From Henckelia pumila (taxonomy: Eukaryota; Streptophyta; Magnoliopsida; Lamiales; Gesneriaceae): a stretch of DNA of 64,000 bases. Positions 1 to 64,000 of the stretch are shown in pieces. The position numbers and the translations under genes are program-made. The stretch spans positions 61,883,522 to 61,947,521 of the forward strand of contig NC_133123.1 of the NCBI RefSeq assembly GCF_033568475.1, given 5' to 3'. How positions within the stretch are numbered: the first letter of the stretch is position 1; each line of letters starts with the position of its first letter. Under the pieces are notes generated by a model that searched no databases, was not told where the DNA came from, and saw only the letters and a list, made by a program, of their open reading frames with translations.

Positions 1-440
1 AAATCAGATAGCCTAAATTCATGGCAAAAATGTTTTTTTCCCCTCTCTTTATGAGAGTTGTTATATTTATAAATCAGTATAAACTCACGTATCTAGCTCA
101 CATATCTTTATCACAATAATGTGTAGTCTCTAATGTCATGGTGATAAATCATATTTATGTCTATATACTTTGTCATATTCCGGATTTCGTCCTTCTATTG
201 TTATGTTTATCATTTATATCTCTCAATTTTTATATTATAGCTCATAAACGACTCTATCTCATCTCAGACGTTAAGAACCTTCACGTGAGAGAGCACGTGT
301 GTCCATTATCCCACAAATTCAAAATTGCAGCGACTCTTACGGTTTGGTAGATACGATAAGATGAATAATATATAGATAAATAATATAATATAATAAAAAA
401 TAAATAAAAAATAATAGCTACAAACCTATGGACTTGTCAC
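1..440. other. AT-rich intergenic flank
   Basis: No coding signal was found. A short open frame at 138-350 is hydrophobic and of AT-rich composition with no recognisable motif. The stretch matters because 281-340 is a partial duplicate of the sequence into which the hAT element starting at 449 inserted. Confidence 0.5.
281..340 (+). repeat. Direct repeat, intact copy of the hAT target region
   Basis: About 60 bp containing CACGTGAGAGAGCACGTG and CCATTATCCCACAAATT recurs, slightly diverged, as 437-448 joined to 10016-10061. The second copy is split by the hAT insertion. The first copy therefore serves as an internal model of the empty site and independently supports the insertion boundaries. 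Confidence 0.75.
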
Positions 441-791
441 GTGAGAGACAAGGGCGGAGGCACGTTATAAGCCACCCGGGCTTTAGCCCGGGTGATCCAT
501 TTAATTTTTTTTATGTATTAGATATATTTTTAGAAATAATTTATTTGTGTTATTTTTTAACCAAATACTATATTATTCTGGGTAGTCAAATTAAAAAAAT
601 TAAATAACCCATATGTAGCCCAATTAAAAAAATTAAGTAACTCATATGTCTCAAAATTACGTTTTTCGTCATTGTCTTATTGATTAGATTTGATTCAATT
701 TAAATTTCATCTCTATCAATCTCAATCTTTTAAATAATATTTTCCACTTTTATAAGGTAGATTTCTTCTTACCTTTTTTGATTTTTTCTGC

Positions 792-1028
792 TGTGGGGAC
801 CTCGGATGCTAATCTAATCTTACAGGGCAATTAAAAACAAGAAATATTCAATCTGAATATTAGTCTGCTTAATAAGCAAATAAATGATACAGGACATTTG
901 GCGACGCAAAAACACGTCGCGAAAAGCAATTTTTTTTTCGGACAGCCCACACACGGACCTAGGTCCGGACCCCTGCACGGACCCAAGGCACGGGGTCCGT
1001 GCCTCTTCTGGACCAGGGTCCAAAAACT
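792..1028 (-). repeat. Truncated 3' LTR of the 792-9649 element
   Basis: 792-1020 aligns closely with 6736-6973, including the ACACGGACC and GGGGTCCGTGCC segments. The similarity stops where the rearranged element at 1029 begins. The overlapping short frames on both strands here reflect palindromic GC-rich LTR sequence and not genes. Confidence 0.75.
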
Positions 1029-1965
1029 TGGTCGAGCAAATACTACCACTGAAAATCAACCTAAATATATATATCAATTAAGCTCGAATATATCGCAAGT
1101 GCACGAGTCAAGTAATAATATTGTGTACAAAGTACGAGTATCGTTCCACAGAGATTGATGTCTGACAAAATTACTCCACTATTATTCTTTAGTTAATTAA
1201 GATAACATGATAATAAATTAATAAACTAAAATAAAAGATGGAAAAAAACAAAATAATAAAATTAAATTCAGAAAATAAATAAACGATTGTTAGGATCTCG
1301 GTTCACCTACCCCTTTTTTTTCTCTAATGATTGAAATTCAGTTCTCAAGTCATGCTTTTGACGGAATTCCCTAATCTATCAATATACTCTGTCGAGTTAT
1401 ATTAATCTAATTAAAAAATTGCAATAACCAAGTGCCCTTGTGTTATTTAACAATTGCAATTGCATTATGATTTGTGAAATCCTCTAGCTTTCGACCTATT
1501 GGACTATGACTATCAACATGTATCCAACCTCATATGCCTATGAAAGTTTTAGATCCATGGACTATATTATCCTATCATGTTATAAAATCTCCTTTCAGTA
1601 TCAATTATAACACATAAAATCAATTCGAAGTTGATCAATCTCCAAATAATCAATAAACACAGTAATATAATCAAGAATGCATAAAAACCAAATTCAATCT
1701 TCAAGAAGAAATCAAAACAAAGTTTTGGGGGTAGGATCCCCTAAATCCCAACAAAAATAAGAGAGAAAAGAAGAAACTAGTTTGCGCGGTTCTTGAGATC
1801 TTCACGCTGTCTCCCTCTTTTGCTCTTGGTTCTCGCTTGGTGGCCGCCTCCTCCCTTGCGTTTCTGATGTGTGGAACTTCGGAACCCTTTCTCACGTCTG
1901 ATATGTCCCCTTTTATATGTGGTTGAAAGCCCATCCAATAAAGCCCCAAAAAATATGTTTTTCAT
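1029..1965 (-). repeat. Inverted partial LTR, opposite orientation to 2982-4418
   Basis: This is the reverse complement of about 3485-4407. The outer part (TGGTCGAGCAAATACTACC) and the inner part (GTAGGATCCCCTAAATCCC) both match, so a roughly 0.93-kb inverted repeat surrounds a 1.5-kb spacer. The minus-strand frame at 1701-1949 and the plus-strand frame at 3489-3722 are the same LTR sequence read twice and are not proteins. Homology breaks at about 1966, near the string CATTCATATGGTTT, which also occurs inside the other LTR at about 3029. Confidence 0.75.
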
Positions 1966-2981
1966 TCATATGGTTTAGATTATTGCATATAATTCGTATT
2001 CATGCATATTATTATGTTTTGTGTTTGTGTTATGTGAATAAGTAGAATGATGACTGTTAGTCGATGATGATAGAGTTGAAAAAAATTGTTTTTGAAAAAA
2101 TGTTGCTTTTGATTGAACATGAGAAGTTATTGGTTGAATCGTGAATCATATTAAGCACGCATGTTAGATTGGTGTAGTGTAGGGAAGTAATTGATGAAGT
2201 TCGTGTTTGTTTGACCATTGCACGACAATAAATGTTTGTTGATCATGATAGTGTCTTTGGATTCTTGATAGTTGTTAGACATTGCATGTATAATCTTGGG
2301 CATAACTATAAAAATTTTTTTTTGAAAAAAAAACTTTTGTTGAAAATTAAGTTGACTCCATCCGGGTTACGAGCGAGGGATTGAAATCCTAATATCTTGT
2401 TCTTGACTAAGTATGCGGAGTCCATGGGGTTAATACAAAATTTTAAAATAACAATTCCATCCGGGCCTGGAAAATGGTTGAAATCCTAATCAATTTTCCA
2501 TAGCTAAGTTTGCGGGATAAATGGGATTGTAGTTCCATCCGGGCTATAGACGAGGGGATTGAAATTCGAATCCTATCTTAGTTATAGCTAAGTTTGCGGG
2601 TAATTATTGGGGCTTAGAAAAAAAACCGGGTGCAAAATCCGGAGGTACGTAATTGTTCTCAAGAGAATGCAAGTTTTGTTTAGGATTATTGGGATGAAGG
2701 CGTGCTGGGTTGTGATACTTGATTGAATTGTCATAGGTCGCTAAACATTCTTAGGATGTATTCTTTTGAAGTTGCACAAAACTGGAATAACATGGCACAC
2801 ACACACGTTTACGTTAAACTGATAGTGTATTGTGAACAATCAAAAGTTTGTGGTTTTAAATTTTTGAATGTGGGAACTTTTCGGAGGCTGTGCACGTTCA
2901 TGATTCATTCTTACTTTTGTAGTTGTTTGCATATTGTTTTGCATGTCTTGCTCGAGGGCGAGCAAGATTTAAGTATGAGGG
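1966..2981 (+). other. Non-coding 3' internal region of a Ty3/gypsy element
   Basis: This is the stretch upstream of a polypurine tract and LTR. It contains three imperfect copies of an approximately 80-bp module starting CCATCCGGG (about 2356, 2459 and 2534), each with 'gattgaaat' or 'gttgaaat' and 'ttgcggg'-like parts. At 2947-2966 an 8-bp stem (CTTGCTCG / CGAGCAAG, AGGG loop) lies just before the purine-rich AGTATGAGGG. No convincing ORF is present; the 116-codon frame at 2723-3073 runs into the LTR. Confidence 0.6.
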
Positions 2982-4418
2982 TGTTGATAAGTGCATTTTG
3001 TGTGCATTATTTTATGTCTATTTGGCATGCATTCATATGGTTTCATGTGTGTTTTTATATTTTTTATTTGTAATTAATCTCATGCATGAGCATTTCACTC
3101 ACCGGGTTAATTTTGTAGGAAAATGGGTTTTTGAAGAATGAATTACGGAGCAGCCTTGATCAAAAATTAAAATTTAACTTTTGGGAGCTCCAAATCAAAT
3201 CTCCACTGTCCAAATTAAATTTCAAGATGTTTTGAAGATGTTGTCAAAATTTCAGCTCAATCCGACAGTTAAAACTAACATTATGATTTTTTTCAAGATA
3301 ACTGCGCGCTGAAAACTAGAGGCAGAACTTTTCAAGTCATGGCGTGATTTTTCCTGCGTCGTGGCGTGAACCGAGGATTTTGAAGAAGTGAAAACAGAAC
3401 TTTTCACGCTATGGCGTGACTTTTCTGCGCCATGGCGCGACGCAGACTGAAAAAATATTAATTTTCTAACATTAAAAGTTGCGATTTTTTGGGGCTTTAT
3501 TGGATGTGCTTTCAACCACATATAAAAAGGGATATATCAGACGTGAGAAAGAGTTCCGAAGTTCCACACATCAGAAACGCAAGGGAGGAGGCGGCCATCC
3601 AAGGAGAAGAACGTGAAGAGGGAGGAAACTTGAAGAACTCAAGAATCGCAACACTAGTTTTCTCTTCTTTCTTTTATATTTGTTGGGATTTAGGGGATCC
3701 TACCCCCAAAACTTTGTTTTGATTTCTTCTTGAAGATTGAATTTGATTTTTATGCATTCTTGATTATATTACTGTTTTTATTGATTATTTGGAGATTGAT
3801 CAACTTTGAATTGATTTTATGTGTTATAATTGATACTGAAAGGAGATTTTATAACATGATAGGGTAATATAGTCCATGGATCTACAACTTACATAGACAT
3901 ATGAGGTTGGATACATTTTGATAGTCATAGTCCAATAGGTCGAAAGCTAGAGGATTCCACAAATCGTAATGCAATTGCAATTGTTAAATAACACAAGGAC
4001 ACTTGGTTATTGCAATTTGTTAATTAGATTAATATAACTCGATAGAGTATATTGATAGATTAGGGAATTCCGTCAAAAGCATGACTTGAGAACTGAATTT
4101 CAATCATTAGAGAAGAAAAAGAGGTAGGTGAATCGAGATCCTAACAATCGTTTATTTATTTTCTGAATTTAATTTTATTATTTTGTTTTTTTTTTCATCT
4201 TTTATTTTAGTTTATTAATTTATTATCATGTTATCTTAATTAACTAAAGAATAATACTTTAGTAATTTTGTCAGACATCAATCTCTGTGGAACGATACTC
4301 GTACTTTGTACACTATATTATTACTTGACTCGTGCACTTGCGATATATTCGAGCTTAATTGGTATATATATTTAGGTTGATTTTCAGTGGTAGTATTTGC
4401 TCGACCACTAATACAACA
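2982..4418 (+). repeat. LTR of a nested plus-strand Ty3/gypsy element
   Basis: It starts TGTTGATAAGTGC directly after a purine-rich tract and ends ATACAACA, giving complementary TGTTG/CAACA ends, for 1,437 bp. The 3' part has the string CTCTGTGGAACGATACTCGT followed by CGTGCACTTGCG, which is familiar from plant Ty3/gypsy LTRs of the Tat/Ogre side. No second same-strand LTR is present, so only a 3' fragment of the element remains, next to the inverted LTR piece at 1029-1965. Confidence 0.7.
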
Positions 4419-6717
4419 TATTCTTGAATCTGTCGCAATCTACTACAATCTAAATCGCAAAATCATGACGATTCGAGTAGATTCGAACTAAAGTCTTTCA
4501 CAAAGTTGATCTTCTTTCAACTCTTATGTAACTACTCTGTTACAGACACCACTTGGGTTCTTTTTTTCTGCTTCGTTTATTAGAATTTTAGTATTGGTAA
4601 TGTCAATTCTGTCGTATCTGTTTTTATTTCTTTCACCAATACTGATTTCCAAGTAATGACTACATGTAAGTCATACAGATGTAGACAACTGAATGGATAT
4701 TCAATTTGTTGTCACATGTCTCTTTCAGAATCTGATATTCCATATCTAGAATATCTGGCATATTCAAACGATTATGCACCGCAAAATTCATCTGTTCTGA
4801 TCGGCTGTCTTATCTTATATCTTAATCTAGCATTCACAATCTAATTTTCATTGTTTGATCTAATATCCATGTTGCTTTTATCTTTCCAAACCAATCGATA
4901 TTAGCTTGGATTGAAACAATTCTGATTGTTTGAGTATCTGTCTAGCAACTCACGTATAAAAATTACAGATCTATAATCACTCGATCAAGCATTCATCTAA
5001 TTTTCTTCTTTTTATTTCCCTAGTACTAGAAAATTATGCAATCAACCCATAAATATTGTGGATACTTTGAATCCGAGTGTCTATCAATTACGAGCCAAAT
5101 ACTTCAAGATACACTGAATAGATACATCAAATAATCAATAATGCTCAAATTTCAATCAAAGAACCTCGCTCAAGGAAATGTCAGACAAAATCAAATATTC
5201 TGAATGACAGCGAGTTAAGCAAAGCAGACTCTAGCAAAAGAATAAGAGTCAATCAAAATCGATCGAGGTCAAATAACACAACCTCAAAATCGATATCAAG
5301 AAATTTAAGAATCATGATTTTTATGATGTAATAGCTTCAACAAAATTGAAGATAAAGCTCAACTATAAGTGATTTTTCTTATTCTCTATTGACATGAGTT
5401 CATTTATTAATTCTCAGCTGACAATAGTCGAATATAATCTTTTCAACTTAACTTATTGTCATAGAATTAATCATCATTTCGGTACTAAATAAATCTTTTC
5501 TACTCAAAGGCAAAATTTCAGCAAATACGATAAATAAAGGCTCATCAGATACGGATTGTAGCATAACAAATCACTGATCTATAAATGTATGCTATGCAAT
5601 CAATATATAAGCGGTTAACCAGAATTAACTCACTTACCTGTAATATTCTTATCTGATACAACTTGAGCCTTATTTTCTGTATTGGCTTATTGCCTATGAA
5701 ATTATCTGTCATTCAAATGTTCTCTTGATCTATTTCAGCTAGGGAAGCTATGATTATATTTCTTCATCTGCTGGAGTTTAGGCTAAATCGATCTTTGCTG
5801 CTGTTGTCACTATCTCTTGCTTCATAGCTATACTGCTATGAAAGTTATAGTGAAGGTGATGATCATAGTTTTTTTTTTCACAATTACAGAGGCATGATAA
5901 AATTCAACTTTGCGTCGTACTACCGGTTCGTGATTTCGTTATTCTATTACTAGCTTGAAATCAACTCATTAAAGTTATTATGCTTCTATTCTGCAAAGTC
6001 TTCTTTTCTATCTTCTTTATCATATACGGAAAGAAACAATTCTGTTTACTTACCTGCCAAACATTTCAATACTTCTTCTGGAGACTTCACCAATTTCTTG
6101 TTAAGTCCTGGAGTTGATATCAATCAAGCTGATTCTATGTTCATCTGAATATTTTTCTCTTGAACAACTGATCCAGCTCTTCAAATCAACTCCTTTCTAG
6201 ATATAGCATATTCTGTATCTTTCTGAGTTGGTGATTAATAGCTTTGGAGTTGTTCAACTAACATACTCCTCAGTGATATCGATCAGCTCAAAAAGGTACC
6301 TCAACACTGTTCTGTTCTATTTGTGGTTCTGTTCTGTCTGAGGTTCTCATGCTATCTGTACAATCTGTCTTATTCAATAACAGAAGCAATATATATGGAA
6401 GAGATTATAAAATACAATTTTAGTATAACATACATATAATCTCATGCTTCTGAATAAAACACATACTTGCAAATTCTCATGTTTTTCAAATAATACATGC
6501 TTGCAACGAATTCATTTATTCTAATGAATTCAAGAAATCAGGCATCCATATCAGCATATAAGCATGTAATTCGCATATCGGTGAAGCAAGCAGTGTTCAA
6601 TCAAGCAATCATAGTCGCATACAATTCTGTAAAGCAAGTAAAACATACTCATGCAATACTATAAATGCAGACGACTCAATATACCCCGCTCAACTTCTTT
6701 CTTCGTCCAAGACTTTA
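4419..6717. other. Non-coding interior of the 792-9649 element
   Basis: About 2.3 kb lie between the nested LTR (4418) and the primer binding site (6718). No frame longer than about 60 codons shows motifs on either strand. By position it is the 5' untranslated and former gag side of the minus-strand retrotransposon. I see nothing else identifiable. Confidence 0.5.
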
Positions 6718-6730
6718 CGCTCTGATAACA
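6718..6730 (-). other. Primer binding site (tRNA-iMet type)
   Basis: On the minus strand it reads TGTTATCAGAGCG, one mismatch from the plant initiator-methionine PBS core TGGTATCAGAGC. It lies 5 nt after the LTR terminus CCCCACA, and so fixes the orientation of the element and the inner edge of its 5' LTR at 6736. Confidence 0.7.
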
Positions 6731-6735
6731 CCTGT

Positions 6736-9649
6736 TGTGGGGACCTCGGGTGCTAATCTAATCTTACAGGGCAATTAAAAACAAGAAATATTCAATCTGA
6801 ATATTAGTTTGCTTAATAAGCAAATAAATCATACAGGACATTTGGCGACGCAAAATCATACATTTGGTGACGCGAAAACACGTCGCGAAAAGCAATTTTT
6901 TTTTTCGGACAGCCCACACACGGACCTAGGTCCGGACCCAAGGCACGGGGTCCGTGCCTCTTCTGGACCAGGGTCCGTGCACAAGGCAGAACTCGAAAAT
7001 GAAGAAGTTGCAGAACAGTGGCCTACACGGACCTCGGCACATGGCATGCACGGGGTCCGTGCCTTCTTTATTCTAAACCTGTTCAGAAACAGTAGGGTAC
7101 ACGGACCCTTACCCAAAATCTGCACGGGGTCCGTGCCCTGCTATAAAAATTCAGAATATTAAACATTTTAAGGTTTACAGCAAAGCATAAAACTCTTGTT
7201 CACATCTCAAACCTCACAAACATGCATTTAAACTCTTCTAATCATCTGAAATACATGCAATCATAAACATAAACGAGTATTCTACAAGTTTCACATATAC
7301 AAAGGTTCTTGTTGTTCTAACATGAATACCAAATTTAAAATACATTTCATCTGCTTAAAACCCGAGTCTCCACTTCTAATCTTTCAATCTCGTGCAATCC
7401 AAGTCAAGTCTGACTTGCTTATGCCCCAACCTGATGCAATGCACACATACAAACAAAGCAACAGCCGGATAACTCCGGTAAGAATAAATCTCAGTATGAA
7501 CGACATGCATATATATCATTTAAGCATATTAAATCTATATGCCAAATGAATCTTAAATCTCAAATCATGTAATAACAGGTAAAACATGATAATATATGCG
7601 TTCATCTATAATAAAATAATACCAAGCAAATAAACTCATTCAAATCTTGAATGGAATATAATAACATGCTAGCATTTATAAACGCATAATCTAAACCATA
7701 GAAATCTCTAGGTTAATGTATAAATGCAATGCATGTGCCAAGGAATAGGCTATCAAATCTGATATCAATAAATCGTAGCTCTGGGATCCCGGGGAAATAA
7801 AATCTTTAACCAACCACCGACTCTCCCACTCGAGGTGGTGTTAAATATCTCAATTCTCCTGACTTTGGTGCAATTATAGTGAGTCATCTAGCTCTGGAAA
7901 TAAATCTATATTCCGTGCCATGAGTCATCTGACTCTGGAAGTAAATCTACATTCCATGCCACTCAACTACAGTTCTCCAAACGTCATCTGCACTCTAGGC
8001 TATTCAACCCTCTGTGCTTTTCAGACTGGAGTTCAAGATGAATGCAACATAATCTGGATGCATCAAATCATACATAAGCTAAAACAACATCTTGAACACA
8101 TCAATCATATAATCATATGATCATCTAATCACTCAAGGATACCGACAAATCTGTAAGCATCGCATAGAATACGTAAAAAAAACATGTTCAATACAGAACA
8201 TAATATAAATCAAAGAAGACAAGTAAACATTTACATAAATATTCTGGGAAGTCAAGAAGATAGCTATTTTGAATAATCTATCTCATTTATGTAAACGTAA
8301 ACAATAATAGATATTAAACATGCATGTATGTGATTTTAGGCAACTCGATAATCAGAAACAATCTCGAGTTATTCTGCCCATCTTATTAATGCCTATTCAT
8401 ACATTTCAATCGTAGCTTTGACATATTCACTCTTGCTAGCATCAAATCTGATGACGTATCTAATTTCTATTCACGCTTGCTCGTCGACGTTGATAGTTGA
8501 TCAAAATCTGGATTTAACTTGAATTGTTCAAACGGCTCGAACTCGCCGATTCGACTTCGATAACTCCAATTCACAACTGAAATGAAGTGTACAATATGCT
8601 TACTATTATTCTCAAATCTGATATTTAGTGCTAAGTTCAATCAATAGCTGAAATTGTCTTAAATTGCAAACCGACGGCATAACAGTTCGAAGTCGGTAAT
8701 TCCGAAAGCATAACATCAATCTTTTTCATCATCTCAACTCAATATCATCATCAATTCATCAGCTCAATTTCGAAATCCAAAGCCCCAAAAATTCAGATTT
8801 TCGAAAATTCTTTCAAAATTTCAAAACATGTCCAAACGACGATCTTTTCTCGATCCGTCTTAGATATGCTATCGTCGTATATGCTAGAACACGTTTATAC
8901 AATTAAATCTTAATTCTAACAACAACTTAAAATTCAAACATGGTAGAACTTCTTAAAACTTACGTCAAAACGTAGCACTTGGAGCTGTGATCGCAAATAT
9001 ATGCTCAATCGAAAATTCTATCGGGCGGATCGATTTTTATCGGAGCTTGAAGAATCGAAAATGGCTTGAAACCCCTTTCTCCCTCTCTCTCGGTTTCTTG
9101 GATGAGAATCTGATCCACTTTAATCCTTATTCACGTTTAAATGGAAAGTTTCAAGGCAAATTGCACTTTGGTCCCTGAACTTTGGCCTAATTGCAATTCA
9201 ATCCTCGGACAAGCGATTTAATTCAATTTCAATCCTAAATAATTTAAGAATATTAGAATTTAATTCTAAACTATAAATATTCTCAAATTAAATATTCTCG
9301 AATTAAAATTAAATCATTTCGGACCTTATCGCATTTTAGTCCTTGAATTTCTCAATATTTGCAAATTGGCCCTTGCTCGGATTTCATCCTCAAATTAAAT
9401 CTTTGATATTTATAATCTTGGAATTTACATCTTAAATTCCATAAATATCAATTCAAATATTTTTAATCTTTTAATTTAAGAATTCCGGATATTAAAATCT
9501 TAAAATCCGAAAAATCCTCAAATTAAATATTTGTGACCCGAAATTGAAATCTCTAATTTCCATAAATTCTTAAATTCATCTTTTCACTCTTATTCGGAAT
9601 TTAAATATTAAATTCCGACATTAAGAACTTAATATTTTCGGGCCTTACA
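6736..9649 (-). repeat. Complete 5' LTR (about 2.9 kb) of the 792-9649 element
   Basis: It is bounded by TGTGGGG (plus-strand view, 6736) and CCTTACA (9649), followed by the TSD TCTGC. Motifs shared with the LTR at 55461-57482 are AGCCGGATAACTCCGGT (7463-7479) and CACCGACTCTCCC (7815-7827). GC-rich inverted modules lie at 6921-7136. The small frames at 7322-7549, 7920-8120 and 8987-9178 are chance frames in LTR sequence. Confidence 0.75.
6921..7136. repeat. GC-rich palindromic modules in the LTR
   Basis: Three copies of GCACGGGGTCCGTGC (about 6943-6957, 7049-7063, 7122-7136) occur, each preceded by ACACGGACC-like sequence, plus the palindrome CGGACCTAGGTCCG (6921-6934). They stand out sharply in an AT-rich LTR. 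The first part of the set recurs in the truncated LTR at about 955-1020. They could form RNA hairpins in the R/U5 side of the transcript. Confidence 0.65.
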
Positions 9650-10015
9650 TCTGCTTTGTGATATTATTTTATTTTAAAAATGACTGCATTGCAATAAAAG
9701 GATTTTTTTAGATTTGCAATTTTTTATTCATAAAAAAGTTTAATTGTTTCTTCCGTTCAAGTTTCTATTTATATTAGATTATGTATCCTGATATGATTTC
9801 ATATTGAAAATAAATTTAGATTGTGATATTAGTCAAAAGTTTTTAAACTTTAAGTATGATTCCATAAAAAATTATTGAAGATCGAAAAACTTTTTAAAAC
9901 AACAATGAAAAAGTATCTTATTCATCGTTTTTATTTCTATGCATTATTTTTTGTTTCTTGTTAAAAATTCTAGCTCGGGTGGATTTTGAATCCTGGCTCC
10001 GCCATTGGTGAGAGA

Positions 10016-10061
10016 GCACGTGAGTCCATTATCCCACAAATTAACAAATGTAGCAACCCTT
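10016..10061 (+). repeat. Right half of the duplicated hAT target region
   Basis: It continues the second copy of the 281-340 repeat after the hAT right end and TSD (GCACGTGAGTCC..CCACAAATT). Joined with 437-448 it restores a repeat equivalent to 281-340. Confidence 0.7.
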
Positions 10062-10233
10062 GGCATTTACTAGTCGCAAATAAAAGTTGAGAGATCTACA
10101 TAACAAAAGTTAAACAAAAAAGGCCAAATCGAAAATAAGAACAAAGTATAGAGGCGTATTACGAATCATGCAGATCTTTAGTACGTTACTTGATTTCAAT
10201 CCGATCTCTAATGTTGATATCCTCGTATTGAAT

Positions 10234-10234
<1 letters not shown>

Positions 10235-10274
<40 letters not shown>

Positions 10275-10322
10275 CAGGGGCGGTCCTGATAGTGGACATG
10301 ATAGGTGGGCACTTGAAAGAAA

Positions 10323-10363
<41 letters not shown>
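10235..10363. repeat. Two (TA)n microsatellites
   Basis: Runs of alternating A and T at about 10235-10273 and 10327-10363 flank a 50-bp unique stretch. The 68-codon frame across them (poly Tyr-Ile) is a translation of the microsatellite and not a gene. Confidence 0.85.
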
Positions 10364-10368
<5 letters not shown>

Positions 10369-11107
10369 ATCTAATATTATAATCAAAGTAAACCATAATA
10401 TGTAATTAATAAAATTACACATCATAAATGTCTACATAATTTCTCAAAAAATAACATATTAAACAACTAATATTATTTAAAATGCACTTTTTCGTATTTT
10501 TTGAAGCAAATTCGTCCTTTTTTTTCATTTTACGTACGATGAATAATTGTGCAAAAATAAAAATATTTTAACTAAACTCATGTACAATATAAAATAGTAC
10601 TAAATAATGAAATAAAAAAGGAAGTCATATATATATGATAATAATAAATTAGCGTAATATGAATTAATAAAATAACAATACAATAATCAATTAGTAAATG
10701 AAGAAAATGAAAAATATATATATTACATTTTTTTTGTAAAATCACACAATTTTAAATTTGTAATCTGAGTAATCGTCATGGTTTAATTGTATAAGTAAGA
10801 AAAACTTGACGATATGCCTACCTATGAAGCAATGGAGATTTGCGATAAATTTTCGTGTTTAGAATAAATTGTTTGTAGGGCCGCATGAAAAAAAAAAGAT
10901 GAAATTAAAAACAAATTAGTGGGGTACGAGAGTTTGTGGTGATTTAACCCAATTCTAGCAAAAGTTTTTCCATAAAACCCTACAATCAATTTTTTTAATA
11001 ATTTTTTATTTACTAAAATTATATAAATATTAATATAAATACTAATTTAAAAATAATTGGGGCCCCGTCTGAAGGTGGGGCCTTGGGAGATCTCCCGGCC
11101 CGCCCTA
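10275..11107. mobile_element. Candidate hAT-like relic
   Basis: The left edge CAGGGGCGGTCCTGA and the right edge, read on the minus strand as TAGGGCGGGCCGGGAG, are imperfectly similar and resemble plant hAT termini. The interior is AT-rich and non-coding, and a GGGGCCCC-type segment lies at about 11059-11085. No target duplication is visible, probably because the left end abuts a (TA)n tract, so the assignment is tentative. Confidence 0.35.
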
Positions 11108-12040
11108 CGTAAGGGCCACCCGTGTATATCAGTGAAAATGGCCGAAAATTACAGATTTCACCCAATTTCCGACCATCTTCACGATTTCGGCCACCGAGAT
11201 TGAAATTTGTATCATATTATACATCGTTGGATTCGCATTTTCGAGGCGATCCTACCGTAAAAATTTCAACACAATCAGAGTTGTTTTGGGCACGGGTACA
11301 TATGGATCCCCACACCCTAAAATGCGGGAATTAAAACTGATATACATATTTTTGTTTTTCAAATTATTTGTCGAGAGTACCAAACAATAATTCGTTTACA
11401 ATATAAATCGAGATGCGAGCTCTATCTTTTATACAAGAAAATTTCCCAGAAAAATAAAAAAAAAAATTACAAGATTATTATCCATCAGTCAAAATCTTTT
11501 GTTTAATTTTTCCCCCCATTTTCTTTACTCCATCCATCATGTATTAAATATTATAATCAATTTATTTATAAACCAGGAAAAGAGCAGTGTCCACGTTGGT
11601 TCATATAAATTTATATAATGAATGTGAATTCCAGGCGCGGTTCTCTGTGCATCAATTGGGCTGTCCATATTTCTGGCGACCAAATACTTTCTTATTAAAT
11701 CGAAACAACAGAGGTGAGGGCTGATTTGATTGTTCGAATCAGAGTCTTTTTTATGAATCTGCGCATCGAAACCAACGAGTGTGATATTGTTTTTGCAGTC
11801 AAATAGTAATTATCCATTTCTGTTCTGAAACTCATCCACTTTCACTGCTCTCGCCTTGACTCCATTTTTGGCCTTTGCTTTTATATTGGAAACAGTGTCT
11901 TTTTTAGGATATTCTAATTCATTTCTTCATCCCATTTTAAATCATTTATTCAACCTTAATTCTTTTTAAACTATTCTGAGATACCGTTTTAAGTTACACG
12001 TTATTAATTAACCAGTGATAATTTATCTTATTCAATCTAA
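11108..12040. other. Intergenic DNA with one exon-like fragment
   Basis: Mostly no recognisable features. At 11635-11713 a 79-bp segment is preceded by TTCCAG and followed by GTGAGG, matching a splice acceptor and donor. One frame encodes a hydrophobic segment ending in basic residues (LATKYFLIKSKQQ), like a membrane span followed by a cytosolic positive patch. It could be a gene-fragment exon or chance; I do not recognise the gene. Confidence 0.25.
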
Positions 12041-12610
12041 GAGCACGTTCAAGGATGTGAGGAAGTTGATGTGGTGAAGTTGATAAATTGATCGCATGAT
12101 AATATCAGCGTTGATGTTGTAGCGGTGATGTTGAAATATTATTATTTTTATTCAATTTAATACATTTATATTTAAATTTAAAAATATTAAAATTTCACAT
12201 AATTGAAAAAAAAGTACGATTACACATAATTAAATATTAGACTTACACATAATTTTTAAAAACATAACACATTTGAATTAAAAACACACATAATTTTGAA
12301 AATACAAATAATTAAAAATTACACAGGATTAAAAAAATATACATATTTAAAAATGACATGTTGGTAATATTTTATATATTTTTTAAAAAAATTTATATAA
12401 TTTTTTTAAAAAATAAACTATTTTTTATTTTTAATAATATTTATATAGGCCAGATTGATCCGGCCGTTAATAATTATTTAAAAAATAAAAAAATAAAAAG
12501 AGATTGTGGGTTTCACCGCGCGGAGAGCCCACAAACTTCATTGCACGCGAAAACTTCCGCGTGCAATTTCCTCGCCCCTCGAGTGATGAATTGGGCCGAT
12601 CTACATGCTC
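12041..12610. mobile_element. PIF/Harbinger-type MITE candidate
   Basis: It is a 570-bp element starting GAGCACGTTCAAGG and ending, on the minus strand, GAGCATGTAGATCGG. The 3-bp direct repeat TAA flanks it at 12038-12040 and 12611-12613. A TWA target duplication with short GAGCAYGT-like termini fits Tourist/Harbinger MITEs. The interior is non-coding: AT-rich on the left, with a GC-richer right end (12515-12610). Confidence 0.5.
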
Positions 12611-12613
12611 TAA

Positions 12614-15589
12614 TGTTTACTTGATCATATTATTTATTCATTCAGTAATTGTTGATCTCACATCATTCAAATCATTATTTATTTATCTTTACATCAATCA
12701 TATTATTGATTTTAAATTAAAATATTACCCTTAATAAATAATAATTTTCATATTTTATTAACTGTTAAAAAAGATAACATGATAATTTTATAATCTTACT
12801 TAACATTTAATCAATCAAATCAAACAAATTATTATTTATCAATAAAAAAAATACTATATTAAGTTATTAGCTATCATTTCTTTATTTTTTGTAATTATAT
12901 TATATTATTTATCTTTACACTATTATAATATCTTTAATGTCAAACGATACCTTATATTATGTGACAAGTACGTTTTAAAAATAAACAATGTGATATTGTT
13001 TCATAATTCAATTTTGTGAGACGTATTTTGAATTCATCTGAATTGTAAAAAATATTAAAATTTTTATATCAAAATTATTATTTTCACTATAAAAATGGGG
13101 TTAGTCTACACTACACCGAAAATATTTTTTCCCCTATTCCAATTAAATCTTGTGAATCTCTCACATTTCTATGGATGTTGACATATATGTTGATCCAAAG
13201 ACTAATAATTTAACCACATCGTAAGAAGGAAAATACTTCAAATGTAACATAAAATAATTCGTAAAAATGATCAAGTCTACATGTGCCACATTAAAAATAT
13301 ATCATCTGAAAACAAAATGAAACATAATTCATATCCCCTTGTTTATTTTCCAGTGGCACAGTAACAATAACAAGAGGGGAATACCAAGAATAGAATGATA
13401 TGTGGCCTATACGTTTTAGGCTGCGCTTGGTCAGATTGATAGATTTTTACAAAATAATATATCGCAATACGATTATTCAAGTGATTACATAGAATGAGAA
13501 ATAGGTATTCAATGGCATGCTAATATTTATTAGGATTTAGGGACGAAATTATATACTTTTTTTTTTCTCAATTTGGTTTTCTAGAGTGATAAGTAATCAT
13601 CATGTATAAAAAAGAGATCAAATATCACATAAGATTTGCTTTAAAGAAGTGATAGTGGAAGGATTATAAACTCTATCCTCTATTCATCAAGACATCTAAA
13701 CACAACCCTAGCTAACGAATCTTTAAATGTGAAAATCAAATTTTGAGTAATTTGCTTAAAAAAGATACTAGTGATATAATTAGTGATAATAAATAAATAA
13801 ATAAATAAAGCCTTGTCGTGAAAACCGACGAGTTTACCAAAATCAAGAACTTAGAAAATATATGTATTTAATGTCCACAAACCTAAGATAAGATTAAAAG
13901 TTAAAATGCGGTTGGGTAAGAAAATGCTTCTCCTTGTGGTATTTCATGTGTTGGGGTTCCCAATTTTGTAACATTATATTTGGAATCAATAAAGGTTCGT
14001 TTGGCAGTCTCAATGAAAAGGGCTTTCTTAAATTCTAAGGTACATTTCACACCTAAATGGCTAAATACACTTTAGGCCTTTGCCTTGTGTTGGACGAATT
14101 CATGCATTCACCGTGCCTCGTGCTTCGTTTATTACGTTGACTTCAAACTTGACATCTTTTTTGCTTTCCTTTTACCTTCAATCTTGGACATCGAGATATT
14201 GATTATTTTCATGTCTAAGTTATAATAGTTCAATCATGAATAAATAAGTGAAATGTGTAATGTGTTGGAGATCGATAAATGTTTTTATAATTAAAAAGAT
14301 TGAAATTGTATCATTATATCGTAGTTTTCCAGTTCAGCCTATCTTAAAGGTATTAGTATAACTATAGATTTAATATCTCATGATTTTCCACATAAACAAT
14401 ATATCATTAATTATGTTCATGTGTAGAGATATGAAAAATTGCAGATTGATTTAAAAAATTGAAGTTGCACAATTAACATAATATATGATTTTTGCTGACA
14501 ACCATTGCGGACTCATTAATTATGCTCACCTTTCTATTCATTTTTTTTTTTTAAAAAAAAAATGAATAGAAGAGAGAACAAAAGAGAACCTAATCTTGTC
14601 CAATGTACATTGGAAATGGCATTACGAGACTCCAACAATTTAGTGTAAAATTGAAATTCTATACAAAAGCAGTGTCTGAGAAAAGCTTACTTGAACCATG
14701 AAGCTTGAAGTTCAAATATTTACAACTCACTGGTTTAAAAAATTAATAAAACAAAAATGACTCCTCAATTAATCTTTTTGTACAGCATACATGGGCCAAA
14801 AAGAAATCAAGTGGGCTTTAAGAGCCCAAATATATTGGGAGATTTCGCATTTTGAGCCCACAAGGTCCTTGAATAAAATTTCTTATAAGTAGAATTAAAT
14901 GGATAGCCCAACCACTAATTTCCAGCGCTATCAGTGGCACCTATGCAAATATTTTTGGCAAAAATTATGGATGTACATTGAGTGTTACAGAGTTAATACA
15001 CAATTGGTCCCTCTTGTTTGTCGCTACTTCCAAAATAGTCACTCTTCTGTTCAGGCAGCCCAAATGATCTCAAATGTTTTGTAATTATTTCCATTAAGTT
15101 CTTTTCGTAATCTACCCATTAAAATCTAGCGACGATTCAGCTCGTTTCCTTTTTAAATCTTATGAAATAGTATCTGAAAATAATTTTCTCCAAAATTGAA
15201 ACCTTTGGACGGATGCACCAAATCGCGAGAACAACAAAGTCGACAGACACTAATTTGAAGCATAACAAGGTAAAGAACATGACCCGATAGGAATGAGAAA
15301 CAAATGAAAATGAAAATTGAAAACTTTGACCAAGTCAAAATTGATTAGTGAAAAGGTGAGAAAATGGAAAAGAGAACGTGAACCATTTTGAGTAGTGGAG
15401 AAAGTGGGAGTTTCTCTAAAAGTTGGAACAAAAACCAAACGACAAAACAATTGAAAGGTCTCTCGCAAATTCATCAATCACACAACTCCAAAAGCTTTGA
15501 TTTTTCAGCAACTTTCTACATATTTTTCGAAGCTTTCATAGTCTTCATATTTTTCAGAATTTCCAGTGCACGTGTTTAGCACTTTTTGC
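12614..15589. other. AT-rich intergenic DNA
   Basis: No gene found. 14533-14570 is a long perfect-looking hairpin (TCTATTCA, a T-run, an A-run, TGAATAGA) of the kind left by foldback sequences or by homopolymer expansion. Short frames around 14899-15579 have no recognisable domain; 15153-15579 may be 5' flank or LTR of the Ogre-like element that follows. Confidence 0.5.
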
Positions 15590-17334
15590 TAGTTCCTTGA
15601 GCTATCCAGCAGCTTATTTTTTTGGTTTTGATAGCAAAAAGTTGTCATTTTCAAGTTTGTAATAGCAACATTATTGATTGTTATTAGGAAATTTTCTCCA
15701 ATATTTTAGTGTTTTTTGAAATATAACCGGTGGAATTGAGACCGACGACGAAATCGGGACTCACATTCACTTGGTTTTAGAAGTTAGATTATATTTCATT
15801 TATTTCATCTTTTGGCACATGAGTGCCTAGCATGCTGCAATCAACTCACTCTAGCCATTTTGTATGCAAACATAATTTTGGCATGTTCGGTGGGACCCCA
15901 TGCCGTCAAGGAACCTCAGATCAGGAAAAAGGCGACGGGAAGCCGTTGCAGGATGCTACGACAGGGGAATCTGTTCCTCATGTTGATACTGTTGAAAATG
16001 TGGTTCAGCCAATGGTTGAACATGTGGAGACGAACAGACAAGCTATTGAAGGAGGATACAACAAAATTCCAGAAATGTTAGTGATTCCTTCTGACCACTT
16101 TGATTCCATAGTCTCGAAGAAGTTTGAAGACATGGATCTGATGGTTGCGAGCACTATGGAGTGCATGGAGCAAGCGCATAAACTGATGATCTCCGTCATG
16201 AGTTACATGCGAGGTGAAATGAGCAGAATCAAAACTGGTGGAGAACTTGTGCCTAAAACCATCGAAATATCTCAAGAGCAGACAATTAATCCAAGAAGAA
16301 CTGCTGGTGAGAGTCACAAATCCAACGAAGGTGGAGGATCAAACAGAGGTTCCCCGACAAGCGATCCTCGCCGCCCTGGAAATTCTGGATTTGACAACCA
16401 GAATGATAGGTACACTCCCCCTCACAGAAGGGAAGATGAACCATGGATGAGAGTTCTACCCAACCAGAAGGTTGGTGGTAAGGCACCCATTATTCAAAGT
16501 TTTGCAGTTACCAACCCTAGAACACAATCTGGGTTATATGATGAACCAAATGATCGCCCGTATCTTATGTTGAACACTCTGGGAGCAACCACTTATCATC
16601 ATACATTAACTGGACCACCACCAGTGGATCGAGAACTCATACAGAAAATGGTGCAGGACTTGTATGGAATAGAGATTAGGCCAATGACTAGGCCTGAGTT
16701 ACTTTCACAAGCCTTATCCAAAGATCATTGACATCAATAACCCTTATCCTAAGGGTTTCAAGGTACTTGATTTCACACTGTTCTCAAGAGATGATGGTCA
16801 GTCCTCTACAGATCATGTAGCATAGTTCACCATACGATGTGGAACACTGGCCAACTATGAGTATTTTTCATTCTTCAAAATGAAGTTGTTCCCGAATACT
16901 CTGAATGGGACTGCGTTCACATGGTAAACTCAATTTCCAAGAAACTCCATTTTTACTTGGCAGGAAATGGAAAAAAATTTCCACACTCAGTTCTACCAAA
17001 CTGAGCCAGAAACTAGCTTTGCTTATCTGTCCAGGTTAACTCAGAAGTCCAGGAAAACTGCATGGTTGTTCATCAAACGTTTCAAGCAGTTGAAAATCCG
17101 TTGTAAGTGTTCCTTCCAAAGCTTGAATTTGTCAAATTGGAGGGTTGGATTTTGAGTTGAGGAAGAAGTTCCAAGGAACCTAATTCCATGATTTCTATGA
17201 AATGACCACGAAAGTGGCTGAGTATGAGGAATTCCTACATGAGGAATCATGTAGAAGGAAAACCACTGCTGGTTCCTATTATCAGGATGTGGCATTGGCA
17301 GAAGTTGGCAAGGCTGGTTCCTTTATATGCCCAT
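15590..17334 (+). pseudogene. gag: Ogre/Tat-like Ty3/gypsy gag, 5' half
   Basis: Upstream sequence (TTTTGGCATGTTCGGTGGGACC at about 15877-15898) is typical of the leader of Ogre/Tat-like elements. A frame at 15823-16731 (302 codons) covers an acidic and helical N-terminal region and a linker ending LLSQALSKDH. After a stop, further frames at about 16740-17334 still show gag-type text such as GFKVLDFTLFSRDDGQS and FTWQEMEKNFHTQFY. Several stops and frame changes show an old pseudogene. The frame is open at 17334, where the Athila-like array is inserted, and it resumes at 54479. Confidence 0.75.
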
Positions 17335-19006
17335 TGCTACAACTTAAATTGTAATTCACCCAAGTGTAGGTTGTCTGAAAGTAATATACTCGTGAGTACG
17401 AGATCGATCCATGGAGAGGATGTTGTAAGTTTAATTTTAGCAATGATATATTATAGATGAAAATATTATTATAAAACTTCAAATACACAAATTATAAAAT
17501 TGTCAAAGCTTCAAAGGTTCATTGTTGGTTTATTTAAGATTGCTTAATAAAAATAAATAAAAGAAACTAAAATAAGAATAAACATAAAATAACAATTAAA
17601 TATTTATACAAATATATCATATAATATAGTTCCCACTATATTAATATCAGATTAACCGATAATTATCCATAATATATATATAAGTGCAAAAATATAAATT
17701 GACATAAAATTAAATGTTAGATCAAATCACCATATTTCATTTAGAACAACCGGCAGAGCCACGCTATCGTCTAAATAAAATATATGACTTTTTATGTTAG
17801 ATGCGATAAAGTAAATGTTAATTGCGGAAATGTAAATGTTAAATGTTAGTTGCGGAAAGTAAATGTTAATTGCGGAAAGTAAATGTTAGTTGCGGAAAGT
17901 AAATGTTAGTTGCGAGAAAGTAAATGTTAGATCAAATCACAATATATTATTTAGAACAACCGGCAGAGCCACGCTATTGTCTAAATAATATATATGACTT
18001 TATTAAAAATTGATGCATATATTTATAGTATATAATTATTGTAGTATTTATTGTATCATATTAGACAACAAATCAAGGTAACCACATTCAAGGTACCAAG
18101 TATTTGATGTAAATAGATAACAATAAATCATCCAAATTATACCTACAAATAAAGATCAATTAGTAAAACAAAATAAAAAATAGAAAATAAAGAATATACA
18201 AAATATAAACAATCTTACTTGACCAACAATGAAACCTTTTCACCTTGACATAAAAAGATTTAGCTTGCCATGAACATGAAACTCAAGAATAAGGATAAAA
18301 GAAATTTCATACTTGAACTTGAGAAACTTGCACACTCAAAATTTTATTCTCACACACAATATTTATTTTACAAATGAGGAATTTCTCTACACTCTTGCAC
18401 ACTACAAAGCTTATACAACACATCTATTTATAGGCCAAATGAGAGCAAGGGTCCAAAACTCATTAAATGTAGAATAGTAAAGTTGGTGGGTGCTTGTCTC
18501 CTTGAATGTCAATACATTGACCCAACTTTAATTGGCATGTTTGATGCCTTAAACTTTCGATTTGGCTTCTGAATAAAACATATAACACGTAGCCCTTTGT
18601 CTGTAAATGTGTTTTGATAACTCATTCACCCCATTTGGATAAAATATAAAATACTTATGATATTTTTACTCCAAGCTGGTCATAGTAAAAGTAAATTTGT
18701 CTCCATTTTGATGTTTGATTATTTTGATCATCTCAATGAACTTTTTGGAATTTCTTGTCTTCTACAAAGTTGAAGATGCCTCTTTTGTGATTTTACAGGA
18801 TTTGAGATTACTCCATTATGACTTCTGTAGCTTGAGTAATTTTGTTTTTACCAAACCTGCGCAAACCGTAAAATACAACATTTTAGTAAAACATTTAAAT
18901 ATAAACACATAACACTAAAATAATACAACTTCATAATTTTAATTAAACTTTAATTTTAAAACACACTTTTTAACATATAAATAATTACAAATTTTAAGTT
19001 TCATCA
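17335..19006 (-). repeat. LTR1 (outer 3' LTR of the array)
   Basis: 1,672 bp, bounded by TSD CCCAT on the left and by the polypurine tract of internal 1 on the right (19007-19020, minus strand CCGGTTTGGGGGTA). At diagnostic sites it groups with LTR5 and not with LTRs 2-4 (for example GGCATG near 18533 and GGTCATAG near 18680). It contains a short-period repeat at 17800-17930. Confidence 0.9.
17711..18003. repeat. Internal LTR repeats: 20-bp minisatellite between two ~80-bp copies
   Basis: About six copies of a module like AAAGTAAATGTTAGTTGCGG lie at 17800-17930. They are flanked by two ~80-bp near copies (17711-17793 and 17921-18003) sharing CCGGCAGAGCCACGCTAT. The same arrangement is in LTR2 (about 22700-22985), LTR3 (about 32860-33143), LTR4 (about 43030-43312) and LTR5 (about 53185-53467). 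The repeats lack the unique spacers of a CRISPR array. Confidence 0.8.
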
Positions 19007-19317
19007 TACCCCCAAACCGGCTAATTACTAGTCCCTTAGTAATAAAATTTCATAAAATCACAAGTTAGATTTTTATTCCTTAATATATATATTCAAATTT
19101 GCAAACTTTGAAATTTTAAAACATACTTGTAAGAAGATCATATGTTTATTTATAAATCTTGATATTAACTAATATATTAATATATAATTGGATGGGGTAT
19201 ACATATATATTTCACACAATATCAAAATATTAAATATATATAATTTATTTATATTAATATTTTCTAAAAACTATGAGAATAATATAATCAAAATGATAAT
19301 AGAAATCCTTTTCGTAA
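19007..19317 (-). other. Unit 1 polypurine tract and remnant 3' region
   Basis: It starts with the PPT (19007-19020) and matches 23993-24303 of unit 2. At 19317 the homology jumps directly to RT sequence equivalent to about 29279, so about 5 kb (3' region, LOG, cysteine-rich ORF, integrase, RNase H, part of RT) is missing. Confidence 0.85.
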
Positions 19318-19625
19318 TACCCCGAATACCCATCAAGAAAACAATAAAAAAGATTACCTGCCACTTTCTCTAAAATTTGATCTAAAAATGGTAACGGAAA
19401 GTGATTTTTTCTAGTTGCATCATTTAATTTTCTATAATCAATGCACATACGCCAACTAGGTGGAATCCTAGCTTGTAATAATTCTCCCTTTTCATTTTGT
19501 ATAACAGTGATGCCTGATATTTTTGGTACTACTTGTGTTGGACTTACCCATTTACTATCCGAGATTGGATAAATAATTCCGGCATCTAATAATTTTAACA
19601 CTTCAGTTTTAACAACTTCTTTCAT
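19318..19625 (-). pseudogene. pol: Unit 1 RT, N-terminal fragment
   Basis: This is the RT start (KLLDAGIIYPISDSKW, SWRMCIDYRKLNDATRK, FLDQILEKVAGN). It runs to FLDGYSGYY and then into non-RT sequence at the deletion junction. The catalytic YxDD region, RNase H and integrase are all missing. This unit has KISG where the others have KKSG. It cannot make a working polymerase. Confidence 0.9.
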
Positions 19626-19633
19626 GTGTGGAT

Positions 19634-20410
19634 TTAATCTTCTTTGAGGTTGTTGATATTTTTAGCATTTTCTTCCAAGTGAATTCTATGCGTAAAGATT
19701 AAAGGATTTATACCTTTTATATCTTGCAAAGTCCATCCAATTGCATTTTTATGCTTTTTAAGTAATATTATTAAATCTTCTTCTTGTTTTGGTAAGAGGG
19801 TAGAAGATATTACAATAGGATATGTTTGATTTTCACCAAGAAAAGCATATTTTAGTTCTTTTGGCAAAGGTTTTAATTCAAGTTTTGGATGATCATCTTC
19901 TTTTACTTCTTCAAGTTCATTAATTTCTTCAAATAACTTTGATTTAAAAACACTTTTTACTAAATAAACTTCAGATTGTTGATTTAAGTTTTCTTGGTGT
20001 ATATTTTCTTCCACAATTGTTTCTATTGCATTATCATCTTCATCTTCATTAATAATTGGTTGTTTACATAAGTTGAACACATTAAGTTCTAAAGTCATAT
20101 TTCCAAAAGATAATTTCATTATTCCATTTCGACAATTAATTAAAGCATTTGAAGTTGCTAGAAATGGACGTCCCAATATTACTGAAATTTCATTATGCAC
20201 TTCTATTGGTTGTGTATCCAAGACAATAAAATCCACAGGATATATGAATTTATCGACTTGAACTAACACATCTTTTACGATACCTCTAGGTATTTTGATT
20301 GACCTATCAGCTAGTAAAAGAGTGACAGATGTAGGTTTTAAATCTCCTAACTTAAGTTTTTCATAAACTGAATAAGGAATTAAATTCACATTTCCTCCCA
20401 AAGCTAACAA
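19634..20410 (-). pseudogene. pol: Unit 1 protease and PR-RT linker
   Basis: The aspartic protease motif is LALGGNVNLIP; the family motif, retained in unit 4, is LDLGASVNLIP. Here the catalytic Asp is Ala and Ala-Ser is Gly-Asn. Downstream are VDFIVLDTQP, ILGRPFLATSNALI and an acidic linker. The frame ends in stop codons a few residues before RT because of a 1-bp deletion that is also present in units 2 and 3. Confidence 0.88.
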
Positions 20411-20509
20411 AGCTTTTTTAATTTTATTTTTTCCAATAATGCATGAAATTGTTGGACAACCTGGATCTTTATATTTTAAAGTAGAATTATTTTGAATAAT
20501 AGAACTTAC

Positions 20510-22319
<1,810 letters not shown>

Positions 22320-22445
22320 GTTTAAAATATTTTCAGATACTCGAACAAGTCTACCACTTTGTTTACGACTTCAAACAATCATACAATTAAAAACAACATA
22401 CTATTTACATAATAACAAAATTAAACTATTTACATAATAACAAAA

Positions 22446-23992
22446 TTAAAACTTCAAATACACAAATTATAAAATTGTCAAGGTTTCAAAGTTTCATTGT
22501 TGGTTTATTTAAGATTGCTTAAGAAAAATAAATAAAAGAAACTAAAATAAGAATAAACATAAAAGAACAATTAAATATTTATAAAAATATATCATATAAT
22601 ATAGTTCTCACTATATTAATATCAGATTAACCGATAATTAATATATGGTACCCATAATATATATATAAGTGCATAAATATAAATTGACATAAAATTAAAT
22701 GTTGGATCAAATCACCATATTTCATTTAGAACAACCTGCAGAGCCACGCTATCGTCTAAATAAAATATATGACTTTTTATGTTAGATGCGATAAAGTAAA
22801 TGTTAATTGCTAAAATGTAAATGTTAAATGTTAGTTGCGGAAAGTAAATGTTAATTGCGGAAAGTAAATGCTAGCTGCGGAAAGTAAATGTTAGTTGCGA
22901 GAAAGTAAATGTTAGATCAAATCACAATATATTATTTAAAAAAACGGCAGAGCCACGCTATTGTTTAAATAATATATATAACTTTATTAAAAATTGATGC
23001 ATATATTTATAGTATATAATTATTGTAGAATTTATTTTATCATATTAGACAACAAATCAAGGTAACCACATTCAAGGTACCAAGTATTTGATGTAAATAG
23101 ATAACAATAAATCATCCAAATTATATCTACAAATAAAGATCAATTAGTAAAACAAAATAAAAAATAGAAAATAAAGAATATAAAAATTATAAAAAATCTT
23201 ACTTGACCAACAATGAAACCTTTTCACCTTGACATAAAAAGATTTAGCTTGCCATGAACATGAAACTCAAGAATAAGGATAAAAGAAATTTCATACTTGA
23301 ACTTGAGAAACTTGCACACTCAAAATTTTATTCTCACACACACAATATTTATTTTACAAATGAGGAATTTCTCTACACTCTTGCACACTACAAAGCTTAT
23401 ACAACACATCTATTTATAGGCCAAATGAGATCAAGGGTCCAAGACTCATTAAATATGGAATAGTAAAGTTGGTGGGTGCTTGTCTCCTTGAATGTCAATA
23501 CATTGACCCAACTTTAATTGACATGTTTGATGCCTTAGACTACCGATTTGGCTTCTGCACAAAACATATAACACGTAGCCCTTTGTCTATAGATGTGTTT
23601 TGACAACTCATTCACCCCTTTTGGATAAAATATGAAATACTTATGATATTTTTACTCCAAGCTGGTTATAGTAAAAGTAAATTTGTCTCCATTTTGATGT
23701 TTGATTATTTTGATCATCTTAATGAAGTTTTTGGAATTTCTTGTCTTCTACAAAGTTGAAGATGCCTCTTTTGTGATTCTACAGGATTTGAGATTACTCC
23801 ATTATGACTTCTGTAGCTTGAGTAATTTTATTTTTACCAAACCTGCGCAAACCGTAAAATACAACATTTTAGTAAAACATTTAAATATAAACACATAACA
23901 CTAAAATAATACAACTTCATAATTTTAATTAAACTTTAATTTTAAAAAACACTTTTTAACATATAAATAATTACAAATTTTAAGTTTCATCA
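22446..23992 (-). repeat. LTR2 (internal, 5'-truncated)
   Basis: This internal LTR lacks about 140 bp at its left edge together with the primer binding site. The lost stretch is replaced by a tandem duplicate of ACTATTTACATAATAACAAA (22411-22445). The right edge GTTTCATCA is followed by the PPT CACCCCCAAACCGG (23993). It carries the inner-LTR variants (GACATG, CTACCG, GGTTATAG). It cannot prime reverse transcription of unit 1. Confidence 0.85.
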
Positions 23993-24006
23993 CACCCCCA
24001 AACCGG

Positions 24007-25416
24007 CTAATTTCTAGTCCCTTAGTAATAAAATTTCATAAACTCACAAGTTAGATTTTTATTCCTTAATATATATATTCAAATTTGCAAACTTTGAAAT
24101 TTTAAAACATACTTGTAAGTAGATCATATGTTTATTTATAAATCTTGATATCAACTAATATATTAATATATAATTGGATGGGGTATACATATATATTTCA
24201 CACAATATCAAAATATTAAATATATATAATTTATTTATATTAATATTTTCTAAAAACTTTGAGAATAATATAATCAAAATGATAATAGAAATCCTTTTCG
24301 TAACATGTATATCTTCAGGATTTTAATGTAAAAATCTCAACTCCATATTCTCTCGGGTTATGATATATATATATATTTTATATATATAACTGGTTTTCAC
24401 TTATGGAGTTGAAAGAAAATTACACACTCATTGAAAATGGTTAATATGTAAAGCAGACAATCAAATAACCTAATATTAAAAATAAGATAGGATAATTTAC
24501 AAAGAATAAACTCATTTTCTTTTTATTTTGTTTTTATTTTTTTTTTCTTTTTTGCTTGGCTGCAAAATTATTTTTACATAACCAAATACCTCCAATAAAC
24601 TTTGAAAATGTAACATATTTTTTTTCAAAGTTTATTTATTTGTTTATTTTTTATGAGGTAAATCTATTACATTGATAATTATAGTAGAGATATTAATACT
24701 CTACATCTTTACAATCAAATTTCAAACAATCTTTGCAGCCAATTTTCATATGCACAATTTTTTTTTTTAAAAAATGGGTTTAATCTAGTAATCAACCATT
24801 TCTTAATAATCAATAAAAGCTTATAAGTTATTTTCTCAATTCTCACCTCTCACTCACAAAATTTATGTGAGTAAATATTGCACTTTTACAAATTAATTCC
24901 CTCAATTATACATGTTATTATTAAATCAATCAATATCACTTTAATTATATACTCATAAAAGTTTTAGAAAATATGTTATTTGAAAACACACAATTATATA
25001 TTATTTATAACTTATATCCCATCAATTATATATTTTCTATTAAATTGATAAAAAAAAGAATAAATAAAAATATATACAAAAAGACTTCATTTTCTTAGTA
25101 CTTTGCAATTTAAATATATACGAAATATTAAAATCTAATCTATTGTGATAATATGATAAATAAAAACTAATGCGTGTCAGGAGTTTTTGACTCCTTACTC
25201 TGCCATTGAAAAAGGAAAAATATATATTATTATAGAAATATATATTTTTTTAAATTTAAATTTTTTTTTTAAGATAAACCCTCCCCCAAACCTGAATATG
25301 ACATTTTTTTTTAATTTTTTTTTAAAAGAAAAATAAAGAGTACATGATGAAAGAGATATCACCTAGAATTTATTGAAGATAAGGAACAAACACAAACCAT
25401 TTCGTGACATGTTGAA
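24007..25416 (-). other. Unit 2 non-coding 3' region (LOG 3' flank to PPT)
   Basis: About 1.4 kb of very AT-rich DNA. A canonical polyadenylation hexamer (AATAAA on the minus strand, 25369-25374) lies about 43 nt after the LOG stop. At 25173-25208 the plus strand ends CTCTGCCATTG; its reverse CAATGGCAGAGTAAGGAG resembles the hAT terminus at 10007 (CAATGGCGGAGCCAGGAT). No ORF is supported. Confidence 0.6.
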
Positions 25417-26055
25417 TCAATGATTCAGTTTCCTTTTCTTACTGGTTGGTTGAGACCAATTGATATTTGTTATAGCCGAATCAGGTTGATGAACAAAAGC
25501 TTGGAGATCATCAATTAATTGGTCGTCATTCGAAGCAGAGATGAGCATCCTTCGCGAATTTTCTGAAATGAAATTTTGTTCCACAGCTACATCAAGAAAA
25601 GTCAACAAACCATCATAATAGTTATTGATATTCAACAAGCCAACAGGTTTATTATGAATATTAAGTTGTGCCCAAGAAACAACATGAAAAATTTCTTCTA
25701 AAGTACCAAAACCACCTGGTAAGGCAATAAAAGCATCAGAATTATCTATCATTTTAGTTATTTTCTCGTACATTGATGAAACTTTCAACTCTTTCCCAAC
25801 CGTAACACCTGTAATATTTCCTTCAGCTAAAGCTGTAGGAATAATACCCAAAACCTTACTACCTCCAAGATGAGCTGCTGTTGAAATAGATCCCATTAAC
25901 CCAATATTGCCTCCTCCGTATACCAAGTGAATTTTTCTTTCTGCTAACTTTTTTCCAAGATTAATTGCTGCATCAACAAATATTTCACTCTTTCCAGTAT
26001 TGGAACCACAAAATACACAAATATTTTTCAATTTTTGTGAAGCAGATCCTGCCAT
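25417..26055 (-). CDS. LOG-like: LOG-type cytokinin riboside 5'-monophosphate phosphoribohydrolase, retrotransposon-borne copy 1
   Basis: 212 residues, about the usual size of plant LOG enzymes, which release active cytokinin bases from their ribotides in cytosol and nucleus. Visible motifs: CGSNTG (16-21), VYGGGNIGLMG (45-55), VLGIIP (68-73), the signature PGGFGTLEE (113-121) and KPVGLLN (136-142). The tail has basic SKKRK (205-209), a possible nuclear signal. Oddity: the helix before PGG reads MYEKITKM (95-102), with Lys98 where the family has a catalytic Arg (MxxRK). The ORF is intronless, whereas plant LOG genes normally have several introns, so a cDNA origin is likely. It lies in sense orientation between the cysteine-rich ORF and the 3' LTR. 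The ATG follows a run of ten A and a splice-acceptor-like TTTTTGCAG. Confidence 0.9.
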   Translation of the reverse strand: MAGSASQKLKNICVFCGSNTGKSEIFVDAAINLGKKLAERKIHLVYGGGNIGLMGSISTAAHLGGSKVLGIIPTALAEGNITGVTVGKELKVSSMYEKITKMIDNSDAFIALPGGFGTLEEIFHVVSWAQLNIHNKPVGLLNINNYYDGLLTFLDVAVEQNFISENSRRMLISASNDDQLIDDLQAFVHQPDSAITNINWSQPTSKKRKLNH

Positions 26056-26077
26056 GTTTTTTTTTTAATTTTCTTTT

Positions 26078-26269
26078 CTGCAAAAATATAGAGATAGTTG
26101 AGTGATTTTATAAGGAAAACAAGGAATACGACAGAAATAGGAATACAGGTGTGAACATAATAACGAAAACAATAAAAATAATAATATATAATAATGACAT
26201 GCATGCGTATATACAGCGATTGTGGCTCACAGTGTTCCTTCAATATTTATGAGTCGAGGGTTGGCTTAC
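26078..26269 (-). other. Candidate 192-bp intron upstream of LOG (unit 2)
   Basis: On the minus strand a donor GATG|GTAAGCC at 26269 and an acceptor TATTTTTGCAG at 26078 frame an AT-rich 192-bp segment, good plant splice consensus at both ends. Identical sites occur in units 3 and 4. Splicing would bring the cysteine-rich ORF close to the LOG start, but in a different frame from LOG. Sites are seen; use is inferred. Confidence 0.45.
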
Positions 26270-26357
26270 CATCCAATTTTCTTATAAATTGGCAAATAGG
26301 GTCTTTTTTAGTCAGATTCCCAAGACCATTACCATGACGCTGTGCTTGGAATAGTTT

Positions 26358-26801
26358 TCATAAATGGAGAAGTTGACCTTGCACATCTCCACTAGAATGC
26401 GTCTCAAGAGTCAATGAGATATCATCTAATGACTCTTTACTCAGCCCATTCTTAATGAAATCAATTTTATCTTCTCTATTTGTGGAAACATATCCCAAAG
26501 ATCTGCATCGTCTATCACAAGTCCATCTGGCACATTTATGACAAACATCTAACCTCTTGGCCCTCCTTTTCTTCGTATAGGTGCTTTTTCCTAGTCCAGA
26601 CATATTTGGAACAAGTAAGAATTTTGGAACTTCACCACCCAATCGAACTTTGGCCGGCTTCAATTATAAGACGAATATCCTCCGAAATTCCTTTTTGCAT
26701 AAGCATTCTCAATCATTCACATCTACCTTCATAAATCATTCTCAGAACTTTTTTAGAAACAATGGAAAATATTTACCATGTTCTTTGATAGCTTCATCCA
26801 T
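26358..26801 (-). pseudogene. Cysteine-rich nucleic-acid-binding-like ORF, broken (unit 2)
   Basis: This is the unit 2 copy of the ORF described at 36404. It keeps the basic stretch and C-x2-C-x4-C-x3-C cluster (VCHKCARWTCDRRC), with Thr-Lys in place of Ala-Asn just before the basic run. It is damaged in two places: a 2-bp deletion in the upstream part near 26760, and a Trp-to-stop change that ends the frame at 26358, where units 3 and 4 read on. Confidence 0.7.
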
Positions 26802-26948
26802 TTTGAAAATAAAGAATATTTTTTTTTTCAATTATTTTGGGAAATTGAAATAAAACCGACTAAAAGAAGTCACGGAGTACCGTTATCCGCCACTTAACCG
26901 GGAAGTGAACTCAATTCTGCAAAAATAAAATGAAAAAATAAGTAACAA

Positions 26949-28680
26949 TTAATTTGGATCATATAAAGGCATAAACTCATCATTAAGAATTTCATTTTCT
27001 AAAAATGGTTTAAGTCTTTGTCCATTAACTTTAAACACATTATTATTTTTAGGATTTTCAACATCAACAACACCATGAGGATAAACATTTTTTACAACAT
27101 ATGGACCTGTCCATCGTGATCTAAGTTTTCCTGGAAACAAATGAAAGCGAGAATTATAAAGTAAAACTTTTTGTCCAATTTCAAACGATTTTCTCATAAT
27201 ATTTTTATCATGAAAGACTTTTGTTTTATCTTTATAAATCTTTGCATTTTCATATGCATCATTTCTTAATTCTTCTAGTTCATTTAGTTGCAATTTTCTT
27301 AATTTAGATGCATCATCTAAATTAGTATTAAATTCTTTAATAGCCCAATAAGCTTTATGTTCAATTTCAACAGGTAGATGACAATGCTTACCAAAAACTA
27401 ATCTATATGGTGACATCCCCAATGATGTTTTAAATGCAGTTCTATATGCCCATAATGCATCACTTAATCTTAAAGACCAATGTTTTCGATTTGGATTAAC
27501 AGTTTTTTTCCAAAATTTGTTTTATTTCTTTATTTGCAAGTTCAACCTGACCATTCGTTTGAGGGTGATATGGAGTAGAAACTTTATGTGTAATACCATA
27601 TTTTCTTAACAACGAAGAAAATGATTTATTTATAAAATGACTTCCCCCATCACTGATTATAGCTCTAGATATTCCAAATCGACTAAAAATATTTTTTTTC
27701 AAAAATTTTATCACAACTTTATGATCATTAGTTCTACATGCAATCGCTTCAATCCATTTTGAAACATAATCGATAGCTACTAAAATATAAGTAAATCCAA
27801 GAGATAATGGGAATGGACCCATAAAATCTATTCCCCAACTGTCAAATATTTCAATAATCATGATTGGATTTAAAGGCATCATGTTTCGTTTTGAAATTGA
27901 ACCCATTTTGTGACAATTTTCACAAGATTTGCAAAATGAATGCGTATCTTTGAATAAAAAAGGCCAATAAAATCCACATTGAAAGATTTTTGCAGCTGTT
28001 TTTTTTGACGAAAAATGACCTCCACATGCCTCAGAATGACAAAATTTAATAACACTACTTACCTCATTGTCGGGTATGCAACGTCGAAAAATTTGATCAG
28101 GACAATACTTAAACAAATAAGGATCATCCCAATAAAAATTTTTGACCTCTTTCAAGAATTTATTTTTATCTTGTGAACTCCAATGAGAAGGCATTTTATT
28201 TGTCACAAGAAAATTTACAATATTAGCAAACCAAGATATAGTAGTAGCATAGAATAGTTGATCATCCGGAAAATTTTCATTTATTGGTATTTCATTTTGA
28301 GACGATTCAAAAATTATTCTTGATAAATGATCGGCTACTACATTTTCTTTTCCTTTTTTATCTTTTATTACAAGATCAAATTCTTGTAACAACAACATCC
28401 ATCTTATTAATCTCGGCTTAGCAACTTGTTTATTTGATAAATATTTTATGGCAGAATTATCAGTATAAACAATAGTAGTAGAACCAATTAAATAGGATCG
28501 AAATTTATCTAATGCAAACACTACTGAAAGTAATTCTTTTCCAGTTGTTGAATAATTGATTTGAGCACTATTTAAGGTTCTACTAGCATAGTAGATCACA
28601 TGAGGTTTACCTTCTTTTCTTCGTCCTAACACGGCTCCTACAACATAATCACTTGCATCACACATTAATTCAAATGGTAA
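26949..28680 (-). pseudogene. pol: Unit 2 RNase H and integrase
   Basis: In order: RNase H ([37 protein letters not shown]), the HHCC zinc domain ([17 protein letters not shown]), and the integrase core with its three acidic residues ([30 protein letters not shown]). Then comes a C-terminal part ending FMPLYDPN at 26949. One extra T near 27505 shifts the frame between core and C-terminal part, and one extra base near 28684 separates RNase H from RT. It is otherwise the best preserved pol of the array. No chromodomain is seen. Confidence 0.9.
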
Positions 28681-29584
28681 AGACCAAATCAGGAGGTTGT
28701 AAAATAGGTGATGTAGTTAAAAGATTAATTATCTTTTTAAAAGAAGTTTCACATTCTTGAGTCCATTCAAACTGTGCATCTTTTGTTAAAAGATTTGAAA
28801 TTGGTTTCGATATTATGCTAAATTTTTTTATGAATCTTCTATAAAATCCCGCATGTCCCAAAAATGATCGAATTTCTTTAATCGTGTTTGGTGATGGTAA
28901 ATTAGCAATAACATCAACCTTAGCTTTATCAACTTCAATTCCTTTTTCAGATATGACATGCCCTAACACAATTCCGGATTTAACCATGTAGTGACATTTT
29001 TCCCAATTTAAAACAAGATTTTTTTCTTCACATCTTTTTAAAACTTCTTCCAAATTTTTAAAACAGTTTTCAAATGAGTTTCCAAAAACAGTTATATCAT
29101 TCATAAAAACTTCCACAAATTCTTCAATCATGTCACTAAAAATACTTAGCATGCATCTTTGAAAAGTTGCCGGAGCATTACATAAACCAAATGGCATTCT
29201 TTTAAATGCAAAAGTTCCAAAAGGACAAGTGAAAGTAGTTTTTTCTTGATCTTCTAATGATATTGGTATTTGATAATACCCCGAATACCCATCAAGAAAA
29301 CAATAAAAAGGATTACCTGCCACTTTCTCTAAAATTTGATCTAAAAATGGTAACGGAAAGTGATTTTTTCTAGTTGCATCATTTAATTTTCTATAATCAA
29401 TGCACATACGCCAACTAGATGGAATCCTAGCTTGTAATAATTCTCCCTTTTCATTTTGTATAACAGTGATGCCTGATTTTTTTGGTACTACTTGTGTTGG
29501 ACTTACCCATTTACTATCCGAGATTGGATAAATAATTCCGGCATCTAATAATTTTAACACTTCAGTTTTAACAACTTCTTTCAT
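28670..29584 (-). pseudogene. pol: Unit 2 reverse transcriptase
   Basis: It holds a near full-length RT domain: SWRMCIDYRKLNDATRK, FLDGYSGYYQIPI, MPFGLCNAPATFQRCM, then the YxDD-equivalent FMNDITVF, and the connection to RNase H (IRSFLGHAGFYRRFIKKF). The first catalytic Asp of the YxDD pair is Asn (AAT), predicted to be inactivating. The open frame is 304 codons, closed by frameshifts at both ends. Confidence 0.92.
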
Positions 29585-29592
29585 GTGTGGAT

Positions 29593-30455
29593 TTAATCTT
29601 CTTTGAGGTTGTTGATATTTTTAGCATTTTCTTCCAAGTGAATTCTATGCGTACAGATTAAAGGATTTATACCTTTTATATCTTGCAAAGTCCATCCAAT
29701 TGCATTTTTATGCTTTTTAAGTAATATTATTAAATCTTCTTCTTGTTTTGGTAAGAGGGTAGAAGATATTACAATAGGATATGTTTGATTTTCACCAAGA
29801 AAAGCATATTTTAGTTCATTTGGCAAAGGTTTTAATTCAAGTTTTGGATGATCATCTTCTTTTACTTCTTCAAGTTCATTAATTTCTTCAAATAACTTTG
29901 ATTTAAAAACACTTTCCACTAAATAAACTTTAGATTGTTGATTTAAGTTTTCTTGGTTTATATTTTCTTCCACAATTATTTCTATTGCATTATCATCTTC
30001 ATCTTCATTAATAATTGGTTGTTTACATAAGTTGAACACATTAAGTTCTAAATTCATATTTCCAAAAGATAATTTCATTATTCCATTTCGACAATTAATT
30101 AAAGCATTTGAAGTTGCTAGAAATGGACGTCCCAATATTACTGGAATTTCATTATGCACTTCTATTGGTTGTGTATCCAAGACAATAAAATCCACATGAT
30201 ATATGAATTTATCGACTTGAACTAACACATCTTTTACGATACCTCAAGGTATTTTGATTGACCTATCAGCTAGTAAAAGAGTGACAGATGTAGGTTTTAA
30301 ATCTCCCAACTTAAGTTTTTCATAAACTGAATAAGGAATTAAATTCACACTTGCTCCCAAAGCTAACAAAGCTTTTTTAATTTTATTTTTCCAATAATGC
30401 ATGAAATTGTTGGACAACCTGGATCTTTATATTTTAAAGTAGAATTATTTTGAAT
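29593..30455 (-). pseudogene. pol: Unit 2 protease and PR-RT linker
   Basis: The protease motif reads ALGASVNLIP, lacking the catalytic Asp. A stop (TGA, from CCTCAAGG on the plus strand at about 30241) interrupts it where units 1 and 4 have Arg. The remaining frame 29593-30228 keeps ILGRPFLATSNALI and the acidic linker. It ends at the 1-bp deletion frameshift before RT. Confidence 0.88.
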
Positions 30456-30469
30456 AATAAAACTTACTT

Positions 30470-32131
30470 GTTCAGTTAAGAATGCTTTCTTCTTTATATT
30501 CAATTATCTTTTCACAGTACATAAATATTTTAAAAACTTTGCATAAGAAGGCACTTGTTTAATAATATCTAATAATGGAATATTTATTTTTACTTGTTTA
30601 AAAACTTCATAAATATCAGAATCATTTTTTTGTTTCTATTTATTAATAACTAATGCATGAGGGAAAGAAACATGTTTATTTGACTCACATATTATTTCAG
30701 ATAATTTATCATCAACTTTCTTAATCTTAGGACTCAAAGTATCATCTTTCTCGAAAGTATCAAGATTTTCATCCTTACTTTTTGAGTTTGACTGATCTTT
30801 GTTTTCATCACTATATGGATCATTAACTATTTTATCACTTCTAAGAGTAATAACAGATTTTACTTGATCAAATTTTTCTTGATTTTGATTTTTAGGATTA
30901 GGTTGTGGTTGAGATGGAAATTTTCCTTTTTCATGAATATTAAGTGCAGATTCAAATTTTGCAAGAGTTTCTTTCAAATCATTCATAGATTGAATGTTTT
31001 GAATATTGATAGACTCTTGTTTTTGAATGTATGCATGAATTTCATTTTCAAAATGTTTTCTTAGAGGTGGGATATAAGGAGCATAACCTTGATGATTTTG
31101 GTTATTTTGAAAAGGTTGTTGTGAAGGTTGTGCATTATTATCGTTCCTCCAACTAAAATTAGGATGATTTCTCCAACCAAGATTATATGTTTGTGAAAAA
31201 GGATCTAATGTTGGTTTTTTAAAATTGTTAACATAATTGGCTTGTTCATGGAGGCATTCTTTAAATGAAGGCAAAGTAGGACAATTTTTTGTAAGATGAT
31301 CATGTGTGTCACATATATGACAAACAATTTCTTGAACACTTTTTAATTGATCACTCTTTTTCATTTCTAATGACTCGATTTTTCTTGCTAAAGATGCAAG
31401 TTTAGCTTGAACATCTACATCATCTTTAAGATGATAAATACCACCCCCATTTATTGAATTATTGGTTTACTTGATGGTTCAATTGAGCCTATATTATCCT
31501 AATTTTGAGCATTTTCTGCTAATGACTCCAAATATTCCATAGCTTCATTTGGGTTTTTATCTTAAAAAGTTCCATTACACATGAATTCAATCATTTGCCT
31601 ATCTTTAGGTATTAAACCTTCATAAAAGTGAGAAACTATCCTCCATATTTCAAAACCATGATGTGGGCATGTATTAAGTAACTCTTTATATCTATCCCAA
31701 CATTGATAAAATATTTCCCCTTGTTTTTGAGAAAAAGTTGTAATTTGTCTTTTAAAAGAGTTTGTTCTATGGGAAGGGAAAAACTTTTTTAGAAATTGTT
31801 GTTGCATTTCTTCCCATGATCTTATTGAACTTGATCTCAAATTTTGCAACCATGTTTTAGCTTTATCTTTTAAAGAAAAAGGGAAAAGCTTTAATCGAAC
31901 AATATCCATGCTACAATTTTGATCATTATAAGTGTTGCAAACCTCCTCAAATTCTCTTAAATGCAAATATGGATTTTCAGAATCTAGGCCATGAAAATTT
32001 GGTAAAATTTGAATGATTTGTGGCTTAAAATTGAAATTAGACGCATCAGGAAGAAAAACTAAACAAGATGGTGTACTAGTTCTTATTGGATTCATATGGT
32101 GCCTAAGTGTTCTTGGTTGTTCATGTTCTTG

Positions 32132-32201
<70 letters not shown>

Positions 32202-32216
32202 TATTATTTATTATTA

Positions 32217-32296
<80 letters not shown>

Positions 32297-32324
32297 CAAC
32301 TTGATTATTAGAATTATCCTCCAT
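30470..32324 (-). pseudogene. gag: Unit 2 gag
   Basis: It starts at ATG 32324. The poly-Asn tract (32132-32296) is interrupted by irregular A/T insertions that break the frame. Capsid-like frame 31562-32095 ends at a Glu-to-stop change (GTF then TAA). The downstream frame 30636-31364 has the zinc knuckle and Pro/Gln-rich linker and is identical to the unit 3 frame 40791-41519. The upstream ATG that opens the long unit 4 gag is followed here by TGA. Confidence 0.9.
32132..32296 (-). repeat. Interrupted (ATT)n tract in unit 2 gag
   Basis: About 165 bp of ATT repeats with irregular TATTATA/TTTATT interruptions around 32195-32225, unlike the pure tracts in units 1 and 3. Confidence 0.95.
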
Positions 32325-32444
32325 GTTTAAAATATTTTCAGATACTCGAACAAGTCTACCACTTTGTTTACGACTTCAAACAATCATACAATTAAAAACA
32401 ACATACTATTTACATAATAACAAAATTAAACTTAATTTATACCT

Positions 32445-32460
32445 CCCCGGCAACGACGCC
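32445..32460 (-). other. Primer binding site beside LTR3
   Basis: Minus strand GGCGTCGTTGCCGGGG, beginning a few bases after the LTR terminus. This kind of PBS (TGGCGCCGTTGCCGGGG-like) is characteristic of Athila-type elements and is thought to pair with tRNA-Asp. Equivalent sites: 42617-42632 (LTR4) and 52771-52786 (LTR5, one substitution). It is absent at LTR2. Confidence 0.75.
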
Positions 32461-32467
32461 AAAAACT

Positions 32468-34152
32468 TGCTACGACTTAAATTGTAATTTACCCAAGTGT
32501 AGGTTGTCTGCAAGTAATATACTCGTGAGTACGAGATCGATCCACGGAGAGGATGCTGTAAGTTTAATTTTAGCAATGATATATTATAGATGAAAATATT
32601 ATTATAAAACTTCAAATACACAAATTATAAAATTGTCAAGGCTTCAAAGGTTCATTGTTGGTTTATTTAAGATTGCTTAACAAAAATAAATTAAAGAAAC
32701 TAAAATAAGAATAAACATAAAAGAACAATTAAATATTTATACAAATATATCATATAATATAGTTCTCACTATATTAATATCAGATTAACCGATAATTAAT
32801 ATATGGTACCCATAATATATATATAAGTGCATAAATATAAATTGACATAAAATTAAATGTTAGATCAAATCACCATATTTCATTTAGAACAACCGGCAGA
32901 GCCACGCTATCGTTTAAATAAAATATATGACTTTTTATGTTAGATGCGATAAAGTAAATGTTAATTGCGGAAATGTAAATGTTAAATGTTAGTTGCGGAA
33001 AGTAAATGTTAATTGCGAAAAGTAAATGTTAGTTGCGGAAAGTAAATGTTAGTTGCGAGAAAGTAAATGTTAGATCAAATCACAATATATTATTTAGAAC
33101 AACTGGCAGAGCCACGCTATTGTCTAAATAATATATATAACTTTATTAAAAATTGATGCATATATTTATAGTATATAATTATTGTAGTATTTATTGTATC
33201 ATATTAGACAACAAATCAAGGTAACCACATTCAAGGTACCAAGTATTTGATGTAAATAGATAACAATAAATCATCCAAATTATACCTACAAATAAAGATC
33301 AATTAGTAAAACAAAATAAAAAATAGAAAAAGAAAGAATATACAAAATATAAAAAATCTTACTTGACCAACAATGAAACCTTTTCACCTTGACATAAAAA
33401 GATTTAGCTTGCCATGAACATGAAACTCAAGAATAAGGATAAAAGAAATTTCATACTTGAACTTGAGAAACTTGCACACTCAAACTTTTATTCTCACACA
33501 CACAATATTTATTTTACAAATGAGGAATTTCTCTACACTCTTGCACACTACAAAGCTTATACAACACATCTATTTATAGGCCAAATGAGAGCAAGGGTCC
33601 AAGACTCATTAAATGTGGAATAGTAAAGTTAGTGGGTGCTTGTCTCCTTGAATGTCAATACATTGACCCAACTTTAATTGACATGTTTGATGCCTTAGAC
33701 TACCGATTTGGCTTCTACACAAAACATATAACACGTAGCCCTTTGTCTGTAGATGTGTTTTGACAACTCATTCACCCCTTTTGGATAAAATATGAAATAC
33801 TTATGATATTTTTACTCCAAGTTGGTTATAGTAAAAGTAAATTTGTCTCCATTTTGATGTTTGATTATTTTGATCATCTTAATGAAGTTTTTGGAATTTC
33901 TTGTCTTCTACAAAGTTGAAGATGCCTCTTTTGTGATTCTACAGGATTTGAGATTACTCCATTATGACTTCTGTAGCTTGAGTAATTTTATTTTTATCAA
34001 ACCTGCGCAAACCGTAAAATACAACATTTTAGTAAAACATTTAAATATAAACACATAACACTAAAATAATACAACTTCATAATTTTAATTAAACTTTAAT
34101 TTTAAAAAACACTTTTTAACATATAAATAATTACAAATTTTAAGTTTGATCA
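32468..34152 (-). repeat. LTR3 (internal)
   Basis: 1,685 bp from TGCTACGAC to GTTTGATCA, followed by the PPT CACCCCCAAACCA. It shares TGCTACGACTT, ATTTACCC and GATGCTG with LTR4, where LTR1 and LTR5 have TGCTACAACTT, ATTCACCC and GATGTTG. Confidence 0.92.
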
Positions 34153-34165
34153 CACCCCCAAACCA

Positions 34166-35573
34166 GATAATTTCTAGTCCCTTAGTAATAAAATTTCATA
34201 AAATCACAAGTTAGATTTTTATTCCTTAATATATATATTCAAATTTGCAAACTTTGAAATTTTAAAACATACTTGTAAGAAGATCATATGTTTATTTATA
34301 AATCTTGATATCAACTAATATATTAATATATAATTGGATGGGGTATACATATATATTTCACACAATATCAAAATATTAAATATATATAATTTATTTATAT
34401 TAATATTTTCTAAAAACTTTGAGAATAATATAATCAAAATGATAATAAAAATCCTTTTCGTAACATGTATATCTTCAGGAATTTTAATGTAAAAGTCTCA
34501 ACTCCATATTCTCTCGGGTTATGATATATATATATATTATATATATAACTGGTTTTCACTCATGGAGCTGGAAGAAAATTATACACTCATTGAAAATGGT
34601 TAATATGTAAAGCAGACAATCAAATAACCTAATATTGAAAATAAGATAGGATAATTTACAAAGAATAAACTCATTTTGTTTTTATTTTGTTTTTATTTTT
34701 TTTCTTTTTTGCTTGGCTGCAAAATTATTTTTACATAACCAAATACCTCCAAGAAACTTTGAAAATGTAACTTATTTTTTTTCAAAGTTTATTTATTTGT
34801 TTATTTTTTATGAGGTAAATCTATTACATTGATAATTATAGTAGAGATATTAATACTCTACATCTTTACAATCAAATTTCAAACAATCTTTGCAGCCAAT
34901 TTTCATATGCACAATTTTTTTTTTTAAAAAATGGGTTTAATCTTGTAATCAACCATTTCTTAATAATCAATAAAAGCTTATAAGTTATTTTCTCAATTCT
35001 CACCTCTCACTCACAAAATTTATGTGAGTAAATATTGCACTTTTACAAATTAATTCCCTCAATTATACATGTTATTATTAATTCAATCAATATCACATTA
35101 ATTATATACTCATAAAAGTTTTAGAAAATATGTTATTTGAAAGCACACAATTATATATTATTTATAACTTATATCCCATCAATTATATATTTTCTATTAA
35201 ATTGATAAAAATAAGAATAAATAAAAATATATACAAAAAGACTTCATTTTCTTAGTACTTTGCAATTTAAATATATACGGAATATTAAAATCTAATCTAT
35301 TGTGATAATATGATAAATAAAAACTAATGCGTGTTAGGAGTTTTTGACTTCTTACTCTGCCATTGAAAAAGGAAAAATATATATTATAATAGAAAAATAT
35401 ATTTTTTTAAATTTTAATTTTTTTTTAAAGATAAACCCTCCCCCAAACCTAAATATGACATTTTTTTTTAATTTTTTTTTAAAAGAAAAATAAAGAGTAC
35501 ATGATGAAAGAGATATCACCTGGAATTTATTGAAGATAAGGAACAAACACAAACAATTTCGTGACATGTTGAA
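34166..35573 (-). other. Unit 3 non-coding 3' region
   Basis: AT-rich counterpart of 24007-25416, with AATAAA (minus strand) at 35526-35531 after LOG and the hAT-like terminus ending at 35365. The 71-codon frame 35352-35567 is low-complexity (Lys/Phe runs) and not a gene. Confidence 0.6.
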
Positions 35574-36212
35574 TCAATGATTCAGTTTCCTTTTCTTACT
35601 GGTTGGTTGAGACCAATTGATATTTGTTATAGCCGAATCAGGTTGATGAACAAAATCTTGGAGATCATCAATTAATTGGTCGTCATTCGAAGCAGAGATG
35701 AGCATCCTTCGCGAATTTTCTGAAATAAAATTTTGTTCCACAGCTACATCAAGAAAAGTCAACAAACCATCATAATAGTTATTGATATTCAACAAGCCAA
35801 CAGGTTTATTATGAATATTAAGTTGTGCCCAAGAAACAACATGAAAAATTTCTTCTAAAGTACCAAAACCACCTGGTAAGGCAATAAAAGCATCAGAATT
35901 ATCTATCATTTTAGTTATTTTCTCGTACATTGATGAAACTTTCAACTCTTCCCCAACCGTAACACCTGTAATATTTTCTTCAGCTAAAGCTTTAGGAATA
36001 ACAACCAAAACCTGACTACCTCCAAGATGAGCTGCTGTTGAAATAGATCCCATTAACCCAATATTGCCTCCTCCGTATACCAAGTGAATTTTTCTTTCTG
36101 CTAACTTTTTTCCAAGATTAATTGCTGCATCAACAAATATTTCACTCTTTCCAGTATTGGAACCACAAAATACACAAATATTTTTCAATTTTTGTGAAGC
36201 AGATCCTGCCAT
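35574..36212 (-). CDS. LOG-like: LOG-type cytokinin-activating enzyme, retrotransposon-borne copy 2
   Basis: 212 residues with the same motifs and Lys98 change as copy 1. It differs from copy 1 at K67Q, G70V, I71V, T74K, G79E, K88E and A186D; six of the seven lie in residues 67-88. VLVVIP replaces the family-like VLGIIP, while Glu88 is closer to the family than the Lys of copy 1. The frame is fully open, sense-oriented in the retroelement, 3' of the cysteine-rich ORF and a candidate intron, with its own AATAAA downstream. Neighbouring gag-pol has several lesions. Confidence 0.9.
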   Translation of the reverse strand: MAGSASQKLKNICVFCGSNTGKSEIFVDAAINLGKKLAERKIHLVYGGGNIGLMGSISTAAHLGGSQVLVVIPKALAEENITGVTVGEELKVSSMYEKITKMIDNSDAFIALPGGFGTLEEIFHVVSWAQLNIHNKPVGLLNINNYYDGLLTFLDVAVEQNFISENSRRMLISASNDDQLIDDLQDFVHQPDSAITNINWSQPTSKKRKLNH

Positions 36213-36234
36213 GTTTTTTTTTTAATTTTCTTTT

Positions 36235-36426
36235 CTGCAAAAATATAGAGATAGTTGAGTGATTTTATAAGGAAAACAAGGAATACGACAGAAATAGGAA
36301 TACAGGTGTGAACATAATAACGAAAACAATAAAAATAATAATATATAATAATGACATGCATGCATATATACAGTGATTGTGGCTCACAGTGTTCCTTCAA
36401 TATTTATGAGTCGAGGGTTGGCTTAC
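36235..36426 (-). other. Candidate intron upstream of LOG (unit 3)
   Basis: Donor GATG|GTAAGCC (36426) and acceptor TTTTTGCAG (36235), 192 bp, equivalent to 26078-26269. The 71-codon frame 36185-36400 lies mostly in this intron and is unlikely to be a separate gene. Confidence 0.45.
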
Positions 36427-36959
36427 CATCCAATTTTCTTATAAATTGGCAAATAGGGTCTTTTTTAGTCAGATTCCCAAGACCATTACCATGACGCTGT
36501 GCTTGGAATAGTTTCCATAAACGGAGAAGTTGACCTTGCACATCTCCACTAGAATGCGTCTCAAGAGTCAATGAGATATCATCTAATGACTCTTTACTCA
36601 GCCCATTCTTAATGAAATCAATTTTATCTTCTCTATTTTTGGAAACATATCCCAAAGATCTGCATCGTCTATCACAAGTCCATCTGGCACATTTATGACA
36701 AACATCTAACCTCTTGGCCCTCCTTTTATTCGCATAGGTGCTTTTTCCTAGTCCAGACATATTTGGAACAAGTAAGAATTTTGGAACTTCACCACCCAAT
36801 CAAACTTTGGCCGGCTTCAATTATAAGACGAATATCCTCCGGAATTCCTTTTTGCATAAGCATTCTCAATCTTTCACATCTACCTTCATAAATCATTCTC
36901 AGAACTTTTTTAGAAACAGATGGAAAATATTTACCATGTTCTTTGATAGCTTCATCCAT
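36404..36959 (-). CDS. Cysteine-rich nucleic-acid-binding-like protein, virus-type (unit 3)
   Basis: Two adjoining frames. The first (36789-36959, from ATG 36959) is 56 residues, helical and charged. The second starts at ATG 36760 (118 residues to 36404). It has a basic stretch (YANKRRAKR) directly followed by VCHKCARWTCDRRC, a C-x2-C-x4-C-x3-C cluster, then a charged tail. A leading helical part, an Arg/Lys-rich arm and a compact cysteine cluster is the layout of the cysteine-rich nucleic-acid-binding proteins of Betaflexiviridae (carla-, viti-like), some of which suppress RNA silencing or act in the nucleus. It is neither gag, pol nor known env. The frame break between the parts may be real decay. 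Alternative: an unrelated plant zinc-binding protein. Confidence 0.5.
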
Positions 36960-37107
36960 TTTGAAAATAAAGAAATATTTTTTTTTTCAATTATTTTGGG
37001 AAATTGAAATAAAACCAACTAAAAGAAGTCACGAAGTACCGTTATCCGCCACTTAACCGGGAAATGAACTCAATTCTGCAAAAATAAAATGAAAAAATAA
37101 GTAACAA

Positions 37108-38670
37108 TTAATTTGGATCATATAAAGGCATAAACTCATCATTAAGAATTTCATTTTTTAAAAATGGTTTAAGTCTTTGTCCATTAACTTTAAACACATT
37201 ATTATTTTTAGGATTTTCAACATCAACAGCACCATGAGGATAAACATTTTTTACAACATATGGACCTATCCATCGTGATCTAAGTTTTCCTGGAAACAAA
37301 TGCAAGCGAGAATTATAAAGTAAAACTTTTTGTCCAATTTCAAACGGTTTTCTCATAATATTTTTATCATGAAAGACTTTTGTTTTATCTTTATAAATTT
37401 TTGCATTTTCATATGCATCATTTCTTAATTCTTCTAGTTCATTTAGTTGCAATTTTCTTAATTTAGATGCATCATCTAAATTAGTATTAAATGCTTTAAT
37501 AGCCCAATAAGCTTTATGTTCAATTTCAACAGGTAGATGACAATGCTTACCAAAAACTAATCTATATGGTGACATCCCCAATGATGTTTTAAATGCAGTT
37601 CTATATGCCCATAATGCATCACTTAATCTTAAAGACCAATGTTTTCGATTTGGATTAACAATTTTTTCCAAAATTTGTTTTATTTCTTTATTTGCAAGTT
37701 CAACCTGACCATTCGTTTGAGGGTGATATGGAGTAGAAACTTTATGTGTAATACCGTATTTTCTTAACAACGAAGAAAATGATTTATTTATAAAATGACT
37801 TCCCCCATCACTGATTATAGCTCTAGATATTCCAAATTGACTAAAAATATTTTTTTTCAAAAATTTTATCACAACTTTATGATCATTAGTTCTACATGCA
37901 ATCGCTTCAATCCATTTTGAGACATAATCGACAGCTACTAAAATATAAGTAAATCCAAGAGATAATGGGAATGGACCCATAAAATCTATTCCCCAACTGT
38001 CAAATATTTCAATAATCATGATTGGATTTAAAGGCATCATGTTTCGTTTTGAAATTGAACCCATTTTGTGACAATTTTCACAAGATTTGCAAAATGAATG
38101 CGTATCTTTGAATAAAAAAGGCTAATAAAATCCACATTGAAAGATTTTTGCAGCTGTTTTCTTTGACGAAAAATGACCTCCACATGCCTCAGAATGACAA
38201 AATTTAATGACACTACTTACCTCATTGTCGGGTATGCAACGTCGAAAAATTTGATCAGGACAATACTTAAACAAATAAGGATCATCCCAATAAAATTTTT
38301 GACCTCTTTCAAGAATTTATTTTTATCTTGTGAATTCCAATGAGAAGGCATTTTATTTGTCACAAGAAAATTTATAATATTAGCAAACCAAGGCATAGTA
38401 GTAGCATAGAATAGTTGATCATCCGGAAAATTTTTATTTATTGGTATTTCATTTTGAGACGATTCAAAAATTATTCTTGATAAATGATCGGCTACTACAT
38501 TTTATTTTCCTTTTTTATCTTTTATTACAAGATCAAATTCTTGTAACAACAAAATCCATCTTATTAATCTCGGCTTAGCATCTTGTTTATTTGATAAATA
38601 TTTTATGGCAGAATGATCAGTATAAACAATAGTAGTAGAACCAATTAAATAGGATCAAAATTTATCTAAT
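37108..38670 (-). pseudogene. pol: Unit 3 integrase and RNase H end
   Basis: The integrase core plus C-terminal part is open from [12 protein letters not shown] (38064) to 37108 and includes the D, D and E motifs ([25 protein letters not shown]). Upstream there are an in-frame TAG in the zinc domain (Trp codon at about 38123), a TAA in the RNase H-integrase linker (Glu codon near 38503), a 1-2 base frameshift near 38297 and a TGA near 38656. It is almost identical to unit 4 at 47279-48835. Confidence 0.9.
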
Positions 38671-39739
38671 GCAAACACTACTGAAAGTAATTCTTTTTCA
38701 GTTGTTGAATAATTGATTTGAGCACTATTTAAGGTTCTACTAGCATAGTAGATCACATGAGGTTTACCTTCTTTTCTTCGTCCTAACACGGCTCCTACAG
38801 CATAATCACTTGCATCACACATTAATTTAAATGGTAAAGACCAATCAGGAGGTTGTAAAATAGGTGATGTAGTTAAAAGATTAATTATCTTTTTAAAAGC
38901 AGTTTCACATTCTTGAGTCCATTCAAACTGTGCATCTTTTGTTAAAAGATTTGAAATTGGTTTCGATATTATGTTAAATTTTTTTATGAATCTTCTATAA
39001 AATCCCGCATGTCCCAAAAATGATCGAATTTCTTTGATCATGTTTGGTGATGGTAAATTAGCAATAACATCAACCTTAGCTTTATCAACTTCAATTCTTT
39101 TTTCAAATATGACATGCCCTAACACAATTCCGGATTTAACCATGTAGTGACATTTTCCCAATTTAAAACAAGATTTTTTTCTTCACATCTTTTTAAAACT
39201 TCTTCCAAATTTTTAAGACAGTTTTCAAATGAGTTTCCAAAAACAGTTATATCATTCATAAAAACTTCCACAAATTCTTCAATCATGTCACTAAAAATAC
39301 TTAGCATGCATCTTTGAAAAGTTGCCGGAGCATTACATAAACCAAATGGAATTCTTTTAAATGCAAAAGTTCCAAAAGGACAAGTGAAAGTAGTTTTTTC
39401 TTGATCTTCTAATGATATTGGTATTTGATAATACCCCGAATACCCATCAAGAAAATAATAAAAAGGATTACCTGCCACTTTCTCTAAAATTTGATCTAAA
39501 AATCGTAACGAAAATTGATCTTTTCTAGTTGCATCATTTAATTTTCTATAATCAATGCACATACGCCAACTAGATGGAATCCTAGCTTGTAATAATTCTC
39601 CCTTTTCATTTTGTATAATAGTGATGCCTGATTTTTTTGGTACTACTTGTGTTGGACTTACCCATTTACTATCCGAGATTGGATAAATAATTCCGGCATC
39701 TAATAATTTTAACACTTCAGTTTTAACAACTTCTTTCAT
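38655..39739 (-). pseudogene. pol: Unit 3 reverse transcriptase (chimeric)
   Basis: RT from KEVVKTEVLKLLDAGIIYP to the RNase H start. The N-terminal codons match unit 2 (DAGIIY); from GITIIQN onward it matches unit 4 (TRKDQFSLRF), whereas unit 2 has GITVIQN and TRKNHFPLPF. The YxDD site is FMND. A 1-base deletion at about 39150 shifts the frame before the thumb (39119-39739 then 38655-39161), as in unit 4. Confidence 0.92.
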
Positions 39740-39747
39740 GTGTGGAT

Positions 39748-40612
39748 TTAATCTTCTTTGAGGTTGTTGATATTTTTAGCATTTTCTTCCAAGTGAATTC
39801 TATGCGTACAGATTAAAGGATTTATACCTTTTATATCTTGCAAAGTCCATCCAATTGCATTTTTATGCTTTTTAAGTAATATTATTAAATCTTCTTCTTG
39901 TTTTGGTAAGAGGGTAGAAGATATTACAATAGGATATGTTTGATTTTCACCAAGAAAAGCATATTTTAGTTCATTTGGCAAAGGTTTTAATTCAAGTTTT
40001 GGATGATCATCTTCTTTTACTTCTTCAAGTTCATTAATTTCTTCAAATAACTTTGATTTAAAAACACTTTCCACTAAATAAACTTTAGATTGTTGATTTA
40101 AGTTTTCTTGGTTTATATTTTCTTCCACAATTATTTCTATTGCATTATCATCTTCATCTTCATTAATAATTGGTTGTTTACATAAGTTGAACACATTAAG
40201 TTCTAAATTCATATTTCCAAAAGATAATTTCATTATTCCATTTCGACAATTAATTAAAGCATTTGAAGTTGCTAGAAATGGACGTCCCAATATTACTGGA
40301 ATTTCATTATGCACTTCTATTGGTTGTGTATCCAAGACAATAAAATCCACATGATATATGAATTTATCGACTTGAACTAACACATCTTTTACGATACCTC
40401 AAGGTATTTTGATTGACCTATCAGCTAGTAAAAGAGTGACAGATGTAGGTTTTAAATCTCCCAACTTAAGTTTTTCATAAACTGAATAAGGAATTAAATT
40501 CACACTTGCTCCCAAAGCTAACAAAGCTTTTTTAATTTTATTTTTCCAATAATGCATGAAATTGTTGGACAACCTGGATCTTTATATTTTAAAGTAGAAT
40601 TATTTTGAATAA
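39748..40612 (-). pseudogene. pol: Unit 3 protease and linker
   Basis: The open frame 39748-40383 is identical to that of unit 2, including the missing catalytic Asp (ALGASVNLIP), the TGA at about 40396 and the terminal frameshift before RT. This shows that the right half of unit 3 comes from the same source as unit 2. Confidence 0.9.
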
Positions 40613-40624
40613 TAAAACTTACTT

Positions 40625-42496
<1,872 letters not shown>

Positions 42497-42639
42497 GTTT
42501 AAAATATTTTCAGATACTCGAACAAGTCTACCACTTTGTTTACGACTTCAAACAATCATACAATTAAAAACAACATACTATTTACATAATAACAAAATTA
42601 AACTTAATTTATACCTCCCCGGCAACGACGCCAAAAACT

Positions 42640-44322
42640 TGCTACGACTTAAATTGTAATTTACCCAAGTGTAGGTTGTCTGCAAGTAATATACTCGTGA
42701 GTACGAGATCGATCCACGGAGAGGATGCTGTAAGTTTAATTTTAGCAATGATATATTATAGATGAAAATATTATTATAAAACTTCAAATACACAAATTAT
42801 AAAATTGTCAAGGCTTCAAAGGTTCATTGTTGGTTTATTTAAGATTGCTTAACAAAAATAAATTAAAGAAACTAAAATAAGAATAAACATAAAAGAACAA
42901 TTAAATATTTATACAAATATATCATATAATATAGTTCTCACTATATTAATATCAGATTAACCGATAATTAATATATGGTACCCATAATATATATATAAGT
43001 GCATAAATATAAATTGACATAAAATTAAATGTTAGATCAAATCACCATATTTCATTTAGAACAACCGGCAGAGCCACGCTATCGTTTAAATAAAATATAT
43101 GACTTTTTATGTTAGATGCGATAAAGTAAATGTTAATTGCGGAAATGTAAATGTTAAATGTTAGTTGCGGAAAGTAAATGTTAATTGCGAAAAGTAAATG
43201 TTAGTTGCGGAAAGTAAATGTTAGTTGCGAGAAAGTAAATGTTAGATCAAATCACAATATATTATTTAGAACAACTGGCAGAGCCACGCTATTGTCTAAA
43301 TAATATATAACTTTATTAAAAATTGATGCATATATTTATAGTATATAATTATTGTAGTATTTATTGTATCATATTAGACAACAAATCAAGGTAACCACAT
43401 TCAAGGTACCAAGTATTTGATGTAAATAGATAACAATAAATCATCCAAATTATACCTACAAATAAAGATCAATTAGTAAAACAAAATAAAAAATAGAAAA
43501 AGAAAGAATATACAAAATATAAAAAATCTTACTTGACCAACAATGAAACCTTTTCACCTTGACATAAAAAGATTTAGCTTGCCATGAACATGAAACTCAA
43601 GAATAAGGATAAAAGAAATTTCATACTTGAACTTGAGAAACTTGCACACTCAAACTTTTATTCTCACACACACAATATTTATTTTACAAATGAGGAATTT
43701 CTCTACACTCTTGCACACTACAAAGCTTATACAACACATCTATTTATAGGCCAAATGAGAGCAAGGGTCCAAGACTCATTAAATGTGGAATAGTAAAGTT
43801 AGTGGGTGCTTGTCTCCTTGAATGTCAATACATTGACCCAACTTTAATTGACATGTTTGATGCCTTAGACTACCGATTTGGCTTCTACACAAAACATATA
43901 ACACGTAGCCCTTTGTCTGTAGATGTGTTTTGACAACTCATTCACCCCTTTTGGATAAAATATGAAATACTTATGATATTTTTACTCCAAGTTGGTTATA
44001 GTAAAAGTAAATTTGTCTCCATTTTGATGTTTGATTATTTTGATCATCTTAATGAAGTTTTTGGAATTTCTTGTCTTCTACAAAGTTGAAGATGCCTCTT
44101 TTGTGATTCTACAGGATTTGAGATTACTCCATTATGACTTCTGTAGCTTGAGTAATTTTATTTTTATCAAACCTGCGCAAACCGTAAAATACAACATTTT
44201 AGTAAAACATTTAAATATAAACACATAACACTAAAATAATACAACTTCATAATTTTAATTAAACTTTAATTTTAAAAAACACTTTTTAACATATAAATAA
44301 TTACAAATTTTAAGTTTGATCA
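42640..44322 (-). repeat. LTR4 (internal)
   Basis: 1,683 bp, nearly identical to LTR3, with the same TGCTACGAC and GTTTGATCA ends. It differs by a 2-bp shorter TA run near 43300. Confidence 0.92.
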
Positions 44323-44335
44323 CACCCCCAAACCA

Positions 44336-45746
44336 GATAATTTCTAGTCCCTTAGTAATAAAATTTCATAAAATCACAAGTTAGATTTTTATTCCTTAAT
44401 ATATATATTCAAATTTGCAAACTTTGAAATTTTAAAACATACTTGTAAGAAGATCATATGTTTATTTATAAATCTTGATATCAACTAATATATTAATATA
44501 TAATTGGATGGGGTATACATATATATTTCACACAATATCAAAATATTAAATATATATAATTTATTTATATTAATATTTTCTAAAAACTTTGAGAATAATA
44601 TAATCAAAATGATAATAAAAATCCTTTTCGTAACATGTATATCTTCAGGAATTTTAATGTAAAAGTCTCAACTCCATATTCTCTCGGGTTATGATATATA
44701 TATATATTTTTATATATATAACTGGTTTTCACTCATGGAGCTGGAAGAAAATTATACACTCATTGAAAATGGTTAATATGTAAAGCAGACAATCAAATAA
44801 CCTAATATTGAAAATAAGATAGGATAATTTACAAAGAATAAACTCATTTTGTTTTTATTTTGTTTTTATTTTTTTTCTTTTTTGCTTGGCTGCAAAATTA
44901 TTTTTACATAACCAAATACCTCCAAGAAACTTTGAAAATGTAACTTATTTTTTTTCAAAGTTTATTTATTTGTTTATTTTTTATGAGGTAAATCTATTAC
45001 ATTGATAATTATAGTAGAGATATTAATACTCTACATCTTTACAATCAAATTTCAAACAATCTTTGCAGCCAATTTTCATATGCACAATTTTTTTTTTTAA
45101 AAAATGGGTTTAATCTTGTAATCAACCATTTCTTAATAATCAATAAAAGCTTATAAGTTATTTTCTCAATTCTCACCTCTCACTCACAAAATTTATGTGA
45201 GTAAATATTGCACTTTTACAAATTAATTCCCTCAATTATACATGTTATTATTAATTCAATCAATATCACATTAATTATATACTCATAAAAGTTTTAGAAA
45301 ATATGTTATTTGAAAGCACACAATTATATATTATTTATAACTTATATCCCATCAATTATATATTTTCTATTAAATTGATAAAAATAAGAATAAATAAAAA
45401 TATATACAAAAAGACTTCATTTTCTTAGTACTTTGCAATTTAAATATATACGGAATATTAAAATCTAATCTATTGTGATAATATGATAAATAAAAACTAA
45501 TGCGTGTTAGGAGTTTTTGACTTCTTACTCTGCCATTGAAAAAGGAAAAATATATATTATAATAGAAAAATATATTTTTTTAAATTTTAATTTTTTTTTA
45601 AAGATAAACCCTCCCCCAAACCTAAATATGACATTTTTTTTTAATTTTTTTTTAAAAGAAAAATAAAGAGTACATGATGAAAGAGATATCACCTGGAATT
45701 TATTGAAGATAAGGAACAAACACAAACAATTTCGTGACATGTTGAA
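44336..45746 (-). other. Unit 4 non-coding 3' region
   Basis: Near copy of 34166-35573, with AATAAA (minus strand) at 45699-45704 and the hAT-like terminus ending at 45538. It differs in the length of the TA/T run near 44700. Confidence 0.6.
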
Positions 45747-46385
45747 TCAATGATTCAGTTTCCTTTTCTTACTGGTTGGTTGAGACCAATTGATATTTGT
45801 TATAGCCGAATCAGGTTGATGAACAAAATCTTGGAGATCATCAATTAATTGGTCGTCATTCGAAGCAGAGATGAGCATCCTTCGCGAATTTTCTGAAATA
45901 AAATTTTGTTCCACAGCTACATCAAGAAAAGTCAACAAACCATCATAATAGTTATTGATATTCAACAAGCCAACAGGTTTATTATGAATATTAAGTTGTG
46001 CCCAAGAAACAACATGAAAAATTTCTTCTAAAGTACCAAAACCACCTGGTAAGGCAATAAAAGCATCAGAATTATCTATCATTTTAGTTATTTTCTCGTA
46101 CATTGATGAAACTTTCAACTCTTCCCCAACCGTAACACCTGTAATATTTTCTTCAGCTAAAGCTTTAGGAATAACAACCAAAACCTGACTACCTCCAAGA
46201 TGAGCTGCTGTTGAAATAGATCCCATTAACCCAATATTGCCTCCTCCGTATACCAAGTGAATTTTTCTTTCTGCTAACTTTTTTCCAAGATTAATTGCTG
46301 CATCAACAAATATTTCACTCTTTCCAGTATTGGAACCACAAAATACACAAATATTTTTCAATTTTTGTGAAGCAGATCCTGCCAT
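45747..46385 (-). CDS. LOG-like: LOG-type cytokinin-activating enzyme, retrotransposon-borne copy 3
   Basis: 212 residues, identical in protein sequence to copy 2, as expected if both descend from one unit by the 10.17-kb duplication. It keeps PGGFGTLEE, GGGNIGLMG, Lys98 and the basic tail. With copies 1 and 2 it makes three uninterrupted LOG frames in one insertion. Confidence 0.9.
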   Translation of the reverse strand: MAGSASQKLKNICVFCGSNTGKSEIFVDAAINLGKKLAERKIHLVYGGGNIGLMGSISTAAHLGGSQVLVVIPKALAEENITGVTVGEELKVSSMYEKITKMIDNSDAFIALPGGFGTLEEIFHVVSWAQLNIHNKPVGLLNINNYYDGLLTFLDVAVEQNFISENSRRMLISASNDDQLIDDLQDFVHQPDSAITNINWSQPTSKKRKLNH

Positions 46386-46407
46386 GTTTTTTTTTTAATT
46401 TTCTTTT

Positions 46408-46599
46408 CTGCAAAAATATAGAGATAGTTGAGTGATTTTATAAGGAAAACAAGGAATACGACAGAAATAGGAATACAGGTGTGAACATAATAACGAAAAC
46501 AATAAAAATAATAATATATAATAATGACATGCATGCATATATACAGTGATTGTGGCTCACAGTGTTCCTTCAATATTTATGAGTCGAGGGTTGGCTTAC
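46408..46599 (-). other. Candidate intron upstream of LOG (unit 4)
   Basis: Same GTAAGCC donor (46599) and TTTTTGCAG acceptor (46408) as in units 2 and 3. Confidence 0.45.
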
Positions 46600-47132
46600 C
46601 ATCCAATTTTCTTATAAATTGGCAAATAGGGTCTTTTTTAGTCAGATTCCCAAGACCATTACCATGACGCTGTGCTTGGAATAGTTTCCATAAACGGAGA
46701 AGTTGACCTTGCACATCTCCACTAGAATGCGTCTCAAGAGTCAATGAGATATCATCTAATGACTCTTTACTCAGCCCATTCTTAATGAAATCAATTTTAT
46801 CTTCTCTATTTTTGGAAACATATCCCAAAGATCTGCATCGTCTATCACAAGTCCATCTGGCACATTTATGACAAACATCTAACCTCTTGGCCCTCCTTTT
46901 ATTCGCATAGGTGCTTTTTCCTAGTCCAGACATATTTGGAACAAGTAAGAATTTTGGAACTTCACCACCCAATCAAACTTTGGCCGGCTTCAATTATAAG
47001 ACGAATATCCTCCGGAATTCCTTTTTGCATAAGCATTCTCAATCTTTCACATCTACCTTCATAAATCATTCTCAGAACTTTTTTAGAAACAGATGGAAAA
47101 TATTTACCATGTTCTTTGATAGCTTCATCCAT
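46577..47132 (-). CDS. Cysteine-rich nucleic-acid-binding-like protein, virus-type (unit 4)
   Basis: Identical in its main frame to the unit 3 copy. A 56-codon leading frame lies at 46962-47132. The 118-codon frame with basic arm and C-x2-C-x4-C-x3-C cluster starts at ATG 46933 and ends at 46577. The same uncertainty about family applies. Integrase ends about 150 bp upstream, at 47279. Confidence 0.5.
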
Positions 47133-47278
47133 TTTGAAAATAAAGAATATTTTTTTTTCAATTATTTTGGGAAATTGAAATAAAACCGACTAAAAGAAGT
47201 CACGGAGTACCGTTATCCGCCACTTAACCGGGAATTGAACTCAATTCTGCAAAAATAAAATGAAAAAATAAGTAACAA

Positions 47279-48842
47279 TTAATTTGGATCATATAAAGGC
47301 ATAAACTCATCATTAAGAATTTCATTTTTTAAAAATGGTTTAAGTCTTTGTCCATTAACTTTAAACACATTATTATTTTTAGGATTTTCAACATCAACAG
47401 CACCATGAGGATAAACATTTTTTACAACATATGGACCTATCCATCGTGATCTAAGTTTTCCTGGAAACAAATGCAAGCGAGAATTATAAAGTAAAACTTT
47501 TTGTCCAATTTCAAACGGTTTTCTCATAATATTTTTATCATGAAAGACTTTTGTTTTATCTTTATAAATTTTTGCATTTTCATATGCATCATTTCTTAAT
47601 TCTTCTAGTTCATTTAGTTGCAATTTTCTTAATTTAGATGCATCATCTAAATTAGTATTAAATGCTTTAATAGCCCAATAAGCTTTATGTTCAATTTCAA
47701 CAGGTAGATGACAATGCTTACCAAAAACTAATCTATATGGTGACATCCCCAATGATGTTTTAAATGCAGTTCTATATGCCCATAATGCATCACTTAATCT
47801 TAAAGACCAATGTTTTCGATTTGGATTAACAATTTTTTCCAAAATTTGTTTTATTTCTTTATTTGCAAGTTCAACCTGACCATTCGTTTGAGGGTGATAT
47901 GGAGTAGAAACTTTATGTGTAATACCGTATTTTCTTAACAACGAAGAAAATGATTTATTTATAAAATGACTTCCCCCATCACTGATTATAGCTCTAGATA
48001 TTCCAAATTGACTAAAAATATTTTTTTTCAAAAATTTTATCACAACTTTATGATCATTAGTTCTACATGCAATCGCTTCAATCCATTTTGAGACATAATC
48101 GACAGCTACTAAAATATAAGTAAATCCAAGAGATAATGGGAATGGACCCATAAAATCTATTCCCCAACTGTCAAATATTTCAATAATCATGATTGGATTT
48201 AAAGGCATCATGTTTCGTTTTGAAATTGAACCCATTTTGTGACAATTTTCACAAGATTTGCAAAATGAATGCGTATCTTTGAATAAAAAAGGCTAATAAA
48301 ATCCACATTGAAAGATTTTTGCAGCTGTTTTCTTTGACGAAAAATGACCTCCACATGCCTCAGAATGACAAAATTTAATGACACTACTTACCTCATTGTC
48401 GGGTATGCAACGTCGAAAAATTTGATCAGGACAATACTTAAACAAATAAGGATCATCCCAATAAAATTTTTTGACCTCTTTCAAGAATTTATTTTTATCT
48501 TGTGAATTCCAATGAGAAGGCATTTTATTTGTCACAAGAAAATTTATAATATTAGCAAACCAAGGCATAGTAGTAGCATAGAATAGTTGATCATCCGGAA
48601 AATTTTTATTTATTGGTATTTCATTTTGAGACGATTCAAAAATTATTCTTGATAAATGATCGGCTACTACATTTTATTTTCCTTTTTTATCTTTTATTAC
48701 AAGATCAAATTCTTGTAACAACAAAATCCATCTTATTAATCTCGGCTTAGCATCTTGTTTATTTGATAAATATTTTATGGCAGAATGATCAGTATAAACA
48801 ATAGTAGTAGAACCAATTAAATAGGATCAAAATTTATCTAAT
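47279..48842 (-). pseudogene. pol: Unit 4 integrase and RNase H end
   Basis: The frame 47279-48235 (318 codons) equals that of unit 3. Upstream frame 48293-48568 holds the zinc-domain part ([10 protein letters not shown]) and ends at the Trp-to-TAG change. The linker TAA near 48675 and RNase H TGA near 48829 are shared with unit 3. Unit 4 lacks the small deletion that unit 3 has near 38297. Confidence 0.9.
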
Positions 48843-49965
48843 GCAAACACTACTGAAAGTAATTCTTTTTCAGTTGTTGAATAATTGATTTGAGCACTAT
48901 TTAAGGTTCTACTAGCATAGTAGATCACATGAGGTTTACCTTCTTTTCTTCGTCCTAACACGGCTCCTACAGCATAATCACTTGCATCACACATTAATTT
49001 AAATGGTAAAGACCAATCAGGAGGTTGTAAAATAGGTGATGTAGTTAAAAGATTAATTATCTTTTTAAAAGCAGTTTCACATTCTTGAGTCCATTCAAAC
49101 TGTGCATCTTTTGTTAAAAGATTTGAAATTGGTTTCGATATTATGTTAAATTTTTTTATGAATCTTCTATAAAATCCCGCATGTCCCAAAAATGATCGAA
49201 TTTCTTTGATCATGTTTGGTGATGGTAAATTAGCAATAACATCAACCTTAGCTTTATCAACTTCAATTCTTTTTTCAAATATGACATGCCCTAACACAAT
49301 TCCGGATTTAACCATGTAGTGACATTTTCCCAATTTAAAACAAGATTTTTTTCTTCACATCTTTTTAAAACTTCTTCCAAATTTTTAAGACAGTTTTCAA
49401 ATGAGTTTCCAAAAACAGTTATATCATTCATAAAAACTTCCACAAATTCTTCAATCATGTCACTAAAAATACTTAGCATGCATCTTTGAAAAGTTGCCGG
49501 AGCATTACATAAACCAAATGGAATTCTTTTAAATGCAAAAGTTCCAAAAGGACAAGTGAAAGTAGTTTTTTCTTGATCTTCTAATGATATTGGTATTTGA
49601 TAATACCCCGAATACCCATCAAGAAAATAATAAAAAGGATTACCTGCCACTTTCTCTAAAATTTGATCTAAAAATCGTAACGAAAATTGATCTTTTCTAG
49701 TTGCATCATTTAATTTTCTATAATCAATGCACATACGCCAACTAGATGGAATCCTAGCTTGTAATAATTCTCCCTTTTCATTTTGTATAATAGTGATGCC
49801 TGATTTTTTTGGTACTACTTGTGTTGGACTTACCCATTTACTATCCGAGATTGGATAAATAATTCCAACATCTAATAATTTTAACACTTTAGTTTTAACA
49901 ACATCTTTCATGTGTGAATTTAATCTTCTTTGAGGTTGTTGATATGTTTTAGCATTTTCTTCCAA
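48827..49965 (-). pseudogene. pol: Unit 4 reverse transcriptase
   Basis: RT beginning KDVVKTKVLKLLDVGIIYP, variants found only here, then as in unit 3 (GITIIQN, TRKDQFSLRF, FMND at the catalytic site). The frame is shifted near 49320 (49291-49965 then 48827-49333). Unlike units 1-3, the PR-RT linker next to RT is intact (KTYQQPQRRL). Confidence 0.92.
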
Positions 49966-50750
49966 TGAATTCTATGCGTACAGATTAAAGGATTTATACC
50001 TTTTATATCTTGCAAAGTCCATCCAATTGCATTTTTATGCTTTTTAAGTAATATTATTAAATCTTCTTCTTGTTTTGGTAAGAGGGTAGAAGATATTACA
50101 ATAGGATATGTTTGATTTTCACCAAGAAAAGCATATTTTAGTTCTTTTGGAAAAGGTTTTAATTCAAGTTTTGGATGATCATCTTCTTTTACTTCATCAA
50201 GTTCATTAATTTCTTCAAATAACTTTGATTTAAAAACACTTTCCACTAAATAAACTTCAGATTGTTGATTTAAGTTTTCTTGGTGTATATTTTCTTCCAC
50301 AATTGTTTCTATTGCATTATCATCTTCATCTTCATTAATAATTGGTTGTTTACATAAGTTGAACACATTAAGTTCTAAAGTCATATTTCCAAAAGATAAT
50401 TTCATTATTCCATTTCGACAATTAATTAAAGCATTTGAAGTTGCTAGAAATGGACGTCCCAATATTACTGGAATTTCATTATGCACTTTTATTGGTTGTG
50501 TATCCAAGACAATAAAATCCACAGGATATATGAATTTATCGACTTGAACTAACACATCTTTTACGATACCTCTAGGTATTTTGATTGACCTATCGGCTAG
50601 TAAAAGAGTGACAGATGTAGGTTTTAAATCTCCCAACTTAAGTTTTTCATAAACTGAATAAGGAATTAAATTCACACTTGCTCCCAAATCTAACAAAGCT
50701 TTTTTAATTTTATTTTTTCCAATAATGCATGAAATTGTTGGACAACCTGG
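49920..50750 (-). pseudogene. pol: Unit 4 protease and linker (catalytic Asp kept)
   Basis: This is the only unit with the Athila-type protease motif LDLGASVNLIP intact. The open frame 49920-50696 includes VDFIVLDTQP and ILGRPFLATSNALI. A 1-bp deletion of its own in the RIHLEEN-equivalent stretch (near 49966) shifts the frame just before RT, a few codons from the different frameshift in units 1-3. Confidence 0.9.
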
Positions 50751-50754
50751 ATCT

Positions 50755-52713
<1,959 letters not shown>

Positions 52714-52793
52714 ACAATTAAAAACAACATACTATTTACATAATAACAAAATTAAACTTAATTTATACCTCCCCGGCAACCACGCCAAAAACT

Positions 52794-54478
52794 TGCTACA
52801 ACTTAAATTGTAATTCACCCAAGTGTAGGTTGTCTGCAAGTAATATACTCGTGAGTACGAGATCGATCCACGGAGAGGATGTTGTAAGTTTAATTTTAGC
52901 AATGATATATTATAGATGAAAATATTATTATTAAACTTCAAATACACAAATTATAAAATTGTCAAGGCTTCAAAGGTTCATTGTTTGTTTATTTAAGATT
53001 GCTTAACAAAAATAAATAAAATAAACTAAAATAAGAATAAACATAAAAGAACAATTAAATATTTATACAAATATATCATATAATATAGTTCTCACTATAT
53101 TAATATCAGATTAACCGATAATTAATATATGGTACACATAATATATATATAAGTGCATAAATATAAATTGACATAAAATTAAATGTTAGATCAAATCACC
53201 ATATTTTATTTAGAACAACCGGCAGAGCCACGCTATCGTCTAAATAAAATATATGACTTTTTATGTTAGATGCGATAAAGTAAATGTTAATTGCGGAAAT
53301 GTAAATGTTAAATGTTAGTTGCAGAAAGTAAATGTTAATTGCGGAAAGTAAATGTTAGTTGCGGAAAGTAAATGTTAGTTGCGAGAAAGTAAATGTTAGA
53401 TCAAATCACAATATATTATTTAGAACAACCGGCAGAGCCACGCTATTGTCTAAATAATATATATGACTTTATTAAAAATTGATGCATATATTTATAGTAT
53501 ATAATTATTGTAGTATTTATTGTATCATATTAGACAACAAATCAAGGTAACCACATTCAAGGTACCAAGTATTTGATGTAAATAGATAACAATCAATCAT
53601 CCAAATTATACCTACAAATAAAGATCAATTAGTAAAACAAAATAAAAAATAGAAAAAGAAAGAATTTACAAAATATAAAAAATCTTACTTGACCAACAAT
53701 GAAACCTTTTCACCTTGACATAAAAAGATTTAGCTTGCCATGAACATGAAACTCAAGAATAAGGATAAAAGAAATTTCATACTTGAACTTGAGAAACTTG
53801 CACACTCAAACTTTTATTCTCACACACACAATATTTATTTTACAAATGAGGAATTTCTCTACACTCTTGCACACTACAAAGCTTATACAATACATCTATT
53901 TATAGGCCAAATGAGAGCAAGGGTCCAAGACTCATTAAATGTGGAATAGTAAAGTTGGTGGGTGCTTGTCTCCTTGAATGTCAATACATTGACCCAACAT
54001 TAATTGGCATGTTTGATGCCTTAGACTTCCGATTTGGCTTCTGCACAAAACATATAACACGTAGCCCTTTGTCTGTAGATGTGTTTTGACAACTCATTCA
54101 CCCCTTTTGGATAAAATATGAAATACGTATGATATTTTTACTCCAAGCTGGTCATAGTAAAAGTAAATTTGTCTCCATTTCGATGTTTGATTATTTTGAT
54201 CATTTTAATGAAGTTTTTGGAATTTCTTGTCTTCTACAAAGTTGAAGATGCCTCTTTTGTGATTCTACAGGATTTAAGATTACTCCATTATGACCTTTGT
54301 AGCTTGAGTAATTTTATTTTTACCAAACTCGCGCAAACCGTAAAATACAACATTTTAGTAAACCATTTAAATATAAACACATAACACTAAAATAATACAA
54401 CTTCATAATTTTAATTAAACTTTAATTTTAAAACACACTTTTTAACATATAAATAATTACAAATTTTAAGTTTCATCA
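52794..54478 (-). repeat. LTR5 (outer 5' LTR of the array)
   Basis: 1,685 bp from TGCTACAAC to GTTTCATCA, then TSD CCCAT. In minus orientation this is the upstream LTR that would drive transcription of the array. It shares outer-LTR variants with LTR1 (ATTCACCC, GGCATG, GGTCATAG, AAAACACAC). Confidence 0.9.
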
Positions 54479-55460
54479 CCCATCTTTGAAGCGCAAAACT
54501 GGTGAACCGGTGAAACTAAGTTCATCAATGATGCAAGGTCAGAGCAACATTTAGTTCACTTTTGATGTGTCGAATACATAAGAGATCTTTGATTTCCTTG
54601 TCAAAGAGAAGTTCATCACATTTTCTTCAAATCACCAAGAGCCAAAAAAGGAGAAGTTAAAAGGAAAATAGTAATATAAGTATCACAATTATTTCAATCA
54701 TGCTACCAATTATTGTTGGGCATTTAAAAACATCATCCAAGATAGAATCAACAAGGGGGTACTGAAGTTCCCCGATAAAAAAAATTATGCTGATTGACGA
54801 GGATCATTTTCATCCTATTGCAAAAGTAAATATCATTACTTCAGATCTACGGAGTATATTTAATCAGAGGAGGGAACATCGATGAAACTCAACAATAGGT
54901 CCCAAGAAAATGATAAAAAGATATTGGCCGGTTCCTAGGAACATGATGTCCGAGATCACAGAAGAGAAATACAGTGACAGGATCACCCAATATGCCCAGA
55001 GAAAAGGAAATAAGACCCATGCATATACAGAAAGAATCATGGACCATGGGCTAAGGAAACATTTCGAGGGTCCATGGAAAGAACACTCTGAGGGCAATAA
55101 AAAAGTGCCTCGAGGAAAAAAAATGTTACCTCTAGTACCTGCGCCATATTACAGACAGATGAACCATGGTCAAAAAATCCAGATCACAAGGATAAATAAA
55201 CCCAGATTCGTGATTCCTCAAAATGTGCAACCAGATGTACAGTGGAATTTGGTGCGTCACAAGAAGTTTTCTTTATCGCTCACAAGAGCTCAAAAGAGAA
55301 GACTTTAGAGAGAGAGAGCAATGACACGTAGAGCTGCTGAGGAATCTTCAATTCCAAGCAAGAGAAAGTTTTCCAGAAAGGCAACTAAGGATAAGGAGTT
55401 TGATGATGATGACTTGCTATCTGAGGAAGAACTAAATACCAAGGAACATGTTATTTTCTT
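54479..55460 (+). pseudogene. gag: Ogre/Tat-like gag, 3' half
   Basis: It resumes the frame left at 17334. With one copy of the CCCAT duplication removed, the codons run on in phase. Further text such as EIFDFLVKEKFITF, CWAFKNIIQDRINKGVLKFPD and LIDEDHFHPIAKV is typical of the gag C-terminal and gag-pro spacer of Ogre/Tat elements. The open stretch 54910-55308 (132 codons) and an acidic piece near 55323-55440 (DDDDLLSEEELN) follow. Many stops are present. Confidence 0.65.
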
Positions 55461-57482
55461 TAACGCCCCAAAATTATCTTAATTGAGCTTATTTGAGTTA
55501 ATCGGAGATTACAGAGTTCAAGAGCCGACTTGATTTTGATCAGGGTCTATTTTGCAAATTTTGGAAATTTCAGCGACTAAAACGTAAATTTGGACTTTAT
55601 TAGATATTTATACAAGGGTTGACATTATTTTCTCCTCCACCACCTCCCTTGGCCGCCTCCCTCCATTGTTAACGCCTCATTTGAGATTTCAAGCTTTCAT
55701 ATTTCTCCTCGAGCTCGATCCGTCCGTTGGAATTTATTTCTGAAGGCAGTTTAGCGATCACAGCAGCGAGAGCTTCATTTTATCGTAAGTTTTTCTTCGA
55801 TCAGATACACTTTGATTTTCGGATGTTGTTAGAATCAATTGAGTTTCGGTTATGTTGTTCTTGACAGAGTTCTTATCGTTTATTCTCTGTCGGTTTTGAA
55901 ATAGAGCGACGTTCGGAATTGTTATGATTTTTGAAAGCCTATTTCGAAAATTTAGTTTTGATATTTGTTGGGTTTGAACCTTAATTGTTGTATTAGCATT
56001 GATATGATTTGATATCGATATTATACTGTTGTCTGTATTTCCGTTTTGATCATTTCATAGCCGTTATGCCGTCGGTTTGAGTTTTGGGATTTTGAACCAT
56101 TTTTGAGTTGTAGAACTTTGGCATTGGGTTTGTTCGTCATTGTTGATCATTCTTTGCCTCCGTACAGATTCGTTTGGAGTTTGTCGAGCCCAGAGTTAGC
56201 AGCAGTCGATCGTCAAAGAGTTGGACGAAGAGCGGTAAAGAGTTTACCTTGAGCCGTTGTTGTGTTAGGTTGTATAGTTTCTGATATAACCTTTTATTGT
56301 AACTTATCCAAAGTTGGAGCTATTCGTATCAAAAGATACAAGCAGTCATCGTGTTAGCGGGATAGCATACTCGAGACAGTTGGTTCTTGAGTTTTCCCTT
56401 AAAATCACATACTTGAATCAATACTTGTTCTAGCATGTGGAACTTGTATTTTGTTGTTGATTGAGTTTTTGTTATATGACTTAATGTTTTATGTTTTCCT
56501 TATGCATTCATCTTGAGCCAAACCTTTGATTTCAGCGGGCAGAATGACCCTTTTTATTTAGATGTTTTGGGGGCTATACTGCGAGTGGCCTGGGTTGTAG
56601 AAGTTCACTTAGTGTCAGCATACTCCTTATAGTCGCACCAAGTCTAGGGGATTGGGATATGTGGCACCACCTCGATTGGGAGAGTCGGTGAGTTGTTACG
56701 TGATCTTATCCTTGGGATCCCAAAAGCATAGCACCAATTCCTTGTTTATCAGAGTTGATATCCCGATTTTAAAGACATGCATTTCATTTACATTTATATT
56801 GAATATGTTGTTGTCTTGAAAGCATGTTGTTGTTATTTCACTTGTTATGTTGCTTTTACTTGGAATATCTTTCTCACCGGAGTTATCCGGCTTTTGCTTT
56901 GTTTTGTATGTGTACTTGGCAACAGGTGGGACAGGATCAAGTCAGCGAAGACCTAGTTAGCGTCAAGAGTGAGAGATAGAAGTGAGACTCGGTTTAGAAG
57001 TCAAATCAGCATGCCAATCTAGTTTATGATTTGAAGCATGTTAGAACTCAAACTTGTTGTTCTTTGTAGCTTATATTATTCAAATATTATGGATTGAAGG
57101 TTGTAGTTGCATGTAATATGTACCTTGTTATGCATTGAATGTAATGGACTTGAGCGTTGGCATGATTTTCTGCTGTTTTTCTTGTCCTGTGCTGTCATCT
57201 CTCGATCGGTAAGATTAGACCGATCGAGCGGTGGGCTTTATGGATGTTCTCTGTTTTTGAATAAGGGTGCCTGCTCGATCTGTTGAATCTTACCGATCGA
57301 GCGGTGCTGGATTTTATTCAGGCAGAAAGTTTGTAACTTTTGGCTCTCTCGATCGGTTGAATTCTACCGATCGAGCGAGTCACTATTTCAAAAAAAAATT
57401 TCTTTATTGTTTTTAATCTTGTATCTTGTATTCTTAATTATGGTTTAATCCGAGATTATATTTTTAGAACCGAGGTCTCACA
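55461..57482 (+). repeat. 5' LTR of the Ty3/gypsy element
   Basis: It begins near TAACGCCCCAAAATT (the exact first base is uncertain) and ends GAGGTCTCACA, followed by the PBS. Shared with the LTR at 6736-9649: GGGAGAGTCGGTG (56678-56690) and ACCGGAGTTATCCGGCT (56876-56892). Three hairpins lie in its 3' part. Confidence 0.75.
57201..57375 (+). repeat. Three tandemly spaced hairpins in the LTR
   Basis: 57201-57228, 57274-57301 and 57348-57375 each have arms of the form CTCGATCGGT / ACCGATCGAG around an 8-bp loop such as AAGATTAG, spaced about 73 bp apart. The second has imperfect pairing in the left arm. Such stems would form in the R/U5 RNA. Confidence 0.8.
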
Positions 57483-57487
57483 TTAAG

Positions 57488-57498
57488 TGGTATCAGAG
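57488..57498 (+). other. Primer binding site
   Basis: TGGTATCAGAG, the usual plant initiator tRNA-Met PBS, five bases after the LTR terminus CTCACA. Confidence 0.85.
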
Positions 57499-57785
57499 AG
57501 ATAAGATTCTTGGTTGAACTAGAGTGAGCGGGGTAGTTCGAGTCCGCATGTATTGGCTCTTCGCATGTGTTTGAGTTATTTAATTGTTTATTTAATTCCA
57601 TGCGAGCATGCTTTATTATTTGAGAATTATTTGAATTACATGATTATGTGATTTAATTTATAAAGCATGAACTACTTGAGATATAACTATTTTTGTTATC
57701 GACTGGTATCCGATATTCTGAGAGGTTGAAAGGGCACCGAGTTGTAGCGATTGAGATATCTTGTGTCCTAACATTTGATTATCAG

Positions 57786-58960
57786 ATGGGTTCTCGTCGA
57801 GTTATTAATAGAAACCCACCGCCAGTTACTCCTCCGAATGAGCAAGCTAGTACAAAAACTGTTCAGATGGATGCCACAGTGAAACCTATGGAAACCTTGC
57901 TGAAGAGGTTTAATTCGTTTAATCCGCCTTTGTTGCTAGGTACAAATAATCCTGTTGACGGTGAGAGTTGGTTGAATGACATTGATCAGTTTTTTGATTC
58001 CCTTGATTACTCTGACGACCGCCGAAATAGGTTAGTCATTCATTAGCTTCGGGGTGTTGCTAAGAACTGGTGGATCATGACGAAGAGATCCTTGGAGAAT
58101 CGAGGTACAATTGTTAATTGGACTCTTTTCAAATCTGAGTTTTATAAGCGGTTTTTCCCTATTTCGTACCAAAAGGATAAGGGAGCCGAGTTTGCCAATC
58201 TGAAACAAGAAAACTTGAACATCGAGGAGTATGTAGCCAAGTTTGATAGCTTGCTGAGATTTGCACCACACATTGCCGACAATGAAGAAGCAAAAGCCGA
58301 TCAGTTCATCAACGGCTTAAACCCCGACATCTTCACGTTGGTAAACACTGCTAGGCCTGATAACTTTGCGGATGCCATATATCACACAAAGGGAGCTGAA
58401 GCAGGTTTGTGGAGACAAAGAGGAGCTTCGTTCGTACCTCAGCAGCCGAGACAGTCTCAGAATCTACCATCTCAGCAACAGAATCAGCAACCACAGTATC
58501 AGAACCAACCCCAGAGGTACGAAGGAGGAAGCAGTGGTGGTAACAGAAAGGATCACTTCAAAGCCAAAAGGAAACAGTTCAAGAAGCCAGGAACATCTCT
58601 TCTAGTTCCAGTGGCTCCAAGCAGTTTGGTTCAGGACAGAGTTCTAGATTTTCATCTTCGTTCTGTAACAAGTGTGGGGGTAGACACGCCCAAGATCAGT
58701 GTGTAGGAGTATTTGGGAACTGCAATATCTGTTAGCAACCGGGACAGTTTGTTAAGGTGTGCCCTCAGGGAGGTAGAGATCGAGCTCAGAGTGGGAGTTC
58801 TTCAAGACCTGCAGCTCAGCCTGAGAGGCAGACTTCTACGGTTCACTCCTTCCAGCCTCAGCAGCAGAACAGACAAGGAGGTAACCCAAATGCAAACCAG
58901 CCTCCGAGACAGCATGCACGAGTCTTTGCTCTGACAGAGGATCAGGCTTAGGCACCACCT
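57786..58960 (+). pseudogene. gag: Ty3/gypsy gag
   Basis: ATG 57786 (MGSRRVINRNPPP), capsid-like region (FNSFNPPLLLG, GESWLNDIDQFFD, LFKSEFYKRFFPISYQ, YVAKFDSLLRFAPH), Gln-rich tail, then a zinc knuckle of the C-x2-C-x3-H-x4-C type (CNKCGGRHAQDQC, about 58665-58700). A TAG interrupts it at about 58043, and frameshifts occur near 58610 and further on. Confidence 0.88.
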
Positions 58961-60142
58961 GAAGATGTTATAGCAGGTAACTATTCGATTTTAGGTTATT
59001 CTTCTCATGTTTTGATAGATACAGGTGCTTCTCATTCCTTTATCTCTGAAAAGTTTGTGTTGATGCATGCTTTGCCTACTGAGTTTTTGCCTACTGTAGT
59101 AGCTGTTACTTCACCTTTGGGTGGAGAAATTGTTTCTGTCAGATTAGTCAGGAACTGTGAAATTTGGTTTGAGGGAAATTTGTTAGAGTTCGACTGTATT
59201 GTACTTGGGCTGTCAGATTTTGACTATATTGTTGGTATAGATGCTTTAACCAAGCACAGGGAAACCATCGATTGTTTTCAGAAGGTTGTCAGATTCAGAC
59301 CTGAAATGGAAGACGAGTGGAAATTCTTTGGTAAGGGTTCTCGATCTAGAATTCCTTTGATTTCAGTGTTATCTATGTCTCGTTTGTTACAGAGACGTGC
59401 AGAGGGATTTTTGGTTTATGCAGTTGATGTACTGAAATCTAGCCCTGAATTGGTTGATATACCCGTGGTTAAAGATTTTGCTGATGTGTTTTCGGAAAAA
59501 ATTCCTGGATTGCCGTCTATTCGAGAGATCGAATTCAACATCGATTTAGTGACAGGTACTCAACCTATTTCCAAAGCTCCGTATCGTATGGCACCGGTCG
59601 AATTGAGAGAATTGAAGGAGCAACTTGAGGATTTGATTGCCAAGGGATACATCAGACCTAGTGTGTCTCCTTGGGGTGCTTATATTCTGTTTGTTCGGAA
59701 AAAGGATGGTTCTATGCGGCTCTGTATTGATTACCGTCAACTGAATCAGGCTACAGTAAAGAACAGGTATCCTTTACCCCAAATAGATGACCTTTTTGAT
59801 CAGTTGCAGGGTTCTACTGTCTATTCAAAAATTGATCTGAGGTTAGGTTATCATCAGCTGAGAGTGCGTGAGGAAGATGTTCCTAAGACCGCATTCAAAA
59901 TGAGGTATGGTCATTTTGAGTTTATAGTCATGCTTTTCGGTTTGACTAACGCTCCAACGATTTTTATGGGTTTGATGAACCGTATATTTCAGCGCTATTT
60001 AGATGAGTTTTTTATTATCTTCATCGATGATATTCTTATCCACTCGAAGAACCGTACTGACCATGCAGAGCATTTGAGAACCAACTTGCATATTTTTCGA
60101 GTTGAACAGTTGTTTGCCAAGTTGTCTAAATGTGAGTTCTAG
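58961..60142 (+). pseudogene. pol: Ty3/gypsy protease and reverse transcriptase
   Basis: Protease motif DTGASHSF near 59016, then a protease-RT linker, then RT with [32 protein letters not shown] and the catalytic FIDDIL (YxDD class, aspartates intact). The frame 59012-60142 is open for 376 codons and ends at TAG right after KLSKCEF. Unlike the Athila-like array, the catalytic residues are kept here. Confidence 0.92.
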
Positions 60143-60900
60143 TTGAATCGAGTTGTCTTTCTCGGTCATATTATTTCCGGAGATGGGATTTCCGTCAATC
60201 CCAGCAAGATTGAAGCGGTTATGAATTGGCCTAGACCGACATCAGTGCCTGAGATCCGAAGCTTTATGGGTTTAGCTGGTTATTATCGCCGATTCATCGA
60301 GGGATTCTCATCTATTGCCAAGCCTATTACCCAGCTGACACAGAAGAATGCGCCTTTTATCTAGACTGCAGATTGTGAGGCTAGATTTGTTGATCTGAAG
60401 AGGAGACTGACCAGTGCTCCAATTCTTTTTATTCCATCAGGTACTGGAGGTTTTACCGTGTATTGCAATGCTTCTAACCGAGGCTTAGGATGTGTTCTTA
60501 TACAGCATAAGCATGTGATAGCGTATGCATCGAGGCAGCTGAAGCCGCACGAGACTCGTTATCCGGTTCATGATCTTGAACTTGCTGCGATCATTTTTTT
60601 CTTTGAAGGTCTGGCGTCACTATCTGTATGGTGAGTCTTTCGAGATCTTTTCTGATCATAAAAGCTTTGAGTATTTGTTCTCACAAGCAGAGCTGAATAT
60701 GAGACAGAGAAGACGGTTAGATCTGTTGAAGAATTTCGACTGTGAAATCAAGTATTACCCGAGAAAGTCGAATGCAGTTGCAGATGCCTTGAGCCGAAAG
60801 CTTTGTTCTTTATCTCTTTCTACTATCGGTGTTTCTCAGTTGATCGATGATTGTTGCACTTCTGGTTTGGATTTTGAAACAGATAGGAAGACTATCTGAG
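60143..60900 (+). pseudogene. pol: Ty3/gypsy RT thumb and RNase H
   Basis: RT end (FLGHIISGDGISVNPSKIEAV cut by stops, IRSFMGLAGYYRRFIEGF), stop TAG at 60362. Then RNase H text ([38 protein letters not shown]) after a frameshift in a T-rich run near 60590. Confidence 0.88.
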
Positions 60901-61920
60901 TATTTGTTATTCAAGCTAAGCCGGAGTTGTTTATTGCGATCAAAGAAGCACAGAAGTCTGATCCGAGAATTCAGATTTCAGTAGAGAAAGTAAGATCTGG
61001 GCATCAGTCTGAATTCCAGGTTAGAGATGATGTTTTGTTTGTGAATAACCGCATTATTGTGCCTGGTATTTTGGAGTTGAGGCAGCGTATTCTTCGAAAG
61101 GCACATTGCAGTTGGTTCAGTATTCATCCTGGAGGTCATAAGATGTACAACGATCTGAAGAATCATTTTTGGTGGAAGAGAATGAAGAGCGATGTTGCGA
61201 GATTTGTATCTCAATGTTTGAACTGTCAGCAAGTGAAAGCAGAGAGCAAGTGACCGGGTGGTCTGTTGCACAGTCTATCTATTCTTGAATGAAAGTAGGA
61301 TCACATTTCTATGGATTTTGTCACGAAACTACCGCGATCTATTCGAAGATGCGATGCTATTTGGGTAGTGATTGACAAATTGACGAAGTCTGCTTGCTTT
61401 ATTCCGTACAGGATGATGTATCATCACGAACAGATGGCTGAGTTGTATGTTAGCAACGTTGTGAGATTGCATGGTATGCCGAAGTCAATCGTTTCAGATC
61501 GAGACCCTAGATTCACTTTGCACTTTTGACACAGTCTTTAGGAGGCACTTGGTACTCGATTGCATCTAAGTACAACTTATCATCCTCAGACCGACGAACA
61601 GTCAGAGCGGACTATCCAGATGTTAAAGGATATGCTTCGAGTAGTAGTGCTAGACTTTGGCACTAGTTGGCAGAATTCTTTACCTCTTGTCGAGTTTTCT
61701 TACAACAATAGTTTCCAAGCGAGTATCGGTATGGCGCCTTTTGAGGCTTTGTACGGTAAGAAGTTCTGATCTCCGTTGTTTTGGGATGATTTGTCCAAGT
61801 CACCTGATTTGGGACCAGATATGCTTCGAGATATGGCAGAGCAAGTAAAGATCATTCAGACGAATATGAAGTCAGCTCAGGATAGACAGGTGAAGTATGC
61901 GAATATCAGGCATATGTTGG
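60901..61920 (+). pseudogene. pol: Ty3/gypsy integrase, truncated
   Basis: HHCC zinc domain (HPGGHKMYNDLKNHFWWKRM, CLNCQQVKAESK), core D motifs (MDFVTKLPRS, IVSDRDPRF) and the Glu motif ([17 protein letters not shown]). Stops occur near 61252, 61290, 61528 and 61767. The coding similarity ends near 61915, before any chromodomain, at the copia junction. Confidence 0.88.
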
Positions 61921-61924
61921 ATAA

Positions 61925-63865
61925 ACTCTGGCGGTCAGATCAATCACGATTGATACCCGGTGCAGCGGAAGTTTAAAAATTTTGTTATGGAACAATTCCA
62001 TAGTGTGGGTATCAACCGTTCAACGATTAAATTATTGTGTGTGTAAAATTTAAATAACAGTTATTAAATTTTACCTTAAATCTCGCAACGAGATTAATGG
62101 ACACCAACAGATTTGATCTGCTCTTGTTGTCTCTCCCTGGAACCGATGAACTCCTTCAATCAGGTCCACGAACAGAGGTTTAATCCCTCTGATAGATTGC
62201 ACTAGAAAATCTATCAGAAGTTTTCTGCGAAGAGATTACACGAATCTGATTCGTTATTCCTGACCGCGATTCAAAATCACAGACCGGAATTTTCTCGGGC
62301 AGAGGGGGAGGGGTCGGCCGAAATTTCTTTTGAGAGGCTAGGGTTTTCGATTTTTTTGCTCTCAAAAATTATGACCTGTTGTGTGTAATTTCTGTACTGA
62401 AATAACTTATTTATAATGCAGGCCACTAACACCTTAGGGCCCATTAGTCATAAGCTGGGGCCCGACAAGCAAAGTCCGCTCGTTCAGAAATTAATATAAA
62501 ATTCATCGTGACTCCGATTGATGAACTGATTTCACCAATGTGCACAGAAACCATTTCTGCACATTTTAAAGTCAAAATAAATTTTCCTGAATCCGAATTC
62601 AGTGATTTCCAAAAATGTCCATCCCTATGTCATTTTAGGAAATCCTACTCCCTTACTCTTATTTAAGAAGTCCAACTCCTTAGTTCATTAAATTTAACTC
62701 TTTAAATTTAACTATCTCAACGGGGATTAAAACTCCATTACACTGTGTGACCCTCAATGGTTCAGGGATACAGCTAGCCGTGGGCTCACAACTCCTTGTG
62801 ACTCGGAACAACACTTTCCGACTTGCCCAACGAATCATGGTAAAGCACCTAGCAACATCGCCCCATGATTCCCTAGGTATCACTGATAGTGCCTACAAGA
62901 ACCAGTAGATTTTGGTTAGCGTACAGTACGGTCCCTTCATCCATATATCCCGATCGAATCAACAACCATTGGTATATCGAGAGTCGCTCAAGATTCGATA
63001 ACTATGCAATACATCTTGAAGATCAAATTAGTGACATCGCATGTGCTACTAAGAAACCATTTCTTAAATCACATCAAGTACTCTGGCCAGAGATTTGTCA
63101 CACTAATATCTCCTCAGATCGCATAGGATATCCACACTCGCAAGTATGTGGTGAATCCTTGACAACAATGCATTGACTCCTATATGTGTCGTAACTGTAC
63201 CCAATCTCGACACCTGATGACCCCCATAGAGTCGGTAAACGAGTCAAAGCACAGCACTAGCATATAGAGTCTCCATGATGTTTCAAGTCGTAAGGACTAA
63301 TGGTGTACAACCAAAACCGCGGACTTAATCCACTCGATAAGTGATAACCACTTGGAAAGTCCGGATAGGGTAGTTCGATTATTCATCCTATGAATATCCA
63401 TTTGCATGCTTCGAACATCTCCATGTTCCCTACCAATGAAACGTGGTACTCCGCATCGCAAATGCTAGTCTCAAACTCGAGCGATCCTTATCCTTATTAT
63501 CGGACGGCTCAATCGACTAGGAACGGTTTTAGAACATACAGTGACTATAAGATGTATTTCATGATAGACATCTCCATGTTCTACCACATCTTACATACAC
63601 TATAGTATATTCAAGGTCTTTATCAAAACAACAATAGTATATCACAATATAACAATATGAAGTAATATAAAGTCATTGCCATAAAAGTGTAAATAATATT
63701 AAACAAAAGATTGTTTATACAAAGAGTCATCAAAGCCCATAGCCACACAGTTGGCTCACTGGGCACCCACTCTTACAATAGTGATGGCAAACTTGTTTAG
63801 ACTTGTCCAATTTTGCATGTAACTGCCGAAAGGTTGGCCGAATTAGAGAAATTGTTGGACCATGA
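61925..63865 (-). repeat. 3' LTR of a Ty1/copia element
   Basis: About 1.9 kb of non-coding sequence with copia-LTR-like text (GATACCCGGTGCAGCGGAAG near 61955, CACCTGATGACCCCCATAG near 63210). It lies immediately 3', in minus orientation, of a polyprotein end and a purine-rich AAGTGGGAGA tract (63875-63884). Exact ends are approximate because the 5' LTR lies outside the window. The small frames here (62680-62883, 62889-63176, 63390-63605) are chance frames. Confidence 0.6.
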
Positions 63866-63887
63866 TCTCAAGTATCTCCCACTTGCC

Positions 63888-64000
63888 CTATAGCCAACTA
63901 GTCATACTACGTAGACCCATTGCTTCGCGATGTTTGTCAAACAATGGTCCTGGCAAGGGCTTAGTAAGCGGATCAGCGATATTGTCTGCAGAGGCCACTC
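63888..64000 (-). CDS. pol: Ty1/copia polyprotein C-terminus (partial)
   Basis: The minus-strand frame entering from the right edge reads VASADNIADPLTKPL, then F..KHREAMGLRSM, and stops at 63888. This is the conserved end of copia RNase H. A polypurine tract follows. The rest of the element lies beyond the window. Confidence 0.88.
   Translation of the reverse strand, partial: VASADNIADPLTKPLPGPLFDKHREAMGLRSMTSWL

What the first reader, a model, noticed from the sequence alone, without database searches (positions are those of the whole stretch)
25417..26055. A plant hormone-activating enzyme (LOG) carried as cargo by a Ty3/gypsy retrotransposon
A complete intronless LOG ORF lies in sense orientation between integrase and 3' LTR of an Athila-like element, where an env-like gene may sit, and is present in three of four array units (also 35574-36212 and 45747-46385). 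Transduplication of host genes by plant LTR elements is known, but a cargo making active cytokinin, kept open and multiplied, would be notable: the element could influence division or meristem identity of the cells it replicates in. Seen: ORF, position, copies. Inferred: expression and benefit.
Basis: partly seen in the sequence, partly recalled or inferred. Interest (0 to 1): 0.95.

Follow-up and report, generated by a model that had tools for sequence, protein, structure and literature searches.

The report
Retrotransposon family carrying a hormone-enzyme relative
A family of plant jumping genes carries, in many copies, a long-kept and remodelled relative of the enzyme that activates the growth hormone cytokinin, beside a small gene resembling a plant-virus protein; that such elements can carry this gene was known, but its upkeep by selection and its altered active site suggest a working part of the element rather than stray cargo.

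Summary
The LOG ORF is real: three open, intronless 212-codon copies on the minus strand, in sense with gag-pol, between integrase and 3' LTR of an Athila-like element. The five-LTR array is bounded by one 5-bp target duplication: one insertion, later multiplied in tandem. It is no local oddity: a protein search of the host genome (very probably Henckelia pumila) gave 464 candidates; of the 150 scored, 140 have no stop. Variants shared among 40 copies show purifying selection on LOG, only in its true frame, as for gag and integrase. Relatives from asterids and rosids form one clade apart from native LOGs; the host keeps separate multi-exon LOGs. Cytokinin production is unproven. A carlavirus-type Cys-rich ORF sits beside LOG. 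LOG-type ORFs in such elements are already in print (Citrus, Populus); upkeep, pocket change, tail and partner ORF are what I add.

The parts
25417..26055 (-). LOG-type ORF, unit 1 (212 codons, open)
35574..36212 (-). LOG-type ORF, unit 2 (212 codons, open)
45747..46385 (-). LOG-type ORF, unit 3 (same protein as unit 2)
36404..36760 (-). 118-aa ORF, carlavirus-type Cys-rich protein domain, unit 2 (the longer frame seen in relatives is interrupted here)
46577..46933 (-). 118-aa ORF, same protein as at 36404-36760, unit 3
37108..38064 (-). ORF with the integrase C-terminal half, unit 2
27496..28665 (-). RNase H and integrase core, unit 1
28670..29584 (-). reverse transcriptase, unit 1
51196..52713 (-). 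gag ORF with poly-Asn tract, unit 3
52794..54478 (-). LTR A, outermost 5' LTR
42640..44322 (-). LTR B
32468..34152 (-). LTR C (no substitution against B)
22447..23992 (-). LTR D, its end missing
17335..19006 (-). LTR E, outermost 3' LTR
54479..54483 (-). target-site duplication ATGGG, 5' side
17330..17334 (-). target-site duplication ATGGG, 3' side
52770..52787 (-). primer binding site, tRNA-Asp-like, 6 nt beyond the LTR end (tRNA sequence recalled)
44323..44334 (-). polypurine tract GGTTTGGGGGTG directly before LTR B
37076..37084 (-). candidate 3' splice site TTTTTGCAG before the Cys-rich region; each base kept in 34 or 35 of 35 copies
36235..36243 (-). candidate 3' splice site before LOG; TTTGCAG in only 12 of 37 dispersed copies
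19254..19317 (-). deletion junction of the leftmost unit: sequence next to LTR E joined into RT

Best explanation
The window holds a tandem array derived from one insertion of an Athila-like Ty3/gypsy element whose family has made a LOG-type gene part of its own gene set. An intronless LOG copy, captured long ago from a plant mRNA, stayed between integrase and the 3' LTR, beside a second accessory gene for a carlavirus-type Cys-rich protein. Selection acts on LOG while elements replicate, as on gag and integrase; each copy drifts after it has inserted. Inferred mechanism: LOG is translated from a spliced or multi-gene LTR-driven message, enters the nucleus through its basic C-terminal tail, and splits the base-ribose bond of nucleoside 5'-monophosphates, with an N6-side pocket remodelled away from that of native cytokinin LOGs. 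It so changes nucleotide or hormone signals of the cell to the element's advantage (access to dividing or germ-line cells, or blunted defence), perhaps together with the Cys-rich partner. Shown here: anatomy, copy number, selection pattern, clade, pocket and tail changes. Inferred: expression, localisation, substrate, benefit.
For: Copies: 40 scored of 339 DNA candidates, 150 scored of 464 protein candidates, 140 of those 150 without a stop, on C1-C4 and 8 smaller contigs. Of 20 copies fetched at 9.9 kb, LOG in 20 (they were chosen by it), an LTR in 19, the Cys-rich ORF in 19, integrase in 17, RT in 15, gag in 13 (pieces can lie outside the stretch). Independent insertions: three copies checked have own LTR pairs and target duplications, exact in two, 4 of 5 bases in one. 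Selection: 40 LOG copies, nonsynonymous plus stop to synonymous 110:28 for single-copy variants, 36:25 for variants in two or more copies (P=0.003), 18:19 in three or more (P=0.0003), stops 10 to 0; other two frames P=0.17 and 1; gag P=0.003 and integrase P=2.5e-5 in the same direction. One clade: 99/97 over 32 element-type and 28 native rows, 96/92 with four host LOGs added. Catalytic residues: Arg99 in 112, Glu122 in 114 of 121; pocket Lys100 in 8, Glu125 in 9 of 121 against 120 of 120 in natives; basic tail 92 of 121 against 1 of 120.
Against: Expression, substrate and localisation are untested. In the 23-copy subset LOG's shift is weaker (P=0.12 for two or more copies, 0.03 for three or more), and RT's is not significant at two or more copies (P=0.10 and 0.16) though it is at three or more (0.016). 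Copies were ranked by likeness to an open LOG, which favours open ones: 26 of 37 dispersed copies are open. The site test ignores the tree of copies and gene conversion. In the Cys-rich ORF two stop variants are shared by three or more copies. The window copies lack the catalytic Arg. The splice site before LOG is missing in 25 of 37 copies. That most relatives lie in elements is inferred.
Confidence: 0.5

Rival explanations
1. The element LOG is a true cytokinin-activating enzyme: it turns cytokinin riboside monophosphates into free cytokinin and pushes host cells toward division or meristem fate, raising the element's chance of reaching the germ line.
For: Same fold as AtLOG3; PGGxGTxxE and the catalytic pair kept in most element-type proteins; Met96 kept in 96, Trp129 in 120 and His97 in 68 of 121. 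Xanthoceras relatives keep His97, Lys100 and Glu125 (8 of 8). PMC11593424 (passages) says activity does not follow LOG phylogeny, so pocket changes need not abolish it.
Against: Lys100 and Glu125, inferred to form the pocket with Met96, His97 and Trp129 (PMC4979012, section 6), are kept in only 8 and 9 of 121. Alanine at the AMP-binding and catalytic residues nearly abolished activity in CgLOG, and the window copies have Lys at that Arg. A basic tail is not a feature of native LOGs (1 of 120).
Confidence: 0.3
2. LOG is a passenger: captured once and spread by a successful element without a function of its own, its conservation reflecting youth of the copies or recombination.
For: Dispersed copies are young (three dated at about 0.4-2.3 million years, rates recalled). 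Singleton variants look neutral. 11 of 37 dispersed copies are broken.
Against: Shared variants are shifted to synonymous only in the true frame; LOG is 96.6% alike to the window unit where the spacer beside it is 88.8% and the LTR 91.4% (medians). Relatives in distant plants are still full length with catalytic residues kept.
Confidence: 0.12
3. A one-off local insertion of a host LOG into one element, multiplied only by the tandem array.
For: The window alone shows three copies in one array; LTRs B and C show no substitution, so the array did multiply in place.
Against: Hundreds of candidates genome-wide; dispersed copies with their own LTRs and duplications; 47-49% identity to four host LOGs.
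Confidence: 0.01

Closest known systems
YgdH/LOG-domain LTR elements of Citrus and Populus (PMC9289625, section 12 read; it cites Steinbauerova et al. 2011, not held, whose abstract I recall as naming two Athila-like elements with similarity to LOGL4)
   Same: LOG-type domain as extra gene of Gypsy-type elements; the recalled abstract puts Athila extra ORFs in the 3' region
   Different: The passages I saw report presence only; here copy number, selection pattern, catalytic and pocket residues, C-terminal tail, partner ORF and a common clade are added, in a new host
Native plant LOG cytokinin riboside 5'-monophosphate phosphoribohydrolases (AtLOG3, 2a33)
   Same: Fold and, in most element-type proteins, the catalytic pair and PGGxGTxxE motif
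   Different: Intronless, inside an element, Lys100 and Glu125 replaced, basic tail, 47-49% identical to four host LOGs
Athila-lineage elements with extra 3' sense ORFs (env-like; PMC7264820 part 1 of 3 and PMC6317226 passages)
   Same: Gene order, tRNA-Asp-like primer site, 5-bp target duplication, sense ORF between integrase and 3' LTR
   Different: The ORF is a whole enzyme of known family, not an env-like or unknown protein
AlkB-like m6A demethylase domain in orchid Ty3/gypsy elements (PMC9289625)
   Same: A nucleic-acid-chemistry enzyme domain taken up by Gypsy-type elements
   Different: Other enzyme, other plant family
Carlavirus Cys-rich protein (PMC12172455, passages)
   Same: Pfam PF05515 and PF01623 matches above cut-off in the neighbouring ORF
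   Different: Carried by a retrotransposon; its function and the direction of transfer are unknown

Membership tests
Athila lineage of Ty3/gypsy | Gypsy order RT-RNase H-integrase with a Retrotrans_gag-type gag | tested here: met
Athila lineage of Ty3/gypsy | primer site complementary to tRNA-Asp a few bases beyond the LTR (as in Diaspora and Calypso, PMC1142308) | tested here: met
Athila lineage of Ty3/gypsy | place in an RT/RNase H/integrase tree | not tested
   no reference set of plant lineages at hand; the name Athila-like rests on the other features
Athila lineage of Ty3/gypsy | Athila ORF-1 domain (PF03078; in 16% of Athila elements, PMC6317226) | tested here: not met
   no match among the nine ORFs scanned; not required of a member
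LOG cytokinin riboside 5'-monophosphate phosphoribohydrolase | LOG fold and PF03641 | tested here: met
LOG cytokinin riboside 5'-monophosphate phosphoribohydrolase | catalytic Arg99 and Glu122 | tested here: inconclusive
   kept in 112 and 114 of 121 element-type proteins; Arg in 36 of 40 copies of this genome, but Lys in the three window copies
LOG cytokinin riboside 5'-monophosphate phosphoribohydrolase | prenyl pocket with His97, Lys100, Glu125 | tested here: not met
   window protein has Tyr, Ile, His at these places; Lys100 in 8, Glu125 in 9 of 121, against 120 of 120 natives
LOG cytokinin riboside 5'-monophosphate phosphoribohydrolase | turnover of cytokinin nucleotides | not testable with these tools
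   needs enzyme assay
Carlavirus-type Cys-rich protein (PF05515, PF01623) | Pfam score above the curated cut-off | tested here: met
   118-aa ORF 23.6 over 23 and 22.6 over 20.9 bits; relative P0123 27.1 and 23.2 bits; narrow margins
Carlavirus-type Cys-rich protein (PF05515, PF01623) | suppression of RNA silencing | not tested
One-off transduplication of a host gene | one or few copies, near-identical to a present host gene | tested here: not met

The most novel reading that the evidence does not exclude
A lineage of plant retrovirus-like elements turned a cytokinin enzyme into a nucleus-directed accessory enzyme with a new nucleotide substrate, and uses it with a virus-type Cys-rich protein to counter host silencing or immunity, or to steer the fate of the cells it replicates in. 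Loss of Lys100 and Glu125 with the catalytic pair retained in most copies, a gained basic tail (with an LxLxL end in many relatives), and element-style selection would all be traces of that change of use.
Probability: 0.25. Interest if true: 0.92.

Novelty: new variant of a known kind. Interest (0 to 1): 0.72.

Why it matters
Extra genes of plant LTR elements are mostly called passengers or env-like, with no known job. Here a whole enzyme of known fold and chemistry appears tied to element families in asterids and rosids, shows selection in step with gag and integrase, and has specific active-site changes. That makes the question 'do plant retrotransposons use captured enzymes to manipulate the host cell?' directly testable: one recombinant protein and a panel of nucleotides decide between cytokinin, another substrate and none. 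A reference survey of plant LTR elements counted extra ORFs only from 250 codons (PMC6317226), so a 212-codon LOG and a Cys-rich ORF of about 182 codons would fall below it. Databases also name some of these proteins as ordinary LOG genes ('LOG3-like' P0011, 'LOGL10' P0063), which may inflate LOG gene counts.

Tried and rejected
Rejected: a local one-off insertion. Not upheld as general: splicing directly before LOG; TTTGCAG is in 12 of 37 dispersed copies by the script's count and two sub-lineages lack it, while the candidate site before the Cys-rich region is kept. Led nowhere: viral contigs searched with the LOG alignment (10 pattern matches, none a relative); PDB search with the 118-aa ORF (none). 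A 99-residue Arabidopsis LOG3 query found only full-length element-type matches at 56-60% (374 candidates, 150 scored); a 39-residue query then put 8 native-type places above the rest, one with an internal stop (318 candidates, 150 scored). In one search gag was read in a wrong frame by mistake; one search gives the right frame, the wrong ones serve as controls. In one search I compared seven copies, picked because their protein scores were equal; that makes their likeness partly circular (6 of 7 share one protein), so I do not use it. Tree caveats: the bootstrap had not settled; natives are LOG1/3-type plus AtLOG8 and four host genes, 27 of 120 and 14 of 120 listed natives and 32 and 20 of 121 element-type rows were put in; natives of other LOG groups might sit nearer. 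No LOG copy was dropped from the LOG counts (40 of 40); for other genes copies covering under 80 or 90% of the query were left out (n given).

Papers: PMC9289625 passages and section 12; PMC7264820 first of three parts; PMC4979012 passages and sections 6 and 7; PMC6317226, PMC1142308, PMC11593424, PMC12172455 passages only; all others search listings. Steinbauerova et al. 2011: nothing seen, recalled (my look-up by a DOI from memory failed). What I say is not in print rests on the searches in the open-access library alone.

Full report
What is there. The LOG ORF occurs three times on the minus strand (25417-26055, 35574-36212, 45747-46385), 212 codons each, open and without introns. Units 2 and 3 encode the same protein. 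Pfam calls it Lysine_decarbox (PF03641, the family that holds LOG), E 3.7e-37; the nearest solved structure is Arabidopsis LOG3, E 7.3e-62. A model built on 32 sequences has mean pLDDT 86.6, with the last residues under 50, and matches LOG3 at TM 0.94 by target length, 51-52% identity.

The array. Upstream of LOG, on the same strand, lie gag, RT, RNase H and integrase. Comparing the 5' ends of three dispersed copies with the window fixed the LTR at about 1.68 kb. Five LTRs alternate with four internal regions. The outer ends carry the same 5 bp, ATGGG: one insertion, later multiplied in tandem, most simply by unequal exchange (inference). LTRs B and C show no substitution over 1683 aligned bases, so the last duplication is recent. 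The leftmost unit lost LOG, the Cys-rich ORF, integrase and part of RT by a deletion. Several gag-pol frames in the window are broken.

The family. A DNA search of the 885-Mb assembly gave 339 candidates; the 40 scored are full length at 96-100%. A protein search gave 464 candidates; the 150 scored cover at least residues 4-212, and 140 of them have no stop; they lie on C1-C4 and eight smaller contigs. These are the best-scoring ones, so open copies are over-represented. I fetched 20 copies at 9.9 kb and 17 at 2 kb. LOG is open in 26 of these 37. Within the 9.9-kb stretches an LTR is found in 19 of 20, the Cys-rich ORF in 19, integrase in 17, RT in 15, gag in 13; some are cut by the stretch, others truly lack parts. 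Three copies checked have own LTR pairs, diverged 0.011, 0.030 and 0.032, and flanking duplications, exact in two and 4 of 5 bases in one: about 0.4-2.3 million years at usual plant rates (rates recalled).

Selection. An inserted copy is free to decay, so variants in one copy should look neutral and variants shared by copies should show what selection let through during replication. Over 40 LOG copies, nonsynonymous plus stop against synonymous variants are 110:28 in single copies, 36:25 when shared by two or more (P=0.003) and 18:19 by three or more (P=0.0003); stops 10 against 0. The other two frames show no such shift (P=0.17 and 1). gag in its right frame (P=0.003, 15 copies) and integrase (P=2.5e-5, 20 copies) shift the same way, their other frames do not. 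RT is weaker (two or more copies: P=0.10 with 15 copies, and 0.16 with 16; three or more: 0.016). The 118-codon Cys-rich ORF gives P=0.003 over 33 copies, although two stop variants are shared by three or more. In the 23-copy subset LOG gives P=0.12 (two or more) and 0.03 (three or more). Median identity to the window unit: LOG 96.6% (20 copies), integrase 96.3% (17), RT 97.1% (15), downstream spacer 88.8% (18), LTR 91.4% (18).

Origin. A protein search gave 7975 hits among 8000 scored candidates; the 120 listed include many from chromosomes of Reevesia, Diplodiscus, Pterospermum and Xanthoceras, and single ones named from Populus, Melia, Paulownia and Primulina. That they lie in elements is mostly inferred: several genomes hold many loci; P0004 of Xanthoceras contains a stretch 54% identical over 37 residues to the window's gag region; a LOG (P0007) and a Cys-rich protein (P0139) both lie on an ENA contig of 8723 bases, which suggests but does not prove one contig. 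In trees with native LOGs the element-type rows are one side of a branch (99/97 for 32 rows; 96/92 for 20), with Xanthoceras outside a clade of the rest (100/99 and 100/98). The host has LOG genes of its own: a 39-residue query of the Arabidopsis type found 8 native-type places; the four fetched are split into at least five exons each, carry His97, Lys100 and Glu125, and are 47-49% identical to the element LOG. An intronless copy made from mRNA long ago fits best.

Host. The native LOG on contig C2 agrees with P0335 of Henckelia pumila in five of six exon pieces, and in the sixth but for its first residue at an intron edge; P0335 lies on a contig of 201,206,415 bases against 201,204,019 for C2. 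The host is therefore very probably Henckelia pumila (Gesneriaceae, Lamiales).

Active site. In CgLOG, Arg99 and Glu122 are the proposed catalytic pair, and Met96, His97, Lys100, Glu125 and Trp129 the inferred prenyl pocket, identical in AtLOG3, OsLOG and CpLOG (PMC4979012, sections 6 and 7). In the 120 native proteins all seven are invariant. In 121 element-type proteins Arg99 is kept in 112, Glu122 in 114, Trp129 in 120, Met96 in 96 and His97 in 68, but Lys100 in 8 (else Met, Ile, Leu) and Glu125 in 9 (mostly Gln or His); the 8 with His97, Lys100 and Glu125 together are all from Xanthoceras. A basic cluster in the last 22 residues occurs in 92 of 121 against 1 of 120; LxLxL in the last 14 in 82 against 0. 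The window family has the basic cluster but no LxLxL. Reading these as a nuclear signal and a repressor-type (EAR) motif is recall. The three window copies, and one other, carry Lys at the catalytic Arg; 36 of 40 copies have Arg.

Partner ORF. Between integrase and LOG lies a 118-aa ORF that matches the carlavirus-type Cys-rich domains just above cut-off. A search gave 135 relatives among 143 candidates, many about 182 aa long, named ones from Rhamnella, Orobanche and, shorter, Citrus; in the window the longer frame is interrupted. Viral members are silencing suppressors, and one is reported to act as a transcription factor that induces hyperplasia (PMC12172455, passages). A divergent form (68-74% identity) sits in L018, L024, L025 and L027. 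My searches showed no paper on such an ORF in retrotransposons.

Verdict. 'Cargo making active cytokinin' is not established: the data favour a long-kept accessory gene with a changed pocket. LOG-domain carriage is known from Citrus and Populus (PMC9289625), so I class this as a new variant of a known kind.

Noticed in passing
window 36404-36760 and 46577-46933 (-): ORF between integrase and LOG matching carlavirus-type Cys-rich protein domains; relatives of about 182 aa are frequent in plant data.
   Followed up: partly
L018, L024, L025, L027: Copies with a divergent form of the Cys-rich ORF (68-74% identity to the window's) beside a LOG that stays about 96% alike, suggesting exchange of this gene between sub-lineages.
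   Followed up: no
window 22155-22292, 32132-32297, 42287-42469, 52453-52626 (-): Long poly-Asn tract near the gag N-terminus, of different length in each unit (46, 22 plus 25, 61 and 58 codons), also in L048 (28 codons).
   Followed up: partly
P0004, P0005, P0016, P0069, P0080, P0090, P0098, P0105 (Xanthoceras): LOG-type proteins that keep the native pocket residues and branch outside the other element-type LOGs: a possible intermediate before the pocket change.
   Followed up: partly
window 58077-60899 (+): Parts of another gypsy-type element: aspartyl protease and RT domains at 59063-60142.
   Followed up: no
window 15832-16731 (+): 299-aa ORF just beyond the array, no Pfam match.
   Followed up: no
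window 1029-1954 and 3484-4407: Inverted repeat of about 925 bases, 94% alike.
   Followed up: no
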